A DNA stretch of 64,000 nucleotides from Celeribacter naphthalenivorans (lineage in GTDB: Bacteria; Pseudomonadota; Alphaproteobacteria; Rhodobacterales; Rhodobacteraceae). Numbering within the stretch: position 1 is the stretch's first letter; every line of letters begins with the position of its first letter. The position numbers were made by a program, and so were the translations under genes. The DNA lies in contig NZ_JAIVLK010000004.1 in assembly GCF_020524585.1 (NCBI RefSeq), positions 62,001-126,000 of the forward strand, in the 5' to 3' direction. The notes beneath the pieces are model-generated. The model worked only from the letters and a program-made list of their open reading frames with translations. It did no database searches and was not told the DNA's origin. This document shows positions 1 through 64,000 of the stretch, in pieces.

Positions 1-385
1 CAAGCGCGCTCACGATGCCTTCGGGGGCCATGCCGGTGTCAAAGAGTATGAGTTCCGAACCGGTATTCACCAGCGTCGGCGTAAAGAAAAACTGCGCGGC
101 ATCAGAGGGGATGAAGGCGGCCTCAGAGGCGGCGGCAAACTCTTCGTCAGAGGCATTGAGGCCAAAGATCGTGTGCGGGTCGGGCACGGTGCGGGTGCCG
201 GCCAAAAGCGTCGTGACCTCGAAATTCCCGAGTGTGAAGCGACGATAGGGAGCGAGAGCCGCGCCCATCATCGGCGCCTCGGCGCGGGCGCCGAAGGGCA
301 GGCTGGCGGCCACGGGCACAGCGGCGGCGCCCAGCAAAAGATGGCGGCGGGACAGATAAGGCGTTCTCAGAGAAGAGTTTTTCAT
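1..385 (-). CDS. Exported MBL-fold metallo-hydrolase (3' end outside window)
   Basis: The first 128 residues are visible; the gene runs off the left edge. The start is the ATG at 383-385. The N-terminus has a Tat-type signal (SRRHLLLGAAA, about residues 13-23) followed by a hydrophobic stretch ending near GARAEA, so the protein should be exported folded to the periplasm. The rest has the opening strands of a metallo-beta-lactamase fold, including NTGSELILFDTG, the usual segment before the HxHxDH metal motif, which would lie outside the window. The family covers lactonases, glyoxalase-II-like and quinone-related hydrolases; the substrate cannot be told. It is convergent with nothing in view and reads away from gltX. 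Confidence 0.8.
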   Translation of the reverse strand, partial: MKNSSLRTPYLSRRHLLLGAAAVPVAASLPFGARAEAPMMGAALAPYRRFTLGNFEVTTLLAGTRTVPDPHTIFGLNASDEEFAAASEAAFIPSDAAQFFFTPTLVNTGSELILFDTGMAPEGIVSAL

Positions 386-481
386 GATGTGCGTGCTCCG
401 GTTTCGGATAAGATTGACATCAGAATAGCACAGCTTCTCATCGGCAGGATGACAATTGCGTCAGCGGCTTAGCTGAGGCAC

Positions 482-898
482 TCAGTCGTATTCCCACCAT
501 TTGTCGATCGTGGCGATGTCCTCATCCGACCAGCCGAAATGATGCGCCAACTCATGCACGGTGACATGGGACACCATCTGCTGCAGCGTCACATTCCCAC
601 GCATGCACCATTCGTCCAGAATGGGCCGACGAAACAGCCAGATTGTATCGGGCGCCATGGCCTGATCCATCGTCGATTTCTCGGTCATCGGAATGCCGGT
701 ATAGAGCCCGGTGAGCTCAAAGGGGTCTTCGAGGCCAATCTCGGCCAGCAAATCCTCCGGTGCGAAATCCATCACGGTGAGCGACACATTCGAGGCCAGC
801 ACTTTGAACGCGGGCGGCAGGTCGTTCATCGTGGCGCGGGCGATGTCCTCGATTACATCGAGATCGGGCGCGGTTGCATCAAGAAGCGGTGAAGACAT
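482..898 (-). CDS. Metallopeptidase family protein (zincin-like, HExxH)
   Basis: A 138-residue protein with the start at the ATG ending at 898; a longer reading upstream would run into gltX and is rejected. Near the C-terminus it has VHELAHHFGWSDEDI, a short HExxH zinc motif followed by a conserved glycine and acidic residues, typical of the small possible-zinc-metallopeptidase family found throughout alphaproteobacteria (COG3824 type). It has no signal peptide, so it is probably cytoplasmic. Its biological role is not known in the family. It is divergent from gltX with about 80 bp between the start codons, which must hold both promoters. The length is normal for the family. Confidence 0.82.
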   Translation of the reverse strand: MSSPLLDATAPDLDVIEDIARATMNDLPPAFKVLASNVSLTVMDFAPEDLLAEIGLEDPFELTGLYTGIPMTEKSTMDQAMAPDTIWLFRRPILDEWCMRGNVTLQQMVSHVTVHELAHHFGWSDEDIATIDKWWEYD

Positions 899-979
899 GT
901 CTGACCTCCGGTTGGGACTGGCTCCGATATGGACTCTTTGGTCGCGATATGAAAGAGGAAGCGCAACAGGAGACCCACG

Positions 980-2302
980 ATGATCGTCACACGTTTCGCG
1001 CCTTCGCCCACGGGCTTTATTCATGTCGGCAACCTGCGCACTGCGCTGTTCAACTATCTGATCACCCGCAAGGCCGGGGGGCAGTTCATTCTGCGTCTCG
1101 ACGATACGGATCAGGAGCGCTCGAAACAGGAATATGCCGATGGCATTCTCGAAGATCTCGAATGGCTGGGCTTCACTTGGGATCGGTTCGAAAAGCAATC
1201 CGAGCGTCTGGACCGCTACCACGCCGCCGCCGATGAGCTGCGCGAGAAAGGCCGTTTCTATGAGGCGTTTGAGACGCCGACCGAACTGGACCTGAAGCGC
1301 AAGAAACAGCTCAATATGGGCAAGCCGCCGGTTTACGACCGGGCCGCTTTGGCGCTCACTGAGGCCGAAAAAGACGCGCTGCGGGCCGAGCGTGGCGATG
1401 GTGTCTGGCGCTTCAAGCTCGATCAGGAGCGCATCGAGTGGAATGACGGCATTCTGGGCGACATCTCAATCGATGCGGCCTCCGTGTCCGATCCGGTGCT
1501 GATCCGCGCCGACGGGCAGTTCCTCTACACGCTGGCCTCCGTCTGCGATGACGTCGATTTCGGCGTGACCAACATCGTGCGCGGCTCTGACCACGTGACC
1601 AACACTGCGACGCAAATTCAGATCATCGAAGCACTTGGCGGCTCAGTCCCGTCTTTTGCGCACCACTCTTTGCTCACTGGCCCGCAAGGCGAGGCGCTGT
1701 CGAAACGTCTCGGCACTTTGTCCTTGCGCGACTTGCGCGCGGCGGGGGTCGAACCGATGGCGCTTTTGTCCCTGATGGCGCGTCTCGGCTCGTCGCAGCC
1801 GGTCGAGCTTCGGACCTCCATGGAGGAGCTGATCGAAGGCTTCGATCTGTCGCACTTCGGCGCAGCACCCACGAAATTCGACAGCCAGGACCTGTTCTCC
1901 CTGACGTCGCAGATCAACCACGCGAAACCCTTTGCGGATGTCGCGGACGACGTGGCCGCACTCGGTGTGCCTGCGGAAATCGCCGAGCCGTTCTGGACCG
2001 TCGTGCGTGAAAACATCACTGTCAAAGCCGATATGAAAGGCTGGTGGGAGTTGTTCCGCGATGGGGCCGCGCCGCTGGTCGACGATGAGGACAAGGACTT
2101 CATCAATGAGGCCTTCGCCATGCTGCCCGAGCCGCCCTACACGGCGGACAGTTGGAAAGAGTGGACGACGGCTGTGAAAGAGGCGACGGGCCGTAAGGGC
2201 AAGGGTCTGTTCATGCCGCTGCGCAAGGCCGTGACCGGCATGGCGCATGGCCCGGACATGTCCAACGTCCTGCCGCTGATGCAGAAAAAGCCGACACTTT
2301 AA
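980..2302 (+). CDS. gltX: Glutamate--tRNA ligase
   Basis: Class I aminoacyl-tRNA synthetase of 440 residues that charges glutamate onto tRNA in the cytoplasm. The N-terminal Rossmann domain has the HIGH-type motif HVGN (residues 15-18) after RFAPSPTG, and the KMSKS-type loop appears as ALSKRLG (about residues 239-245). The C-terminal helical part is the anticodon-binding region. The ATG start at 980 has an AGGAG element at 969-973. The length fits the second GltX of alphaproteobacteria, which commonly carry two copies, one often misacylating tRNA-Gln before amidotransferase correction; which role this copy has cannot be decided here. It ends in an intrinsic terminator, so it is a one-gene transcript. 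Confidence 0.95.
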   Translation: MIVTRFAPSPTGFIHVGNLRTALFNYLITRKAGGQFILRLDDTDQERSKQEYADGILEDLEWLGFTWDRFEKQSERLDRYHAAADELREKGRFYEAFETPTELDLKRKKQLNMGKPPVYDRAALALTEAEKDALRAERGDGVWRFKLDQERIEWNDGILGDISIDAASVSDPVLIRADGQFLYTLASVCDDVDFGVTNIVRGSDHVTNTATQIQIIEALGGSVPSFAHHSLLTGPQGEALSKRLGTLSLRDLRAAGVEPMALLSLMARLGSSQPVELRTSMEELIEGFDLSHFGAAPTKFDSQDLFSLTSQINHAKPFADVADDVAALGVPAEIAEPFWTVVRENITVKADMKGWWELFRDGAAPLVDDEDKDFINEAFAMLPEPPYTADSWKEWTTAVKEATGRKGKGLFMPLRKAVTGMAHGPDMSNVLPLMQKKPTL

Positions 2303-2325
2303 TCGCTTCTGTTCAAAATCACACA

Positions 2326-2362
2326 AAAAGCCGCCTCGGGATCGCCCGCATGGCGGCTTTTT
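2326..2362 (+). terminator. Intrinsic terminator after gltX
   Basis: A 10-bp perfect stem (AAAAGCCGCC with GGCGGCTTTT) closes a 16-nt loop and ends in a T run, 24 bases after the gltX stop codon. The flanking A and T tracts make it potentially bidirectional. Confidence 0.85.
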
Positions 2363-2445
2363 ACTGTCGAAATGTCGTAAGTTTCCTATCGGAAATATTT
2401 TCGGCTTGTCCCGAATCTTGCGCTTGCATAATGTCGCCGCAAATC

Positions 2446-2600
2446 GTGCGTTGGGAGAAGGGACATCCCTACCGAAGGAGCAACCGCCCCGGAAAACTCT
2501 CAGGTAAACGGACCTTCGCACGGTCAAGGACTCTGGAGAGAGGGGTGTGAAACCTCCGCCGAAGGGATAACGATCTCAGGCACATAGGACAGAGGGGGCA
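2446..2600 (+). ncRNA. Tandem glycine riboswitch
   Basis: Two glycine aptamers in a row lie in the leader of gcvT. The first (about 2446-2521) has GGGAGAAGGG, then CCGAAGGAGCAA and ACTCTCAGGTAAACGGAC. The second (about 2526-2597) has CTCTGGAGAG, then CCGAAGGGATAA and ATCTCAGGCACATAGGACAG. These are the conserved blocks of the glycine riboswitch family, and the short linker is usual for the two-aptamer form. Glycine binding typically turns on the downstream glycine-cleavage operon, which is exactly the neighbour here. A weak promoter may lie just upstream (TTGTCC at 2406, TAATGT at 2429, 17-bp spacing). Confidence 0.93.
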
Positions 2601-2657
2601 TCAAAACGGCACCGACGGCTTAGGGTCGTGGTGCCACAGAGATGCAAAGGGGATAGA

Positions 2658-3797
2658 ATGTCGGATCAGGCGACGGCGCTCATGCGCACACCGCTCTATG
2701 AGTTTCACATCGCGCAGGGCGCCAAGATGGTGCCGTTCGCGGGCTATGAAATGCCGGTGCAATATCCCATGGGCGTGATGAAAGAGCACCTGCACACGCG
2801 GGCGGGCGCGGGGCTTTTCGATGTGTCGCATATGGGGCAGGTGATGCTCACCTCTCCTGAAGGGGTTGAGGCGCTGGCTCTGGCCTTGGAAAGCATCGTG
2901 CCCGTGGATGTTCTGGGCCTTGCGCCGGGGCGTCAACGCTATGGGATTTTCATCGATGAGACGGGTGGCATTCTCGACGATCTGATGATTTCCAACACCG
3001 GCGACGGGCTGTTTCTGGTCGTGAACGCCGCTTGTAAGGTGGAAGACATCGCGCATCTGAATGCCGCCCTGCCGGATCATATCACGGTCACCGAAATCAC
3101 CGACCGCGCGCTTTTGGCGCTGCAAGGCCCGATGGCCGAGGCGGCGCTGGCGCGTTTGGTGCCGCAGGTCACGGAGTTGAAATTCATGGATTCCGTGCGC
3201 ATCACGGTTGATGCCGTCGAGTGGTGGATTTCGCGCTCCGGCTACACTGGCGAAGATGGGTTTGAAATCTCGATCCCCGCCGCTCTTGCGACGGACATCG
3301 CCGAAAAACTGGTTGCCATGGACGAGGTCGACCCCATCGGGCTCGGGGCTCGCGACAGCCTGCGGCTGGAAGCCGGGCTCTGCCTCTATGGCCATGACAT
3401 CGACGCCACAACTTCGCCGGTCGAGGGCAATATCGCCTGGGCGATCCAAAAGGTGCGCCGCTCCGGTGGTGCCCGCGAAGGCGGCTTCCCCGGCGCGGAT
3501 CGTATCCTCTCAGAACTTCATAACGGCGCAGAGCGCAAACGCGTTGGCCTTCTGCCGCAAGGCCGCGCGCCGATGCGCGAGGGCACGCCGCTTTTTGCCA
3601 CCGCTGAGAGCGACGACCAGATCGGCGAAATCACCTCTGGCGGCTTTGGCCCCTCGGCCCAATGCCCCGTTGCTATGGGCTATCTGCCTATCGCTTTCTG
3701 CCAAAACGGCACCGAAATCTTCGCGGAACTGCGCGGCAAACGCCTGCCTGTGACGGTCGCTCCGATGCCGTTCCACGCCACCTCTTACAAACGCTAA
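2658..3797 (+). CDS. gcvT: Glycine cleavage system T protein (aminomethyltransferase)
   Basis: GcvT takes the aminomethyl group from lipoyl-GcvH, releases ammonia and passes the one-carbon unit to tetrahydrofolate. The protein has 379 residues with the start at the ATG at 2658 behind AAAGGGG; the upstream GTG at 2628 lacks a Shine-Dalgarno sequence. The N-terminal folate-binding domain has MPVQYPMGVMKEHLHTR and GLFDVSHMGQ, and SRSGYTGEDGFEI and LGARDSLRLEAGLCLYG follow in the usual order; a C-terminal barrel closes the protein. It is the first gene of gcvTHP, directly after the glycine riboswitch, with 20 bp to gcvH. Confidence 0.96.
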   Translation: MSDQATALMRTPLYEFHIAQGAKMVPFAGYEMPVQYPMGVMKEHLHTRAGAGLFDVSHMGQVMLTSPEGVEALALALESIVPVDVLGLAPGRQRYGIFIDETGGILDDLMISNTGDGLFLVVNAACKVEDIAHLNAALPDHITVTEITDRALLALQGPMAEAALARLVPQVTELKFMDSVRITVDAVEWWISRSGYTGEDGFEISIPAALATDIAEKLVAMDEVDPIGLGARDSLRLEAGLCLYGHDIDATTSPVEGNIAWAIQKVRRSGGAREGGFPGADRILSELHNGAERKRVGLLPQGRAPMREGTPLFATAESDDQIGEITSGGFGPSAQCPVAMGYLPIAFCQNGTEIFAELRGKRLPVTVAPMPFHATSYKR

Positions 3798-3817
3798 ACT
3801 CTATAGGGACCAAGACT

Positions 3818-4189
3818 ATGGCCGCTGACATCAAATTCACCGAAGAACACGAATGGCTCCGCGTCGAGGACGATCTGATCGTTGTCGGCATCACCGAACA
3901 CGCCGCCGAGCAACTGGGCGATGTGGTCTTCATCGAACTGCCCGAGGAAGGCACCACCGTGTCGAAAGACGATGAGGTCGTGGTGATCGAAAGCGTCAAA
4001 GCCGCCTCCGACATTTTGGCACCTCTGGACGGTGAAATCGTCGAGGTGAACGACCCGCTGACTGAAGATCCGGGCAAGGTCGGCGAGGACCCGATGGGCG
4101 ACGCGTGGTTCTTTAAAATGAAGATCGAAGACCTCTCCGCGCTCGACGACTTCATGTCGGAAGCGGAATACAAAGACTTCATCTCGTAA
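3818..4189 (+). CDS. gcvH: Glycine cleavage system H protein
   Basis: GcvH is the 123-residue lipoyl carrier that shuttles the methylamine arm between GcvP, GcvT and the dihydrolipoamide dehydrogenase. The lipoylated lysine is K61 in ESVKAAS, set in the beta-hairpin of a biotinyl/lipoyl fold; EHEWLRVEDD and ITEHAAEQLGDVVFIELPE are family hallmarks. The start is the ATG at 3818; a longer in-frame extension would overlap gcvT and is not used. It lies 12 bp before gcvP in one operon. Length and motifs are normal. Confidence 0.96.
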   Translation: MAADIKFTEEHEWLRVEDDLIVVGITEHAAEQLGDVVFIELPEEGTTVSKDDEVVVIESVKAASDILAPLDGEIVEVNDPLTEDPGKVGEDPMGDAWFFKMKIEDLSALDDFMSEAEYKDFIS

Positions 4190-4201
4190 GGAACGCGCAC
4201 C

Positions 4202-7048
4202 GTGGCCTATACCCCGTCGAGCTATAACCCCTATGATTTCGCCAACCGCCGGCACATCGGCCCGTCTCCCGACGAGATGGCCGAAATGCTCAAAGTGATC
4301 GGCGCCACGTCTCTCGATGCCTTGATCGACGAGACCGTGCCGATGGCGATCCGTCAGATGGAGCCGCTCGACTGGGCGCCGATGACCGAACATGAGGTTC
4401 TGGGCCATATCCGCAAGGTGGCCAAACGCAATCTTGTGATGACCTCTCTGATCGGGCAGGGCTTCTACGGCACGGCCACGCCGCCCGCGATCCAGCGCAA
4501 TATCCTCGAAAATCCCGCGTGGTACACGGCCTACACGCCCTACCAGCCGGAGATCGCGCAGGGGCGGTTGGAGGCTTTGCTGAACTTCCAGACCATGGTC
4601 AGCGACCTCACCGGCCTGCCGGTCGCTAACGCGTCTCTCTTGGACGAGGCCACCGCCTGCGCCGAGGCGATGACCATGGCGCAGCGCGTCGCGAAATCGA
4701 AGGCCAAGGCGTTTTTCATCGACGAGAACTGTCATCCGCAGAACATCGAGGTGATGAAAACCCGCGCGGCTCCTCTGGGGATCGAGCTGATCATCGCCGA
4801 TCCTCGCGCTTTGGTGCCCGCAGATGTTTTCGGCGCGATCTTCCAATATCCCGGCACCTACGGCGATGTGCAGGATTTCACCGCCCAGATCGCCGCGCTG
4901 CATGAGGTCAAAGCCGTGGCGGTCATGGCGACCGACCTGATGGCGCTCACGATGCTCAAGGAACCGGGCGCGATGGATGCCGACATTGCCGTCGGCTCGG
5001 CGCAGCGTTTTGGTGTGCCGATGGGCTTCGGTGGACCGCATGCCGCCTTCATGTCCTGCAAGGACGAGATGAAACGGTCGATGCCCGGCCGCATCGTCGG
5101 CGTGTCTGTGGATGCCAGCGGCAACCGTGCTTACCGCCTGTCGCTCCAGACCCGTGAACAACATATCCGCCGTGAAAAGGCGACCTCGAACGTCTGCACC
5201 GCGCAGGCCTTGCTCGCCGTCATGGCGTCCTTCTATGCCGTCTTCCACGGGCCGCAGGGTTTGCGCGCCATTGGCGAACAGATTCACGCCAAGGCGGTGA
5301 AACTGGCCGAGGGTCTCAAATCCGAAGGCTTCAAAGTCTCGCCCGCCGCGTTTTACGACACGATCACGGTCGAGGTCGGCGCGATGCAGGGCGTGATCCT
5401 GCGCTCTGCTGTTTCCGAAGGTCTGAACCTGCGCAAGGTGGGCAAGGATCGGATCGGGATTTCGATGGACGAAATGGCCGATGACGAGGTGATTTCCAAG
5501 GTTTGGCGGGCCTTCGGCCATGAGGCGGAGGTGCCAAACGGTTTCCCCGGCCTCGGTTTCCCGGAAAAGCTTGTGCGCGAGAGCGCCTATCTGGAGCATC
5601 CGATCTTCGGCATGAACCGTGCCGAGGGCGAAATGATGCGCTATATGCGGCGTCTGGCCGACCGCGATCTGGCATTGGACCGCGCGATGATCCCGCTTGG
5701 GTCTTGTACGATGAAGCTCAACGCGGCCGTCGAAATGATGCCGATCACTTGGCCGGAATTCAACGCCATTCACCCCTACGCGCCGGAGGATCAGAGCGAA
5801 GGCTATCGCTACATGATCGACGATCTGAGCGCGAAGCTCTGCGAAATCACCGGCTATGATGCCATGTCGATGCAGCCGAATTCCGGCGCGCAGGGCGAAT
5901 ATGCCGGGCTTTTGACCATTCGGGCTTACCATCGTGCAAACGGGCAGGGCGGGCGCAATATCTGTCTCATTCCGATGTCCGCGCATGGCACCAACCCGGC
6001 CTCCGCGCAGATGGTCGGCCTCAAGGTCGTGGTGGTGAAAACCGCCGAAAATGGCGATGTTGATCTTGAAGATTTCCGCGCCAAGGCCGAAGCGGCGGGG
6101 GATAAACTCGCCGCCTGCATGATCACCTACCCCTCGACGCATGGCGTGTTTGAGGAGACGGTGAAAGAGGTCTGCCGCATCACGCATGACCATGGCGGGC
6201 AGGTCTATCTCGATGGCGCGAACCTCAACGCCTTGGTGGGCCTCGCGAAACCCGGCGAGATCGGCTCCGACGTGTCGCACCTCAACCTGCACAAGACCTT
6301 CTGCATACCGCATGGCGGCGGCGGTCCGGGCATGGGGCCGATCGGTGTCAAAGCGCACCTTGCCCGCTTCCTTCCCGGTGCCCCGGATGGCTCCGGAGAT
6401 ATGGGCCCGGTGTCGGGGGCGAATTTCGGCTCCGCCTCGATCCTGCCGATCTCCTGGGCGTACTGCATGCTGATGGGCGGCGCGGGTCTGACGCAGGCGA
6501 CAAAGGTGGCGATCCTGAACGCCAACTACATTGCCGCGCGGCTGAGCGACGCTTTCCCGGTGCTTTACAAAGGCAAACAGGGTCGTGTGGCGCATGAGTG
6601 CATCGTCGATCCGCGCGCTTTTGAGAAGACCACGGACGTCACCGTCGATGACATCGCAAAACGCCTGATCGACAGCGGGTTTCACGCGCCGACCATGTCC
6701 TTCCCTGTCCCCGGCACCTTGATGATCGAGCCGACGGAGAGCGAGACCAAGGCCGAGTTGGATCGGTTCTGTGAGGCCATGTTGTCGATCCGTCATGAGA
6801 TCGCACAGATCGAGGCGGGTGAGCTGCCGCAAGACAACAACCCGCTGAAACACGCGCCGCATACGGTCAATGATCTGGTCGCCGACTGGGATCGGCCTTA
6901 TCCGCGCGAACAGGGATGCTTCCCGCCGGGCGCCTTCCGCGTCGACAAATATTGGCCGCCTGTGGGCCGCGTCGACAACGCCTATGGCGACCGCAATCTG
7001 ATCTGCCTCTGCCCGCCGCCCGAGAGCTATATCGAAGCGGCGGAGTGA
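4202..7048 (+). CDS. gcvP: Glycine dehydrogenase (decarboxylating), P protein
   Basis: PLP enzyme that decarboxylates glycine and loads the aminomethyl group on GcvH. It is one chain of 948 residues carrying both the N-terminal (inactive-like) and C-terminal (catalytic) halves, not the split GcvPA/GcvPB form. The PLP lysine is about K698 in [18 protein letters not shown]. Conserved blocks include RHIGPS near the N-terminus, [12 protein letters not shown] and [11 protein letters not shown]. Translation starts with GTG at 4202, with AAGGAAC upstream. It is the last gene of gcvTHP; the lpd partner is not in the window. Confidence 0.96.
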
Positions 7049-7148
7049 GGCTGTGATCGCAGGTCGAAACAGAGACAGTTCGCCCTCTTGAACAGAGTTG
7101 TGTCAGGTTGCATATATTCTGCAGTCTGAATGTGAAAGGAGGCAGGCC

Positions 7149-7610
7149 ATGGCCGCCGCTCTTGAGAAAACCGATGTGAAACTGGCCTGTCCGACCTGTG
7201 GTCAAGTCAACCGTGTTCCCGTGGCAAAACTCACCGCAGGTCCGAAATGTGGCACCTGTGGTGAGCCGCTGATGTCCGGCAAAGTGGCAGAACTCGACCC
7301 TAAGGGGCTTGAGGCGCTGTCGAAAAAGGATGATCTGCCGGTGCTGGTGGACTTTTGGGCGCCGTGGTGTGGGCCGTGCCGAATGATGGCGCCGGAATTC
7401 GCGAAAGCGGCGCAGGAGCTTAAGGGCCGCGCGCGCTTTGCCAAGATCAACACCGAAGATCACCCCAACGTGTCGATGAAAAACGGCATTCGCGGCATCC
7501 CCGCGCTGATCCTCTACCAAGGCGGCAAGGAAGTGGCCCGCATCGCCGGCGCCCGCCCGGCGCGTGACATTGTGGCTTTTGTCGAACAAAACGGCAAATT
7601 GCCGCGCTGA
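7149..7610 (+). CDS. trxC: Thioredoxin 2 (zinc-ribbon thioredoxin)
   Basis: Cytoplasmic disulfide reductase of 153 residues. An N-terminal zinc ribbon with CPTC (C14, C17) and CGTC (C34, C37) marks it as thioredoxin-2 rather than thioredoxin-1. The thioredoxin domain follows, with the active site WAPWCGPC (C74, C77) and the cis-proline segment GIRGIPALILY. The start at ATG 7149 follows a strong AAAGGAGG; a longer reading from 7098 lacks such a site. This class is often induced by oxidative stress in proteobacteria, but no OxyR site was recognised here. A GC-rich hairpin follows the gene. Confidence 0.93.
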   Translation: MAAALEKTDVKLACPTCGQVNRVPVAKLTAGPKCGTCGEPLMSGKVAELDPKGLEALSKKDDLPVLVDFWAPWCGPCRMMAPEFAKAAQELKGRARFAKINTEDHPNVSMKNGIRGIPALILYQGGKEVARIAGARPARDIVAFVEQNGKLPR

Positions 7611-7619
7611 CGCCGGGGG

Positions 7620-7643
7620 CGGGCCGCTTGACTTTGCGGCCCG
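7620..7643 (+). terminator. Hairpin after trxC
   Basis: A perfect 8-bp stem (CGGGCCGC with GCGGCCCG, 8-nt loop) begins 10 bases after the trxC stop. The T-rich tract after it is weak, so termination efficiency is uncertain. Confidence 0.6.
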
Positions 7644-7780
7644 AAATGCCCAATTCTTTAATCGAAAGCGTTTCGCATTAAATCTGCGTCACAGATTTGG
7701 TGTGAAGCGCTCGCAACGCTTGTATGTTGCACTGCGTTTTTCTTTTTCCTGTCTCAGATCAAAAGAAAAACGCGTTAAGT

Positions 7781-7856
<76 letters not shown>

Positions 7857-8012
7857 ATTTTCCAAATCGTGTCATTGGACCATAAGAGTGCATATTTGGA
7901 GCATAAACGCGCATCTAAGTGTCAAGAAAATTCTAAAGCACAAGATGTAGTAGATGCTTCACAGGTCCCACACGAACACGCTCCGTTTTCAGCTCTCTCC
8001 GAAAGGTCTCCG

Positions 8013-8597
8013 ATGTCCGAAAATCGCTATGGCGTGATCTCTGGTGTGCAAAGCGCGGAGGATCGGCAGCTCGCGATTGCACGGCTTGAAGCGGAAGGCA
8101 TTCCGACGGACCGGATTTTTGCGACCGACCCAGAAGAGCCAAATGCACCGCCCGTCTGGCTTCACGATCTGAGTACAGACGCGGAACTGATCGCCCCGTC
8201 TCTGAGCGACCTCAACCTTTCAACACAAGGCATCGCCGCCACGGTCGAGGCCGCGCGGGAGTTGGGCATTCATATCCGCTGCCTTGATGAGGCATTCGAC
8301 AGCCGAAACGATTGGCAGTCTCAAGTCAGGACTTTGCTGAGGGCTCTCAATCGCCTCGACCGCAAAGGCTTCTCGGACCGGACCAAGATCGCACTGCAAG
8401 AGGCCAAGGCCCGTGGTCAGCGTCTGGGGCGTAAGCCGAGCATGACAGATCTGCGAAAAGCTGTTGCCATCCAAATGATTGAGGCGGGGTACAAAGGGAC
8501 AAAGATATGGAAAACCCTCGCGGTTCTGGAAGGGCCACCGATCAGCCAATCGGCCTATTACCTATGGCAGAAAACATGGTTGGCTGAGAGGGAGTGA
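8013..8597 (+). CDS. Serine-resolvase-like protein lacking catalytic arginines
   Basis: A 194-residue protein just after the tRNA. The N-terminal part resembles the serine recombinase catalytic domain (RYGVIS at 5-10, then EDRQLAIARLEAEGIPTDRIFATDPE and a helix with ELGIHIRCLDEAFDS). The C-terminal part, about 115-194, resembles the E helix and helix-turn-helix (ALQEAKARGQRLGRKP, then a helical region). Ser10 could match the nucleophile, but the arginine of YxRVS is replaced and the conserved DRLGRS block reads LSDLNLST, losing both arginines. It is therefore probably not an active recombinase and may be a DNA-binding protein (inference). The start is the ATG at 8013; longer readings run into the tRNA. 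Confidence 0.7.
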   Translation: MSENRYGVISGVQSAEDRQLAIARLEAEGIPTDRIFATDPEEPNAPPVWLHDLSTDAELIAPSLSDLNLSTQGIAATVEAARELGIHIRCLDEAFDSRNDWQSQVRTLLRALNRLDRKGFSDRTKIALQEAKARGQRLGRKPSMTDLRKAVAIQMIEAGYKGTKIWKTLAVLEGPPISQSAYYLWQKTWLAERE

Positions 8598-8712
8598 TCA
8601 GACGAGAAGAGCGGAAAGCTGGCGAATTGTGGTGCGGCATGGCAACCGCAGCGACGTCGGCCGAGCAGTCACTCGAACAACCCGCAGCGTAATGGGCGGA
8701 AAGAAGTTGTTC

Positions 8713-8750
8713 GAAAAAATAATGAAGCGAAGGAAGCCATTGCTTCATTA
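8713..8750 (-). terminator. Intrinsic terminator (minus strand)
   Basis: Read on the minus strand, TAATGAAGC pairs with GCTTCATTA (9 bp, 13-nt loop) and is followed by six T. It sits at the stop of a short minus-strand reading frame (8748-8960), implying that a minus-strand gene once ended here. Confidence 0.7.
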
Positions 8751-9157
8751 GTTGGTCCACAAATCATCGGGGCCGAGATAGCTCAGGTCGAGATGGGCAA
8801 CGTTCTGAGCCACGTTCGCCCGAAGAAGACCGCGGGCATTCGGGTTAAGCGGATGCTGTAGCTTGCCGAGCGGCGCCCGTCCGGCGACAGCACCAGCGGT
8901 TGGCCGTTTCCATGAAAGAGGCTGACTGGTGTCCCGGAAGGCGGTGATGTTGCGAACCACTGGACGTTTCCAAGGTAATTTCGCTGCGCCCAGGTCCGGT
9001 TGCCCGATGGAGAAAACTCCTGGATAAATTCGAGCTACATCGCCTGTGTCTCAGAAGTTGGCCAATCGGGTTGCGCCGACCAGACCGCGAGGCCGGGCGA
9101 GCGCAGCCAGGAGCGTAGTTCCGCACCGTTCATGAAGGTGGCGGCGGTGTCGGTAAC
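8751..9157 (-). other. Unassigned remnant left of the first IS copy
   Basis: About 400 bp between the terminator and the first IS copy. No frame is open throughout. On the minus strand a 70-codon reading ends at 8748 with LDLSYLGPDDLWTN, right at the terminator, and other frames hold protein-like stretches such as MNGAELRSWLRSPGLAVW just inside the IS boundary. This looks like the 3' part of a minus-strand gene broken by frameshifts or by the IS. The family is not recognised. Confidence 0.35.
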
Positions 9158-9242
9158 TGTGTGACGTCAGCGCCAATGGGACAGCATAGGGCGATTTGAT
9201 AAGAGAGGATTTCTGGCTCATCGTAACCACCAAGGAGTGAAG

Positions 9243-9617
9243 ATGAGACAGAAATCCGGCCCCAAACAGAGCCATGGCGAGAAGGTTGTCAAAGACATCC
9301 GGCGCGCAACCCGCAAACAGTATTCAGCGGAAGAGAAGATCAGGATCGTGTTGGATGGCCTGAAAGGTGAGGACAGCATTTCTGAGCTGTGTCGCCGGGA
9401 AGGTATCGCTCAGAGCCTGTATTACAGCTGGTCGAAGGAATTCCTCGAGGCCGGCAAGAAGCGTCTCGCCGGCGACACGGCGCGAGATGCAAACTCGACC
9501 GAAGTCAAAACCCTGCGTCGTGAATCTCGCGAACTCAAAGAAGTTGTTGCCGAGCAGGCGCTCGAGCTTCGCCTGCTCAAAAAAAGCATTCTCGGGGATG
9601 GGGGCGACGACGCATGA
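9243..9617 (+). CDS. IS3-family transposase OrfA, copy 1
   Basis: A 124-residue OrfA: an N-terminal helix-turn-helix (KQYSAEEKIRIVLDGL to SLYYSWSKEFLEAG, about residues 18-63) that binds the IS ends, then a leucine-zipper-like coiled coil (about 80-115, ending RLLKKSIL). The start is ATG 9243 behind AAGGAG. The stop overlaps the orfB start (ATGA at 9614), the usual IS3 arrangement for translational coupling or -1 frameshifting. Apparently identical to the copy at 50288-50662. Confidence 0.92.
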   Translation: MRQKSGPKQSHGEKVVKDIRRATRKQYSAEEKIRIVLDGLKGEDSISELCRREGIAQSLYYSWSKEFLEAGKKRLAGDTARDANSTEVKTLRRESRELKEVVAEQALELRLLKKSILGDGGDDA

Positions 9618-10638
9618 GATACCCTGCATCTGAGAAGCTGGAGATCATTCGTTTGGTCGAGCAGTCGCACTTACCGACGAAGCGAACCTTGGACAAGCTG
9701 GGCATCCCCAGGGCTACCTTCTACCGCCCCCTCTCGGCAGATTTGCGTTGCAAATCGCCTGCCGGTCAAAAGGGTATGATCGGTATCTATCGGGCGGCCC
9801 CGAAGCTCTGGAAGATCGCAGTTCGAGGCCGTCACGGGTCTGGAACCGCATTCCCGAGCCTGTTCGCAAGAAGGTCATTAGCTTGGCGCTGGAGGAAAGC
9901 GAACTGTCGCCGCGGGAACTGGCCGTGCGCTTCACGGACACGGAAAAATATTTTGTATCAGAGTCTTCCGTGTATCGCGTCCTCAAGGAGCACGACCTGA
10001 TCACAAGCCCGGCTTACGTGGTTTTATCCGCCGCCGATGAGTTCAAGGACAAGACGACGAGACCCAACCAACTTTGGCAGACCGACTTCACCTATCTGAA
10101 GGTCATCGGTTGGGGCTGGTTCTACCTGTCGACAATCCTGGATGATTACAGTCGCTATATCATCGCCTGGAAACTCTGCACCACGATGAAGGCGGGGGAT
10201 GTCACCGACACGCTGGATCTGGCGTTGCAGGCCTCCGGCTGCGAGCAGGCAACCGTCGTTCACAAACCGCGGCTCCTCAGTGACAACGGAGCCAGTTACA
10301 TCTCAGTTGAACTGGCTGAGTGGCTGGAAGATCAAAAAATGGAGCATGTTCGCGGTGCCCCATATCACCCGCAAACCCAAGGTAAGATCGAGCGGTGGCA
10401 CCAGACCCTGAAAAACCGGATCCTGCTGGAGAACTATTACCTGCCCGGCGAACTCAGCAGCCAAATTGACGCCTTCGTCGAGCATTACAACCACCGGCGC
10501 TATCATGAGAGCCTGCATAACCTCACGCCCGCCGATGTCTACTTCGGACGCGGACAAGCCATTCTAAAACAACGAGAGAGGATCAAACGAAAAACCATCG
10601 AAATGCGACGCTTGCTTCACCGCAATTCCGCCGCATAA
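9614..10638 (+). pseudogene. IS3-family transposase OrfB (DDE), frame broken, copy 1
   Basis: OrfB begins at 9614 (MRYPASEKLEIIRLVEQ) and reads to RATFYR, then continues in another frame from YDRYLSGGPEALEDRSS to the end at 10638. The two parts are separated by a foreign 45-nt segment at 9728-9772. The catalytic core is intact in the second frame: QTDFTYL, LSDNGASY and GKIERWHQ give the D, D and E residues, and HHRRYHESLHNLTPADV closes the rve domain. As it stands, full-length transposase would need an extra frameshift. The second copy (50659-51683) has the same lesion. Confidence 0.85.
9728..9772 (+). repeat. Hairpin insertion inside orfB, copy 1
   Basis: A 45-nt segment stands where related IS3 transposases have one base of a tryptophan codon (RATFYRW-YDR; the comparison is from family knowledge). 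It contains an inverted repeat: CGGCAGATTTGC pairs with GCAAAT...CTGCCG, with a 3-nt bulge and 3-nt loop. The net gain of 44 nt explains the frame change between the two halves of orfB. Confidence 0.7.
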
Positions 10639-10714
10639 TCAAACCAACCGGATGAGCCAGCCCCTCTCTTAGTTCAGGCAACCAACTGCCCCAAATTATC
10701 TGACGACGGACACA

Positions 10715-10745
10715 TGCACTAACACTCAGGTGAGGCTGACCACTT
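10715..10745 (+). mobile_element. Short end-fragment of an IS407-type IS3 element
   Basis: The bases right of the first IS copy (TGCACTAACACTCAGG then TGAGGCTGACCA) match the minus strand of 20425-20460, the 3' end of the IS407-like orfB remnant there, apart from a gap of about 15 bases. The first IS copy therefore sits at the edge of an older IS scar. Confidence 0.5.
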
Positions 10746-10783
10746 TGGGGGCTCGTTTTTTACAGTGGTTTTTTGAGGTGCCA

Positions 10784-10813
10784 CGAAAAAACCAGACGCC
10801 GAGGCGTCTGGTT
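10784..10813 (-). terminator. Terminator of the porin gene
   Basis: On the minus strand, CCAGACGCC and GGCGTCTGG form a 9-bp perfect stem with a short loop, followed by a T6 tract, 30 bases after the porin stop codon. Confidence 0.85.
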
Positions 10814-10842
10814 CAGCCTGATATTCAGAAGTTTCGAGGGGC

Positions 10843-11493
10843 TCAGCCGCCGAAGGACGTCGCCCAGTTCAGCGAGAAGCCAACTTTGTCGCTGGCGAAA
10901 TCGGAGACTGCATAGGTGATTTTCGCAGAGAACTGATCGGTCATCGCATAGGCGGCACTCACCTTCCATTCATGCGTGTCATTGGACGGGTCGATCTGAT
11001 ATTCGGCGGCGAAAGAGGTTTTGTCGCTGGCCTTGTAATCGGAGGTCAGAACATAGCGCCAGTCGTAATTGTAGTTGTTGTCGAAGGCGTATTTGATCTT
11101 GGTCCCGAGCGCGAAGTCTTCTGTGAAATAGTGATCAAAGTCGACCCAAGCCTGAACATAGTCATGGCCGTAGTCGTCGTAATTGAACGCGACAAGTCCG
11201 AGATTGACGGTCGTCGGGCCGAAGGCTTTGAAATAGCCGAGGTAGGTATCGATCTCGTATTTGTCCGCGGTACCCCAGTCGACTTGAGAGAACCATGCAC
11301 CCACAAAAAATCCGTTGTCGAACCAATGTTCTGCATAGCCCTGAAGCGCGGGTTTGCCGTCATTGAGGCTTTTGGTGCCAACAAGAAAGTCATTGTTCCA
11401 TGACAGTCCGACATTGGTCGTGCCGGCGGAGGCCGATCCTGCGAGCAGTGCGGCTGCAGAAGCGATTGCGGTCAGTGTGTAGGCTTTTTTCAT
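10843..11493 (-). CDS. TorF-type putative outer-membrane porin
   Basis: A 216-residue protein with a Sec signal peptide (MKKAYTLTAIASAAALLAGSA, cleavage near SASA-G). The mature part is built of short amphipathic strands rich in aromatic residues and Asp/Asn (for example LSWNNDFLVGTKSLNDG, GYFKAFGPTTVNLGLVAFNYDDYG), ending in a strand with SLNWATSF, as expected for a small outer-membrane beta-barrel of the TorF/Gcw_chp type. Members are predicted channels; a substrate is not known. It is divergent from an AraC regulator at 11705, a candidate for its control (inference). Confidence 0.75.
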   Translation of the reverse strand: MKKAYTLTAIASAAALLAGSASAGTTNVGLSWNNDFLVGTKSLNDGKPALQGYAEHWFDNGFFVGAWFSQVDWGTADKYEIDTYLGYFKAFGPTTVNLGLVAFNYDDYGHDYVQAWVDFDHYFTEDFALGTKIKYAFDNNYNYDWRYVLTSDYKASDKTSFAAEYQIDPSNDTHEWKVSAAYAMTDQFSAKITYAVSDFASDKVGFSLNWATSFGG

Positions 11494-11704
11494 CAGTGTC
11501 CCTGTTCTTGCGCCGCCTGCGTTTTCACTTGGTCTTGTGTCTCGGGCATCTCGTGGGAAAGGCGGCGTTCCTTGGTCTTACCCTTGGGGGGTATTTTGGA
11601 AACCGAAGCCCCGTGAGACTATCCAAGCACCTCCGATTTCTCGCTCATTTCTTATGCATTGGGTGAACGCGAACTCGGATCGGCAAGGCTATGGGTGTGG
11701 GGAT

Positions 11705-12619
11705 ATGGAGCAGGTCATGCAGCGGAAAACGCTTTTGAGAGATGGCGCCGCCTGCGACGCGATCTACTTTGACGATGTCGCGCAGGAGGCGTGGTTGCCC
11801 GGCTGGTCGCAGAGCTACCGGCGTTTGCAAGTGGGGCCGTATCGGGCACAGGTGACACGGCTGGCTTTGCCCGGAATGCTCTTGGCGCGCGAGAGGATCA
11901 ATCTTGCCGTCCAAAATGAATTCACCGTGCCCGAAGATCAGGTTTACCTGTATTTTGATCTGGCGGCGGCGCGCGAACGAACCGGGCATATCAATGCGAA
12001 ACTCTATCAGCCGGGGCGGTGTTATGGCGCTTTTCTGGAGGCGGGATGTGACGATCTGATGATCTGTCTGCCGGGCTGTGAGTTTAAGAAATACGGAATA
12101 GAAAAACTCGAGGCCCTGACTTTGTCACATTGCGATTACGGGCTCTCGTCTTGGGCGCTGACACTGCTGGAAGGGGTAATGGCAGGATATGTGTCTGAGA
12201 AGCTTTTGGCCCTTGCACCCAAACTTGCGCTTGATCAGATCAGTGCCATGCTCCACGACGGCGAAGACCCGCGCCCCCGCGGCGTTGGCTTGGAGCGCCA
12301 GTTTCGCGATCTGTTCGAGCTTTGCTCCTCACTTCCCGCCGACATGCTAACGGTCACCGACATTGCGGCTGTAAGTAAACGCACACCCGCCGATTTGCGC
12401 CATATTTGTCAGGCGGTCACCGGCCTGAGACTGGACGCGATGTTGCAGGCTTGGCGGCTCAGTGCAGTCCACCGAGTGTTGCATCATGCCGCGCCGTGTG
12501 AGGTCAGTGTGACGGCGGTTGCGATGGATCACGGCTTCACCCATTGGGGCAGATTTTCCGCGGCTTATCGCGATATGTTTGGCGTGCTTCCCTCGGAGAC
12601 CCTGCGCGCGCCGACATAG
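11705..12619 (+). CDS. AraC-family transcriptional regulator
   Basis: About 304 residues from the ATG at 11705; starts at 11654 and 11720 are also possible and none has a clear Shine-Dalgarno sequence. The C-terminal 90 residues form the double helix-turn-helix of AraC regulators: LTVTDIAAVSKRTPADLRHICQAVTG, then VAMDHGFTHWGRFSAAYRDMFGVLPSETL. The N-terminal 200 residues resemble the AraC-binding-like cupin domain of regulators that sense small ligands. It is divergent from the porin. Downstream lie IS remnants, so it is a single gene. Confidence 0.82.
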   Translation: MEQVMQRKTLLRDGAACDAIYFDDVAQEAWLPGWSQSYRRLQVGPYRAQVTRLALPGMLLARERINLAVQNEFTVPEDQVYLYFDLAAARERTGHINAKLYQPGRCYGAFLEAGCDDLMICLPGCEFKKYGIEKLEALTLSHCDYGLSSWALTLLEGVMAGYVSEKLLALAPKLALDQISAMLHDGEDPRPRGVGLERQFRDLFELCSSLPADMLTVTDIAAVSKRTPADLRHICQAVTGLRLDAMLQAWRLSAVHRVLHHAAPCEVSVTAVAMDHGFTHWGRFSAAYRDMFGVLPSETLRAPT

Positions 12620-12658
12620 TTTTCGTTGCGCTAGTGTAGAGGGCTCTTTTTCGTGAAA

Positions 12659-12930
12659 GGCACTGTCAGAAGAACTTAGCTTGAGAAGGGCTGGGCGGTC
12701 ACGTAGCCTCCTCCCATGATCCAACGCTCTTCTTTCAAGTATTTCAAAACCAGCTCCGAGATCATCCGTTTGGAGGTCATGCTCTACGTTCGGTTCCCTC
12801 TGGCATTGCGCAATATCGAGGATCTGTTGCACGAACGCGGCGTGGATGTCAGCCACGAAACCATTCGCTACTGGTGGCATCGGTTTGGACCGATGTTTGC
12901 CGCAGAGATCAGAAAGCGCCGCGTCGAGGG
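12659..12930 (+). mobile_element. IS6-family remnant (5' end only)
   Basis: The first about 70 codons of an IS6-type transposase (12716 on: FKYFKTSSEIIRLEVMLYVRF, RNIEDLLHERGVDVSHETIR, YWWHRFGPMFAAEIRKRR) with upstream sequence starting near GGCACTGTCAG at 12659, a plausible left end. The reading frame then passes without a stop into IS110 sequence, so the remnant was cut by a fusion near 12930. The DDE domain is gone. It resembles the remnant at 47401-48190. Confidence 0.8.
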
Positions 12931-13701
12931 GGCGCGGCCCAGCATGCGCTATGTACCGGTGAAGACTGTGGAACAACAGGCTGTCTTGGTCCCGAACCGG
13001 TCGCGGGATTTGCGCATGCGACAGAGAAATGATCGTCAACGCCATCCGCGCCCATCTCGCGGAGTTCGGCATTGTCACGGCCCAAGGGCCCCGAAAGATC
13101 GTCGAGATCATCGGGCGTCTGGAGAACCCGGATGACATCGAACTGCCGAGTTTTGCCCGCTCCGCACTGTTATCGCTTGCGGCCCAACTCGGGAGTCTCA
13201 CAGAAGAGATCCTGCGGATCAAGCGACAGCTGATGGCCAGGCAGCGGCAGAGCCAGGCGAGCCAGAGGCTCGAAACGATCCCGGGCGCAGGCCTCATCAC
13301 AGCAATGGCGCTCGCGGCCAGTGTTCCCGAACCGAGCGTCTGCAAGTCCGGCCGCCAGTTTGCGGCCTAGCTCGGGCTGGTGCCACGACAAAATTCATCG
13401 GGAGGCAAGGAGCGATTGGGACGGGTGTCCAAGATAGGAAATGGGTACCTTCGCCGATTGCTGGTCGTTGGCGCCACATCTGTGACGCGACGTGCGGCGG
13501 AGACTGACACCCAAACCTGGGCCTGCGTCAGATCCCTGCTGGAACGCAAACCCACTCGGCTCGTGGCTGGCGCGGATGCCGGAGAGTAAGCCGAGCATGT
13601 TGATCGCTATTGCTTTGGCGAACAAGATGGCGCGGGCAATCTGGACCATGCTGACGAAAAATGAGGATTGTCGGGATCCGGCGGAGGCTGTCGCTATGTG
13701 A
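12931..13701 (+). mobile_element. IS110-family transposase remnant
   Basis: Successive frames give the back half of an IS110 transposase: RPSMRYVPVKTVEQQAVLV, NAIRAHLAEFGIVTAQGP, then the transposase_20 region (ETIPGAGLITAMALAASV, GRQFAA-stop-LGLVPRQNSSGGKERLGR), then VGATSVTRR and IALANKMARAIWTML. There is a stop at 13368-13370 in place of the usual Trp, and at least two frameshifts. The DEDD N-terminal domain is missing, replaced by the IS6 fragment. Non-functional. Confidence 0.8.
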
Positions 13702-14279
13702 AAAATTTGCGCCGAACGACACTCCAAGGCCGGCGGCTGGGAGAGTGAGAAAACGACGAATTGCATGGGCGAAAGGATCGAACAGATCTGGAGCAGGAAA
13801 ACCAGTGCTGGCCCGCGAGCTGATCTGAGCTCGATCATCAGATTTGGACCTGATCCGCGGAGCACCATACCGGCCGGCGTCTTTCGATAGACCGCTCATC
13901 AAGGCCTGACAGAAGACCGCACTCAATCACACGCAAATGGCTCAGAAACGTCTTGCATTACGAGCGGCAACCACAGAAGGGCCAGCGGTCACAAGTGCCG
14001 CGTCGACAGGCCGGACACATGACGGCACCCCGCAACGATCGCCATCAGATCAAATTAACCCTTGCGAAAACGGAGCCGTCCACACATGACACGACCCACT
14101 TCTGGCCTGTTGTGTTTCGTAGCCAGCCCGCCCTTCGTGTTTCTAGAGGTTTCGTTGGACAGCGTCAGTGGATGGGGGCCAAGCCTACACCCGCAGACTT
14201 ACTCGCGTCGCCAAAATCCATAACCAATCGGTCCATACCCTCTCGGAGGTATTCAGTGAGGCTGAATGCCACAACTAAC
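13702..14279. other. Intergenic stretch before the pot operon
   Basis: No gene is supported here. An open frame continues upstream of potA to 13953, but it has no family match or start signal and looks like chance. The left part may be the outer end of the IS110 element. The promoter of the pot operon should lie in the right 100-200 bp, but no convincing -35/-10 pair was picked out. Confidence 0.4.
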
Positions 14280-15419
14280 ATGCCTTTAAATCGGCTGCCT
14301 GAATCGAAACCCGATTTAAAGAAGGACAAACAAGACGTGGTTATACCTGCAATCGAGATGACGGACCTCTGTAAGGTCTACAGTGGAGAGACGCCAGTAA
14401 ACGCATTACACAATGCGAACCTCGAAGTGCATGATAACGAATTCTTCACACTGTTGGGGCCGTCCGGATGTGGCAAGTCCACTTTGTTAAGGCTCATAGC
14501 TGGCTTTGAAACGGTGACGAGCGGCAACTTGAAGTTGTTCGGGGAGGAGCTATCGGCGCTGCCCCCTGAAAAGCGTCCAATTAACACAGTGTTCCAACAC
14601 TACTCTCTATTCCCTCATATGACGGTGCTCGAAAACGTGGCTTTTGGGCTCCGACGTCAAGGTAAGTCCGAGCGCGACGCCAAAATGACTGCAAAGGAAA
14701 TGTTAGACTTAGTGCAGTTGGATCAATACGCGCAGCGTTATCCAAAACAGCTTTCGGGTGGGCAGCAGCAGCGTGTGGCTTTAGCGCGTGCTCTTGCCCC
14801 TCATCCACGTGTCTTGTTGCTTGATGAGCCGCTTTCAGCCCTCGATCTCAAACTTCGGCAGTCCATGCGGGTCGAGTTGAAGCGACTACAAAGAGAAACC
14901 TCTATCACGTTTGTGTTTGTCACGCACGACCAAGAGGAAGCACTTGCAATGAGCGATAGGATCGCTGTCCTGTCAAATGGGCGCATTCAACAAGTGTCGG
15001 ACCCGGCAACGATTTATGAGCATCCAGAAAATCGATTTGTTGCTGACTTTATTGGAGATGCCAACTTTTTTGATGCAAAAATTGACAAGGTTGATGGTGA
15101 ATTTACCCGATACCGCTTGTCGACAGGAGATATCCTGTTGGGGCCGACGACAGAGGCGAGGTCAGAGGGGGCTGAGGTCTCAATTTTTTTCCGTCCGGAA
15201 AAAGCGACCGTATCTCTGGATTTGACCGGCGGATTGCGCGGTCGGGTCAAGGATATCTTATATTTGGGTGACAGCACCGAGTACCGCATTTATTTGGCCG
15301 ACCAGAGCGAAATTTCACTTAAAGCGGAAAACCTAAAAGATGGTTCTCCCTTGGCGGAGGTGGGCACGGATGTCGCTGTCTCCGTAGATCCGAACGCAAT
15401 TCGGGTGCTAAGCCGATGA
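14280..15419 (+). CDS. potA: Spermidine/putrescine-type ABC transporter ATP-binding protein
   Basis: A 379-residue ATPase subunit of a polyamine importer. Walker A GPSGCGKST is at about residues 60-68, the signature is LSGGQQQR, Walker B is VLLLDEPLSALD, and the H-loop is VTHDQEEAL. After about residue 260 comes the TOBE regulatory domain (FFRPEKATVSL, LYLGDSTEYRIYL) usual in PotA. The ATG at 14280 is the likely start; a GTG at 14338 is an alternative. The stop overlaps the potB start (ATGA at 15416). The symbol marks family membership; the real ligand may be another amine. Confidence 0.88.
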   Translation: MPLNRLPESKPDLKKDKQDVVIPAIEMTDLCKVYSGETPVNALHNANLEVHDNEFFTLLGPSGCGKSTLLRLIAGFETVTSGNLKLFGEELSALPPEKRPINTVFQHYSLFPHMTVLENVAFGLRRQGKSERDAKMTAKEMLDLVQLDQYAQRYPKQLSGGQQQRVALARALAPHPRVLLLDEPLSALDLKLRQSMRVELKRLQRETSITFVFVTHDQEEALAMSDRIAVLSNGRIQQVSDPATIYEHPENRFVADFIGDANFFDAKIDKVDGEFTRYRLSTGDILLGPTTEARSEGAEVSIFFRPEKATVSLDLTGGLRGRVKDILYLGDSTEYRIYLADQSEISLKAENLKDGSPLAEVGTDVAVSVDPNAIRVLSR

Positions 15420-16309
15420 AGTCTTTGCGCGCGCTTCTTGTGACCTACGCAGGTGTCATGCCATCGATGCTGATGCTGGTCGGGTTCTTAGTCCTGCCGT
15501 TGGCCATCATCCTTGTTTTTTCCTTTCTCACGCCAGGTCCCTATGGTGGGGTCGAGCCGCAAGTTTCGGTGGCCGCCTATGTCAAACTCTTCTTCCAAAA
15601 AGACCTGTATGGAGACTTAACATTCAACTCGTCCGTTCTCGAGATTGCGTTCAGGTCGGTTAAGATTGCTGCGATATCCGTCCTGGGCTGCGTGCTTCTG
15701 GGGGCGCCGGTGGCCTACTATATCGCACAGCAGCCCAAGCGACGTCGAAACACACTTCTCCTGCTGATAACCATCCCGTTTTGGACGAACCTACTTATTC
15801 GAACCTACTCTTGGATCATCATTCTTAGAGATAACGGTCTAGTGAACAACTTCCTAATAAGTGCGAACTTAACTGAGGCGCCGGTGAAACTTCTTTACAC
15901 CGAGGGATCTGTCGTCATCGGTCTGGTGTATACCTATGTGCCATTCATGATCTTGCCGATCTATGCGGCCCTCGAACGGCTAGACGCTGGCCTCATTGAA
16001 GCGGCTCGCGACCTATACGCTAGCAAGTGGCGGTCCGTCACCAGTGTTGTCATCCCTCTGGCCGCTCCGGGATTTACGGCTGGATCTATCCTCGTGTTCA
16101 TTCCCTGCCTTGGTACTTTTGTGGCTCCCGAACTCTTGGGCGGTGGAAAACATTTGATGCTTGGAAGTCTCGTGCAAATGCAGTTCGCCGCAGGTCGAAA
16201 TTGGCCGTATGGGTCCGCTCTGGCCATGATGATTATGGCGGTCGTTCTTGTATGTCTCACCATATTTGCTCTGAACGCTAGAAAGACCGGGGGAGGGATG
16301 CAGCATTGA
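15416..16309 (+). CDS. potB: Polyamine-type ABC transporter permease (PotB-like)
   Basis: A 297-residue inner-membrane permease with about six transmembrane segments, the first at residues 12-40. The cytoplasmic EAA loop reads EAARDLYASKWRSVTSVVIPLAAPG, which docks on PotA. The ATG overlaps the potA stop, and the gene's own stop overlaps the potC start, so the three are translationally coupled. The family passes spermidine, putrescine or related cations; specificity resides in the binding protein at 17123. Confidence 0.88.
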   Translation: MKSLRALLVTYAGVMPSMLMLVGFLVLPLAIILVFSFLTPGPYGGVEPQVSVAAYVKLFFQKDLYGDLTFNSSVLEIAFRSVKIAAISVLGCVLLGAPVAYYIAQQPKRRRNTLLLLITIPFWTNLLIRTYSWIIILRDNGLVNNFLISANLTEAPVKLLYTEGSVVIGLVYTYVPFMILPIYAALERLDAGLIEAARDLYASKWRSVTSVVIPLAAPGFTAGSILVFIPCLGTFVAPELLGGGKHLMLGSLVQMQFAAGRNWPYGSALAMMIMAVVLVCLTIFALNARKTGGGMQH

Positions 16310-17103
16310 AGAAAAATGATCGTGATATCAGGTGGCTGCCGGGTCTAAGTTGGCTAACAGCACTGTTTTTCCTGTTCCTGTATACGCCGCTCCTTGTTCT
16401 GGTTGTGTTTTCATTTAACGCCTCTCGCTCTACCACTGTCTGGAGCGGGTTCAGTTTGGAGTGGTACCACAAGGCGTTTACCAACGACGCTATTCGGGTC
16501 GCGACACAAAACAGTGTAATAATCGCCACGCTCGCAGCGATCTTGGCAACGACGATTGCAACATCTGCTGCATTGGCGTTGGCACGCAACAAGCGGATGA
16601 AGGGCAAGCAAGCCTTCCACGGGGCAATGCTACTTCCGTTGATGATTCCGGAAATCGTAACTGCTGTAGCAACGCTGATCTTCTTTTCAACCATCGGTCT
16701 CGGGCTGGGGTTGGGGAATATTATCTTAGCCCACACCGTGTTCTGTATTCCGTTTGCCTATCTTCCAATTAAGGCGCGGTTGGAAAGCATGGACGAAAAC
16801 TTGGAGATGGCGGCGAGAGACCTTTATGCAGACAAGTGGGCTACGCTTCGTTTTGTTACTCTACCGCTCGTGATGCCGGGGATCATCTCAGGGGCCATGC
16901 TTGCGTTTATTATTTCGCTCGATGATTTCATCATCACGCTCATGTTGGCCCAAGCCGGTTCAACCACACTCCCGATTTACATCTATAGCTTCGTCCGAGT
17001 TGGGATCACCCCCGAGATTAATGCCGTATCCACCATCCTAATAGGATTCTCAGTAATCGTTGTGTCCGTCTCGGCGTTTCTGGGACGAAAGACCGCAAGC
17101 TAG
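16306..17103 (+). CDS. potC: Polyamine-type ABC transporter permease (PotC-like)
   Basis: A 265-residue second permease with about six membrane segments and the EAA loop MAARDLYADKWATLRFVTLPLVMPG. Translation appears to start at the TTG at 16306, overlapping the potB stop, with GGGAGGG about 10 bases upstream; no ATG fits better. FNASRSTTVWSGFSLEWY near the N-terminus is typical of PotC. It pairs with PotB to form the membrane channel. Confidence 0.87.
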   Translation: MKKNDRDIRWLPGLSWLTALFFLFLYTPLLVLVVFSFNASRSTTVWSGFSLEWYHKAFTNDAIRVATQNSVIIATLAAILATTIATSAALALARNKRMKGKQAFHGAMLLPLMIPEIVTAVATLIFFSTIGLGLGLGNIILAHTVFCIPFAYLPIKARLESMDENLEMAARDLYADKWATLRFVTLPLVMPGIISGAMLAFIISLDDFIITLMLAQAGSTTLPIYIYSFVRVGITPEINAVSTILIGFSVIVVSVSAFLGRKTAS

Positions 17104-17122
17104 TCACGTGAAAGAGGGCAAC

Positions 17123-18166
17123 ATGATGAAGATACGAACTGCAAAAAGACTCCTGGGTTACTCCTTTGGTGCCATCACGGTCGCCTCGGGAGCAGCTCAA
17201 GCAGAGGGCGATCTGTTTATTTACAATTGGACAGACTATACCGCCCCTGAGTTGATCGAAAAGTTTGAGGCCGAAACCGGTATCAGCGTCTCGATCGATA
17301 CATACGACTCTAATGAAACGCTCCTCGCTAAGCTTCAGGCAGGTGGAACCGGGTACGACATCGTCGTGCCGGGGCAAGGGTTTGTGCCAATCCTAGTTGA
17401 AGAAAACCTGCTCTTGCCGATCAATGGTCCAGAGCTTCTTGGATATGAGAATATCACCGAACAATTCAAGGATCCGGAGTGGGATCCGGGAAATGCGTAC
17501 ACCATCCCTTGGCAATGGGGAACAACATCCTTCACGGTTAACACTGATGTCTTCGAAGGTGATCTGAACAGCTACGATGTTCTGTTTCAGCCGCCGGAAG
17601 AGTTGCAAGGTAAAGTTGGCATGTTCCGTTCGGCGGAGGAGGCCATTTTCCAAGCGCAGATTGCACTTGGCGTTCCGCAATGCAGCGAGGATCCGGCGGA
17701 AATGACTAAGGTGCTCGACTTGATGAAGGCGCAGAAGCCTTACGTCTTGACCTATAGTTCTACGGGAATTTTGGAAAGGCTCGTGTCTGGTGATGTCCTG
17801 ATCAGCCAGAACTGGAATGGCTATTCGATGAGGTCGCGCATGGAGAATCCATCGCTGGAATATGCGTATCCTCCGGAAGGAGTCCCCGCGTGGGTTGATA
17901 GCCTTGCAGTCCCGAAAGGATCTGAAAACTACGAGAATGCCATTACGTTTCTTGAGTTTGTGCTTAGACCAGAAAACATTGCACTGCAGTCGAACTTTGC
18001 AGGATATGCAAATGGTGTGACAGGAAGTGAGGGCTATATGGCTGAAGATTTAATTGGCCAACCTGAACTCTCAGCACCTGCTGATGTGCCTTTGATCTTT
18101 GGCAAAACATGCTCTCCAGAGGCGGTTGACTTGCGTAATCTCGTTTGGACAACCCTTCTTGAATAA
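17123..18166 (+). CDS. potD: Polyamine-type ABC transporter substrate-binding protein (PotD/PotF-like)
   Basis: A 347-residue periplasmic binding protein. A signal peptide covers about residues 1-27 (ending ASGAAQA). The mature start DLFIYNWTDYTAPELIEKFE is the hallmark opening of PotD/PotF proteins; YDIVVPGQGFVPILV, TIPWQWGTTSF and WNGYSMRSR follow as in the family. The start is the ATG at 17123, behind AAAGAGG. It is the last gene of the potABCD-like operon and ends at a hairpin. The presence of amine oxidases and a PuuA-like ligase in the same island supports a diamine or polyamine-like ligand, but the binding residues were not compared in detail. Confidence 0.87.
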   Translation: MMKIRTAKRLLGYSFGAITVASGAAQAEGDLFIYNWTDYTAPELIEKFEAETGISVSIDTYDSNETLLAKLQAGGTGYDIVVPGQGFVPILVEENLLLPINGPELLGYENITEQFKDPEWDPGNAYTIPWQWGTTSFTVNTDVFEGDLNSYDVLFQPPEELQGKVGMFRSAEEAIFQAQIALGVPQCSEDPAEMTKVLDLMKAQKPYVLTYSSTGILERLVSGDVLISQNWNGYSMRSRMENPSLEYAYPPEGVPAWVDSLAVPKGSENYENAITFLEFVLRPENIALQSNFAGYANGVTGSEGYMAEDLIGQPELSAPADVPLIFGKTCSPEAVDLRNLVWTTLLE

Positions 18167-18179
18167 GAAATCCAATTTA

Positions 18180-18216
18180 TATCTCAAGCGTGCAGTTGAG
18201 TTGTGCGCTTGAGATA
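18180..18216 (+). terminator. Hairpin after the pot operon
   Basis: A perfect 11-bp inverted repeat (TATCTCAAGCG with CGCTTGAGATA, 15-nt loop) begins 13 bases after the potD stop. There is no strong T run, so it may act as an mRNA-stabilising end or a weak terminator. Confidence 0.6.
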
Positions 18217-18601
18217 AATCGGGTGGATGAGGTTTGGAGATCAAATCAAAAAATACCCAGGAAAGGGTGTGCTTGTTTTCTCGACGATATCTATGCGGTG
18301 CGCAGTTTGGTTGGCGCTTCCTGGCTGGCAGGGATGAGCCGAAGGTCAAGTTGTTGCGCCTTGGAGTGTGAGTTACATGCTGTCAAGTTTACTCAAAGAT
18401 TATCGCTAGATAATAGCTGTTCTCCATCACTAGATCTTCAGCGTTCGAGCCTTCGGAGGTGCTCGAATGCCCGGTCCGGGAAGGCGCGAAACCTGTCGCC
18501 TTCGCACTGTGAATATAGACCGATAAGGTCGAATTCCGGCGGCATGGATGCGCCCGTTAAAGTCCGATAAATAATCGAAAAATAGACTCAAGGACCCCCC
18601 T
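18217..18601. promoter_or_regulatory. Leader of the SDR pair with a small palindrome
   Basis: 385 bp without a gene before the two SDRs. It contains the palindrome ATTATC-GCTA-GATAAT at 18399-18414, an operator-like site. The final bases before 18602 (CAAGGACCCCCC) include a plausible Shine-Dalgarno. No promoter could be assigned with confidence. Confidence 0.4.
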
Positions 18602-19357
18602 ATGATTGAAAAAATGCAGCTCGGTGGCCGTTGTGCTCTTGTGACCGGCGCAGCGAGCGGGATCGGTCGCGCTTGCGTGGTTGCTTTAGCGAAAGCAGGC
18701 GCCAAAGTCATTGCGACCGATATACACGACAAAGTGCCCAGCTATGACGCGCCGAATGGATCGGTTAGCTATCGTCCGCTCAATGTCACAAGTGTTGATG
18801 CTTGGGGTCAGCTTTGTGCCGACCTTAATGCCTCAAAGCAAACGTTAGACATTTTGGTGAACTCTGCGGGTGTGGGCGGACCAAGAGATCCATCCAAAGA
18901 CAACGTCGTCGACTTGGCGTTGGAGGACTGGAATTTCGTCTGCGAAGTTAACCAGACAGGGGTCATGCTTGGAATGCAGACTATTGCCAGACTTGGATTG
19001 GGACGACACGCAATTTCGATTGTTAATATCTCTTCGGTTTGGGGATTGGTTGGGGGTCAGGATCAGCTTTCCTATCATGCATCCAAGGGGGCAGTCATCA
19101 ATATGACCCGAAACATCGCGGTGACTCACGCTGGAGCAAATTTGAGGGCAAACGTGATCTGCCCTGGGCTGGTCGATACCGAGATGGTGCGCGCTCAACC
19201 TGATGAGATGAACGAAGCCACGCGGCGGGCAACGCCGATGGGACGCGCTGCGGATCCTGACGAGGTGGCTCAGGTTGTTGCTTTTCTAGCGTCCGACGCA
19301 GCGAGTTTTGTTACGGGAGCGGTTCTGGCGGTGGACGGTGGCTACACTGCGCAATAG
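18602..19357 (+). CDS. Short-chain dehydrogenase/reductase (SDR)
   Basis: A 251-residue classical SDR. The cofactor motif TGAASGIG is at about residues 15-22, NSAGVGG replaces NNAG, the catalytic Ser is in NISSVWG and the pair Y158/K162 is in YHASK. CPGLVDTEM and the C-terminal TGAVLAVDGGYTAQ complete the pattern. It oxidises or reduces an alcohol/carbonyl with NAD(P); an acidic residue after the second strand (TDIHD) suggests NAD(H). The substrate is unknown. It is 10 bp upstream of a second SDR, and the pair is likely one operon. Confidence 0.88.
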   Translation: MIEKMQLGGRCALVTGAASGIGRACVVALAKAGAKVIATDIHDKVPSYDAPNGSVSYRPLNVTSVDAWGQLCADLNASKQTLDILVNSAGVGGPRDPSKDNVVDLALEDWNFVCEVNQTGVMLGMQTIARLGLGRHAISIVNISSVWGLVGGQDQLSYHASKGAVINMTRNIAVTHAGANLRANVICPGLVDTEMVRAQPDEMNEATRRATPMGRAADPDEVAQVVAFLASDAASFVTGAVLAVDGGYTAQ

Positions 19358-19367
19358 GGAGAAAACC

Positions 19368-20090
19368 ATGTCTGTCATAGCGACTTATCCATGTTTAAAG
19401 GGGCGCACCGCTTTGGTGACGGGGGCGGGAGGTGGGATCGGTGACGCCATCTGCAAATCGCTTGTTGCGCAAGGTGTAACCGTTTTCGCGAGTGATCGCT
19501 CAAAGCCCCAGGTGGAGGGCTGTAATCTTCTGGAACTAGATGTGACATGTCAAAGCCAGTGGGCTCATGCCATAGAACGGATTTCGACTGAAGCCGGCAA
19601 ACTGAATGTCTTGGTAAACAACGCAGGCATTTATGCGCCTGCCTCACTGGATGCTGAAACAGCCGAGGGGTTTTCCCGGATTATGGACGTTAATCAATTC
19701 GGTACTTTCTGGGGGATGAAAGCTTCTCTTCCGGTGTTGAGTGATGGCGCATCCATCATAAACGTATCATCGATCGGCGGCATGGTCGGCGATGAGGGGT
19801 CGATTGGTTACACAGGTGCAAAATGGAGTGTTCGTGGCATGACACGTTCAGCCGCTCGCGAACTCGCGTCGAGGAGAATACGCGTCAACACTGTCTGCCC
19901 GGGAATTATCGACACGCCTATGTTCTACGAGAACAACCCTGATCAAGCAAAAGAGTTGCTTGCGCGTGTTCCGCTGGGGGTACTCGGTCAATCAGAGGAC
20001 ATAGCAAACGCTATATTGTTTTTGGCGAGCGATCAGTCGAGATATATCACTGGCAGCGATATCCTTGTTGACGGCGGCTATATGTCATGA
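19368..20090 (+). CDS. Short-chain dehydrogenase/reductase (SDR), second of a pair
   Basis: A 240-residue classical SDR. TGAGGGIG near the N-terminus, NNAGIYAP, NVSSIGG and Y148/K152 in YTGAK give the complete catalytic set; CPGIIDTPMF and ITGSDILVDGGYMS close it. The start is the ATG at 19368; a longer frame overlapping the first SDR is rejected. Paired SDRs with such small spacing can act on successive steps or on opposite stereoisomers (inference). Downstream lies IS debris, so this ends the transcript. Confidence 0.88.
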   Translation: MSVIATYPCLKGRTALVTGAGGGIGDAICKSLVAQGVTVFASDRSKPQVEGCNLLELDVTCQSQWAHAIERISTEAGKLNVLVNNAGIYAPASLDAETAEGFSRIMDVNQFGTFWGMKASLPVLSDGASIINVSSIGGMVGDEGSIGYTGAKWSVRGMTRSAARELASRRIRVNTVCPGIIDTPMFYENNPDQAKELLARVPLGVLGQSEDIANAILFLASDQSRYITGSDILVDGGYMS

Positions 20091-20397
20091 GTGTTTTTCG
20101 CAAATTTGCCTTGGTGCGATCTATGAATCTTGAATTCCCGCATGTTCGGAGGCCTGCGATCAACGCAATGTCGGTGTCATCTGATTGAGTGTGAGTTCTG
20201 CTTTGCCACGCACGCAGAAGAATGCGTGCTGCGTTCGTTGATGACGGAGTAGGGATCGTTGTGAAACTGTACCGTACTTTCGACTTCGGGTAGCGATGTA
20301 GACCACCAGTTTCCGCCTGACCTGCCGAAGAAACTGGCGCGAGAGCGTGCGGAGACAAGAATGGAGAACGTGCTGCTTTCAGAGGAGTAGGATATTG
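20091..20397. other. Gap between the SDR pair and IS debris
   Basis: About 300 bp with no supported gene on either strand; the open frames here lack family features. It may hold old remnants, but nothing was recognised. Confidence 0.3.
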
Positions 20398-21182
20398 TCA
20401 AAATGCTTGGGTCGTCTTGGTCAGCCCCACCTGAGTGGTCCGGTTTGAGTGTAAGTGCATAACCGGCCTCGGGTCCATCGGGACGATGGTTTCTGGGGCC
20501 GGCGGGCGGTAGCCCAACGCACTATGCGGTCGTTTCGTGTTGTAGTGTTTCCTCCATTGTTCGATCGGAATCTGGGCTTTCTGTAAACTGTAGAAGATCT
20601 CGCCATTGAGTAGTTCGTCGCGGAACCTGTTATTGAAGCCTTCGCAGTATCCTTTCTCCTAGGGCGACCCGGGTTCGATGTAAGCCGTCTTTGCCCCAAC
20701 CGCGCTGATCCATTCCTGAACCGCTTGAGCGACAAATTCGGGACCGTCGCCCATTAAGCTCGAACCAATGGCGCCTTCATTGGGCAACTCGGAGCGTATG
20801 AACGACGGTACGCCGCGCAGGATGAACAGGTCGCTCAATGCATCAACGACATCTCCCGAGTTCAACCGACGCTTCACCTTAATCGCGAGGCACTCCCGGC
20901 TGTGCTCATCCAAGATGTTCAGCGTACGGAAGACCTTTCCGTCCTCCGACCGGCAATGAACGAAGTCGTAGCTCCAGACATGATTGCGATGCTCAGGTCG
21001 GAGACGGACACAAGATCCGTCATTCAGCCAGAGCCGCCCCTTCTTCGGTTGTTTCTTGGGAACCTTCAGCCCCTCACGCCGCTACAGCCGTTCCACCCGC
21101 TTGTCGTTCACCTCCCAGCCCGCTTCTCTCAGCAGGGCCGCGATGCGACGGTAGCCGTAGCGGCCGTACTGGCGCACAAAAC
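20398..21182 (-). mobile_element. IS3-family (IS407-type) orfB remnant
   Basis: Read on the minus strand this is the back two-thirds of an IS407-like transposase: VRQYGRYGYRRIAALLREAGW, KQPKKGRLWLND, HVWSYDFVHCRSEDGKVFRTL, LDEHSRECLAIKVKRRL, then FRDELLNGEIFYSLQKAQ and HYNTKRPHSALGYRPPAPE. Two Trp codons have become TAG stops (in VERL-stop-R, about 21083, and in PGSP-stop-EKGYC, 20659-20661). A 13-codon insertion at 20749-20787 splits the second DDE motif. The N-terminus is missing and the piece is fused to an IS66 tail. Inactive. Confidence 0.85.
20749..20787 (-). repeat. Hairpin insertion in the IS407-type remnant
   Basis: Thirteen extra codons stand between the usual FIRS and DNGPEF of IS407 transposases (comparison from family knowledge). 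The segment contains the palindrome CCAATG-GCGCCTT-CATTGG at 20765-20783. It is in frame but removes the normal catalytic Asp context. Confidence 0.5.
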
Positions 21183-21340
21183 TGGGCCGTCATCGCATCG
21201 CTGATCGAAACCTGCAAACTCAACGGGATCGAGCCGCATGGCTATCTGACCGGTGTTCTGACTGCCATCGCCCAGGGCACACACAAGCGCACATCAATGA
21301 GTTTCTGCCTTGGAATTGCACTAGCAACGTGTGATCGGCG
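21183..21340 (+). mobile_element. IS66-family TnpC tail remnant
   Basis: The plus strand reads WAVIASLIETCKLNGIEPHG, then YLTGVLTAIAQG and, after a frame change, INEFLPWN. This is the conserved C-terminus of IS66 transposases (family pattern: IASLIETCKLNGVDP...INELLPWNY). Only the last about 45 codons remain. The junction with the IS407-type remnant is at 21182/21183. Confidence 0.8.
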
Positions 21341-21829
21341 CACCGCTTGCGACCTACTCCGGACGAGCAACCGAACTGGCGGTTTTCATGGATATCGACA
21401 CTCCGAAAATTCATCCCCGAGGCAGGTTCTGTTGGCGCAGACGCAAGTTTCGCTGATCTAGGCAGCTTTGAAAAGAGCGCCGGACTGGGCTGAAACAAGG
21501 CAGGACCGCCCGCATCGGCTAAGGTCGCGCCGAGTTTCTGGCCCATTTCCGCTTTTTTGAGCAGCAATGATGAGCCAGAAACCTTCTTTGCTTAAATCGT
21601 GCAAGACCTCCCACTTTCGCTTACGCTGCGCACTTTCAATCGCAACGACAGCGGAGAGCCTTTGGGTGACGTCGACCAGATCTGGATCACGTCAAGATGC
21701 GGGTGCGCGACTTTTGCGGCACACGAAAACAGAGGGCATCAGCTTGTCTTGCCTAACCGCGTCAAGACTCTGCGCTATAAGGACGTTACAAGCGGAAAAC
21801 CCAATTTGCCTTCGCATGCCGGCTTGGTG
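21341..21829. other. IS-derived or unassigned stretch
   Basis: No gene is supported. Around 21568-21600 the plus strand (ATGAGCCAGAAACCTTC onward) resembles the reverse complement of the left end of the 1,558-bp IS (ATGAGCCAGAAATCCTC), so a relative's terminus may lie here. The remaining open frames (for example 21599-21973) have no recognisable domain and overlap the hyuB 3' end. Confidence 0.4.
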
Positions 21830-23500
21830 TCACTCGATGAACCCGGCAGCACGGTCCGAGGCAACGAGATCGGGATCTCGCTGGGCTACATCACCCCAGC
21901 CACCTCCGCCACATCCGGTCAAACGAATGACGTCGCCTTTCCGCATCTTGAGGCCGACGAACTTCGACTTTAGCTTTTCGGATGGTGCGCCATTCGGAAT
22001 GAGTTCGGCAGAAGCAGGCGCGCCGTTTGATCCACCGGCGTACCCCCAAGCGGCGGTTTCTGGACCGGTCTGCTGCAAGTATCCTGAAAGTGTCAGCGTT
22101 GAGCTCAACACTTCGTAATCACGGGTGATGGCAAGGCCACCTCGAAACTTACCATTGCCGCCAGAATTGGGGACAAGCTTTGTCGACAACACGCGGAATG
22201 GGCTCATGGTTTCCATGACTTCAGCCGACAGGATCGCACAATGGCCTCCATGCGTGTCGATTGCGCTAAGCCCGTCTCCACCTCGGTGACCACCCATTCC
22301 TCCGCTAATGATGTCACAGATGACGAAATATGGATGCTCGCCGTCGTAGGTCAGGGCCTCGGCTCGATCATCGACGCCACCCGCGGTAAATGTTGGGAAT
22401 GACACGTGGCATCCGGCCGAAGCGTTCTTGGTTTGCAGGGGGGTCAGAGCCTTTAGAACCGCATCCCCAACAGCTTGTTGGCTGAGGTGACGCACTGATA
22501 CAGCCGCGGGCGAAATCGGGTTTAGAAAACATCCTTCCGGAATGATGATGTTCAGGGGCCGATTGCAGCCTTCATTTTGGTTCACGTCGGGAGAGAAAAT
22601 TACCTTCGCTGCATAAGAAGTCATGCCGATCGCGGACGCGACAGGGCAATTGATGCCATGCTGACGTTGGGCGCTGGTTCCAGTGAAATCGACCGTTAGC
22701 GAATAATCGTCTTCGATTTTTGCGTGAACGACAATTTGCATGGGCTCATCACTTGAGGCGTCATCTTCAATAAGGATTGAAGTTTTGAATTCGCGCCGCT
22801 CCGCATTGGCCAATGCGGCTCGCACATAAGCCTCCCCGTAGTCTTGACTGGCCTCAATCAGCGCTTGAAGCCGCCCAGCACCATAGCGTTCGGCGAGCGC
22901 CTTCATTCGCCGTTCGCCCATCCGGCACCCTGCAATTTGTGCACGCAAGTCGCCTGCGCAAGCCTCAGGATCGCGCACGTTGCGTTTGATCATGGCGAAG
23001 ATAGTTTCGTTTGGTTTGCCTTGATCCATGACCTTTAGCGGTGGGAAGCGTAGGCCTTCTTCGAAGATTTCCACAGCATCTGCTGCCTCAGTTCCCGGCA
23101 CTTTGCCGCCAAGGTCGATATGGTGCGCCACAGTCGAGGCGATGGCGATGATTTCACCTTCGAAGTAGACTGGGCTGAACAGCACGATATCCAGCGTATG
23201 GGTGCAGCCGAAGTACGGATCATTGCAAATGATGACATCACCTTCGTTCCAGTCCGAAAGGGGAATGACATCAAAGATCCGCTTTACTGCGGTCGGCATA
23301 ATTCCAAGCTGAGCTGGGATCGTTTCTGCTTGAGCAATTGTGTTGCCATGCACATCCAAGATGCCGCAGGCATAATCCAACATGTCCCAGATGATCGAAG
23401 AAAAAGCCGAGCGCTTCAGAGCCATGGACATTTCTTCAGCGACGCTTACGGCCTCATATTGAAAAACGTCACGGCTGATCGGGTCGATTTTATCACTCAT
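21830..23500 (-). CDS. hyuB: Hydantoinase B/oxoprolinase family protein
   Basis: A 556-residue HyuB-type subunit. Such proteins pair with HyuA to open five-membered cyclic amides (hydantoins, N-methylhydantoin, 5-oxoproline) with ATP hydrolysis, in the cytoplasm. Family blocks are clear: DPISRDVFQYEAVSVAEEM near the N-terminus, NDPYFGCTHTLDIVLFSPV, VAHHIDLGG, VDFTGTS, and near the end GGMGGHRGGDGLSAIDTH, PNSGGNGKFRGGL and GCGGGGWGD. Length is normal. The start ATG overlaps the hyuA stop (ATGA at 23497-23500), so the two are translationally coupled. The exact ring substrate is unknown. Confidence 0.9.
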   Translation of the reverse strand: MSDKIDPISRDVFQYEAVSVAEEMSMALKRSAFSSIIWDMLDYACGILDVHGNTIAQAETIPAQLGIMPTAVKRIFDVIPLSDWNEGDVIICNDPYFGCTHTLDIVLFSPVYFEGEIIAIASTVAHHIDLGGKVPGTEAADAVEIFEEGLRFPPLKVMDQGKPNETIFAMIKRNVRDPEACAGDLRAQIAGCRMGERRMKALAERYGAGRLQALIEASQDYGEAYVRAALANAERREFKTSILIEDDASSDEPMQIVVHAKIEDDYSLTVDFTGTSAQRQHGINCPVASAIGMTSYAAKVIFSPDVNQNEGCNRPLNIIIPEGCFLNPISPAAVSVRHLSQQAVGDAVLKALTPLQTKNASAGCHVSFPTFTAGGVDDRAEALTYDGEHPYFVICDIISGGMGGHRGGDGLSAIDTHGGHCAILSAEVMETMSPFRVLSTKLVPNSGGNGKFRGGLAITRDYEVLSSTLTLSGYLQQTGPETAAWGYAGGSNGAPASAELIPNGAPSEKLKSKFVGLKMRKGDVIRLTGCGGGGWGDVAQRDPDLVASDRAAGFIE

Positions 23501-25560
23501 TGTGCGGCCTCCTGCATGATCTTCAGACTGCCCTCGGACTCGACGCTGACGAGCTCATCCGGGGCAACCACGATCGTTGAATCAAGTTGGTTGATGATGG
23601 CGGGGCCATGAATTTTGGCGCCGATCGGCAATTTGGCTCGCTCATAGGTCGAAGCCGTCACAAAGCCTTCGCTCGCATCAAACATAACCTGGCGGGTTCC
23701 ATTCGGCACGGGGATGCCCCCTGAGTTAGCCGCAGACGTTGCGAGGTTTGACGGGCGGTCGATTTCGCCCAATGCCTCTACATGTAGTGACACCAATTCG
23801 ACCGGCGTCTCGGGAGCTGAATGACCATGGATGGCCAAATGGTTTTCATGAAAGCGTGCTTTGACGGCTTCTGCGTCCCAGTCGGTCAACCAACCGCTTT
23901 CCAATGGTACCGACAATCTGTGGAACTGCCCGACATATCGCATACCTGCGAGGAAGCGGAACTTTCGCTTTTCTTTAGGGATGCCGTCTCCCTCCAGAAG
24001 CGCGGCTGTGGTTTCGCGAAGTTTCTCGGCCTCCTCCGCGAACGGCGCTGTGCCGCGCGGCCCATCGGCGAGCATGCGGATAGGAGTTTGGGTGGCATGG
24101 CGAATGTCACTCATCAGCAGGCCTTCAGCCGCAAAGACACCGGGGTGAGACGGAGCGATAGTGCCCTGCATCTCCAAGTCTCGCGCCAAGAAGCCAGAGA
24201 ACAGAGGGCCTGCACCGCCGAATGCAATCAGCCAGAAACGCCGCGGGTCAACGCCACGTTCCACGCAAAGGGCGCGAATGCCCTGAGCCATGCTTGCCGT
24301 CGCAATACGAACAATCCCCAAAGCAGCTTCTTCGACGGAAATTCCCATAGTCGACGCGATCTTGTCGTTGATTGCCTTTCTCGCAGCATCCATGTTCAGC
24401 TTAATTCGGCCGCCGAGATAGGTGTCCGGGTCGAGCATACCAAGCACGACAGCCGCGTCCGTAACAGTCGGCTCATCACCGCCGTTGGGATAGCAGGCCG
24501 GGCCTGGAACAGATCCTGCGCTGTCTGGACCAACGCGCAGCGCGCCCCCCATATCGATCCAACCAATCGAACCGCCGCCTGCGGAAATTGTCTCCACATC
24601 CAGAGCAGGGAGCCGCAGGGGGTGGCCGCTAACCGAGCGCTCGTCGATTACGCGTGCTTCCCCGTCCACAATGGCCGAGAAATCCGCTGAGGTGCCGCCC
24701 ATGTCAAAGGTGATCGCATCCTTGATATTCAGTTGGCCGATCAGCTGCGCAGCCGCCACGACTCCGCCCGCGGGACCGGATAGAAGCGTGTGAGCTGGGT
24801 TATCTCGACTGGCGTGTGGCGTGCCAACGCCCCCATCGCTGCGCATAATCTGCAATGAGGCTTTTAGCCCGACCTTTTCCAGCGTTTCTTCAAGCTGGCT
24901 GATGTAGCCGTTAACGATTGGGCCAACGTACGCAGCAATAGACGTGGTATTGGCGCGCGGCCATTCTTCGATCTGCGGATTGACCACGTGCGATACGTAG
25001 ACAGGGATGTTGGGCATTTCTTGTTTTAGTCGTTCCGCGACTAGTTTTTCGTGTTCATGATTTAGGTGCGCAAAAGTGAGACAGACTGCGATAGCAGCTG
25101 GGTCGGCCTTTTTGAGATCCTCTACCAGTCGATCGATTTCAGCTTCCTCAAGTGGAACCAGCACATTACCGAAACTGTCGACGCGTTCGTCGATCTCAAA
25201 TACCCGGTTCCGAGGGATGACTGGATCGCGGCGGTTGGTTGTCACCGAATAGAGTTTCGGGCGCAGCTGATTTCGAACCTCAAGCACGTCGCGGAAGCCT
25301 TTGGTCGTCACCAGCGCCGCCTTGGCGCCCGTGCCCATCAACAACGCATTGGTCGAAACGGTAAATCCGTGCACGAACAAGTCGATATCGCCAGCGTCGA
25401 GGCCAGCCTGCTCCAATATCTGTTTGATGCCGTCCCCAATCGGTTCCGCCGTGCCTCTACGGCCAGAGGGCACCTTGTCTACGTAGTGTCGCCCAGTGGT
25501 TCCGTCGTAGAGCACGAGGTCGGTAAACGTACCTCCAACATCTGCTGCAAGATACTTCAT
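23497..25560 (-). CDS. hyuA: Hydantoinase A/oxoprolinase family protein
   Basis: A 687-residue ATP-binding partner of HyuB. The actin-like ATPase fold opens with AADVGGTFTDLVLYDG (phosphate loop 1), followed by FVHGFTVSTNALLMGTGAKAA, TTKGFRDVLEVRNQLRP, LLSGPAGGVVAAAQL and FDMGGTSADFSAIVDGEA (phosphate 2), with IAFGGAGPLFSGFLARDL further on. These are standard for the family, whose products ring-open hydantoin-type amides. The ATG at 25560 starts the operon hyuA-hyuB; upstream is a 450-bp gap. The operon points away from the MalT-like regulator gene at 26101, whose terminator lies between. Confidence 0.9.
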   Translation of the reverse strand: MKYLAADVGGTFTDLVLYDGTTGRHYVDKVPSGRRGTAEPIGDGIKQILEQAGLDAGDIDLFVHGFTVSTNALLMGTGAKAALVTTKGFRDVLEVRNQLRPKLYSVTTNRRDPVIPRNRVFEIDERVDSFGNVLVPLEEAEIDRLVEDLKKADPAAIAVCLTFAHLNHEHEKLVAERLKQEMPNIPVYVSHVVNPQIEEWPRANTTSIAAYVGPIVNGYISQLEETLEKVGLKASLQIMRSDGGVGTPHASRDNPAHTLLSGPAGGVVAAAQLIGQLNIKDAITFDMGGTSADFSAIVDGEARVIDERSVSGHPLRLPALDVETISAGGGSIGWIDMGGALRVGPDSAGSVPGPACYPNGGDEPTVTDAAVVLGMLDPDTYLGGRIKLNMDAARKAINDKIASTMGISVEEAALGIVRIATASMAQGIRALCVERGVDPRRFWLIAFGGAGPLFSGFLARDLEMQGTIAPSHPGVFAAEGLLMSDIRHATQTPIRMLADGPRGTAPFAEEAEKLRETTAALLEGDGIPKEKRKFRFLAGMRYVGQFHRLSVPLESGWLTDWDAEAVKARFHENHLAIHGHSAPETPVELVSLHVEALGEIDRPSNLATSAANSGGIPVPNGTRQVMFDASEGFVTASTYERAKLPIGAKIHGPAIINQLDSTIVVAPDELVSVESEGSLKIMQEAAQ

Positions 25561-26016
25561 TTGTTATTCCTCATTTCTTCCTTCTTTCCCGGAGCCACTT
25601 GGCACCGTTTTTGTGGTCAAGGCGCTTGGCTATTCGGTAAGCAACTCTCGAACTTCTGGTTTGATTTTTTGGGTAGGGTGGGCTGCGCTCTGCCTAATTG
25701 CCGGGACTTCATAATTGGTTTGCGCAAAGCGTGATTTTGGAGGCGCCACATTCTGGCAAAGCGGCACATCGCCGGCCGGGCGATCTACTTCGGCGACGAC
25801 GGTGAAATAGGGTGCGAGGCGGAGGGGCAGACGTCTGGTATACTGGCAGATATCGCGCGATTTGCGATTAGTCTGAGGCACAGCCTCGGACACGCTTAGC
25901 CTTACGCACTCGCTTGGCTTAGAGAACGTGTCAGCGGATCCGGCAATGTTCCCGAATAAAGCGTCATCGCAATAAAAGGCTGTTGATGAATTCCTCATCG
26001 ATAATGATCCCCCTTG
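25561..26016. promoter_or_regulatory. hyuAB leader region, no clear gene
   Basis: About 450 bp upstream of hyuA. A 122-codon minus-strand frame (25630-25998) ends just before hyuA but shows no domain, no signal sequence and no Shine-Dalgarno, so it is not called. The region should hold the hyuAB promoter. The T-rich tract next to the hyuA start lacks an obvious ribosome-binding site. Confidence 0.35.
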
Positions 26017-26017
26017 G

Positions 26018-26067
26018 CTTAAATTAAAACCTATGGGAGGTCCTCATGGTTAGCCCCACCCCATAGG
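26018..26067 (-). terminator. Terminator of the MalT-like regulator
   Basis: On the minus strand CCTATGGG pairs with CCCATAGG (8 bp), then TTTTAATTTAAG follows, about 35 bases after the stop codon of the LuxR-type gene. Confidence 0.65.
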
Positions 26068-26100
26068 GTAGGCTGAGGTAGCAAGCGAAAAAAAGGCTGC

Positions 26101-28896
26101 CTAAAATTCGTCCTCTAGGAAGGATCTCTGCCCTGTCAGGGCGATAACCGCTTGTGTTCGGTTGCTTACACCTAGCTTTTGAAAGATGTTTTTCAGGTGC
26201 CATTTCACAGTATCTACCGAGAGCGAGAGCTCTTTGGAAATCTGTGGGTTTGTGTTGCCGTCTGCGAGCAACTGAGCAATCTGCTCTTCTCGTCCAGTCA
26301 ATGGTTCCAAAAGATCTGGCTCGGATGGCACTCGACCGGTGTTATCTCTGTCGGGGGCTGCTGTGACCGCTTCCGGTCGCGCGTCAAAGGATCTGATGAG
26401 ACTTGAGCAATATGTCATTAGGTCCGGGCGTCGATCTATAAGGCGAAACTTATCCCGAGCGTCCGTCAAAATAGAGGCAATTTCCGGTCCGAGATCAATG
26501 AGTGATCTGGCGACTGCTTCAGACGAAACGACCCTCATCGTCTCCATAAGCATATCTGCAGCCTTGAGGCGCGCGCCGCTGTTGTGCAACGCGATAGCGA
26601 TAAGACCTTCGATTGTAATCAGCGTCATTTGGCGCTCACGCGCCACGGCATCTTCGCGCAATACTTCGAGCGTGGAAACTGCCTCGTCAAATCGGCCCTC
26701 GGCAATCAGAAGACGGGATTTGGCCAGTTGTGCTGATATGGCGCCAATTGTCAGGTTCTCCACAGGGACAGTGCTGGGTTCGTCTGGATCAATATTGGCG
26801 GTCTTGAGGGCAATTCGTGCGGAAACCACGTCGTCGTTGGCCAGTAAGATTCTGACGCGTTCATCTAGGATGCAGTGCCGCATGGACAACGGAAACGACC
26901 TAGCGCCCTTCGCTTCCAAATCGTTAAGTGTCTGCAGCGCCAATTTGCTTTTTTGCGTTGCCATGTGCAGCTTTGCTTCCAGCAAAGCTGCACGTTGCAG
27001 GAACAAGAGTGATCCGCTTTCTCGCACCACAGACAAAACTGGTCTCAAAACACTTTCAGCGTCTTCAAGTTGATTCCAGCCATAGTGCGTTTCGGCGATT
27101 GCCATGGAAAGAAGCGCTTCCGGGTAAGATCCGGGGCCAACATTTTGAATGACATAGTCCACCCCACGACGGAGCGAATTGGCGGCCTTGTATGGTCGGC
27201 ACAATTCGATCTCAGAAACCCCGGCCAACAGTTCAGCGTAAGCAACCCCAAACACTGAGTCATCTCGCTTGTGATTTTCATACCCAAGCCGACTTGCCTC
27301 CCGAGCGGCTGAGACATCACCGAGAATGATCTCGCTATATGCGAGAATGTTGAAGAGTGTTCCCTTTTTGAAGTCCGTCCGGTGCCTCAGTGCACGCATC
27401 GACGCCAGTACTGATTGCCGAGCCAAAGCAGACCTGCCATTCGCGCTCAAAACACCGGCCGTTAGTACTCTCAGCTCTGTTTCTAATTCGTCATCGCTAA
27501 GTCCGAGGCGCTCAGCGGTGAGCTGACCGTTTCTCACCTTACGCCTAAATGTGACCAACCTACGCATGGCGATGTCGGTGTGCGGCAAGTGAAACAAGAT
27601 CCAAATCCAATACATTTCAAGCCGCGGGCTTGCATTCAGAACTTCTTTTGGAACTTTCTTCAGAAGCACACTCAACTCTTGAATGCGGCTTGCCCGTAGA
27701 AGGTTCATCCCTTCGGTTTCAAGGATCTGCGCTGTCTTGTCGAAATTGCTCGCCTTTATCAGTTGGTCCATCGCATTTTGGTAGTCGCCTTTGCGCAGAT
27801 AGAATTCTGATGCTCGGTCGCGCAATTCCTGCAGCTCGGTTGTGTCTATCTTTGCCAGTTCGTTTTCTAGGAACTGATGGAATAGTGGGTGAAAAAAGCG
27901 AAATTCATTTGAGTTTTCCACTCGCAAAAAACCCAGATCGGCAAGCTGAACAAGCTTTGCTTCCGCATTTTGTAGCCCAGTCATTGCTGTAACTGCTTCC
28001 GGAGAAATTTTAGGCAGGCAAGCCATGTAAACTAGAACATTGGCATCCTCTTTTGCCATTCTTTCCAGAACGTCTTCCTTGAGAAAGGAGAAGAGGCCGC
28101 CTGATGTGTTTGTAATCAGTTTTCTGGGATCCGGATTGCCTGACTGTCGGTAAGACAGTGCAATGAATTGAAGCGCTACGGGCCAGCCATTCGTCAGGCT
28201 TTCTATTTGATCAATGTCGTCATTTGTAAATTCGGCGTTCATTAACTGTGTTTCCAGAAATGTGCGTATTTCTGGGGTTGTGAACCGAAGGGCCCCTCGG
28301 GCGAACTCAAAGACTTGGTCGAGCGCGCGCAGTCGAGATATCTTTAGCTCTACTTTTTCCCTAGTGGTGAAAATGAATTGCACCGATGCCGGCGCATTAT
28401 GCACAAACCATTCGATCGCAGTTTTTACTGTGGAGCTCTTGATGGACTGCAAGTCATCCAACACCAAAATGATCCGCTGGTCGAAACTTGAAATGGCTTT
28501 GCAAAGGTTTCCGAGGACGGATTTCGTCGGAGAAACCGGTGCGGACATAAGTAGGTTTTTCGTATTCTTAGAGAATGGGGCGCCAAGCTGCTCAAAGATG
28601 TCGCAAAGATTGAACAAAAAGTTGTTCAAGTCGTTGTCATCGGTGGTCAGACCGAGCCAAGCGATATGATCTCCTAAGGTTATTCGGGTGTTGACCCATT
28701 CAAGAACGGCTGTGGTCTTTCCAGACCCGGCGATGTCGCAAAGAACGATCAGGCGACGATTTGACGCTTTCTCGAACTCCTCGATCAACTCCGGCCGTGA
28801 TATCGCCCGTTTGGTAGACGGAAGCCTCGGTGTTTCAGATATGCCTTTGGGCCTAACAAAGTCGTTTGTTGGCACCTTCGAATTTTTCGGCATCAA
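26101..28896 (-). CDS. MalT-like ATP-dependent LuxR-family regulator
   Basis: A 931-residue STAND-type transcription activator. The NTPase domain near the N-terminus has the P-loop GSGKTT at about residues 57-62 and Walker B-like IILVLDDLQS. A long helical, TPR-like sensor region follows (about 340-840). The C-terminal LuxR helix-turn-helix is LTGREEQIAQLLADGNTNPQ with ISKELSLSVDTVKWHLKNIF and LGVSNRTQAV. Such proteins bind an inducer and ATP, oligomerise and activate catabolic operons. It is divergent from the aldehyde dehydrogenase operon at 29050 (about 150 bp apart), its likely target (inference). The start could be either of two adjacent ATGs. Confidence 0.88.
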   Translation of the reverse strand: MMPKNSKVPTNDFVRPKGISETPRLPSTKRAISRPELIEEFEKASNRRLIVLCDIAGSGKTTAVLEWVNTRITLGDHIAWLGLTTDDNDLNNFLFNLCDIFEQLGAPFSKNTKNLLMSAPVSPTKSVLGNLCKAISSFDQRIILVLDDLQSIKSSTVKTAIEWFVHNAPASVQFIFTTREKVELKISRLRALDQVFEFARGALRFTTPEIRTFLETQLMNAEFTNDDIDQIESLTNGWPVALQFIALSYRQSGNPDPRKLITNTSGGLFSFLKEDVLERMAKEDANVLVYMACLPKISPEAVTAMTGLQNAEAKLVQLADLGFLRVENSNEFRFFHPLFHQFLENELAKIDTTELQELRDRASEFYLRKGDYQNAMDQLIKASNFDKTAQILETEGMNLLRASRIQELSVLLKKVPKEVLNASPRLEMYWIWILFHLPHTDIAMRRLVTFRRKVRNGQLTAERLGLSDDELETELRVLTAGVLSANGRSALARQSVLASMRALRHRTDFKKGTLFNILAYSEIILGDVSAAREASRLGYENHKRDDSVFGVAYAELLAGVSEIELCRPYKAANSLRRGVDYVIQNVGPGSYPEALLSMAIAETHYGWNQLEDAESVLRPVLSVVRESGSLLFLQRAALLEAKLHMATQKSKLALQTLNDLEAKGARSFPLSMRHCILDERVRILLANDDVVSARIALKTANIDPDEPSTVPVENLTIGAISAQLAKSRLLIAEGRFDEAVSTLEVLREDAVARERQMTLITIEGLIAIALHNSGARLKAADMLMETMRVVSSEAVARSLIDLGPEIASILTDARDKFRLIDRRPDLMTYCSSLIRSFDARPEAVTAAPDRDNTGRVPSEPDLLEPLTGREEQIAQLLADGNTNPQISKELSLSVDTVKWHLKNIFQKLGVSNRTQAVIALTGQRSFLEDEF

Positions 28897-28969
28897 GCCA
28901 ATTCCTTAGTGTTGCATCCTAGCCTTGCTATGGTGAATGGCACCTTACGCTAGATGAAAAATAGCCCGA

Positions 28970-28985
28970 CCACCCGAAAGGGTGG
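28970..28985 (+). promoter_or_regulatory. GAAA-tetraloop hairpin in the ALDH leader
   Basis: CCACCC-GAAA-GGGTGG is a perfect 6-bp stem with a GNRA tetraloop, 65 bases before the aldehyde dehydrogenase start, in the divergent region shared with the MalT-like gene. It could be an RNA leader element or a DNA operator. Confidence 0.45.
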
Positions 28986-29049
28986 CTGCTCCGGCTTCCT
29001 ACCCCGCTACCGTCCCCCAACAGGTATCGGAAGTGAAGGGGCACGAAAC

Positions 29050-30537
29050 ATGCAAACAGAGCTTTACATTGATGGTACGTTTGGCCCTGCGGACGACGGT
29101 GCTACTTTTCCTGCCGTGGATCCCGCCACCGAACAAGAGTTTGCCGCCGTAGCCTCTGGTGGCGCTTCGGACATAGATCGTGCCGTCCATGCAGCGCGCA
29201 GTGCTTTTGACAGCGGTGTTTGGTCCGGGCTCTCTCCCATCGTCCGTGCGGCCTTTTTGCGGAAAATTGCGCAAGGCATCATCGAGAACCTAGACAGGCT
29301 TTCGCGACTTGAGACCCAGGATAACGGCAAGCCGTTGCCCGAGGCCAAGTGGGACATCGAGGATGCCGCTTTTTGTTTTGAATACTATGCCGAGATGATT
29401 GAGACCGAAGCCGGCGAGAATAGTCAACTCGTCGATGTCGGAGACAGCCGCTTCGAGAGCGCAATTCGGCGAGAGCCGGTCGGCGTTGTGGCTGCGATCA
29501 CTCCTTGGAATTTTCCAATGCTGATGGCTGTTTGGAAACTTGCCCCTGCGCTCGCCGCCGGCTGCACCGTTGTCTTGAAGCCCTCTGAGTTGTGTTCGCT
29601 GACATGTTACGAGTTGGCCAAGATCATTGATGCCGCCGGTGTGCCGAAGGGGGTATTCAATCTTGTCACGGGAATGGGGTACAGCGCAGGCGCTGCACTG
29701 ACCGCACATAAGCTTGTAGATAAAATTGCTTTCACGGGTTCGGTGGTAACCGGTGAGAAAGTGATGCAAGCGGCGTCTGTCGGCATTCGCACGGTTTCAC
29801 TTGAACTTGGGGGGAAATCTCCGCTGATCGTCTTTGATGATTGTCAGATCGACAAAGCTGTCGAATGGATCATGTTTGGGATTTTCTGGAACAAGGGCGA
29901 AGTGTGTTCCGCAACCTCTCGGGTCTTGGTGCATGAAAAGATCTACCGCAAGCTGATCGCCCGACTAAAGGCGGAAACAGAACGGATCGTCATTGGACCT
30001 GGAACTCATCAGGGCGTCAAACTTGGGCCTATTGTCTCGCGGGGCCAATACGACAAGATCTTGGCCGTCCTGCAGCGCGCGCGAAACTCAGGGGCAACTC
30101 TTCTGACGGGTGGGGGGCGGCCAAAGGGACTCGATCGCGGTTATTATATTGCGCCCACCATCTATACCGATGTGCCTTACGATGCGGAAATCTGGTGCGA
30201 CGAAATTTTTGGGCCGGTCGTTTGTCTCAACTCCTTTGAAACCGAAGCCGAAGCGATTGAATTGGCAAATGACAGTCCTTTTGGGCTGGCCGCAGCTGTA
30301 ATGTCGGATGACCTAGACCTTTGCGACCGGGTGGCCGCAAAGCTGCGCGCCGGGATCGTCTGGATCAATTGTTCGCAGCCTACATTCGTTCAGGCGCCAT
30401 GGGGTGGGTACAAAGCCTCAGGAATTGGTCGGGAGCTTGGGCGGGCAGGTTATGAAGCTTACCTCGAAACCAAACAGATAACACGTTTCGAACACACGCA
30501 AGATTGGGGCTGGTATCAAGGGGCCGAGGTCTCGTGA
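29050..30537 (+). CDS. Aldehyde dehydrogenase (betaine/aminoaldehyde type)
   Basis: A 495-residue NAD(P)-dependent aldehyde dehydrogenase. The catalytic Cys is about C286 in GEVCSATSR and the general base about E252 in SLELGGKSP; the fold motifs PWNFPMLMAVWKLAPALAAG and FTGSVVTGEKV are present. The closest-looking family members act on amino- or betaine-aldehydes (FEYYAEMIETEAGE, IFWNKGEVCSATSR), fitting a step like PuuC in amine breakdown. The start is ATG 29050; an upstream frame to 28954 runs through the hairpin and is rejected. The stop overlaps the start of the next gene by one base, an FAD oxidase that could supply its aldehyde (inference). Confidence 0.9.
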   Translation: MQTELYIDGTFGPADDGATFPAVDPATEQEFAAVASGGASDIDRAVHAARSAFDSGVWSGLSPIVRAAFLRKIAQGIIENLDRLSRLETQDNGKPLPEAKWDIEDAAFCFEYYAEMIETEAGENSQLVDVGDSRFESAIRREPVGVVAAITPWNFPMLMAVWKLAPALAAGCTVVLKPSELCSLTCYELAKIIDAAGVPKGVFNLVTGMGYSAGAALTAHKLVDKIAFTGSVVTGEKVMQAASVGIRTVSLELGGKSPLIVFDDCQIDKAVEWIMFGIFWNKGEVCSATSRVLVHEKIYRKLIARLKAETERIVIGPGTHQGVKLGPIVSRGQYDKILAVLQRARNSGATLLTGGGRPKGLDRGYYIAPTIYTDVPYDAEIWCDEIFGPVVCLNSFETEAEAIELANDSPFGLAAAVMSDDLDLCDRVAAKLRAGIVWINCSQPTFVQAPWGGYKASGIGRELGRAGYEAYLETKQITRFEHTQDWGWYQGAEVS

Positions 30538-31928
30538 TGAAAGAGCTTTCGCAACGGTTCGAAGGTGTGCGCTTCGCGCCGTTTTGGCCTGATACCACGA
30601 CACCCCCGGTGACAGCCTCCTCAATGAATGGTGAGTTGCTTTGTGATATTGCGATTGTCGGAGCCGGTTTCACAGGTCTCTGGGCGGCCTTGAAGGCGCG
30701 TGAACGTTATCCGGATGCCCGCATCGCCGTACTCGAAGGGCGCAAGTTGGCTCAGGCGGCCAGCGGGCGCTCAGGTGGATTTGCGGCGCCGTCAATTTCT
30801 CACGGCGTTATGAATGCCGTCACGCGTTGGCCCAGTGAGGCGGAAAAGCTGATCCGACTTGGGCGCGAAAATCTTAACCAGATGGAAGATGACCTTGCGA
30901 CATACGAGATTGACGCTGAATTCGAACGCAGTGGCAAACTCAATCTTGCTCGAACGCCTTGGGAGTCCGAAGGGCTTGCTTCCATGGCCGAAACCTACAA
31001 GGATTTCGGAATTGAGGGCACCTTTCTAAGCGGGAACGAACTAGACGGATGGGTTAACACGCCTCGTTATTCCGCTGGTTTGTTCGAGCCAAATTATGCC
31101 TATGTGAACCCGGCAAAGTTGGTCGTTGGGCTCGCCAGAGCGTGTATAGAACGGGGTATTTTGATCTTCGAAGGCGCGTGGGTCGATCACATCAAACAGC
31201 GCGCGGATCGTGTGCAGCTCACGACACAAAATGATTATGTACTTGCTCGAAAGGTCGTATTAGCGAGCAATGCGGATCGTCCATTGCTGGGTCGGCTGCG
31301 CAGCACGATCATTCCGATTTTTGACTATAGCATCATGACGGAGCCGCTCTCGTCGGATCAACTTTCTGCCATCGGCTGGCAGGGGCGCTATGGTGTTGCG
31401 GACAGTGGCAACCAATTTCACTATTCACGGAAGACCGAAGACAATCGTATTCTCTGGGGCGGATACGACGCCATCTATTACGCTGGTAGTAAACGGAATG
31501 ACGGGCTGCTGGATCGGTATGAAAGTTATGCGCAGCTTGAGCAGAACTTCCTGGCGACATTCCCTGAACTTTCCGACGTAAAATTTAGCTATGCTTGGGG
31601 CGGGATAATCGACACCTCCGCTCGGCTCACTCATTTCGTGGGGGCGGCCATGGGCGGACGAGTTGCATATGCTGCCGGCTTCACGGGGCAAGGAGTCACC
31701 GCCAGCCGATTTGCCGCGCTGTCAATGCTTGATCTGCTGGAGGGTGCGGAAACCGAGCGCACCTCGCTTCGTATGACCCGCAGCCTGCCTGTCCCGTTTC
31801 CGCCTGAACCGTTCCGTAATTTGGCGATCCGCTGGGCGCAAGCGGATTTGGCCAAAGAAGACGAAAACGGTCGGCGCTCCAGTTTGCTGAAATTGATGGA
31901 CCGGATCGGGATCGGTTTCGGATCGTGA
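30537..31928 (+). CDS. FAD-dependent oxidoreductase (DAO/PuuB type), first copy
   Basis: A 463-residue flavoprotein of the D-amino-acid oxidase superfamily. The FAD-binding GAGFTGLW is at about residues 42-49, after DIAIV, with the acidic ADP-ribose site VLEGRKLAQAASGRSGGF; a C-terminal block YAAGFTGQGVTASRFAAL contacts the flavin. The ordering resembles gamma-glutamylputrescine oxidase (PuuB) and related amine oxidases, which give aldehyde plus ammonia and peroxide. The start ATG overlaps the upstream aldehyde dehydrogenase stop (TGATG), so the pair is coupled. A second, divergent-in-sequence member is at 43047. The substrate is unknown. Confidence 0.85.
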   Translation: MKELSQRFEGVRFAPFWPDTTTPPVTASSMNGELLCDIAIVGAGFTGLWAALKARERYPDARIAVLEGRKLAQAASGRSGGFAAPSISHGVMNAVTRWPSEAEKLIRLGRENLNQMEDDLATYEIDAEFERSGKLNLARTPWESEGLASMAETYKDFGIEGTFLSGNELDGWVNTPRYSAGLFEPNYAYVNPAKLVVGLARACIERGILIFEGAWVDHIKQRADRVQLTTQNDYVLARKVVLASNADRPLLGRLRSTIIPIFDYSIMTEPLSSDQLSAIGWQGRYGVADSGNQFHYSRKTEDNRILWGGYDAIYYAGSKRNDGLLDRYESYAQLEQNFLATFPELSDVKFSYAWGGIIDTSARLTHFVGAAMGGRVAYAAGFTGQGVTASRFAALSMLDLLEGAETERTSLRMTRSLPVPFPPEPFRNLAIRWAQADLAKEDENGRRSSLLKLMDRIGIGFGS

Positions 31929-31961
31929 CGCTCTGCGAGATAGAAAAGAGAGGACAATTCA

Positions 31962-32321
31962 ATGCAAGAAAGCCCCAAGAACGTAGTCGCCTTTCGGGAC
32001 GCGTCGACCGATGCGGTCGACGTGATCGTGGACGATCCAGCGTTGGTGGATGTTCCCTATGTGTATCGTAGCTGGCGTCATTTTTCGGATGATGCCAAAG
32101 GTGCAGTGTCAGGGATCTGGGAGGCTGGCCCGCACCTCGAACGATGCAAATGTGATTTCGACGAGCTTTGCCATGTCCTCGAGGGAACCGTCCGGCTCAC
32201 GGATTCTGACGGAAATTCTGAAACATATTCCGCCGGTGACAGTTTCGTGGTCTCAGCAGGTTTTTCCGGGACGTGGGAAAACCTGTCCCACGTCCGCAAA
32301 GTTTTCTTCATCTTGGCCTAG
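31962..32321 (+). CDS. Cupin-domain protein
   Basis: A 119-residue single-domain cupin. FDELCHVLEGTVRLTDSDG and GDSFVVSAGFSGTWE match the two cupin boxes of the DUF861/EutQ-like group; metal ligands are partly conserved (E and H in the first box). It lies 33 bp after the FAD oxidase and is probably the third gene of the operon. Similar small cupins accompany amine and amino-acid oxidase genes, with no firm function. Confidence 0.8.
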   Translation: MQESPKNVVAFRDASTDAVDVIVDDPALVDVPYVYRSWRHFSDDAKGAVSGIWEAGPHLERCKCDFDELCHVLEGTVRLTDSDGNSETYSAGDSFVVSAGFSGTWENLSHVRKVFFILA

Positions 32322-32752
32322 GGTTTGAGGGACGCGCTTTTGACCCAATCTCGAACTGGCCATGCTCGTGAGTTTTCTCGTTCAGGTTTTGGTGCTCTTT
32401 TGAGCTTTGGCAGCATCTGTGATGAAGCCTCGTCGAGAGGCAGGGGCAAGCTCTGATGGGGCCAAGAGCCGCATCAAATCTTAGACAGCGAGCCGTCCCA
32501 AGAGAGACCCGACTTTGCGTCATTCGATCTCGCCATCCCGTTTTTGCGACTACTTCTTGGCCGGTTGGTCAGATCGAGAAACGTTGCTCGCAAATGTTCC
32601 AAGAAACTTGGTGAGCACACGTTTTCGTCAAGAGTGGGCTAGTGCTTTTGGTTCTGGCTTTGGAGGGCAAAGAAGACCGATGGCGGTTTTGGGGCGCTGA
32701 ATTTTCAGCAGAAGCTGTGTTGTTTGTCGGTTTTTTGAGCGTCGAAAAAAAA
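32322..32752. other. Gap before the amidase operon
   Basis: 430 bp without a supported gene. Short open frames (for example 32515-32700) lack start signals and family features. The right end becomes A+T-rich and leads into the palindrome cluster. Confidence 0.35.
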
Positions 32753-32895
32753 TGGCCATATGGCCAATAAAATATCTGGCCATATGGCCAATAATAATGG
32801 TCAATAATAAAGAATCGCATGATTCATATGTGTAAAAATTGAAGGTAGCGCGATAATTTTTCTGACCAATTGGCCAATAAATTCTAAATTGGCCT
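32753..32895. promoter_or_regulatory. TGGCCA palindrome cluster (operator-like)
   Basis: Two copies of TGGCCATATGGCCAATAA start at 32753 and 32777, each with a perfect 14-bp palindrome TGGCCATATGGCCA, with centres 24 bp apart. A degenerate TGGTCAATAATAA follows at 32798. Further on, GACCAATTGGCCAATAA (about 32863) and the inverted pair GGCCAAT...ATTGGCC (about 32872-32894) add more half sites. The stretch is A+T-rich and lies 140-280 bases upstream of the amidase start. It looks like a multi-site operator for the amidase-liv operon; the TetR at 39417 is a candidate binder (inference). Confidence 0.65.
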
Positions 32896-33034
32896 TTGTG
32901 TTCCTCTTGCCAGTTATTCCGCTGAGGCGGTTTGGGAGACGTGACGCGAAGGTCTTGGGGCGGTCGGTCGAGCGGATCGATTGCGGTCCACAACAGGCTG
33001 CATGCAGCAGGGAAAAGAGACAAAGGAGTCGGAT

Positions 33035-34444
33035 TTGACTGATGAACAATGGTGGCGGAAAAGCGCGCGCGAGATAGCTCGGGCCATTTCCGAAGGTAAC
33101 GTGACTGCAGTGGATGTGCTTGAATCGCACATTGCTCGAATGGACAGAGTTAATCCGGTTTTGAACGCAGTTGTCGTGGATCTACGCGATGAAGCGCGGC
33201 AGGCTGCTGTAGCCGCAGATGCGCGCCGCGCACAGGGTGGGGACCTTCCGCCGCTTCTTGGAGTTCCGATCGTGACCAAGATCAACTCTGACCAAGCTGG
33301 ACAGGCGACTTCTGATGGCGTTGTCGCTCTTGCCGATAATATCGCGGAACATGATTCTCCCCAGATCGCTAATCTTCGCAAAGCGGGCGCGGTCATTCTT
33401 GGCCGCAGCAATGCGCCAGAATTCTCGATGCGGTACCACACGGATAACCCGTTGTTCGGGGCTACCTTGAACCCTTGGGATGAGACGCGCACGCCTGGTG
33501 GGTCGAGCGGCGGTTCAGGTGTCGCAGTCGCTACGGGGATGGTGCCGATTGCTCACGGCAACGACATTGGTGGATCGCTGCGCTTCCCGTCGTTTGCCGC
33601 TGGAACCGTTGCGCTGAAGCCGAGTGTGGGTGTCGTTCCTGAATATTGCCCGACCCATGGCTCTGAATGGAACCCGGCAGTGAAGATACTGCATTCACAA
33701 GGCGTCATATGCCGGAATATGGCTGACGCACAGCTGGCTCATGAGGTCCTGATCGCACGCGATCCGCGTGATCCGTGGTGGGTGCCGAGTATGCCGCGGT
33801 CTGATGCCGGAGTGAAGCCAAAAATTGCTGTTTGCGTGGACCCGGGAGGCTTTGGGACCGATGAGCCCGTTGCGCAGGCTATTACGACGGCAGCCGAGGC
33901 TCTCGCGGCGGCGGGTTATGATGTGACGGTTGTAGATGACCTCCCGCGTATTCCCGATGTTCTCCGCGTTGCGGCGGCCCTTATGCGCGGTGAGTTGACG
34001 CAAGGGGCGGAAGCTATGGCGGAAATCGCGGGCCCTGATTTCAAACGTATTCTGAGCATCATGGTCGCAAACGCGTCCGATGACCTTGGTCAATATCTCG
34101 CGGCATTCCGGGAACGAACAGAGATTATGCGCGAAATTGATCTTTTCCTCGAAGACTTTCCGATTGTTCTCTCTCCCTCTGCCTCAGCGCTGGCTTTCCA
34201 GGTCGAGGATGAAGCACCGGACGCGATGGGGCAGGGCAAAATTGCCGCGCAGAACCGTATGCTTTTGACGGGCAATCTTACGGGATTGCCAGCTCTCGCC
34301 GTTCCCGTGGGAGTTCATCGGGGTATCCCGGTCGGTGTTCAGCTTATGGGGCGCCGTTTTTTCGATCGCGACCTTCTCGCCGCTGGCGCAGATCTGGAAG
34401 CCCAACTGAACTTCTCGCTCACCGAACTCTGGGAGCGCATGTAA
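33035..34444 (+). CDS. Amidase (amidase-signature family)
   Basis: An amidase-signature hydrolase of about 469 residues. The Ser-cisSer-Lys triad is visible: Lys in VTKINSD (about K82), cis-Ser in GGSSGGSG (about S157) and the nucleophile in GNDIGGSLRFP (about S181), spaced as in the family. It would cleave a carboxamide in the cytoplasm. The start is uncertain: TTG at 33035 has AAAGGAG 6-7 bases before it, while the in-frame ATG at 33002 has no such site. It lies upstream of a complete amide/branched-chain-type ABC importer with the same orientation (102 bp to its binding protein), suggesting the importer brings the amide substrate. Similar neighbourhoods occur in nitrile and amide users (family knowledge). 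Confidence 0.87.
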   Translation: MTDEQWWRKSAREIARAISEGNVTAVDVLESHIARMDRVNPVLNAVVVDLRDEARQAAVAADARRAQGGDLPPLLGVPIVTKINSDQAGQATSDGVVALADNIAEHDSPQIANLRKAGAVILGRSNAPEFSMRYHTDNPLFGATLNPWDETRTPGGSSGGSGVAVATGMVPIAHGNDIGGSLRFPSFAAGTVALKPSVGVVPEYCPTHGSEWNPAVKILHSQGVICRNMADAQLAHEVLIARDPRDPWWVPSMPRSDAGVKPKIAVCVDPGGFGTDEPVAQAITTAAEALAAAGYDVTVVDDLPRIPDVLRVAAALMRGELTQGAEAMAEIAGPDFKRILSIMVANASDDLGQYLAAFRERTEIMREIDLFLEDFPIVLSPSASALAFQVEDEAPDAMGQGKIAAQNRMLLTGNLTGLPALAVPVGVHRGIPVGVQLMGRRFFDRDLLAAGADLEAQLNFSLTELWERM

Positions 34445-34546
34445 CCGGTTTCGCCGGAGGAGATACGTCTCACTCCGGCGAGATCCCAACTTACACACGA
34501 ATAGACCCACGACACGTGGGCTTCCACACCAACAGGATGGAACAAA

Positions 34547-35893
34547 ATGAAACGTAAAACGACTTCAAACTCCGAAATTACGCCGGCCAAAAGCCGTAGA
34601 AGTTTCTTGAAAGGGCTGGGCGCCACATCTGTTGCAACGCCGGTCGCTTTGGCTGGGCTGAATAAGGCCGCAACCGCGCAAAACAACGATCCGGTGATCA
34701 TCGGCTGCCCGGTGTCTTTGACCGGGATGATTGCGGCGGATGGCATCGAGGTTCGCAATGGTCTGGAAATGGCTGCCGAGGAGCTCAACGAACAAGGCGG
34801 TATTCTTGGCCGTCCGATTGAGGTGCACTTTGCTGATACCGAGAGCAAAGGTGACGACATGGTCATTCAGGCAACGCAACGCCTGATCGACCGTGAAAAC
34901 GCATCGGCCATTATCACCAGCTATAACCTTGAAACCGGTGCGGCTATGATCAATGCGGCCGCCGATGCCGGCATCATCGCGATGCACGCATTCACATCGA
35001 CCACCCATGATGACCGTGTGCTTGCGGATCCTGATCGTTACTGGGGTATCTTCCAGTATTGCCCTCCGGAACGGATTTACGGCGAAGGCTTGCTCGATAT
35101 GATCCAGACTCTTGAGGAAACCGGCAAATTCGACCGGGCCAACGACAAGATCGCGATTATCAACGGGCCGGGTTCTTTTACGGGCCAGATTGCCGCGGCC
35201 GTGCGTGACGGTGCTGCGGAGCATGGATACACTATCTCGCTGTTTGAAACTGCCACCCCGCCCGTGTCCGATTGGGGGCCGGTTCTGGCCAAGCTGCGTG
35301 CTGACCCGCCAGCTGTGATCGCTATGACCCACTATCATGTGCAGGATCAGGCTCAGTTCATGAACCAATTCACGACCAATCCGACGGATAGTTTGATTTA
35401 CATGCTCTATGGTCCGTCGCTGGGGGCCTTCCGGGACATTGCGGGGGAAAACTCGGTTGGCTGTCTTTATTCGTCTGTGATCGGGGTGCTCCAAGACGAA
35501 ATCGGAACAAGCTTTGCGGCGCGCTACCGCGAGCGCTACGGGGAAAATTCGTCCCCCAGTGTCGGTGCGATGGCCTATCAGGCCATGTTTGCCTACGCAA
35601 CGGCTGCGGCTTTGGCTGGTGGCCCAGGCGAGCCCTATGATGACACGCAGAACCGTCTGGTCGCAGAGAAGCTTAAGGCCATCAACATCCGAGGTCCGGT
35701 CGGTACAATGCGGTTCCACCATGATACGCAATCGGCGGTCAGCTATCCGGGTGAGACCGACGATCCGTCCCTTGGGATGCCGCATATCTTTAGCCAAATT
35801 CAAGATGCGAAGGAGGATGGTTACGTCGTTTCGCCGTGGCCCTATGCGGTACGTGACTATGAGACTCCCTCTTGGATCAAAGGGGGGGAGTAA
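34547..35893 (+). CDS. Branched-chain/amide-type ABC transporter substrate-binding protein
   Basis: A 448-residue periplasmic type-I binding protein. A Tat signal (SRRSFLKGLG, about residues 16-25) and hydrophobic stretch end near AATAQNN. The mature domain opens IIGCPVSLTGMIAADGIEVRN, then AAEELNEQGGILGRPIEV, the classic LivJ/AmiC-like pattern of binding proteins for branched-chain amino acids, amides or urea. Start ATG 34547. It is followed within 3 bp by the ATPase gene livG-like and then livF, livH and livM homologues. Tat export of such a protein is less common than Sec. Confidence 0.87.
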   Translation: MKRKTTSNSEITPAKSRRSFLKGLGATSVATPVALAGLNKAATAQNNDPVIIGCPVSLTGMIAADGIEVRNGLEMAAEELNEQGGILGRPIEVHFADTESKGDDMVIQATQRLIDRENASAIITSYNLETGAAMINAAADAGIIAMHAFTSTTHDDRVLADPDRYWGIFQYCPPERIYGEGLLDMIQTLEETGKFDRANDKIAIINGPGSFTGQIAAAVRDGAAEHGYTISLFETATPPVSDWGPVLAKLRADPPAVIAMTHYHVQDQAQFMNQFTTNPTDSLIYMLYGPSLGAFRDIAGENSVGCLYSSVIGVLQDEIGTSFAARYRERYGENSSPSVGAMAYQAMFAYATAAALAGGPGEPYDDTQNRLVAEKLKAINIRGPVGTMRFHHDTQSAVSYPGETDDPSLGMPHIFSQIQDAKEDGYVVSPWPYAVRDYETPSWIKGGE

Positions 35894-35895
35894 GG

Positions 35896-36645
35896 GTGAC
35901 AGTGGAACCTATTCTTGACTGCCGGGGCGTGACCAAAAGGTATGACGCGCTGGTTGCAGTCGACAATGTCGATTTCACCGTCAACCCAGGTGAAGTTGTC
36001 GGAATTGGCGGCCCCAATGGGGCCGGCAAGACCACCTTCTTCGATCTAGTGAGTGGTCTTACGGTGCCCAGCAATGGCGATGTGTTCTACCAAGGCAAGC
36101 CTTTGGGTCGGGGGGCGCCTCACAAGATTGCCTCCATGGGATTAGCTCGCACATTCCAGCTCAACGCGGCCTTCGACAGTATGACTGTGTTCGAGAACAT
36201 GCTGGTGGCACAGACCTTTGGCGGACACTCCGATGGCGGTTGGCTGCTCGCTAGCAGGCGAGACAAAGAACGGGCCTACGACACGTTGGAACGTTTCGGG
36301 CTGCTGGATGTGGCCGAAGACGAAGTCGCCAGTGTACCAGTTTTGGTGCGCAAGAAATTGATGGTGGCCACGGCGTTGGCGCAGGAGCCAAAGGTTCTAC
36401 TGCTAGATGAGCCGGTCGGAGGGCTTACGCCTTCGGAGATTGATGAGTTCCTCGAATTGATGCTGGGCATCAAAGGCCAGATCACCATCGTCTTCATCGA
36501 ACATGTCATGCGTTTTCTCACCGCGCTCGCCGATAGGGCCATCATCATGCACCAAGGAAGGTTCATCTATGATGGCGCACCTAAAGAGCTGGGGAGCGAT
36601 CCCGTGGTGCGCAGTGTGTATCTTGGAAATTCGGAGGTTGCCTGA
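35896..36645 (+). CDS. livG: LivG-like ABC ATPase with degenerate signature motif
   Basis: A 249-residue ATPase from the GTG at 35896 (Shine-Dalgarno GGGGGAG 8-10 bases upstream). Walker A GPNGAGKTT (about 39-47), Walker B VLLLDEP and an H-loop histidine (FIEHVM) are present. The ABC signature, normally LSYGQ or LSGGQ, reads SVPVLVRKKL at about 146-155, so the C-loop that completes the partner's ATP site is lost. Together with LivF (intact LSGGE) this would give one complete and one degenerate ATP site. The rest, GLTPSEIDEFLELM and the C-terminal FIYDGAPKEL, is normal. Confidence 0.87.
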   Translation: MTVEPILDCRGVTKRYDALVAVDNVDFTVNPGEVVGIGGPNGAGKTTFFDLVSGLTVPSNGDVFYQGKPLGRGAPHKIASMGLARTFQLNAAFDSMTVFENMLVAQTFGGHSDGGWLLASRRDKERAYDTLERFGLLDVAEDEVASVPVLVRKKLMVATALAQEPKVLLLDEPVGGLTPSEIDEFLELMLGIKGQITIVFIEHVMRFLTALADRAIIMHQGRFIYDGAPKELGSDPVVRSVYLGNSEVA

Positions 36646-36648
36646 CAG

Positions 36649-37365
36649 ATGACCGCACTTCTAAAGGTAACAGACCTCGTTTCTGGATATCTGAACCGTC
36701 CCGTGCTGCACGGTGTTTCCCTGCAACTCAACAGCGGCGATGCTGTCGCCATTATCGGACCAAACGGTCACGGCAAGACGACTTTCTTGCGCTGTTTGTC
36801 AGGTCTGCTGAAAGCAACATCTGGGACGATCTCGTTTTTGGGACAAGACGTGTCGCATGAACCCGCACATCGGCGGGTCGCGGGCGGCATGGTTCATGTT
36901 CCTCAAGGGGACCAATTGTTTGCCGACATGTCGGTTGAAGAGAACCTGTTCATGGGGGCGTACCGCGCCGAAAAAGGCGCAAATCTAAAGTACCGGTTGG
37001 ATGAGGTTTACGCCCTCTTTCCTCGGTTGGCCGAACGTCGTGGACAGGTAACCAAAAGCCTCTCTGGCGGGGAACGCCGCATGGTTGGGATCGGCCGAGG
37101 GCTTATGGCAAAGGGGGAACTGCTTATCCTGGATGAGCCGTCCCTCGGTCTGGCCCCCAAAGTGATCGAAGAGATCTATGCCGCACTTGTCGAGAAGCGA
37201 CGGGATGGGGCGTCGATCCTAATCGTCGAAGAGGACCCGAGCCGCGTCTCAAAAGTCGCAGACCAGATTTATCTTATGGATGCCGGACATTTTGTCTGGA
37301 GTGGTTCGCCTGACGAAGCCGCTGCGTCGGAAGACGTCATGCAGACTTACCTCGGAGGGAAATGA
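36649..37365 (+). CDS. livF: LivF-like ABC transporter ATP-binding protein
   Basis: A 238-residue second ATPase. Walker A GPNGHGKTT, signature LSGGERR (about 138-144), Walker B LLILDEPSLGLAPK. The H-loop region reads ILIVEEDPSRV, without histidine, as in many LivF proteins (VEQN). It starts 3 bp after livG and its stop precedes the GTG of the permease by 1 bp, so the operon is very compact. It drives uptake with LivG on the cytoplasmic side. Confidence 0.9.
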   Translation: MTALLKVTDLVSGYLNRPVLHGVSLQLNSGDAVAIIGPNGHGKTTFLRCLSGLLKATSGTISFLGQDVSHEPAHRRVAGGMVHVPQGDQLFADMSVEENLFMGAYRAEKGANLKYRLDEVYALFPRLAERRGQVTKSLSGGERRMVGIGRGLMAKGELLILDEPSLGLAPKVIEEIYAALVEKRRDGASILIVEEDPSRVSKVADQIYLMDAGHFVWSGSPDEAAASEDVMQTYLGGK

Positions 37366-37366
37366 G

Positions 37367-38245
37367 GTGGAAACACTTGTTCAACTCACACTTACATCGC
37401 TGACCACTGGTTCGATGTATGCCTTGGCCGCTGTTGGCCTGTCCCTCATTTGGGGCGCGCTGGGCATGCTGAATATGGGGCATGGTGCCTTTATGACACT
37501 GGGCGCATATGCGGCCATGACGGCCATCAATGCTCTTGGTCTGCCCCCATTCCTTGGGATTTTCGTATCACTTATCGTTGGCGCCGCGATTGGCATTCTG
37601 GCCCACCTTTTGGTGGCTAAATGGGTGATAGTACAAGATGGCGCACACACAAACATCATGGTCGCAACGGCCGGTCTGGCGATCTTGATCGAGGATTCCA
37701 TTTTGAAGATTTATGGCGGCTATCCGTATCCACAGCCCTTCAGCGTGACCGGCTCTGTGAGCATTGGGGGCGTGGCGGTAAACCTTCAGTCCGTGTTCAT
37801 TCTGCTTGTCGCCTTGGTTCTGGTCGGCGTTGTTGCATTTCTCCTATTGAAAACAAAGTTCGGTCGGGCCATTCGCGCAACAGCTATGAACCGGGATGCT
37901 GCTCGATTGATGGGGGTCCGGACTGAAACCGTTTTCCTGCAGGTGATGGCGCTTGCCGGTGCCTTGGCTGGTGTGTCCGGCATGCTGATTTCGACCCAAG
38001 CTACGCTTTCGCCAATGATGGGCGGGGCGCCGATGCTCAAAGCCTTTGTGATCTGTGTCGTGGCTGGTCTCGGCAACGTCTGGGGCGCGGGTGTCATGGC
38101 GATTGTCTTGGCTTTTGCTGAGGTCGTAGTCGGTTACTCCATCGGTTTGCACTTCGGCTTCCCGGCGATGCTTCTCATCGTGATTCTGGTTCTCATTTGG
38201 CGACCCGAAGGGTTGTTCGGTAAAGAAAGGGTGGTTCGCCTGTGA
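37367..38245 (+). CDS. livH: LivH-like ABC transporter permease
   Basis: A 292-residue permease with about eight membrane segments. SLTTGSMYALAAVGLSLIWG and LGMLNMGHGAFMTLGAYAA are the standard N-terminal LivH blocks; KTKFGRAIRATAMNRDAARLMG is the cytoplasmic loop that contacts the ATPases; VAGLGNVWGAGVMAIVLAFAE closes. The start is the GTG at 37367, 1 bp after the livF stop. Its own stop overlaps the livM start. Confidence 0.9.
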   Translation: METLVQLTLTSLTTGSMYALAAVGLSLIWGALGMLNMGHGAFMTLGAYAAMTAINALGLPPFLGIFVSLIVGAAIGILAHLLVAKWVIVQDGAHTNIMVATAGLAILIEDSILKIYGGYPYPQPFSVTGSVSIGGVAVNLQSVFILLVALVLVGVVAFLLLKTKFGRAIRATAMNRDAARLMGVRTETVFLQVMALAGALAGVSGMLISTQATLSPMMGGAPMLKAFVICVVAGLGNVWGAGVMAIVLAFAEVVVGYSIGLHFGFPAMLLIVILVLIWRPEGLFGKERVVRL

Positions 38246-39270
38246 AACGCACTCAGAAACTACAAAACCATTTGTTCATTGGTATGGCTATCGTCGCAGG
38301 GTTTGCGCTGTTGCCGATGCTCTCCGACGAGCGGTTCTTCCTCGGACAAGTCATTTTGTTCTTCATTTGGGCGATCGTTGCCATGAGCTGGAATCTCTTG
38401 GCGGGCCATTCCGGCGTGTTCTCGCTGGCGCAATTGTTGTTTGTCGCCTGTGGTGCTTACGGCGTTGCAATGGGGGTTACATATTTCGGCCTCCCCATCT
38501 GGGTCGCAATACCTGCAGCAACTCTCCTGGCTGTCGTCGTTGCTCTGATAATTGGGTTGGCCTGTCTCCGGCTGTCTGGGGTTTATATCGCGCTACTGAC
38601 GCTTGCGATTGCCCAGATCGTTCATTCCCTAATTCTGTCCGATACGTCCTGTCTGGATGGTTCCGGTGTGTCCTGTGTCGCTGTTTCGGGTGGCACACGA
38701 GGCATCTCTGGGTTTGACGGCTTTGGGTTTAAGCCGATCCTCCGTGGCAACTGGATCTTGGGAAATTACTATGTGATCCTCGGCGCCTTTGCTGCTGTGA
38801 TCTTTGCCATTGTCGTCGTGATCCATGGACGGCTTGGTTTGGCCTTCCGTGCCATCCGGGACAATGTCGGCTATGCCTCGAGCCGCGGCGTGGACCGCAA
38901 ACGCTATCAGCTCCTTGCTTTTGTGGTGTCGGCCTTTTTCACCGGGCTTGCCGGAGGCCTCTATGCCGCGCATTTCCAGTTTGCGGGCCCCAGTATTTTC
39001 GAGTTCTCAAACGTGCTGTTCGTCTTGGCAATGATGGTGGTCGGCGGCATGGGCTCGACCTGGGGCCCCTTGATCGGGACTGCTTTGATCATGGTGCTGA
39101 CTGAGATTGCGACCGGATACGGCGACGCAAAAAACCTGCTTCTGGGAGCGGCGTTGATCGTGACTGTTATCTTGATGCCGAATGGGTTGGCAAAGGTGAT
39201 TGACGATACTTTCACCAAGTTGCGCGGTGTTGTCCGGCCCAAGACCATCGGTAAAGAGGTGCGCAACTAA
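38242..39270 (+). CDS. livM: LivM-like ABC transporter permease
   Basis: A 342-residue permease with eight to ten membrane segments. WAIVAMSWNLLAGHSGVFSL and the loop AFRAIRDNVGYASSRGVDRKR (cytoplasmic coupling) are typical LivM. The last part GGMGSTWGPLIGTALIMVL fits. A small insertion with SDTSCLDGSGVSCVAVSGG lies in an exposed loop and carries two cysteines, unusual but seen in urea/amide-type members. It starts with GTG 38242 overlapping the livH stop, and a hairpin follows the stop. Confidence 0.88.
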   Translation: MKRTQKLQNHLFIGMAIVAGFALLPMLSDERFFLGQVILFFIWAIVAMSWNLLAGHSGVFSLAQLLFVACGAYGVAMGVTYFGLPIWVAIPAATLLAVVVALIIGLACLRLSGVYIALLTLAIAQIVHSLILSDTSCLDGSGVSCVAVSGGTRGISGFDGFGFKPILRGNWILGNYYVILGAFAAVIFAIVVVIHGRLGLAFRAIRDNVGYASSRGVDRKRYQLLAFVVSAFFTGLAGGLYAAHFQFAGPSIFEFSNVLFVLAMMVVGGMGSTWGPLIGTALIMVLTEIATGYGDAKNLLLGAALIVTVILMPNGLAKVIDDTFTKLRGVVRPKTIGKEVRN

Positions 39271-39287
39271 CAGATGCCCGCAGTAAA

Positions 39288-39312
39288 TGGTAAGGCTCTT
39301 GCAGCCTTACCA
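39288..39312 (+). terminator. Hairpin after the liv operon
   Basis: TGGTAAGGCT and AGCCTTACCA form a perfect 10-bp stem with a 5-nt loop, 17 bases past the livM stop. T-run is weak (ATTATT), so it may also act as an operator in the tetR upstream region. Confidence 0.6.
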
Positions 39313-39416
39313 ATTATTCCCACGCTAATCCTTGCTTGAACGGGCAAGATTGCGCCAGGTAACAGAATTTGAAGCGGGCTTATGAAAGCATGAAAGTAAA
39401 TGGAGGATAATGTCGA

Positions 39417-40046
39417 GTGAAGACACCTACCAACGCACTATCCGTTAAAAAAGTCGGCGCGAAAGCTCGTGCGACGAAAGAGCGCTTGATCGAAGGCGCG
39501 CTTCGGGTTCTCCTCGCTGAGGGATCGGGGGCTTCTACTCGGAACATCGCTAAAGAAGCCGATCTGCCGCATGGGACGCTGCACTATCATTTCGAAACCA
39601 AGGAAGCATTGCTCTGCGCGGTCCTCGATCGGCTTGGGTCCGGTATGGCCCTCCGTTTGCGGACGGGCACGGCCGGATCGAAGAGCTTGGATGAATGCAT
39701 TACCCGCGCCGTTGAGACAGACTGGGACATCGTGAAAGAGAGCTTTGGTGATCAGGTGGTTCAATATGAGCTTACCTTCTACGCTCTACGTCGACCCGAC
39801 GCGTCGTGGATCGCACAGGACCAGTATCGGACCTATATCAAAGCACACGCCGACGTGTTTCTTCTGTTGTTTCCTGATGCTGATGAGGCCGTTCGAGAAA
39901 AGATTCAGCGCCTCGCGAAATTCGTTATGGCGACGATGGATGGCATGATTTTGCAAGAGCTTGTCCTGCCGGGCGAACCGGACCCAGCCGACCTGATTGA
40001 TGCTGCTAAATTGTTCGCGCGGCATTTGGGCTTGATCGAGGCTTAA
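39417..40046 (+). CDS. TetR-family transcriptional regulator
   Basis: A 209-residue repressor-type protein. The N-terminal helix-turn-helix is about residues 15-62: RATKERLIEGALRVLLAEG, then STRNIAKEADLPHGTLHYHFETKEALLCAVLD. The rest is the helical ligand-binding domain. It starts with GTG at 39417, with GGAGG about 10 bases before it; the ATG at 39410 is out of frame. It is separated by one base from the downstream luxR gene, forming a two-regulator operon after the liv genes. It is a candidate regulator of the amidase-liv operon. Confidence 0.85.
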   Translation: MKTPTNALSVKKVGAKARATKERLIEGALRVLLAEGSGASTRNIAKEADLPHGTLHYHFETKEALLCAVLDRLGSGMALRLRTGTAGSKSLDECITRAVETDWDIVKESFGDQVVQYELTFYALRRPDASWIAQDQYRTYIKAHADVFLLLFPDADEAVREKIQRLAKFVMATMDGMILQELVLPGEPDPADLIDAAKLFARHLGLIEA

Positions 40047-40047
40047 T

Positions 40048-40941
40048 ATGACCATGCACAGTCTGGCTACGCGCGCGCTCTATAACCGCACACAAGTACA
40101 TCACGCGCTTTGTGGATCCGATGTACGGCAGGCCCGAGCTGATTGGATTGACCCAGTCGCGATAGGTGAGCTTTTCTCTGCCGTAGGTCAAAGGCCGTTT
40201 TTTGAACGGCTGCGTGCCTTTGTGCGCGAGAGGATTCACTTCGACAATTGCGTTGTCGTTGCCTTTTCGCCGCTTCGAAAACCGCTCGTTCTGCACCAAT
40301 GGGCGCCGGAAGTTCCGGACTATTTCGGTATGCTGCATGACGATATGGCGTACCAAAACGACCCTTTTTTCCAGCAGGCTATGAAAGGGTCGCAGGATAC
40401 GGTTCACACGCTTCAATCGATAGCGCCGATAGAGTTTTTCGACAGTGCCTTTTTCGACCATTATTACCGGCAAGTCGGAATGATTGACGAACTCGGTTTG
40501 ATTTCGAGCCAAGACTCGGAACACATTCTGCATTTGTCCATCAGTCGCAGCGCCCAATCGACTGTGTTCGCGCAAGGCGATTGCGATAGTATGGCCTATA
40601 TGGGGCCTCTCTTGTCGGTGGCGTTGAAACAGCATTGTGCGCTCTGGTTTGAACGGATGTTTTTTCAGCGCATTGGGCGTGATGAAGACACTCTTAGAGC
40701 CTTCACGCCACTGCTGGTCGGGCGTCTTGGGCCGGATCGAGGCGTGACCCCGCGAGAGGCAGAGGTCGCGGCCTTGATGCTGCGAGGGCACACCAACGAC
40801 TCCATCGCCTTGATCTTGGGGATCAGAGCTGGAACCGTCAAAGTGCATCGCAAGAACCTTTACGCCAAGCTTGAGATTTCTTCGACGGCTGAACTGTTTC
40901 TCCTCTGCCAGAGGCCCGCCGGGTCGGCTTGGGATTGCTGA
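40048..40941 (+). CDS. LuxR-family regulator
   Basis: A 297-residue protein with a C-terminal LuxR helix-turn-helix: GVTPREAEVAALMLRGHTND, then SIALILGIRAGTVKVHRKNLY and LEISSTAELFLL (about 230-290). The N-terminal 200 residues look like a small-molecule sensing domain but lack the conserved Trp/Tyr/Asp pattern of acyl-homoserine-lactone receptors that I could recognise, so it is not called a quorum sensor. It lies 1 bp after the TetR gene and converges on the C45 hydrolase operon (25 bp between the stops). Confidence 0.82.
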   Translation: MTMHSLATRALYNRTQVHHALCGSDVRQARADWIDPVAIGELFSAVGQRPFFERLRAFVRERIHFDNCVVVAFSPLRKPLVLHQWAPEVPDYFGMLHDDMAYQNDPFFQQAMKGSQDTVHTLQSIAPIEFFDSAFFDHYYRQVGMIDELGLISSQDSEHILHLSISRSAQSTVFAQGDCDSMAYMGPLLSVALKQHCALWFERMFFQRIGRDEDTLRAFTPLLVGRLGPDRGVTPREAEVAALMLRGHTNDSIALILGIRAGTVKVHRKNLYAKLEISSTAELFLLCQRPAGSAWDC

Positions 40942-40965
40942 GCGAACGCCGGAGGGCCGGAGTTT

Positions 40966-42021
40966 CTAGCTGATAGAACATGGCCCACCCGCGTGAACAC
41001 GTAGCGACTTATCTACAAAGTTTAGCATGACGGTTGCCAGCGTCTCGTACTGAGGTGTCGAACTCTTCGCGACATCGTGGTGGCAGCACACGGCAGCCGT
41101 GCTACCCAAGTGGCTGGACATGACGCTCACCAGATCGGGAATGCTGGTCACATCGGTCTGTCTGCAGCGCCGGATAAGTAGGTCGCGTCGGATTATAGTG
41201 TCTGGGAAAGCATGCGGTTCGGTGTCATATTTTGACGGTTCTGGAGACAGAAAATGGTTGGTGTGGACCAAAAGGCCAGTTTGGTCGGGAGACACGAAAC
41301 TTGGACCACCGGGGTGAAGCTCTACAGAAAGGGCTGCACTCACGCCCGCTTCGTAGGAGACGAGGTTTATCGAACTCGAAGCTGACACCTTCGCTTGGGC
41401 AAGGTTTCGGGCCGCGACATTAATGTCGACGCCACGGTCTAGCGCCGCTCGGGCAGCCACATGAACTGGCACACCGATCCCCTCACCATCATCACTGTGA
41501 TGCAGGATGGTAAAGAGAAGACCTACGCCGTGTGAATTGATCCCAGATTTTCCGACGATACCGTACTCGGTCATGACCCGAGTTTCCGAACCGTCCGCAT
41601 GGGGGATTTCCCACACCAGCCAGCTGTCCGCGAGGGCATAGTACCAGTCCCACGTCTGCATAGCCAATGGCACGGCGTCGCCGGGGGGGAGTAGGATAAC
41701 GGCGGAACATTCGCCTCTGGTTTGCGCTCCGATACACGCAAGGATTTCGGTCCGGGCGTTGATCGCAGCTACCTCATGCGGGGACAGGCCAGCCCCTTTG
41801 GCGATGCCCTCAATTTCACTCGCGAGTTCAGGCGCGTAGTCCTGGATGCTCTCAAGCGCAGAGCCTCCATACTCTTCGAGGTTCACGGGCGCGTTGGCGA
41901 ATTCCTCGAACATCTGCGCATATTTCCAAACCGTGGCGCGAACCTTTTCCGAATGGTGTGTGCCAAATTCGACGCCGCGACGATAGGGGTCTGTTTCTTT
42001 AGAACGGAAAACGTATGTCAT
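40966..42021 (-). CDS. C45-family Ntn-type acyltransferase/hydrolase
   Basis: A 351-residue protein of the acyl-CoA:6-aminopenicillanate acyltransferase/C45 family. Members are made as precursors that cut themselves to free an N-terminal Cys; the likely nucleophile is C105 in GAQTRGECSAVILLPPGD. Other family blocks are YRRGVEFGTHHSEKV, PHEVAAINARTEIL, MTEYGIVGKSGINSHGVGL and LLVHTNHFLSP. These enzymes cleave or transfer acyl groups on amides. The start is ATG 42021, one base from the stop of the upstream deacetylase gene, so they are translationally linked. It ends the operon that begins with the PuuA-like ligase, where it might do the de-acylation step normally done by PuuD (inference). Confidence 0.85.
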   Translation of the reverse strand: MTYVFRSKETDPYRRGVEFGTHHSEKVRATVWKYAQMFEEFANAPVNLEEYGGSALESIQDYAPELASEIEGIAKGAGLSPHEVAAINARTEILACIGAQTRGECSAVILLPPGDAVPLAMQTWDWYYALADSWLVWEIPHADGSETRVMTEYGIVGKSGINSHGVGLLFTILHHSDDGEGIGVPVHVAARAALDRGVDINVAARNLAQAKVSASSSINLVSYEAGVSAALSVELHPGGPSFVSPDQTGLLVHTNHFLSPEPSKYDTEPHAFPDTIIRRDLLIRRCRQTDVTSIPDLVSVMSSHLGSTAAVCCHHDVAKSSTPQYETLATVMLNFVDKSLRVHAGGPCSIS

Positions 42022-42022
42022 C

Positions 42023-42925
42023 TTAGGTGCTCTGATGAGGGAGTGTTGCGCGCCCTGAGGCGTGTTGTGCTTGGACAGCGTTGGACCGTACCCAGACATC
42101 CAAAGGATGCGCAGCTCGCCAGGCTTCGGCGTAGTCGATGAGGGTCGTGAAATGGGCTTTCCCATCCGCGCTGAAGTACTGGATCAACCGCTCTAGCATC
42201 AACATGCGATGCCCGCGGCCAATGACCTGTGGGTGCATCGTGATCGAGAAGATGCCATCACACACGTGCTGATGAGCGTAGTCAAACTCGCCTTTCCAGA
42301 TTTCTTCCACTTTGGACGGGGCGGACAGGCCATACGTGTCGTTCTCGACAAATTCGAAATGCGGGAAATCGTCCATCAACCAGCTTACGGGCAATTCAAC
42401 CAAGTCGATATTCTCGCCGAAGATGAAAGGGTTCACGTCGTCGAACACATCGCCTTGCCGGGCATAATAGGGCGTAAAATCTGAGCCCATGAGGGAACTG
42501 TCGTAGGCGAACCCAAAGTCTTTCAAAATCCCGATGGTGCGTTCGGAAAAGTCCCACGATGGTGACCGATAGCCTTTGGGAACCACCTGAGCTGCGGCGA
42601 AAATCGCCTCTAAGCCGCGCTCTATATTGCGGCGTTCATCCTGCTCAGAGAAATCCGCGGGGTTTTCGTGCACCCAGCCGTGATGGACGATTTCGTGGCC
42701 TTCATCTGCGATGCGCCTAACGAGATCAGGATAGGACAGCGCAGTATGGCCAGGGACGCAGAAAGATGCCGCGATTTCGTACTTTCGGAGCAGGTCCAAA
42801 ATGCGAGACATGGCAACGGCGCCGAATTCACCACGGGAGATCATCGACGGGTTCCGGCTTTGGTAGGATCCTAGCCACACGGAGGCGGCGTCGAAATCAA
42901 AAGTCAGGCCACATGCCAGGGACAT
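42023..42925 (-). CDS. Polysaccharide-deacetylase-fold hydrolase (PuuE allantoinase/cyclic imidase type)
   Basis: A 300-residue NodB-fold metal hydrolase. Metal ligands look like D10/D12 in GLTFDFDAAS and H82/H86 in HHGWVHENP, with the RSPSWDFSERTIGIL block and a late ITMHPQVIGRGHRM. The HGWVHENP form, the N-terminal LTFDFDA and the MHPQ(V)xGR ending are those of PuuE-type allantoinases and cyclic-imide hydrolases, rather than true chitin or peptidoglycan deacetylases, and no signal peptide is seen. It would then open a small N-heterocycle in the cytoplasm. The start is ATG 42925. It follows the FAD oxidase by about 120 bp in the same operon. Confidence 0.82.
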   Translation of the reverse strand: MSLACGLTFDFDAASVWLGSYQSRNPSMISRGEFGAVAMSRILDLLRKYEIAASFCVPGHTALSYPDLVRRIADEGHEIVHHGWVHENPADFSEQDERRNIERGLEAIFAAAQVVPKGYRSPSWDFSERTIGILKDFGFAYDSSLMGSDFTPYYARQGDVFDDVNPFIFGENIDLVELPVSWLMDDFPHFEFVENDTYGLSAPSKVEEIWKGEFDYAHQHVCDGIFSITMHPQVIGRGHRMLMLERLIQYFSADGKAHFTTLIDYAEAWRAAHPLDVWVRSNAVQAQHASGRATLPHQST

Positions 42926-43046
42926 TATCTGCGCTCCATTTATTGGGGAAAAGGCGGGCGACACAGTGGAGTGGGGAGAGAGCGCGCCGCTCGCGTGAGG
43001 TGTTCGTTTCGAGCCAAACCTTGTCCGATCGGACCCGTAAAAATCG

Positions 43047-44339
43047 CTATGTTCGCGCGTCTCGGAGTTGGTAAAACCACATGCCGAGGGACAGGAGTTG
43101 ATTGCCAATTGTGCGTCCCAGAGGCACGCGCCATTGACGCGCGTTTGCAAGCGCATGGAACTCTTGACTGCCTGTCGTCAGGGCTTCGGCCATGACTTCA
43201 CCGATGATGTGTGAGGTGGCGATGCCGTGACCAGAATAACCCTGAGCAAAGAAAACGTTGTCGGTGATCTGTCCCAGTTGAGGGATACGATTGATCGTGA
43301 TGCCCGCAGTGCCTTGCCACGCAAAATCAATGCCGATGCCCTTCAGGTCGGGGAAGGTCCGTTCGATTGCGGGGCGCAATTTCTGGTCGATATTGGCAAG
43401 GTCGCTACCGGAATAATTGGTTCCGCCCCCGAACAGCAGGCGCCGGTCTGCGGTCAGCCGGTAGTAATCCAGCACGAACCGGGTGTCATAGACGCCGATA
43501 TCCATAGGATTGATTTTGCGCGCCAGTTCCTCGGACAAAGGTTCGGTGGCCACTACCCCAAGAGTTGCGGGGAACAGCAGGCCGTGCAGTTTGCGACCGC
43601 CCAAACGGTGGTATGCGTTGCCCGCCAGCAGGATCTTGCGGGCTTTGACGCTGCCGGTTTTCGTAACCGCCCGGGGGCGCACACCGTATTCGATAGCGGT
43701 GACCTCGGTGCCTTCAAAAATCCGAGCGCCCAAGCTGCGCGCCGCATCTGCCTCACCCAAGCAGAGGTTGAGCGAATGGACGTGCATGTTGCGCCGGTTC
43801 AGGATGCCACCCACATATATGTCGGTGCCCACTGCGGATTGAACAGTGTGGCGGTCCAAAAGATCGACCTCGTGCTCCATGTCATGCGCGCAGGCCTGTT
43901 CGTAGAACTTCGCTAGGTCCTTGAGGTGCGCGTCATTCCAAGCCGCATGCAGGTGCCCAGGCTTCAGGTCGCAGGCGATTTGGTACTTTTCGACCCGCGA
44001 CTTGATAATCTCGTGCCCACGCCAGCGGAGGCTCCAGACAAGCGCTTTGGCGTTATTCGCGCCGAGCGTCTTTGTGAATTCGCGCTCCATGGCCGTGTCG
44101 CCGGAGAGCGAGCCGGTGATTTGGCCACCGTTTCGCCCTGTTGCCCCCCAGCCAATCCGGTTGGCTTCAAGAAGCACGACAGACAAGCCGCGTTCGGCGA
44201 GTTCGATGGCGGACGCAACGCCAGTGAAACCACCGCCGATGATGCAAACATCAGCCTCGACATCGCCGTCGAGCTGGCCGAACGGCGCAATCTTATTGGC
44301 CGTGTGCGTATAATAGGTGTTTTCGTAAGGCGCGAACAT
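43047..44339 (-). CDS. puuB: FAD-dependent oxidase, gamma-glutamylputrescine oxidase-like (PuuB type)
   Basis: A 430-residue DAO-superfamily flavoprotein. The opening YENTYYTHTANKIAPFGQL and the FAD motif VCIIGGGFTGVASAIELAERG (GGGFTG at 35-40) are characteristic of PuuB, as are GWGATGRNGGQITG and FAQGYSGHGIATSHIIGEVMAE. PuuB oxidises gamma-glutamylputrescine to an aldehyde. It lies 12 bp after the PuuA-like ligase, the natural partner. Only about 15 N-terminal residues precede the FAD domain segment, normal for the family. A second DAO oxidase with little obvious similarity outside the FAD motif is at 30537. Confidence 0.87.
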   Translation of the reverse strand: MFAPYENTYYTHTANKIAPFGQLDGDVEADVCIIGGGFTGVASAIELAERGLSVVLLEANRIGWGATGRNGGQITGSLSGDTAMEREFTKTLGANNAKALVWSLRWRGHEIIKSRVEKYQIACDLKPGHLHAAWNDAHLKDLAKFYEQACAHDMEHEVDLLDRHTVQSAVGTDIYVGGILNRRNMHVHSLNLCLGEADAARSLGARIFEGTEVTAIEYGVRPRAVTKTGSVKARKILLAGNAYHRLGGRKLHGLLFPATLGVVATEPLSEELARKINPMDIGVYDTRFVLDYYRLTADRRLLFGGGTNYSGSDLANIDQKLRPAIERTFPDLKGIGIDFAWQGTAGITINRIPQLGQITDNVFFAQGYSGHGIATSHIIGEVMAEALTTGSQEFHALANARQWRVPLGRTIGNQLLSLGMWFYQLRDART

Positions 44340-44351
44340 TGGATTTTCCGG

Positions 44352-45689
44352 TCAAACTGTCGATCTGTAGGTTTCAATTTCGAACTCGGATAGCTCGGTG
44401 CGAAAGCGATTTAGTTCCTGTTGTTTGCAGGCCGAAAAGTAATGAACGAGCCCGGGGTGCAGGAGGTCTTTGGCGAGCTGGGACGCCTTGAATACCTTCA
44501 GGCTCTCATCCCAGTTGGTGCTCAGGTCCGTTCCCGGCACGTCCTTTGAATGTGAGCGAGGAGCATTCCGATTTGCGAGCCCGTGCAGAGCCCCGGCCAA
44601 GATTGCTGCGAGCACGAGGTAAGGGTTTGTGTCGGAGCCCGAGACGCGGTGCTCAAAGCGTTTGGCTACATTCGGTCCGCCCGGAACGCGGATCGCGCAA
44701 GTTCTGTCCTCATACCCCCAGCTGGCCTTCGTTGGGGCAAGGCTGTCGGGAGAAAATCGGCGATAAGAATTCGCATGGGGGGCAAAGATCAGGCAGAACT
44801 CCTGCATCGACGCGATCAATCCGGCGATTGCAAAACCAAGCTCGGGCGATCCCTGGGGCGTACCATCGTCGAAAATATTCTGGCCTTTGGCATTGAGCAG
44901 TGAGGCATGGACATGCATCCCGTTGCCCGGCGCATCAGCATAGGGTTTTGCCATGAAACAGGCCTGAGCACCGTGGCGTCGAGCGACGGCGCGCACGATT
45001 TGCTTGATCAGGAGCGTGTCGTCGGCCGCTTTCAAGGCATCGGTTTGGTGTTTGAGCGTGACTTCGAACTGACGTGGACCGCCCTCGGAAATGATCGAGT
45101 CTATGGCGATGTCACTCTGCTGGGCGAGGGCGTGAATTTCGTCGAAGAACGCTGACGTTTTATCCAGTTCTTGGATTGAGTAGATGTTGTCGAACTTTCC
45201 AGAAGGGGCGGATCGATCCAGCTGGATTGGGACCAAGCGCGCTTCGCCGGGCTCGACGAGGTGAAACTCTAACTCGGTTGAAACGACAGGCGTTAGCCCC
45301 CTGTCCTCATAGCCGCGCAGTACATGGGCCAAGACTTGGCGGGCATCGGAAAAGAATGCCTCGCCTGTATCCTTCTGCATCCACATGGGAAGCAACAGGG
45401 AGCTTGGATCACTGCCCAGAATGTTTATCGGACCACGTCCGATTGGCCGGCAAACCCCATCGAGGTCGCCTTTTTCAAAGGTCAGTCCACTTTCAACGAC
45501 ATCGGTGCCCCAGATGTCCACGCCGGCCGCGGAGAGCGGCATTCTGATGCCGTCCATCGTCGCCTTTTCAAGCAGGTCAATTGCAAGCCGTTTCCCACGG
45601 AATTGTCCGTTTAGATCGCAGATACACGCGTAAAAATGAGTGCCCTTGTTCACGGCTGGGACGTGCTCGTCATTGAGGCTGGTGTGCAT
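44352..45689 (-). CDS. puuA: Glutamine-synthetase-family ligase (gamma-glutamylamine synthetase, PuuA type)
   Basis: A 445-residue GS-fold enzyme. Active-site blocks are SEGGPRQFEVTLKH, GNGMHVHASL, ANSYRRFSPDS and RVPGGPNVAKRFEHR, ending in SGSDTNPYLVLAAILAG. The deviations from housekeeping GlnA (NSYRRF, RRFEHR type) and short N-terminus fit the PuuA/GlnT gamma-glutamylamine synthetase group, which joins glutamate to an amine with ATP. The start is ATG 45689; an upstream frame to 45740 would enter the operator region. It heads the operon ligase-oxidase-imidase-like-C45. The amine could be putrescine-like or another small amine. Confidence 0.87.
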   Translation of the reverse strand: MHTSLNDEHVPAVNKGTHFYACICDLNGQFRGKRLAIDLLEKATMDGIRMPLSAAGVDIWGTDVVESGLTFEKGDLDGVCRPIGRGPINILGSDPSSLLLPMWMQKDTGEAFFSDARQVLAHVLRGYEDRGLTPVVSTELEFHLVEPGEARLVPIQLDRSAPSGKFDNIYSIQELDKTSAFFDEIHALAQQSDIAIDSIISEGGPRQFEVTLKHQTDALKAADDTLLIKQIVRAVARRHGAQACFMAKPYADAPGNGMHVHASLLNAKGQNIFDDGTPQGSPELGFAIAGLIASMQEFCLIFAPHANSYRRFSPDSLAPTKASWGYEDRTCAIRVPGGPNVAKRFEHRVSGSDTNPYLVLAAILAGALHGLANRNAPRSHSKDVPGTDLSTNWDESLKVFKASQLAKDLLHPGLVHYFSACKQQELNRFRTELSEFEIETYRSTV

Positions 45690-45768
45690 GGGCAATTGAT
45701 CTCCACATCGGCGTGAAACCCGGTCTTGCTGGGTTACCAAACAGTCTAGCGGCGAGTTGCGCCTGCGG

Positions 45769-45879
45769 CTCTACCTCATAGTGGGTAGAGGGTCGTGGCG
45801 AAGTCTTTGGCATGTGCTGGGGGCCGGGCTGGCGGACTACCCTTGTGTGGGTATGTGTCGAAGCCTCAAAAGTGGGTAG
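45769..45879. promoter_or_regulatory. CTACC/GGTAG operator-like sites in a divergent promoter
   Basis: Three related sites lie between the divergent puuA-like and membrane protein genes. Site 1 (45769-45790) has arms CTCTACC and GGTAGAG around TCATAGTG. Site 2 (45837-45854) has CTACCC and GGGTAT around TTGTGT. Site 3 (45871-45879) is the half site AGTGGGTAG. Centres of sites 1 and 2 are 66 bp apart. The arrangement suggests a dimeric regulator controlling both directions; its identity is unknown. Confidence 0.6.
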
Positions 45880-45916
45880 CATCCTTTCGTCCAGTTGGGA
45901 GCGCATATTCTATGTG

Positions 45917-47368
45917 ATGTCTTTGGCACGGTTCCGTGCCTGCGTCATGCAGTCGGCCGCAAGTGGCCAAGGCCCCAGTTTCAAGAATGTAGGGGCGGGC
46001 AACGTGCTGTCATATGTGTTTCTCCTTGCGTTGAGCGTCGGCGCCATTGGTGAGATTTTTTCCGACCAAACTTGCCTTCGGATCATTGAGGCCGCTGGTT
46101 TTATAGGTTTTGCGGTGACTGAGCGCCGGCGCCTGAGCATCATGGCGCGATCCTTGGCGCTCTTGAGTGTTGTGATGGCCCTGACGTTCGTAAGCCTCGG
46201 GCGTCTCAGCGTTGGCGATATCCTGAACATGGCGGATCGCTCTGCCTATATGGCCTATCTTCTCATAGCGATGAGTGTACTTCAGGCGGTTGCCACTCGC
46301 TCCGCGATGTTTCAGCGCGCGGGGGAAGTACTTGTCCGTCAGACGGCAGGGAAACGCTATCTCTTGACCAGCCTTGGAGCCGTGGCCTTTGGTTTTCTCC
46401 TGAACATTGGGACCATCGGACTACTTGGGGCGATGATCAGCACCGGACGGAATCTTGATGCGGGGTCGGCGAAAGGGACCGCTGAGGCCAAAAGGAAACT
46501 TCGAGGCATTCTTGCGGTGTTACGCGGATTTTGCTTCGTGCCTATGTGGTCGCCTGTGTCCGTCGCCATGGTGTTGGTGACCATCTACATGCCCAGTGTG
46601 TCCTACGGTAACGTGGCGCAAATCACAGCGCCTTTGGGGTTGGTATTGGTCCTGCTCGGGTGGGGGTTGGATCGTCTTACTCCAACCGACGATCCGACAG
46701 CTGATGCGCGACCTCCAGCATTGCGTCAGACCGTTCCTGCGTTAGGGGTTGTTTTGTCGGTGCCAGTTTTGGCCGCTGGAATTGCACTTCTGTTCAGCGT
46801 GCGGTTTTCCTCGTCGGTCCTGGTCGCGGCCCCGATGATCGCAGTTGCTTGGGCCGGTCTGCAAATGGTCCATGAGCGCCAGACTGCGTGGCACGATCTT
46901 TTCAAAATCGGGTCGGGTGTCGCTCAGAATGTCTTAGGACTTCGATCTGAAATCGTCATATTTTCAAGTGCGACGTTCATTGGGGGTGTCTTGGCGCAAG
47001 TCGTCGACATGGCAGCGTTTCTGGACGCAATGAACGGCCTTGGTCTGACGGGCAGTGTCGCGCTCGTAGCCTTCGCTTGGGCTGCGGTCGGGGCGTCCGT
47101 TCTCGGGCTTAGCCCGATTATCGGACTCTCTTTGCTCGCGGGGTTGCTACCACAGGCGGAGGTATTAGCTATCAGCCCTGTTTCGATGGCCGTAATGTTG
47201 GTCTTCGTTTGGTCCACGGCAATTTGCATCGCGCCCTATTCAGCCTCGGTCCGCTTGTCGGCGCGTGTGATCGGAGGGAACCCGTGGCGTGTTGGTTTGA
47301 TCAGCAATGGGCTCTATGGCTTGCTGTCAATGGGGCTCTTTTCTGCAATTTGTATTTGGCTCGACTAA
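45917..47368 (+). CDS. Multi-pass membrane protein, probable transporter
   Basis: About 483 residues from the ATG at 45917; the next ATG at 45947 is also possible, and the frame extends to 45812 through the operator sites, which argues against that start. It has about ten to twelve hydrophobic segments. Two similar glycine-rich membrane segments, LLNIGTIGLLGAMIS and LGLSPIIGLSLLAGLLP, hint at an inverted-repeat ion-transporter fold, but no family was recognised. A cytosolic loop near residue 185 is rich in Lys/Ala. It is divergent from the puuA-like operon and shares its control region, so it may carry a substrate or product of that pathway (inference). Confidence 0.7.
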   Translation: MSLARFRACVMQSAASGQGPSFKNVGAGNVLSYVFLLALSVGAIGEIFSDQTCLRIIEAAGFIGFAVTERRRLSIMARSLALLSVVMALTFVSLGRLSVGDILNMADRSAYMAYLLIAMSVLQAVATRSAMFQRAGEVLVRQTAGKRYLLTSLGAVAFGFLLNIGTIGLLGAMISTGRNLDAGSAKGTAEAKRKLRGILAVLRGFCFVPMWSPVSVAMVLVTIYMPSVSYGNVAQITAPLGLVLVLLGWGLDRLTPTDDPTADARPPALRQTVPALGVVLSVPVLAAGIALLFSVRFSSSVLVAAPMIAVAWAGLQMVHERQTAWHDLFKIGSGVAQNVLGLRSEIVIFSSATFIGGVLAQVVDMAAFLDAMNGLGLTGSVALVAFAWAAVGASVLGLSPIIGLSLLAGLLPQAEVLAISPVSMAVMLVFVWSTAICIAPYSASVRLSARVIGGNPWRVGLISNGLYGLLSMGLFSAICIWLD

Positions 47369-47400
47369 GCAGTATCGAGCAGAAAATTTGTAGATCCGCT

Positions 47401-48190
47401 GGCAGAAACTGTCGTGCTAGTTTTTCAGAGGAAATTGGCTTGAGTGTGGTGGTGCGGTCTCGTAGCCTCGTGCGATGACCAAACGCTCTCCGTTCAAGTA
47501 CTTTAAAGTGAGCAGGGAAAATATCCGCCTCGCGGTAATGTTGTACGCTCGCTTTCTGTTGTCGCTTCGGAATGTTGCAGATCTTCTTCATGAGCGGGGA
47601 GTCGAAGTGAGCCATGAAGCTGTCCGATATTGGTGGCACCGGTTTGGTCTGATCTTCGCGTCCGAGCTTAAAACGCGACGGATCTAGGGTATGAGGCCGA
47701 GCCATTGGCGATGGTACCTAGACGAAGTGTTCGTGAAAATTAACGGTGAACGGCATTGCCTTTGGCGAGCAGTCGATCATGAGGGGGAGGTTCTGGAAAG
47801 CTTTGTAACCAAAACCCGAGATAAGCGTGTGGTATTGAATTTCTTAAGAAAAGCACTGCGCAAGCACGGCCGACCCGAAGTGATCGTAACCGATAAGCTC
47901 CGATCATACGGTGCCGCGTTGCGATGAGATCGGCGCTGCGCATCGCTAGGAAACAGGGCGCTGGTTGAACAATGGCGCCGAAAACTCCCATCTGCCATTT
48001 CGAAGGCGGGAACGCGCGATGCTTCGTTTTCGACGCATACGAAGTTTGCAGAAATTTTCCGCCATCCACGCCTCTGTCTACAACCTGTTTAACTTGGAGC
48101 ACAGCCTCTCCTCGAGACCAAATTTCAAACTGAACCGTGCCGCTGCTCTTGCCGAGTGGCGCGGTCTCCGCGCGAATAAGGGACAGTGAC
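47401..48190 (+). mobile_element. IS6-family element, decayed
   Basis: Transposase starting at 47475 (FKYFKVSRENIRLAVMLYARF, HERGVEVSHEAVRYWWHRFG) has a stop at 47685-47687 and continues with RPSHWRWYLDEVFVKINGERH, AVDHEGEVLESFVTK and IVTDKLRSYGAALR, then a frameshift near 47925 and NNGAENSHLPFRRRERAML, LAEWRGLRANKG. All three DDE residues are still recognisable. Candidate ends are GGCAGAAACTGTC at 47401 and GGGACAGTGAC near 48190. Non-functional. Confidence 0.85.
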
Positions 48191-48233
48191 ACTGTCCATG
48201 TGGAGACGAGTTCGAATTTGTCTGACACCTCCC

Positions 48234-48328
48234 TTGAAAATCAACAGCGAACGGCACTTCTTGTGGCGGGCAGTGGATCACGAGGGCAAATGCTGGAAAG
48301 CTTTGTGATCGAAACCCGAGATAAGAAG
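48234..48328 (+). mobile_element. Second, short IS6 fragment
   Basis: About 95 bp closely matching 47735-47830 (KINSERHFLWRAVDHEGK and the following SFVIETRDKK in the next frame). It is a separate piece of an IS6-type transposase gene from the middle of the DDE domain, with nothing on either side. Confidence 0.75.
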
Positions 48329-48944
48329 GCTGGGTCTTGTCATGTGTGGACGTATGTGGACCCCGCCTGATTGCAACGGTCTGATTGGTTCGGGTTTGGT
48401 GATCGCGATTGCTGGCGTCTAGCGTCAGCCACCTAGCCGTTTTGCCTGATGGCATTGGTTTGAGCCTCGGTGCGTCGTGCGGAGAGAACAAAGGGGCAAC
48501 ATTTTTTGCGCGCTCGCCGCCATGGGGTGATTTTATTTTTGAATCATATTTCAATATATTAAATCATTTCAGGCCTCGGGTTCAAAGACGATTTGGAACG
48601 GCTCTTAGTTCGTAAGTGCAAAAAATGATTGCGCGGATGTTCTGTCTATGTTCATATTTGCTTAGGCCTCGATCCCTGGGGCTTTGTCCCACTGAACTCT
48701 CGAGTTCTTTAGAGTGGGGAATGGGTGGCCGCCCGGTGCCTGGAATGAGCAACGGACACAGGTCTCGGATGAGACGACTCATCGTCGGTATGGATAGGTG
48801 AGTGCACGGTTCCGGATGGAGCAAGTTCAAGCGCTTTTGGATGATTGCGGGCGAGCGAATGAAATCCTGTAAATTCGGCCGCCGTGTGGCGGTTTCATTC
48901 ATCGTATGCGTGTGATGCGCATCCGCATCCATCGGAGCTATGCA
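48329..48944. other. A+T-richer gap before the methyltransferase
   Basis: Over 600 bp with no supported gene. A local A+T-rich block (about 48520-48570) and an inverted repeat CTCGAGTTCTTTAGAG-like motif are present, but no promoter, RNA or protein was identified. The GGAG at about 48934 serves the next gene. Confidence 0.35.
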
Positions 48945-50209
48945 ATGTCACTCATTTTGGAGCGGGTCTCCCCGCTCGAGCTAAAACCATCAAACCATAA
49001 CGCTCGCACCCACAGTCGGAAACAGATCCGTCAGATCGGGGAGAGTATCCAGACCTTCGGGTTCACCAACCCGATATTGATCGACGAAGGCAATGTGCTG
49101 ATCGCCGGACATGGCCGCCTAGAGGCCGCGAAGAACCTGGGTCTGGATGAGGTGCAGGCGATCCGGTTGTTCCATCTGTCTGAGGCGCAAAAGCGCGCTC
49201 TCATGCTGGCGGACAACAAAATCGCGCTGAATGCCGGTTGGGATCTCGAGATCCTTGCGGCGGAACTGACCAGCCTGTCGGAGATGCAGCTTGATTTCAG
49301 TCTGGAGGTGACGGGCTTTGAGGTGCCCGAGATTGATCTTCTGATCGGCGAGCACGCGGTGGATGATGGGCGGACGAGGAAACAGCCCCGATCCCCAATT
49401 TCGACCTGCCGACGGTCAGCCGGGTCGGGACGCTTTGGCATCTTGGGGAGCACCGGGTGCTCTGCGGCGATGCAACGGATGCGGCGTGCTATGCAACGCT
49501 GATGGGCGGTCGTCGCGCCGCGATGGGGTTCACGGACCCGCCCTACAATGTGCCGATCGACGGGCATGTCTGCGGCAATGGCGCGATCACCCACAAGGAC
49601 TTCGCGCAGGCCTCCGGAGAAATGACCTCGGCGCAATTCTCGGCGTTTCTGACAAAGGTGTTCTCGAATGCTGCCAACAGCAGCGAGGATCGGGCGGTGT
49701 GGTTCACCTGCATGGATTGGCGCCACGTCCGGGAGATCGAGGCGGCTGGCCGCTCAAGCTTTGATGCCTTCCTGAACCTGTGTGTCTGGGCCAAGACCAA
49801 CGGCGGGATGGGGTCGCTCTATCGCTCTCAGCACGAGCTTGTCTTCGTCTACCGTAAGGGGAGGGCGCCGCACCGGAACAATGTGCAGCTTGGCCGCTAT
49901 GGGCGCAACCGAACCAACCTCTGGCGCTACCCCGGTGTGAATACCTTCCGAGAGGGGCGGATGGAGGAGCTCAGGGCGCATCCGACGGCGAAGCCGATGG
50001 CGATGATCCAGGATGCGATTTTGGACGTCTCTGCGCGAGGCGACATTTTTCTCGATCCCTTCCTTGGGGCCGGCGCAACCCTGATTGCGGCGGAAGAGGT
50101 GGGGCGTGTGGCCTACGGGATGGAGCTTGATCCCGGATACGTGGACACCGCCTTGCGCCGTTGGAGAAAGGTGACAGGACGGGACTCCGTGCGGGACTGT
50201 GATGTGTGA
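48945..50209 (+). pseudogene. ParB-domain DNA methyltransferase, frameshifted and 3'-truncated by IS
   Basis: The N-terminal ParB-like domain (residues 1-130: LKPSNHNARTHSRKQIRQIG, FGFTNPILIDEGNVLIAGHG, LMLADNKIALNAGWDLEIL) is followed by a second frame starting near 49370 (DEETAPIPNFDLPTVSRVG, HRVLCGDATDA) with the methyltransferase motif TDPPYNV, then LWRYPGVNTF, HPTAKPM and the SAM motif DPFLGAGATL. The DPPY-before-FxGxG order is that of beta-class N6-adenine/N4-cytosine enzymes. One base (a G in the GGG near 49367) is missing or an indel exists. The last codons (GTG TGA) come from the IS left end, so the native C-terminus is lost. Such ParB-methyltransferase genes are usually phage- or ICE-borne. 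Confidence 0.82.
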
Positions 50210-50287
50210 CGTCAGCGCCAATGGGACAGCATAGGGCGATTTGATAAGAGAGGATTTCTGGCTCATCGTAACCACCAAGGAGTGAAG

Positions 50288-50662
50288 ATGAGACAGAAAT
50301 CCGGCCCCAAACAGAGCCATGGCGAGAAGGTTGTCAAAGACATCCGGCGCGCAACCCGCAAACAGTATTCAGCGGAAGAGAAGATCAGGATCGTGTTGGA
50401 TGGCCTGAAAGGTGAGGACAGCATTTCTGAGCTGTGTCGCCGGGAAGGTATCGCTCAGAGCCTGTATTACAGCTGGTCGAAGGAATTCCTCGAGGCCGGC
50501 AAGAAGCGTCTCGCCGGCGACACGGCGCGAGATGCAAACTCGACCGAAGTCAAAACCCTGCGTCGTGAATCTCGCGAACTCAAAGAAGTTGTTGCCGAGC
50601 AGGCGCTCGAGCTTCGCCTGCTCAAAAAAAGCATTCTCGGGGATGGGGGCGACGACGCATGA
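50288..50662 (+). CDS. IS3-family transposase OrfA, copy 2
   Basis: Same 124-residue protein as at 9243-9617: helix-turn-helix followed by a short leucine-zipper-like coiled coil. Start ATG 50288 behind AAGGAG; the stop overlaps the start of orfB. Confidence 0.92.
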   Translation: MRQKSGPKQSHGEKVVKDIRRATRKQYSAEEKIRIVLDGLKGEDSISELCRREGIAQSLYYSWSKEFLEAGKKRLAGDTARDANSTEVKTLRRESRELKEVVAEQALELRLLKKSILGDGGDDA

Positions 50663-51683
50663 GATACCCTGCATCTGAGAAGCTGGAGATCATTCGTTTG
50701 GTCGAGCAGTCGCACTTACCGACGAAGCGAACCTTGGACAAGCTGGGCATCCCCAGGGCTACCTTCTACCGCCCCCTCTCGGCAGATTTGCGTTGCAAAT
50801 CGCCTGCCGGTCAAAAGGGTATGATCGGTATCTATCGGGCGGCCCCGAAGCTCTGGAAGATCGCAGTTCGAGGCCGTCACGGGTCTGGAACCGCATTCCC
50901 GAGCCTGTTCGCAAGAAGGTCATTAGCTTGGCGCTGGAGGAAAGCGAACTGTCGCCGCGGGAACTGGCCGTGCGCTTCACGGACACGGAAAAATATTTTG
51001 TATCAGAGTCTTCCGTGTATCGCGTCCTCAAGGAGCACGACCTGATCACAAGCCCGGCTTACGTGGTTTTATCCGCCGCCGATGAGTTCAAGGACAAGAC
51101 GACGAGACCCAACCAACTTTGGCAGACCGACTTCACCTATCTGAAGGTCATCGGTTGGGGCTGGTTCTACCTGTCGACAATCCTGGATGATTACAGTCGC
51201 TATATCATCGCCTGGAAACTCTGCACCACGATGAAGGCGGGGGATGTCACCGACACGCTGGATCTGGCGTTGCAGGCCTCCGGCTGCGAGCAGGCAACCG
51301 TCGTTCACAAACCGCGGCTCCTCAGTGACAACGGAGCCAGTTACATCTCAGTTGAACTGGCTGAGTGGCTGGAAGATCAAAAAATGGAGCATGTTCGCGG
51401 TGCCCCATATCACCCGCAAACCCAAGGTAAGATCGAGCGGTGGCACCAGACCCTGAAAAACCGGATCCTGCTGGAGAACTATTACCTGCCCGGCGAACTC
51501 AGCAGCCAAATTGACGCCTTCGTCGAGCATTACAACCACCGGCGCTATCATGAGAGCCTGCATAACCTCACGCCCGCCGATGTCTACTTCGGACGCGGAC
51601 AAGCCATTCTAAAACAACGAGAGAGGATCAAACGAAAAACCATCGAAATGCGACGCTTGCTTCACCGCAATTCCGCCGCATAA
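50659..51683 (+). pseudogene. IS3-family transposase OrfB, frame broken, copy 2
   Basis: Same lesion as copy 1: the first frame ends in the hairpin-containing insertion (50773-50817) and the DDE core (QTDF, LSDNGAS, GKIERWH) resumes in another frame. The identical lesion shows that it predates the duplication of the element or was copied by gene conversion. Confidence 0.85.
50773..50817 (+). repeat. Hairpin insertion inside orfB, copy 2
   Basis: Apparently identical to the 45-nt segment at 9728-9772, with the same bulged stem (CGGCAGATTTGC and GCAAAT...CTGCCG). Confidence 0.7.
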
Positions 51684-51760
51684 TCAAACCAACCGGATGA
51701 GCCAGCCCCTCTCTTAGTTCAGGCAACCAACTGCCCCAAATTATCTGACGACGGACACAT

Positions 51761-52028
51761 CGTGAACCTCGTGGGCGAGGAACGCGTGGGCTTTGGCTCC
51801 GATTTCACCATGGGCTACGGCTCGAAGTTTTTCGAATATCTCAACCGCGACAAAGGCTACGCGCGCCAGCTCACCGAAATCTGGGAGGTCGAATTCCCCG
51901 ATGGCCTCGAATCCATCGCGGATTTCCCGAACCTGACGGCGGCGATGGAACGCGCGGGCTGGTCAGAGAGCAAAATTCGCCGCGTGATGGGCGAGAACTG
52001 GCTTACACTGCTCGACCGCGTTTGGTGA
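51761..52028 (+). pseudogene. Membrane dipeptidase (M19) C-terminal fragment
   Basis: The last about 88 codons of a renal-dipeptidase-type gene: VGEERVGFGSDFTMGY, where the Asp of GSDF belongs to the active site, and NLTAAMERAGWSESKIRRVMGENWLTLLDRVW, the family's conserved C-terminal helix. The 5' two-thirds (about 230-300 codons) is missing and the IS lies exactly at the break. No matching 5' fragment was found elsewhere in the window. The frame is open through the edge but has no start signal, so it is not expected to make a working enzyme. Confidence 0.85.
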
Positions 52029-52172
52029 TCTCCGGCGCCGGGGCATGGCGCTTTGGCGCTTATGAGGTTTGTCGACCATCTCGACGCGGGCCATGCATCC
52101 CTGAAGCGGCCTTTGAAAAGAAGGCCGCACAGGCCTGAATGCCATGACTGTGGCGGCAACCATGTGGAGATG

Positions 52173-52199
52173 AAAAAGCCGGGCGCGGGGCCCGGCTTT
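52173..52199 (-). terminator. Terminator of the hydrolase gene
   Basis: AAAGCCGGGC and GCCCGGCTTT form a 10-bp stem with a 5-nt loop; on the minus strand it is followed by T5. It lies about 15 bases after the hydrolase stop. Confidence 0.85.
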
Positions 52200-52214
52200 C
52201 TGGCTTAGGTCCGA

Positions 52215-53300
52215 TCAGGACAGATGGCTTTCAAAGAAGCTTTGCAGCTTGTCGAAGGGAATGATGTCCACCTGATCGTAGAGATCAACGTGATCGGCGC
52301 CGTCGATGATCATCAATTCCTTCGGCTCTGCCGCCGCCGCGTAGGCATCTTCGCTGAAGTAACGCGAATGGGCTTCGGAGCCTGCAATGATCAGCGCCGG
52401 ACGGGGTGAGATTTCGTTGACGTAGGTGAGCTGCGGCATGTTCATGAAGGACATGGCCGAGGTCACGTTCCAGCCGCCGTTGGAGTTGACGGAGCGGGGG
52501 TGATAGCCGCGATCCGTTTTGTAATAGTTCCAGTACATGGTGATGACCGGATCATCGATCCCGTCCAGCGTCTCGGGCAGACCGCCCGCCAAAGCCGGAG
52601 CGCCCTCGGAGGCAGCGTCATCCCAGCGTTGCAGGCTGAGACGGGTCAGAAGTTCGCTGCGCTGTTCATCGGTCATCGCGTCGTAATAGCCACGCGCATT
52701 GACGCGGGACATGTCATACATGCTGGTGACGGCCACGGCCTTGACCCGCTTGTCCGCCGCAACGGCGTTGAGCGCAAGACCTCCCCAGCCGCAGACGCCG
52801 ATAACGCCGATGCGTTCGCGGTCGACCGCCTCATGGAGGCCAAGAAAATCGACAGCGGCCATGAAGTCTTCGCTGTTGATGTCTGGCGAGGCCACAAAGC
52901 GCGGTTCCCCCCCGCTTTCGCCGGTGTAGGAGCCGTCAAAAGCCAGCGTGATAAAGCCACGTTCGGCCATCGTTTGGGCATAAAGGCCGGAGGCCTGTTC
53001 CTTCACCGCGCCAAACGGGCCTGCGACGGCCAGCGCGGGCATCGTGCCTTCGGGGCGGTCGGCAGGGATGTAGAGATCGCCCGCCAATTCGATGCCGTAG
53101 CGGTTGGTGAAACGGACCTTGGAATGCTCAACGGCATCGCTTTTGGGGAAGGTCTTGTCCCATTCGCCGGTCTCCTGCGCCTGTGCGGCGATGCCGGTGA
53201 AAGCGCCCAGACCCAATGCCGCCGCGCCGAGGCTGGCGGTCAAAAGCAGATCGCGGCGGGCGGGGTCTGTCGGCGCGTTCGAAGTGATGTCGTCGGTCAT
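52215..53300 (-). CDS. Tat-exported alpha/beta hydrolase
   Basis: A 361-residue alpha/beta-hydrolase-fold protein. An N-terminal Tat signal ARRDLLLTASLGAAALGLG (about 14-32) ends near AQAQE. The nucleophile elbow reads GVCGWGG, so the predicted nucleophile is C170 and not Ser, as in dienelactone hydrolases. The Asp/Glu region is near IIAGSEAHSRYF and the His is in GADHVDLYDQV. GDLYIPADRPEG near residue 75 is usual in this group. It is likely periplasmic; the substrate is unknown. It is divergent from a LysR gene at 53474 (about 170 bp), a classic regulator-target pair. Confidence 0.85.
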   Translation of the reverse strand: MTDDITSNAPTDPARRDLLLTASLGAAALGLGAFTGIAAQAQETGEWDKTFPKSDAVEHSKVRFTNRYGIELAGDLYIPADRPEGTMPALAVAGPFGAVKEQASGLYAQTMAERGFITLAFDGSYTGESGGEPRFVASPDINSEDFMAAVDFLGLHEAVDRERIGVIGVCGWGGLALNAVAADKRVKAVAVTSMYDMSRVNARGYYDAMTDEQRSELLTRLSLQRWDDAASEGAPALAGGLPETLDGIDDPVITMYWNYYKTDRGYHPRSVNSNGGWNVTSAMSFMNMPQLTYVNEISPRPALIIAGSEAHSRYFSEDAYAAAAEPKELMIIDGADHVDLYDQVDIIPFDKLQSFFESHLS

Positions 53301-53473
53301 ATCGGTATCCTCTCTGGTTGGTTTTCAGAAAGACAGATAGGGCGCCGAGCACATCGCATAAGGGCGTAAAATCAGATTGCAATGATGAGACAGATTCATC
53401 ATTTAAGGGGCGTAGGCGGGTTCGGAGCCAATCCGTGCCGCCCTCACGCACAGCTTTGAAGGCGGAGAAAAGC

Positions 53474-54367
53474 ATGGACCGTGATTTGCTGGGAGACCTC
53501 GCGATCCTGTTGGCCGTGGCAGAAGAGGGCAATTTTACCCGCGCCGGCCATCGGCTCGGTGTGTCCCAATCTGCCGTCAGTCACACGATCCGTCGGCTGG
53601 AGGATCGCATCGGGGTCAAATTGCTGAACCGGAATTCCCGCAGCGTGACGCTGACGGACGCCGGGGAGCGGTTGGTCGCCACGTTGCGCCCAAGCTTTCA
53701 ACAGGTGAACGATCGCATCGAAGAAGTGCGTACATTGGGCGAACGTCCCTCGGGTCTGATCCGCATCACGGCCAGCAAACCTCCGGCAGAGCGCATTCTT
53801 TGGGCGGTCGCCGCGCAACTCGTCCGGGAGTTCCCCGACATCCGGGTCGAGATCAGCACCGACGGGCGCCTCTCGGACCTCGCCGAGGACCGTTTCGATT
53901 GCGCGATCCGGCTGGGCGAACACCTCAGTCCGGACATGATCGCCGTGCCCGTTGGGCCGCCGCTTGAGATGGCGGCTTTTGCCAGTCCGCAGTATTTCGA
54001 ACGGCGCGGTGTGCCCCGTCATCCCGACGATCTGGCGGATCACGATTGCCTCGTCATGCGCCACAGGGTCGATGGTGCCACCTACGACTGGGAGCTGGAA
54101 AAGGACGGAGACGAGCAGACACTGAAACTCGATGGGCCGTTTATCCTCAATGATTCCGGTATGGTCCTACAGGCCGCGCGGGAGGGGCTTGGGATCGGTT
54201 TTCTCACCTTGCCGGAGATCGAGGCAGACCTCGCGGCAGGGCGACTCAAACGCGTGCTCGCGGACTGGTGTCCGCCGTTCGATGGCTATCACCTGTGCTA
54301 CTCCGGGCGGCGCAATGTCAGCTCGGCCCTGCGCCTCCTGATCGATCGCCTGCGCTATAGAGCATGA
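53474..54367 (+). CDS. LysR-family transcriptional regulator
   Basis: A 297-residue regulator. The helix-turn-helix covers about residues 1-62: LAILLAVAEEGNFTRAGHRLGVSQSAVSHTIRRLEDRIGVKLLNRN, with SRSVTLTDAGERLV. The rest is the type-2 periplasmic-binding-like effector domain (about 90-290). The start is ATG 53474; an upstream frame to 53318 would include the shared promoter. LysR regulators usually control the divergent gene, here the exported hydrolase, and themselves. Confidence 0.88.
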   Translation: MDRDLLGDLAILLAVAEEGNFTRAGHRLGVSQSAVSHTIRRLEDRIGVKLLNRNSRSVTLTDAGERLVATLRPSFQQVNDRIEEVRTLGERPSGLIRITASKPPAERILWAVAAQLVREFPDIRVEISTDGRLSDLAEDRFDCAIRLGEHLSPDMIAVPVGPPLEMAAFASPQYFERRGVPRHPDDLADHDCLVMRHRVDGATYDWELEKDGDEQTLKLDGPFILNDSGMVLQAAREGLGIGFLTLPEIEADLAAGRLKRVLADWCPPFDGYHLCYSGRRNVSSALRLLIDRLRYRA

Positions 54368-54514
54368 ATATTGCTCATCATTGGCATGGCCGCGAAGGAC
54401 CTTTCGCTGTGATGCGGGCGGGGGTATCTCCCTGATCTGGCCTCGGGATCGAGGCCGCCGTTTCCCTCCCTCGCGTCAGACCGCTGCCGCGGGCATATAG
54501 ACTGTAGAGATCCC

Positions 54515-55711
54515 ATGACATCCATTTCCTCCGCCGCCGCGCCCCATGACGGTGCGGCCAACTGGGGCGCCGTGATCGCCCTGTCGCTGGGCGCTTTCGC
54601 CCTTGTCGCCTCCGAGTTCATGCCGGTCAGCATCCTGACTCCGATCGCATCGGACCTTGGCATCACCGAAGGTCAGGCCGGGCAAGCGATCTCGGTCTCG
54701 GGCGCCTTTGCTGTGATCACCAGCCTGTTTTTGTCCACGTTGACCCGAGGCATGGACCGCAAGCATGTGCTGCTGGGGCTCGTCGCGTTGATGCTGGCCT
54801 CGGGCACCTTGGCTGCACTGGCGCCGAGCTTTGGCATCTTCCTTGTCGGTCGCGCGTTGATCGGCGTGGCCATCGGCGGCTTTTGGGCGATGTCCGCCGC
54901 CGTGGCGATGCGTCTTGTCCCCGAAGCGTCGGTGCCTCGCGCCCTGGCGATTTTCAACGGCGGCAACGCTTTGGCCACGGTGATCGCCGCCCCGATGGGC
55001 AGCCTTTTGGGCGGGTTGTTCGGTTGGCGCATGGCCTTTCTGTGCCTCGTGCCGGTGGCCGCTGCCGCCTTTCTCTGGCTCTGGGCCAGCCTGCCGCGCA
55101 TGGCGCCGACAGCGCGTGGCAAGGGCGGAAATGTTTTCGGATTGCTGCGCAACCCTGTGGTGGCACTTGGCATGTTGGCGACGGCGCTGTTCTTTATGGG
55201 GCAGTTCACGCTGTTCACCTATCTGCGCCCGTTCTTGGAAACCGTCACCGGGGTCGCCGTTTCCAACCTGACGGCGATGTTGCTGATGCTGGGGATTGCT
55301 GGGCTTGTCGGCACCACGGTGATCGGCAAACCTCTGGCGCGTGCCCTCTATCCGGTGCTGATCGTCTGGCCGCTGCTGCTGGCCGCGGTGGGCGTGGCGC
55401 TGATGGTCTTCGGTCACAGCATGATCGGGACCGCTGCGCTGATGATCGGCTGGGGGTTCTTCGCGACCTCCGCACCTGTCGGCTACTGGACGTGGCTCGC
55501 GCGCACTCTGCCGGAGGACGCCGAAGCGGGTGGCGGGCTGATGGTCGCGATCATTCAGCTGTCGATCACGCTGGGGGCCACGCTGGGCGGCATCCTGTTC
55601 GATGCGGGCGGCTATGTGCCCTCCTTCGGCGCCAGTGTGGCGATCCTCGTGTTGGCAAGCGGGGCTGCGGGTCTGGCGCATGGCTGTGCAGGGCGTGTTG
55701 CGCGGGGCTGA
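54515..55711 (+). CDS. MFS efflux transporter (NepI/AraJ-like)
   Basis: A 398-residue 12-segment major-facilitator transporter. FALVASEFMPVSILTPIASDLGITEGQAGQAIS is the standard opening of DHA1-type drug or purine-nucleoside exporters (NepI, AraJ), and SLFLSTLTRGMDRKHVLLGL holds the loop-2/3 motif, here in a diverged form. The second half has a matching repeat (FLETVTGVAVSNLTAMLLMLG). It probably exports a small metabolite or drug by proton antiport. The intergenic space to the LysR gene is about 150 bp and there is a strong terminator after it. Confidence 0.86.
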   Translation: MTSISSAAAPHDGAANWGAVIALSLGAFALVASEFMPVSILTPIASDLGITEGQAGQAISVSGAFAVITSLFLSTLTRGMDRKHVLLGLVALMLASGTLAALAPSFGIFLVGRALIGVAIGGFWAMSAAVAMRLVPEASVPRALAIFNGGNALATVIAAPMGSLLGGLFGWRMAFLCLVPVAAAAFLWLWASLPRMAPTARGKGGNVFGLLRNPVVALGMLATALFFMGQFTLFTYLRPFLETVTGVAVSNLTAMLLMLGIAGLVGTTVIGKPLARALYPVLIVWPLLLAAVGVALMVFGHSMIGTAALMIGWGFFATSAPVGYWTWLARTLPEDAEAGGGLMVAIIQLSITLGATLGGILFDAGGYVPSFGASVAILVLASGAAGLAHGCAGRVARG

Positions 55712-55799
55712 CCTGAGATGCGGAGATAAAAAGGGGGGGGGCGGACGAGGCTGCGGTCAAGTGGTTTTGGATCGTGGCCTTCGTGGCGAATCTTTTTGT

Positions 55800-55834
55800 A
55801 AGGGCGCTTCCTGTCAGGGAGCGCCCTTGTTTTT
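55800..55834 (+). terminator. Terminator after the MFS gene
   Basis: AAGGGCGCT and AGCGCCCTT form a 9-bp stem with an 11-nt loop, followed by GTTTTT. It lies about 90 bases past the MFS stop codon. Confidence 0.85.
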
Positions 55835-55998
55835 AAAGTGTCGGCTTTCGGGCCTTTTGGCCAAAGTGCCGTTTAAAAATTAGTCAAAATGAGTTTTTGC
55901 CCCTCTCGCGGCCTGCGTTTGTGTGGCGAAGCTTGCCGGGTCTCACCTCGTCGCGCTTCTTGCATACAAGATTGAAATGCAAAGGTGGGCGACAAGAT

Positions 55999-56679
55999 AT
56001 GCCGAGAGGAATTGAGGCGACTTTGCTGGCGGCGGTTGTCGAAGGGCGGATCAAACCCGGCAGCAAACTGTCGGAAAATCAGCTTGCCGAAGCCTTTGGT
56101 GTGTCCCGGACCTTGGTGCGCGAAGCCCTCACCCGGCTTGAGGCGCGCAACATCGTTTTGGTGCAGCCGCGCAAGGGCTGGTTCGTTGTCGAACCCTCCG
56201 CCGAAGAGGCCGCAGAAGTCTACGCCACCCGCCGCATTCTCGAATACGGCTTTCTGATCAACGCGGCGCCCTTCACCGAGGCGCAAATCGCCGATCTGCA
56301 AGCCCATATCGAAGAAGAACGCAAAGCGGTCGACCAGAACGACAAGACGCGTCTCACCTATCTCATGGGCGATTTTCACGTTCGCATCGTCAAGCAATCG
56401 GGCAATGCCACATTGGTCGAAACCATGCGCACATTGGCGGCACGGACCAACCTGATCTCGCTGCGCTATCAGTCCGAACACAACGCTTTGGCCTCACACA
56501 AGGATCACGTTGCGATTTTCGAAGCCATCGCCCGAGGCGACATGAAGGCCGCCGCACGGCTGTCCTACGAGCATCTCGAAGATGTCGAAGCCGGGATCAT
56601 GATCGACACATCGCCCAATGCGATTGACCTTCTCAAGAATACCCTCCGTCTCGATGAGGCGCCGAACGGTCGGGGTTAA
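55999..56679 (+). CDS. GntR-family (FadR/FCD) transcriptional regulator
   Basis: A 226-residue regulator. The winged helix-turn-helix is at the N-terminus (about 1-65: IEATLLAAVVEGRIKPG, SKLSENQLAEAFGVSRTLVREALTRLEARNIV). The C-terminal domain is an all-helical FCD with likely metal-binding acidic and His residues (YLMGDFHVRIVKQSGN, SEHNALASHKDHVAIFEAI, RLSYEHLEDVE). The start is ATG 55999, behind AAAGGTGG. It lies 36 bp upstream of the amino-acid ABC transporter genes in the same direction and is expected to sense a ligand and control that operon. Confidence 0.88.
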   Translation: MPRGIEATLLAAVVEGRIKPGSKLSENQLAEAFGVSRTLVREALTRLEARNIVLVQPRKGWFVVEPSAEEAAEVYATRRILEYGFLINAAPFTEAQIADLQAHIEEERKAVDQNDKTRLTYLMGDFHVRIVKQSGNATLVETMRTLAARTNLISLRYQSEHNALASHKDHVAIFEAIARGDMKAAARLSYEHLEDVEAGIMIDTSPNAIDLLKNTLRLDEAPNGRG

Positions 56680-56715
56680 ACAGCGCTTCAACTTTTATCT
56701 ATCAGGGGAATAACA

Positions 56716-57504
56716 ATGATCACGAAACGCAATTTTCTGAAAGCTGGTGCGCTTGCTGCGGCCTTCTCTCTCTCTGCCACCGCCGTCTTCGCCGACGCTC
56801 TGGCCGACATTACGGCTGCGGGCAAAATCCGTGTCGCAGTGCCGCAAGACTTTCCGCCCTTCGGCTCCGTCGGCGCCGATATGAAACCGCAGGGTTACGA
56901 CATCGACATGGCCAATCTGATCGGTGAAAAGCTTGGTGTTGAGGTCGAACTGGTGCCGGTGACCTCCGCGAACCGCATTCCCTATCTGCAAACCAACAAG
57001 GTCGACATTGTCATCTCTTCCATGGGCAAAAACGCCGAGCGTGATGCCGTGATCGACTTTTCCGACGCCTATGCGCCCTTCTACAACGGTGTCTTCGCCC
57101 CCGCCGATGTGGCGATTTCCGGCGCGGAAGATCTCTCTGGCAAAGTGGTCGGCGTGACCCGTGGCTCCATCGAGGACCTCGAATTGACCGAGGTCGCGCC
57201 GGAAGACGCGACGCTTAAGCGCTACGAGGACAACAACGGCACGATTTCTGCCTTCCTCTCCGGTCAGGTCGAAGCCATTGCCACCGGCAACGTCGTCGCC
57301 GCCGCGATCATCGAACGCAACCCGCCGAAACGCCCGGAAATGAAGTTCCTCGTGAAAAACTCGCCCTGCTACATCGGCTTCAACGAAGGCGAGCCGGAAT
57401 TGATGGCGAAACTCAACGAGATCATCGCCGCCGCCAAGGCCGATGGGGAATTGAACGCGATCAGCCAACAGTGGCTGGGCCTCGACCTGCCCGCCGAGCT
57501 CTGA
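56716..57504 (+). CDS. Polar amino-acid-type ABC transporter substrate-binding protein
   Basis: A 262-residue periplasmic binding protein. The signal peptide covers about 1-26 (ending ATAVFA). The mature part opens ITAAGKIRVAVPQDFPPFGSVG, then GYDIDMANLIGEKLGVEVELVPVTSANRIPYL, and VDIVISSMGKNAERDAVIDFS; these are the marks of SBP family 3 (HisJ/GlnH-like), which bind small polar or charged amino acids. It heads SBP-permease-permease-ATPase. An RNA hairpin lies between it and the first permease. Confidence 0.9.
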   Translation: MITKRNFLKAGALAAAFSLSATAVFADALADITAAGKIRVAVPQDFPPFGSVGADMKPQGYDIDMANLIGEKLGVEVELVPVTSANRIPYLQTNKVDIVISSMGKNAERDAVIDFSDAYAPFYNGVFAPADVAISGAEDLSGKVVGVTRGSIEDLELTEVAPEDATLKRYEDNNGTISAFLSGQVEAIATGNVVAAAIIERNPPKRPEMKFLVKNSPCYIGFNEGEPELMAKLNEIIAAAKADGELNAISQQWLGLDLPAEL

Positions 57505-57513
57505 TCCGGTTCT

Positions 57514-57545
57514 CGCCCCGCCTCGCGCGGGGCGCGATCTTTTTC
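57514..57545 (+). terminator. Attenuator-like hairpin between SBP and permease
   Basis: CGCCCCGC and GCGGGGCG form an 8-bp perfect GC-rich stem with a 5-nt loop, followed by CGATCTTTTT. It lies just after the binding-protein stop and probably lowers read-through into the permease genes or protects the upstream mRNA end, a known arrangement in such operons. Confidence 0.75.
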
Positions 57546-57564
57546 CACCATCGGGACACTTCAT

Positions 57565-58242
57565 ATGAATTACCAATTCAACTTCGAGTGGATTGGCACC
57601 TATTGGCCTGTCTTTCTGGCAGGCATATGGATGACCACCAAGCTCATCGCCGTGGGTGGCGTTGTCGGCATTGCCGTGGGTACGTTTTGTGCCTGGGCAA
57701 GGTCTTTGGGTCCGAAATGGCTCGGCATCATCGTCGCCGTTTACGTCGAACTGATCCGCAACACGCCCTTCCTCATTCAGCTCTTCTTCATCTTCTTTGG
57801 CCTGCCCGCTCTGGGGCTGCGCCTGACCGAAGTGCAGGCCGCCATGCTCGCCATGGTGATCAACCTCGGCGCCTATAGTGCGGAGATCATCCGCGCCGGG
57901 ATCGAGGCCACGCCGAAAGGCCAATTCGAGGCAGGCGCCTCTCTCGCGATGTCGCCGATCCAGACCTTTCGCCACATCGTTCTGGTGCCTGCGCTGCAAA
58001 AAATCTGGCCTGCGCTCGCCTCTCAGGTGGTGATCGTGATGTTGGGCTCCGCCGTGGTCAGCCAGATCGCCGTCGAAGACCTGACCTTTGCCGCCAACTT
58101 TACCCAGTCACGCACCTTCCGCGCGTTTGAAGCCTATTTCGTCTCCACCGCGATCTACCTCGGCCTCGCGATCCTTCTGCGCTTTATCCTGATCCAGATC
58201 GGTCATTCGATCTTTGCCACCAAACGGAGGGCCTCACGATGA
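57565..58242 (+). CDS. Amino-acid ABC transporter permease 1
   Basis: A 225-residue permease of the HisM/HisQ type with about five membrane segments. VELIRNTPFLIQLFFIFFGLPALGLRL and YSAEIIRAGIEATPKGQFEAGASLAMSP contain the family's conserved loop with an EAA-like stretch (GQFEAGASLAMSPIQTFRHIVLVPAL). Its stop overlaps the start of the next permease by 4 bases. It forms a channel with permease 2. Confidence 0.9.
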   Translation: MNYQFNFEWIGTYWPVFLAGIWMTTKLIAVGGVVGIAVGTFCAWARSLGPKWLGIIVAVYVELIRNTPFLIQLFFIFFGLPALGLRLTEVQAAMLAMVINLGAYSAEIIRAGIEATPKGQFEAGASLAMSPIQTFRHIVLVPALQKIWPALASQVVIVMLGSAVVSQIAVEDLTFAANFTQSRTFRAFEAYFVSTAIYLGLAILLRFILIQIGHSIFATKRRASR

Positions 58243-58889
58243 GTCAGATCGGATTTTGGGACATTTTGACGAACCTGATCTTCGCCACCGGCTGGACGGT
58301 TCTCCTGTCGATCATCTCTTTCATTGGCGGTGGCATCCTCGGGCTGATCCTGCTCTTTGCGCGGATCGGCAAGCGCAAATGGCTCCAGCACGTCGTCAAA
58401 GTGTACACCGAGGTGTTTCAGGGCACGCCCTTGCTCATGCAGCTCTTCCTCGCCTTCTTCGGGCTGGGGCTCATGGGGATCAACGTCTCGCCTTTCCTCG
58501 CCGCCAGCGTCGCGCTGATCCTTTGGACCGCTGCTTTCCTGGTCGAGATTTGGCGCGGCTGTGTGACCGCCATTCCGAAAGGCCAATGGGAGGCCTCCGC
58601 TTCGCTCGGCATGACCTATGTCGAACAGATGCGCCACATCATCCTGCCGCAGGCGCTCAAACTGTCGGTCCCGCCGACCGTGGGCTTTTCGGTTCAGGTC
58701 GTGAAAGGCACGGCGTTGACCTCGATCATCGGCTTCGTCGAAGTCACCAAGGCGGGCACGGTTCTGGCCAACGCCACCTTCCAGCCCTTCACTGTCTACG
58801 GCCTCGTGGCCCTGATTTATTTCGCTCTGTGTTACCCGCTGTCGCTGAGCGCACGGAAACTCGAAAGGAAACTCAATGCCGCTCATTGA
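58239..58889 (+). CDS. Amino-acid ABC transporter permease 2
   Basis: A 216-residue permease of the same family as its neighbour. TEVFQGTPLLMQLFLAFFGLGL and VEIWRGCVTAIPKGQWEASASLGMTYVEQMRHIILPQALKL hold the EAA-type loop. The ATG overlaps the stop of permease 1, and its end overlaps the start of the ATPase gene by about 14 bases. Confidence 0.9.
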   Translation: MSQIGFWDILTNLIFATGWTVLLSIISFIGGGILGLILLFARIGKRKWLQHVVKVYTEVFQGTPLLMQLFLAFFGLGLMGINVSPFLAASVALILWTAAFLVEIWRGCVTAIPKGQWEASASLGMTYVEQMRHIILPQALKLSVPPTVGFSVQVVKGTALTSIIGFVEVTKAGTVLANATFQPFTVYGLVALIYFALCYPLSLSARKLERKLNAAH

Positions 58890-59604
58890 TATCGACGCCC
58901 TGCACAAAAGCTATGGCGAAACGGAGGTGCTCAAAGGCATCGACCTGCACATCAAAAAAGGCGAAGTCATCGCCTTGATCGGGAAGTCCGGCTCCGGAAA
59001 ATCGACCCTTCTTCGCTGTATCAACGGTCTGGAACAGATCAATGGCGGCGCAATTTCGGTCGATGGTCAGCAGCTTATCAATGATGAGATGCACCTGAGA
59101 AACCTGCGCCAAAAGGTCGGCATGATCTTTCAGCAGTTCAACCTGTTTCCGCATAAGACCGCCGGTGAAAACGTCATGCTGGCCCAGCAGGTGGTCAAGA
59201 AAACCTCGAAATCGGATGCCGAAGCCATGGCGCGCAAAATGCTGGACCGGGTGGGGCTTGGTGACAAGTTCGACAATTATCCCGATCAGCTTTCGGGCGG
59301 TCAGCAACAACGCGTTGCCATCGCCCGCGCGCTGGCGATGGAGCCGATTGCGCTGTTGTGCGATGAGGTCACTTCCGCGCTCGACCCGGAACTTGTGGGC
59401 GAAGTGTTGGAAGTGGTGCGCGAACTGGCCTCTGAGGGCATGACGCTGATCATGGTGACGCACGAAATGGCCTTTGCCCGCGATGTCTGTTCGCGTCTGG
59501 TGTTCATGCACCAAGGCCGCATTCACGAAATGGGCGCGCCCGAGGAGGTGTTCACCAACCCGCAAACCCCGGAACTGCGCAGCTTCATCGGGATGTCGCA
59601 CTGA
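58876..59604 (+). CDS. Amino-acid ABC transporter ATP-binding protein
   Basis: A 242-residue ATPase. Walker A GKSGSGKST (about residues 36-44), Q-loop FQQFNLFPHKT, signature LSGGQQQR, Walker B LLCDEVTSALDPE and H-loop VTHEMAFARDV are all intact. RIHEMGAPEEVFTNPQTPELRSFI ends it as in HisP/GlnQ proteins. It completes an importer for polar amino acids. The start overlaps the permease 2 end; a hairpin follows the stop. Confidence 0.93.
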   Translation: MPLIDIDALHKSYGETEVLKGIDLHIKKGEVIALIGKSGSGKSTLLRCINGLEQINGGAISVDGQQLINDEMHLRNLRQKVGMIFQQFNLFPHKTAGENVMLAQQVVKKTSKSDAEAMARKMLDRVGLGDKFDNYPDQLSGGQQQRVAIARALAMEPIALLCDEVTSALDPELVGEVLEVVRELASEGMTLIMVTHEMAFARDVCSRLVFMHQGRIHEMGAPEEVFTNPQTPELRSFIGMSH

Positions 59605-59648
59605 CCCTTGCGGGGGGAGACCCGCTCGAGAAGAGACATTTAAAATAG

Positions 59649-59680
59649 CGGGCGTCGGTTTGAGAACAAGCCGACGCCCG
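59649..59680 (+). terminator. Hairpin after the amino-acid ABC operon
   Basis: CGGGCGTCGG pairs perfectly with CCGACGCCCG (10 bp); counting the flanking wobble, the stem reaches 14 bp with an AGAA loop. There is no clear T run. Confidence 0.65.
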
Positions 59681-59742
59681 TAAAGGGTTCAAGACGAGGG
59701 CGGTAGGGCTGGTCGTCTTTCGCGGGCGGGCGCATAAGCATT

Positions 59743-59890
59743 GCAGCTGGAACTGCCGCCGGATTTTGAAACCTCGGCGCGTCTGCCATTCTCACGTATC
59801 AGCCGATCGGCGCGACGGCGCCCGACGTTCAGGCCGGGCTCTTTCGGCTCTTTGATGAGCCGGAACCTCATGGTTTTGGGCCCGCGAAGA
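59743..59890 (-). mobile_element. Short IS3-family orfB remnant
   Basis: On the minus strand LNVGRRRADRLIRENGRRAEV resembles the HTH_21 linker region of IS3 OrfB proteins (family pattern NVGRRRVGRLMRENG). Only about 45-50 codons remain and no IS ends were found. Confidence 0.5.
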
Positions 59891-60158
59891 AGGCTGTGGC
59901 CTTTGTCGGGGAAACGCCCCGCCGGGGCCTTTCCTGTTCTTCCTCAGTTCAGGATATCCCTCTTGCTGTGGGCAAACAGTCCCCCAGGCGTTCACTGATC
60001 TTGGCAAAATCTTGTCTGACAACACCTCCCGACCTGGCTCACGGCGCAGGCGATGGAGATGAAGGCCAAGGATGTGAGGGAAACCGCGCGCGCGACCCGG
60101 GTTTTGCCCGCACGGCGCGCGCGATTGCCGAGGGTTACCTGTCTCAGATCGAGGCCTG
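59891..60158. other. Gap with no supported gene
   Basis: About 270 bp between the IS3 scrap and the HlyD gene. Short open frames on both strands lack family features, and no promoter, terminator or repeat stands out. Confidence 0.35.
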
Positions 60159-61370
60159 CTAAAGCGCAGCGCGGTCTACAATAGACGTGCCGTCTTCGAC
60201 GGTGTCGGCGGGATGGGGGATGACCATTTCTCCCTCTTCAAGACCTGACAAAACCTCGGCGCGGGTGTCGGACTGATGGCCGATCTCGATGGGGCGCAGC
60301 CGCGCTGTGTCCCCGTCCGCGACAAAGGTGGCCCAGCCTGTCCCAGAACGGAACATGGCGGAGATCGGGATGGTCAGGGCGGCGTTATCTTCCCACCGCA
60401 CGACCTTCAGGAAAACGGAATAGTGGTGGCCAAGACCTGTGCGCTCCTCGGGCGGGGTGACCAGCGAGAAGACGGCGGAGACCCGTTGCTCTTCGATCCC
60501 CAGCGAGGAGACATGTGTGTCGGCGCGCGGCGCGAGACGGATCAACCGGGCCTCAAGCGCGGGTGTACCTCCCCAGCGTTCGACCATGGCACGGGCGCCA
60601 ATCTCAAGCCCCACGGCGTCCGAGGACAGCAAATCCGCCTCAATCTCCAGATCGGCGACATCGCCGATGGACAAAAGCGGCGAACCGACGGCGACCGCGT
60701 GCTCAGAGACCTGCGTGATCGCCAAGACCTTGCCGGTTGCCGGTGCGGTGATCTCGACGCAACAGGTTTCGCCCGCCCGCAAGGAGGCCCCCGGTTCGAT
60801 TAACGCGGCTTCTGCGCGCGCCAGTGAGGACTCGGCCATCTGGACGTTCGAGGCGGAGGCATCGCGCGCGGCGACACGCAGAGACAGAAGCTGTTGCGCA
60901 TCTTCGAGCGCGGTGAGCGAGGAGACGCCACGCGCGACCAGCGCCTTGGTCCGCTCATATTGGCTTTGCGCATAAGACAGCTCTTCGTCGGATTGCCGCA
61001 ACTGTGCGCCCGCAAGGTCCGCGGCGGCACGGGCTTCGCGCACGGCGGCTTCCAACTGCACGCGGGTGCGCGCGTCGATGAGCGAGGGCGCGATGGGTTC
61101 GACCTTGGCCACCACCGTCACACCCGCCTCGACCGCATCACCCTCTTCGACGGGAGACCGTAGCGCCGTGCCCGCGATCGGCGCGGAGACCTCATAGAGA
61201 TTGCGGATCTTGGTTTTGCCGTCGGCATTGATGGTCACCTGCATCGGCCCTCGGATCACAGGCGCCAGATCGACCGCCACGGGATGCGGGCGAAAGGCGA
61301 TGAACAGAAGCGCCACGACGAGCGCGCCAACGATCAGGGTCAAAAGCGATTTGCGGGACTTGGAGGTCAT
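60159..61370 (-). CDS. HlyD/MacA-type periplasmic adaptor protein
   Basis: A 403-residue membrane-fusion protein. One N-terminal membrane anchor (SLLTLIVGALVVALLFIAF) is followed by a lipoyl-like half (YEVSAPIAGTALRSPVEEGDAV), a long coiled-coil (about 105-200, Ala/Arg/Gln-rich), the second lipoyl half (ITAPATGKVLAITQVSEHAV), and beta-barrel and membrane-proximal regions (YSVFLKVVRWEDNAALTIPISAMF). It links an inner-membrane ABC exporter with an outer-membrane partner or works without one. It is downstream of an FtsX-like permease and an ABC ATPase in the same direction (gap of 3 bases to the permease). Confidence 0.87.
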   Translation of the reverse strand: MTSKSRKSLLTLIVGALVVALLFIAFRPHPVAVDLAPVIRGPMQVTINADGKTKIRNLYEVSAPIAGTALRSPVEEGDAVEAGVTVVAKVEPIAPSLIDARTRVQLEAAVREARAAADLAGAQLRQSDEELSYAQSQYERTKALVARGVSSLTALEDAQQLLSLRVAARDASASNVQMAESSLARAEAALIEPGASLRAGETCCVEITAPATGKVLAITQVSEHAVAVGSPLLSIGDVADLEIEADLLSSDAVGLEIGARAMVERWGGTPALEARLIRLAPRADTHVSSLGIEEQRVSAVFSLVTPPEERTGLGHHYSVFLKVVRWEDNAALTIPISAMFRSGTGWATFVADGDTARLRPIEIGHQSDTRAEVLSGLEEGEMVIPHPADTVEDGTSIVDRAAL

Positions 61371-61373
61371 GGG

Positions 61374-63740
61374 TCACTCCCGGGTTTTCATCACGGAAAC
61401 AAGGTCTAGCCGGTCAATCCGCTGCCGCACCAAAAGCACGGAGGCCAGCGCCGTGCCCAGTACGACGACGGAGGCCGTGGCATAGGCGGCGGGTGGAAGG
61501 ACCATCGGAATGGTGTAGAGATCGGAGGCGAAACTGGCGGCCATCAGATGACCGAGACCGTAGCCGATGAGCCAGCCCAAGGGCTGCGCCAGCACGGCGA
61601 TCAACATGATCTCCCCGATCAGGATGTAGGAAACTTCCCAATTCGAAAAGCCGAGAATGCGCAGCGAGGCCAATTCGCGGGCGCGCTCAGAAAGCTGAAT
61701 GCGGGCGCTGTTGTAAGTGAGGCCGACGGTGATCAGAATGGCGACCACGCTGAACAACCCGTTCATGATCGAAATGTTCTCTTCGACTGTGGCATCGAAG
61801 GACGCCTTCATATCGGTCACGCGCACGGCGCCAGAGATCAGCGGCGTGTCTTTGATGGCGCGGTTGAAAGCGTCGTCTTCTTTGGGATCAAGCGTGACAT
61901 TGGCGACCGAAATTTGCGGTGCGCTGCGGGTCAGATGTGACATGGCCTCGCGGGTCATGAAGGCGCCGAGGCCAAAGAATTGTTCGGTCACGCCTGCGAC
62001 CGTCAAGGTGTAGGTTTCGCGCCGCCCACTCATGAATTCCACCTCGACCGGATCGCCGGGGGCGAGGCGCAAGACCTCGGCCACGCGGGTGGTGATCAAA
62101 AGGCCGGGGCCGTCGATTTCGACGACGCGGCCAGTCTCATTGATGGAACGCGCCAATGTGGCCCCCGCGCCGCGCGTGGTGATCGACAGCTGTTTCTCCA
62201 ACGGCCCGTTGCGCAGGGTCACGGGCGTGAACAATTCTCCCTCGACCTCCATCACGCCGGGCAGGGCGCGGACGTCTTCGAGTGCGGACAGGCTGCGTTC
62301 TTTTGTGAAGAGCAAGACGATGTCTTCGCGGTTCGATTGGTTAAAGGCGATGTCGGCGATGCTGTTGATCGAATAGGAGAAAAAACCCACGGAGATCATG
62401 ATTGCGACGGCCAGCGACAGACCTATGGCGGAAAAGGCCGCGCGCAGAGGCCAGCGAAACAAGGAGCGCCAGATCATCATCGAGGGCTGGCTGAGACGCA
62501 GCGCAGACAGCGCGCGATCCAAAAGGCTGCGTTTGAACCGGGGCGGCGCGGGGGGCGACATGGCGACAGCGGGCGGAAGGGCCGCAGCGCCCATGGCGGA
62601 GCGCAGCGCGCCGACGGCGGCGGTCAACAGCGCGAGAAACCCGGAGATTGCATAGGCGTCATAGGAGACGTTGAAAATCAGATAGGGGAATTTGAAATAT
62701 TGCGCATATTCGCCCGCCATCCAGCGTGCCGACAAGCCGCCCGTGACCCAGCCGATCACCACGCCCAAAACGGCGGTGAGCCCGGCCAAAAGCACATAAT
62801 GCGCCGCGATGTGCAGATCGGTGTAGCCAAGTGCTTTCAGCAACCCGATCTCGGCGCGCTCCAGCGCGATGATCCGGCCGATCACCATATTCACGAGAAA
62901 GGCGGAGATGCCAAAGAACACCGGCGGCAGGATGGTTGCCATGTTCTTGAGCTGTTTGATCTCGGTGGTGACGAAGGCGTTGGAGGCCTGTTCATCGCGG
63001 CCATGCGCGCCGGTGCCGCCGTAGGGTTCCAGGAGCGTGTCGAGCGCTTCGATCACCTGATCTTCCTGCGCGCCGCGCGACAGGCTGAGCGTCACGGAAT
63101 TGAAAGCGCCGGACATGTCGAAAGCGGAGGCCAGCATTGCCTGAGGCATCCAGAGAATGCCAAAGCTTTCGTCATCGGGCATCAGCGTGCCGGGGCCGAT
63201 GGCATAGACGAATTCGGGCGAAAGCGCGGTGCCGGTGATGGTCAGGCGGCGTTTCTGGCCGGACATCAGCGCCTCGAAAGTATCGCCGATCTCAAAGCCG
63301 TTGGCCTCCGCGAAGGGTTCATTAACCATGACCTCGTCGCTGGCCTGCGGATCGGGCAGGCGGCCTGCGCGCAGGAGCGGCACATTGAGCGTCGGCAGGG
63401 CGCCCGTGTCCGGCAAGGAGAGCGCAAGACCTGTCGCCGATTTCACCCGCCCCGGCAGATCGAGCATGAGATATTCCTGCACCCGTGCCTCGGCGGTCTG
63501 CACGCCGGGCAGGGCGGAGATTTCGCTCAAAAGCGGACGCGGCGCCTTTTCGGTCATCGCCCAGACATCGGCAAATTCATTGCGCTCGTAAAAGGCGGCC
63601 AAAGTGTCGTCCAGCGCCCGATACATGCCGAAAGCGGTCAGGAGGATCATCACACCGCAGGCCAAAACCAAAGCAATCGCCAGCGACTGGCCCCAAAGCC
63701 GTCTGAAATCGCGCAGGAGTTTTTTGTCGAGCGCATGCAT
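61374..63740 (-). CDS. FtsX-like (MacB-type) ABC permease
   Basis: A 788-residue membrane protein with two FtsX-type modules. An N-terminal membrane segment (LRDFRRLWGQSLAIALVLACGVMILL) precedes a periplasmic domain, then about three membrane segments near residue 270-450 and a repeat of the arrangement to the end (LLVRQRIDRLDLVSVMKTRE). Blocks such as VMVNEPFAEANGFEIGDTF and LLSEISALPGVQTAEARVQEY are usual for MacB-like permeases with a duplicated core. The start is ATG 63740; a longer open frame has no coding character. It lies between the ATPase and the adaptor in a three-gene exporter operon. Confidence 0.87.
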   Translation of the reverse strand: MHALDKKLLRDFRRLWGQSLAIALVLACGVMILLTAFGMYRALDDTLAAFYERNEFADVWAMTEKAPRPLLSEISALPGVQTAEARVQEYLMLDLPGRVKSATGLALSLPDTGALPTLNVPLLRAGRLPDPQASDEVMVNEPFAEANGFEIGDTFEALMSGQKRRLTITGTALSPEFVYAIGPGTLMPDDESFGILWMPQAMLASAFDMSGAFNSVTLSLSRGAQEDQVIEALDTLLEPYGGTGAHGRDEQASNAFVTTEIKQLKNMATILPPVFFGISAFLVNMVIGRIIALERAEIGLLKALGYTDLHIAAHYVLLAGLTAVLGVVIGWVTGGLSARWMAGEYAQYFKFPYLIFNVSYDAYAISGFLALLTAAVGALRSAMGAAALPPAVAMSPPAPPRFKRSLLDRALSALRLSQPSMMIWRSLFRWPLRAAFSAIGLSLAVAIMISVGFFSYSINSIADIAFNQSNREDIVLLFTKERSLSALEDVRALPGVMEVEGELFTPVTLRNGPLEKQLSITTRGAGATLARSINETGRVVEIDGPGLLITTRVAEVLRLAPGDPVEVEFMSGRRETYTLTVAGVTEQFFGLGAFMTREAMSHLTRSAPQISVANVTLDPKEDDAFNRAIKDTPLISGAVRVTDMKASFDATVEENISIMNGLFSVVAILITVGLTYNSARIQLSERARELASLRILGFSNWEVSYILIGEIMLIAVLAQPLGWLIGYGLGHLMAASFASDLYTIPMVLPPAAYATASVVVLGTALASVLLVRQRIDRLDLVSVMKTRE

Positions 63741-63745
63741 GGGCG

Positions 63746-64000
63746 TCACCACACGATCTCGGAGGGCGCGATGCGGGTGTCGTTGGTGGCGACAGAGGCG
63801 ATATTGCCGTCCTGAAACCGCACCACGCGATGCGCCATGGCCTGAATGGCGGCGTTGTGGGTGATGACGATGGCGGTGGTGCCCAAGTCTTCGTTGATTT
63901 CGCGGATCGCCTCCAAGACCTGCACGCCCGTGCTGCTGTCCAAGGCACCCGTGGGTTCGTCGCACAACAGCACCTCAGGGCGTTTGGCGATGGCCCGCGC
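63746..64000 (-). CDS. MacB/LolD-type ABC ATPase (5' end outside window)
   Basis: The last about 84 codons are visible; the gene enters from the right edge. They contain Walker B with its preceding hydrophobic stretch (VLLCDEPTGALD) and the H-loop VITHNAAI, ending GNIASVATNDTRIAPSEIVW. The TGALDSSTG D-loop is of the LolD/MacB type. It is the energising subunit of the adjacent FtsX-like permease and HlyD-like adaptor. The permease start lies 5 bp after its stop. Confidence 0.88.
   Translation of the reverse strand, partial: ARAIAKRPEVLLCDEPTGALDSSTGVQVLEAIREINEDLGTTAIVITHNAAIQAMAHRVVRFQDGNIASVATNDTRIAPSEIVW

Follow-up and report, generated by a model that had tools for sequence, protein, structure and literature searches.

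Introduction

The gamma-glutamylated putrescine pathway of E. coli consists of PuuA, PuuB, PuuC and PuuD. The locus described here resembles it in having a glutamine-synthetase (GS)-like ligase beside a DAO-family oxidase, with an aldehyde dehydrogenase (ALDH) in the same region; it differs in lacking PuuD, in a ligase and an oxidase that score under equivalog cut-offs, in two extra hydrolases, and in a polyamine substrate that is putative here.

During nicotinate use in Aspergillus nidulans, HxnW (of the NAD-dependent polyol-dehydrogenase type) yields a cyclic imide, the cyclic imidase HxnM opens the ring, as judged from deletion strains and metabolites, and the amide hydrolase HxnN releases the nitrogen; the closest known structural homologue of HxnM is HpPgdA (PMC9304392, in the portion available). 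Dehydrogenase, HpPgdA-like cyclic imidase and then amide hydrolase is the succession that our locus has in common with this fungal system, but HxnN is nearest to fatty acid amide hydrolase and not to C45, and the available portion of PMC9304392 names no gamma-glutamyl step. For Paracoccus ZQW-1 it is proposed that N-methylpyrrolidone (NMP) is oxidised to 1-methyl-2,5-pyrrolidinedione, on which the N-methylhydantoin amidohydrolase NmpA, NmpB follows, with the amino acid oxidase NmpC and the succinate-semialdehyde dehydrogenase NmpF in later steps (PMC12866759, available portion). An amidohydrolase pair, an amino acid oxidase, an ALDH and a cyclic imide as proposed intermediate are the likenesses; the NodB-C45 pair is not mentioned for nmpABCDEF in that portion, and our locus has no single nmpABCDEF-like cluster, its HyuBA, ALDH and oxidases lying in separate gene runs.

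Results

Four genes lie in order on the minus strand, from 45740 to 40966 of the window (the whole 64,000-nucleotide stretch analysed):

44352..45740, minus strand: PuuA-type (glutamine-synthetase-like) ligase; PF00120 Gln-synt_C, 288 bits; start placed at the most upstream TTG
43047..44339, minus strand: PuuB-type FAD oxidase, DAO family; PF01266, 226 bits
42023..42925 (open reading frame 42023-43156), minus strand: NodB-fold hydrolase of the HpPgdA / cyclic-imidase kind; PF01522 Polysacc_deac_1, 65.9 bits
40966..42021 (open reading frame 40966-42165), minus strand: C45-family Ntn amide hydrolase (proenzyme), nucleophile C105; NF040521

The initial annotation had named these families in this order, and the positions and strand of the reading frames and their Pfam and NCBIfam matches bear it out. 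PuuA and PuuB are 12 bp apart, PuuB and NodB 121 bp (given a NodB start at ATG 42925), and the NodB stop (42023) and the C45 ATG (42021) 1 bp; starting C45 at ATG 42021 yields the C105 numbering already in use. The four genes are probably read as one transcript, and a chance array is ruled out because all four families co-occur in 11 of 44 C45 loci, window included. The range up to 47368 also takes in a divergent 518-aa reading frame, by eye membrane-protein-like, for which neither Pfam (E<=1) nor NCBIfam (0.001) gave a match.

For the NodB-fold protein, the nearest structure by sequence is HpPgdA (HP0310, 3qbu; E 3.8e-66), which is also nearest by fold in a Foldseek search (E 7e-23, TM 0.80) with a model of pLDDT 81.6 whose loops 17-28 and 187-199 are of low confidence; the second structure match, 3rxz, is a "putative polysaccharide deacetylase" by listing name alone. 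This places the protein with HpPgdA or PuuE rather than with polysaccharide deacetylases, in agreement with its initial description as imidase-like. D10, D12, H82, H86, R120, W124 and H231 (counted from ATG 42925) are invariant in 21 of 21 alignment rows, and Asp12, Asp14, His86, His90 and His247 of HP0310 align with D10, D12, H82, H86 and H231 in all 21; the two proteins share the NodB fold with counterparts of the metal-ligand and catalytic residues (those of HP0310 from the available portion of PMC3084791), but are only 34% identical (Foldseek). In the same portion of PMC3084791, HpPgdA is an orphan whose native substrate is not established; it has no open polysaccharide groove, was inactive on the polysaccharide-type substrates tried and on allantoin, and has homologues that also adjoin D-Ala-D-Ala peptidase genes. 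We regard the NodB-fold enzyme as a cyclic-imidase-like candidate, HpPgdA being the known structure nearest to a cyclic imidase. NodB proteins of Burkholderiales, Pseudomonas and Actinomycetota are just 38-42% identical to it and may have a different substrate. Among 15 hand-picked plasmid regions with NodB relatives lacking C45, read from annotation labels alone and with no background control, 11 have another amide or C-N hydrolase nearby, and one of the 15 also has an amine oxidase and an ALDH. In Variovorax SRS16 an amidase-SDR-SDR-NodB-Pot array is present together with HyuAB.

The C45 protein scores 206.9 bits against NF040521 (C45_proenzyme; cut-off 85) and 27.6 bits against Pfam AAT. 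C105, already singled out as a credible nucleophile, is invariant with D125 and N255 in 46 of 46 alignment rows, and a predicted beta strand (106-110; model pLDDT 94.7) begins directly past it; a Cys nucleophile heading a beta strand, with conserved Asp and Asn, is the Ntn arrangement. The nearest structure to the model is isopenicillin N acyltransferase (2x1c/2x1d; peptidase family C45; TM 0.85), whose Asp and Asn, which we take to be catalytic, align with D125 and N255; it differs in being a fungal biosynthetic enzyme of 23-24% identity, and in an ungapped HMMER alignment C105 falls one residue beyond its Cys, for which reason the Cys was matched by motif with a one-residue shift. Acid ceramidase, NAAA and, at a greater distance, penicillin V acylase are other fold neighbours, and the modelled C45 protein falls among amide-acting Ntn enzymes. 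No role in small-molecule metabolism is known to us for this branch of C45 proteins.

PuuA and PuuB are family-level names here, neither protein reaching an NCBIfam equivalog cut-off: the ligase scores 171 of the 470 bits for type III GS and 146.4 of the 650 bits for GGputSyn (NF045547), short of PuuA at equivalog level, and the oxidase 213 of the 600 bits for AmaA. The pairing of a GS-like ligase with a DAO-type oxidase is nevertheless that of the Puu pathway, and the same pairing is found in 11 of the 44 C45 loci: PuuB accompanies ligase homologues in 10 of the 43 other loci, and PuuB-like genes 55-62% identical to the window oxidase occur in 10 others. This PuuB type was found in all seven proteobacterial genomes with a Rieske gene that were searched (away from the cluster in two).

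Presence and absence in the mapped sample of 44 C45 loci (window included) refer to the locus DNA covered. NodB is present in 19, directly adjacent to C45 in 18, and this adjacency spans Alphaproteobacteria to Actinomycetota; PuuA with PuuB is present in 11, all of them among the 19. NodB is a more frequent companion of C45 than the ligase is. Within the DNA covered, 25 of the 44 loci have no NodB, and C45 therefore also acts alone; NodB-C45 stands without PuuA/PuuB in 8 of the 19, and four of the genomes concerned, one a MAG, have no PuuB match at the strict cut-off of E<=1e-80; two more of them, Pseudomonas in each case, have a 55-56% PuuB away from NodB-C45. A Rieske oxygenase occurs in 13 of the 19 NodB-bearing loci and in no locus without NodB; SDR genes, a very common family, occur in 16 of the 19 (16 of 19 SDR loci are NodB-bearing), and genes of the Pot-type transporter, also a common family, in 8. 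In relatives the NodB-C45 pair is often accompanied by a Rieske oxygenase with its reductase and by an SDR; the window's island instead has HyuAB, an ALDH, an amidase, SDRs and transporters, and the Rieske oxygenase of the relatives has no match in the window's genome at E<=1e-40. The island comprises:

40048..40941, plus strand: LuxR-type regulator going with the cluster; GerE, 50.8 bits
39417..40046, plus strand: TetR-type regulator; PF00440
34547..39270, plus strand: branched-chain-amino-acid/urea-type ABC transporter (binding protein, two ATPases, two permeases); profile matches, with the binding protein (34547) and second ATPase assigned by position and look
32981..34444, plus strand: amidase-signature hydrolase; PF01425; NF005687, 473.6 bits (cut-off 428)
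30504..31928, plus strand: second DAO-family oxidase; PF01266, 184.7 bits
28954..30537, plus strand: aldehyde dehydrogenase, candidate for the PuuC step; PF00171, 551 bits
21830..25560, minus strand: HyuB and HyuA, hydantoinase/oxoprolinase-type; PF02538, PF01968
18602..20090, plus strand: two short-chain dehydrogenases (SDRs); PF13561
13953..18166, plus strand: PotABCD-type ABC transporter; ATPase with TOBE_2, permeases by position and tblastn

A gene 40-44% identical to the LuxR-type regulator lies near C45 in loci L030, L038, L039 and L053. The branched-chain/urea-type transporter, whose binding protein has no NCBIfam match at 1e-10, may by its linkage belong to the pathway. The Pot binding protein scores 155 and 150 bits against the PotD/PotF models, both under cut-off. 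HyuA and HyuB, of which NmpA and NmpB are presumably relatives, are nearest to caprolactamase among NCBIfam models (CapA 514 and CapB 221 bits; cut-offs 1000). A distance of 15-27 kb separates HyuAB, the SDRs and Pot from C45, which is more than the flanks cover in most other loci.

Discussion

Our preferred reading, held tentatively and with somewhat less than even confidence, is that a small cyclic amide or a polyamine-like amide is broken down, and that the operon forms the end of this catabolic route at which the ring is opened and the amine used. From the genes, their order, the conserved residues and the co-occurrence observed here, we infer every reaction, every substrate and the order of steps. 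Ring opening of a cyclic imide (or lactam) by the NodB-fold enzyme would give a half-amide; C45, once self-cleaved at C105, would hydrolyse this and release a primary amine; PuuA would join the freed amine to glutamate, PuuB would oxidise the product to an aldehyde, and an ALDH (candidate at 28954) would convert this to an acid. Glutamate would then be removed by a hydrolase of the class-I-amidotransferase type, supplied in the window's case from elsewhere in the genome (C5:188916 or C5:115560). In relatives, the imide may be formed beforehand from a lactam by a Rieske oxygenase, in most cases accompanied by an SDR (13 of the 19 loci with NodB). It is possible, if somewhat doubtful, that this amounts to an undescribed modular pathway of Alpha- and Gammaproteobacteria, Burkholderiales and Actinomycetota, in which Rieske and SDR enzymes (in the window, HyuAB) act on a lactam, followed by an HpPgdA-type imidase and a C45 half-amidase, with the amine passing into clade-specific PuuA/PuuB. 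If true, the modular pathway would give this C45 branch a catabolic role and the orphan HpPgdA family a substrate class. The cluster, kept across phyla, links C45 and the HpPgdA-type NodB to a Rieske oxygenase, an SDR and a gamma-glutamyl amine route, and narrows the substrate question to imides, lactams and half-amides.

Rather unlikely, in our judgement, is that NodB and C45 free an amine for PuuA/PuuB from a non-cyclic N-acylated amine such as an acyl-polyamine, one of them acting on a small acyl group and the other on a larger one. The polyamine-type transporters in 8 of 19 NodB-bearing loci, the C45 fold neighbours and the many CE4 enzymes that are named deacetylases among the PDB matches listed favour it, as do the polyamine importers that adjoin HpPgdA homologues; HpPgdA, however, deacetylated none of N-acetyl-putrescine, -spermidine and -cadaverine (both from the available portion of PMC3084791), and SDR, Rieske oxygenase and reductase are left unaccounted for.

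The initial annotation had proposed that C45 replaces PuuD, and was right that the window has none: the PF07722 profile has no match on the window's contig 4, and the genome's five matches are on contigs 5 (three), 2 and 1. It had named a puuD elsewhere in the genome, used with these genes, as what would refute the proposal; what the genome shows goes as far as the presence of a family member (C5:188916, full-length, PF07722 3.5e-59; NF008471 142 bits, cut-off 266). A second candidate, the amidotransferase C5:115560, is 41% identical to a PF00117 protein and is flanked by two other GS-like genes. The suggested comparison of the four families with PuuD found all four together in 11 C45 loci, but 7 of these keep a class-I-amidotransferase-fold hydrolase beside C45: five Burkholderiales loci carry PuuD (PF07722) with C45, NodB, PuuA and PuuB in one ~15-kb cluster, and two further loci a PF00117 amidotransferase. 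In the locus DNA covered, neither PuuD nor a PF00117-like gene occurs in the remaining four of the 11 (the window, L038, L039 and L053), and it is in these, at least, that C45 might be a gamma-glutamyl-acid hydrolase. In favour of the replacement is the substrate of isopenicillin N acyltransferase, the closest relative of C45 with a solved structure: the side-chain amide on which that enzyme acts is aminoadipyl, a group with one carbon more than gamma-glutamyl. Against it, all four genomes encode, away from the locus, a PuuD-family member that is 35-44% identical to Burkholderia PuuD, and their C45 proteins form no branch of their own in the tree: L038 groups with L043 and L030 (100/100), the latter having an amidotransferase, and L039 with L044 and L047 (100/99), the latter without PuuA/B. 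The NodB-C45 loci without PuuA/PuuB, and the four genomes without a PuuB match, weaken the replacement idea further, and we think it quite unlikely; a PuuD gap beside a new hydrolase does not by itself imply replacement.

Very unlikely is an nmp-type lactam pathway, in which HyuAB opens a lactam or imide, a DAO oxidase leads to succinic semialdehyde and the ALDH to succinate, with PuuA/PuuB, NodB and C45 serving side products or a related lactam: HyuA, HyuB, two DAO oxidases and an ALDH are all in the island, and the NMP route of Paracoccus ZQW-1 is a parallel (PMC12866759; also PMC6987047; available portions), but 15 kb and other operons separate HyuAB from the four genes, and the likeness to nmp is one of description and of wide families (860 plasmid records for HyuA/HyuB at 1e-60).

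Returning to our preferred reading, VOC and SnoaL-like partners occur near the NodB-C45 pair, and the model leaves both unexplained. L047 is the only one of the 43 other C45 loci to share HyuAB (36-39% identity), and there a SnoaL-NodB-C45 run is adjoined by an ALDH gene 58% identical to that at 28954.

The operon and its surroundings

The initial annotation read the following operon as a gamma-glutamyl-amine pathway in which the C45 Ntn-hydrolase (C45) could replace PuuD as gamma-glutamyl hydrolase. An ORF and profile check confirms that the four ORFs sit where they had been placed, in the order described, and belong to the named families; the gene set is real and non-random, and that reading is partly supported, the unsupported part being C45 in place of PuuD.

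45740-40966, minus strand: PuuA-type ligase, PuuB-type oxidase, NodB-fold hydrolase (NodB), C45
45812-47368, divergent from PuuA: 518-aa ORF, by eye membrane-protein-like
48906-50209: immediately inward of the right IS copy, two ORFs whose translations resemble by eye a ParB-type protein and an adenine-specific DNA methylase
9158-10715 and 50203-51760: identical 1558-bp direct copies, IS-like, whose ORFs resemble by eye an IS3-type transposase

PuuA and PuuB are spaced by 12 bp, with PuuA ending first, and C45 begins with its ATG at 42021, a single base pair beyond the stop of NodB (42023), a spacing that suggests coupled translation of NodB and C45. The ligase and oxidase are PuuA- and PuuB-like at the family level only: the solved sequences nearest to the ligase are glutamine synthetases (GS), with glutamate-methylamine ligase further down the list, and the one nearest to the oxidase is sarcosine oxidase, a weak match. 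The 518-aa ORF has no match in Pfam or NCBIfam, and its plasmid relatives are weak and hypothetical or unannotated among the matches listed (12 of 18).

Third-position GC in the operon stretch is ~0.5-0.7, as against ~0.7-0.8 in the outer genes, and the two 1558-bp copies bracket this low-GC stretch, which resembles a composite transposon or island. Besides the operon it carries PotABCD, two SDRs, HyuA/HyuB, an ALDH, a second DAO oxidase, a cupin, an amidase, a LIV-type transporter, and TetR and LuxR genes; the Pot, SDR, Hyu and ALDH genes of the window are 10-27 kb away from C45. On the left, similarity to four relatives from the genus stops at or before 8.6 kb (one relative reaches its contig end), and this stop, at ~8.6 kb, falls just past tRNA-Ala. 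In the empty-site test on these four relatives the right flank did not appear within the 5-20 kb covered, which leaves the island's limits putative.

Predicted structures of C45 and NodB

Among known structures the predicted C45 model (pLDDT 94.7) matches isopenicillin N acyltransferase best, with TM 0.85 at 23-24% identity; acid ceramidase and NAAA follow. C105, D125 and N255 are present in all 46 aligned rows (44 loci and two paralogues); the HMMER alignment of C45 to the fungal enzyme sets the nucleophile off by one. For the NodB model (pLDDT 81.6) the best structure is HpPgdA (HP0310; 34% identity, TM 0.80), for which Asp12, Asp14, His86, His90 and His247 are the named residues (PMC3084791), and these have counterparts in 21 of 21 NodB rows (19 loci and two paralogues). 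HpPgdA is reported to be inactive on GlcNAc, chitotriose, N-acetyl polyamines, N-acetyl dipeptides and allantoin, and its homologues to adjoin polyamine importers and D-Ala-D-Ala peptidases (PMC3084791).

Partners of C45 in 44 loci

C45 was found in one of 20 genomes of the genus at E<=1e-30, and in 3/295 of the family and 1/385 of the class at E<=1e-40, the window's own genome being included. Used as a single-protein query against genome contigs, the window C45 gave no matches; an alignment of four C45 proteins served as the query for 38 named loci, a set retrieved through two peptide patterns and biased to C45 proteins that keep them. The window and five plasmid loci (L030-L033 and L035; six of the 66 matching plasmid records were examined, and L034, at 32% identity, was excluded) bring the total to 44. 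Gene content was mapped by tblastn panels over mostly 10 kb each side of C45, 12-15 kb for plasmids and the whole 64 kb of the window, with shorter flanks at contig ends (e.g. L037, L043, L052, L058, L065); since the flanks covered differ between loci, partner counts outside the window are lower bounds.

NodB is present in 19 of the 44 loci; the gap to C45 is <=40 bp in all of these except L056, where it is 3.6 kb. PuuA and PuuB (>=50% identity) occur in the same 11 loci. The further partners are SDR (19), reductase and Lrp (14 each), Rieske and VOC (13 each), APC permease (11), ALDH and Pot (10 each), LuxR and SnoaL-like (5 each, the latter label resting on weak matches of 21.7 bits at a cut-off of 22) and Hyu (2); one representative each of VOC, Rieske, Lrp, APC and SDR was checked and scored above its Pfam cut-off. 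Only NodB-bearing loci carry PuuA/B, Rieske, reductase, VOC, Lrp, APC, LuxR, SnoaL-like or Hyu genes, and they account for 16/19 SDR, 8/10 ALDH and 8/10 Pot loci. PuuD-like genes appear in six loci, five of them with NodB; the sixth is a 34% match in L052, an 8.4-kb contig that bears no NodB or PuuA/B. Distances among the NodB proteins correlate with those among the C45 proteins (r 0.67, 21 of each), which we do not count as evidence because shared ancestry alone yields it.

Three arrangements recur. Type A (Alphaproteobacteria, four loci) has PuuA-PuuB divergent from SnoaL-NodB-C45, plus LuxR, a Pot transporter, SDR and reductase; Rieske and Lrp genes are near C45 in three (Sinorhizobium BG8 L030, Hyphomicrobiales L038, Tabrizicola L039), and in the fourth, Albibacillus L053, Rieske is on the same contig beyond the flank mapped. 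The window has PuuA-PuuB, NodB, C45 and LuxR in common with all four (identities: PuuB 58-62%, NodB 65-71%, C45 53-62%, LuxR 40-44%); its genome gave no Rieske match at 1e-40. Type B (Burkholderiales, five loci) comprises Lrp, an APC permease and NodB-C45-VOC-SDR-Rieske-reductase-PuuD-ALDH, with PuuA-PuuB on the opposite strand. Type C (Pseudomonas, Mycobacterium, Actinoplanes, Brevibacterium) has the same core, with PuuA/B in the mapped DNA only in Pseudomonas R5 (L048). Outside these types, L035 (a Streptomyces plasmid) and L054 (a MAG) have NodB-C45, VOC and Pot and no Rieske in the mapped DNA, and L047 (a MAG) has HyuAB-Pot-ALDH-SnoaL-NodB-C45, with an ALDH 58% identical to the window's and, like the window, no Rieske match in its genome.

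At L030:25965-29246 and L053:11062-14293 the cluster contains an additional NodB and, on the opposite strand, a distant paralogue of C45, next to a Rid-like protein (checked in L030: PF01042); NodB and C45 may thus have been gained or duplicated together. In the haloarchaeon Natronococcus (NZ_CP132295.1, 116409-118404), a C45 match adjoins a NodB match in the opposite direction.

C45 as a proposed replacement for PuuD

We dropped PuuD replacement by C45 as the leading model on co-occurrence evidence: seven of the 11 PuuA/PuuB+C45 loci carry PuuD (five) or a PF00117 amidotransferase (L030 and L048) in the cluster. The remaining four (window, L038, L039, L053) have neither in the mapped DNA, and the C45 tree does not unite them in a separate branch: the window joins L053 (97/93), L038 joins L043 and L030 (100/100), and L039 joins L047 and L044 (100/99). 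PuuD-family matches at 1e-10 occur in 21 of 24 genomes or records, missing from two plasmid records and one MAG. The L030-type amidotransferase is found at 1e-20 in 8 of 14 genomes, including those of L039 and L053, where an additional, more divergent PuuB lies ~1.5 kb from it; it was not found in the L038 genome at this threshold.

PuuD is indeed absent from the window, none of the genome's five PF07722 matches being on its contig, NZ_JAIVLK010000004.1. The genome does hold a PuuD-family gene on contig 5 (C5:188916), whose full-length PF07722 protein is 35% identical to PuuD of a Burkholderia cluster and scores 142 bits against NF008471, below the cut-off of 266; the host genome search gave no GS- or PuuB-like match near it. 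A host amidotransferase at C5:114-118 kb shares 41% identity with the L030 PF00117 protein and is flanked by two further GS-like genes, which share 44% and 35% with the window ligase. These three consecutive genes (C5:114200-117650; L018:8202-11703), GS-like, class-I-amidotransferase-like and GS-like, make up another host operon of the gamma-glutamyl type. Either this amidotransferase or the C5:188916 protein may serve the window's operon.

At E<=1e-80, a strict cut-off below which weaker PuuB relatives may be present, PuuB is absent from 7 of 18 genomes, four of which (L051, L054, L055, L056; L054 is a MAG) have NodB and C45. Pseudomonas L037 and L040 have no PuuB beside NodB-C45, yet hold a 55-56% PuuB elsewhere in the genome, and all seven searched proteobacterial genomes with a Rieske match also hold a PuuB of at least 55%. 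C45 thus probably acts in something other than the gamma-glutamyl route, although in Proteobacteria the two go together. These results make it less likely, but still conceivable, that the window's C45 has a further use.

A putative imidase and half-amidase pair

NodB-C45 is best read as an imidase/half-amidase pair that would feed the amine route; NodB may act on an imide, a lactam or a linear amide. In Aspergillus nicotinate use, the dehydrogenase HxnW makes a cyclic imide, HxnM opens it, and the amide hydrolase HxnN acts on the product; HpPgdA is the closest structural homologue known for HxnM (PMC9304392). Dehydrogenase, NodB and amide hydrolase are the core of the NodB-C45 clusters too. 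No description of NodB and C45 together with PuuA/B or with Rieske was found in the accessible open-licence literature.

The window NodB matches 111 plasmid records at 1e-40, and we examined 15 regions picked for annotation and variety among 25. An amidase, nitrilase, amidohydrolase, asparaginase, M20 or ArgE-type gene lies <=4 kb from NodB in 11 of these 15 selected regions and is lacking in four, a tally with no background count; two Haladaptatus regions among the 15 are near-duplicates. In Paenarthrobacter, a primary-amine oxidase and an ALDH come after the NodB and nitrilase-like genes; in Variovorax SRS16, HyuAB, with 47 and 52% identity to the window pair, and an FAD oxidoreductase are ~7-8 kb from amidase-SDR-SDR-NodB-PotABC, whose NodB is 38% identical to type B NodB. 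The accessible linuron literature on SRS16 held nothing on this HyuAB/NodB locus. Given these varied amide hydrolases, the hydrolase beside NodB seems exchangeable, and the amine may be passed to different oxidases.

A spermidine lactam, isoputreanine lactam, was considered as a substrate but is no more than a guess; the accessible literature held nothing bearing on it. For N-methylpyrrolidone, the breakdown proposed in Paracoccus first yields a cyclic imide and relies on an amidohydrolase pair, an amino acid oxidase and an ALDH (PMC12866759); by analogy, two related lactam routes may be present in the island. On four haloarchaeal plasmids (L087, L089, L090, L097), a TCP-1/cpn60-family gene adjoins, or is one gene from, an HpPgdA-type NodB.
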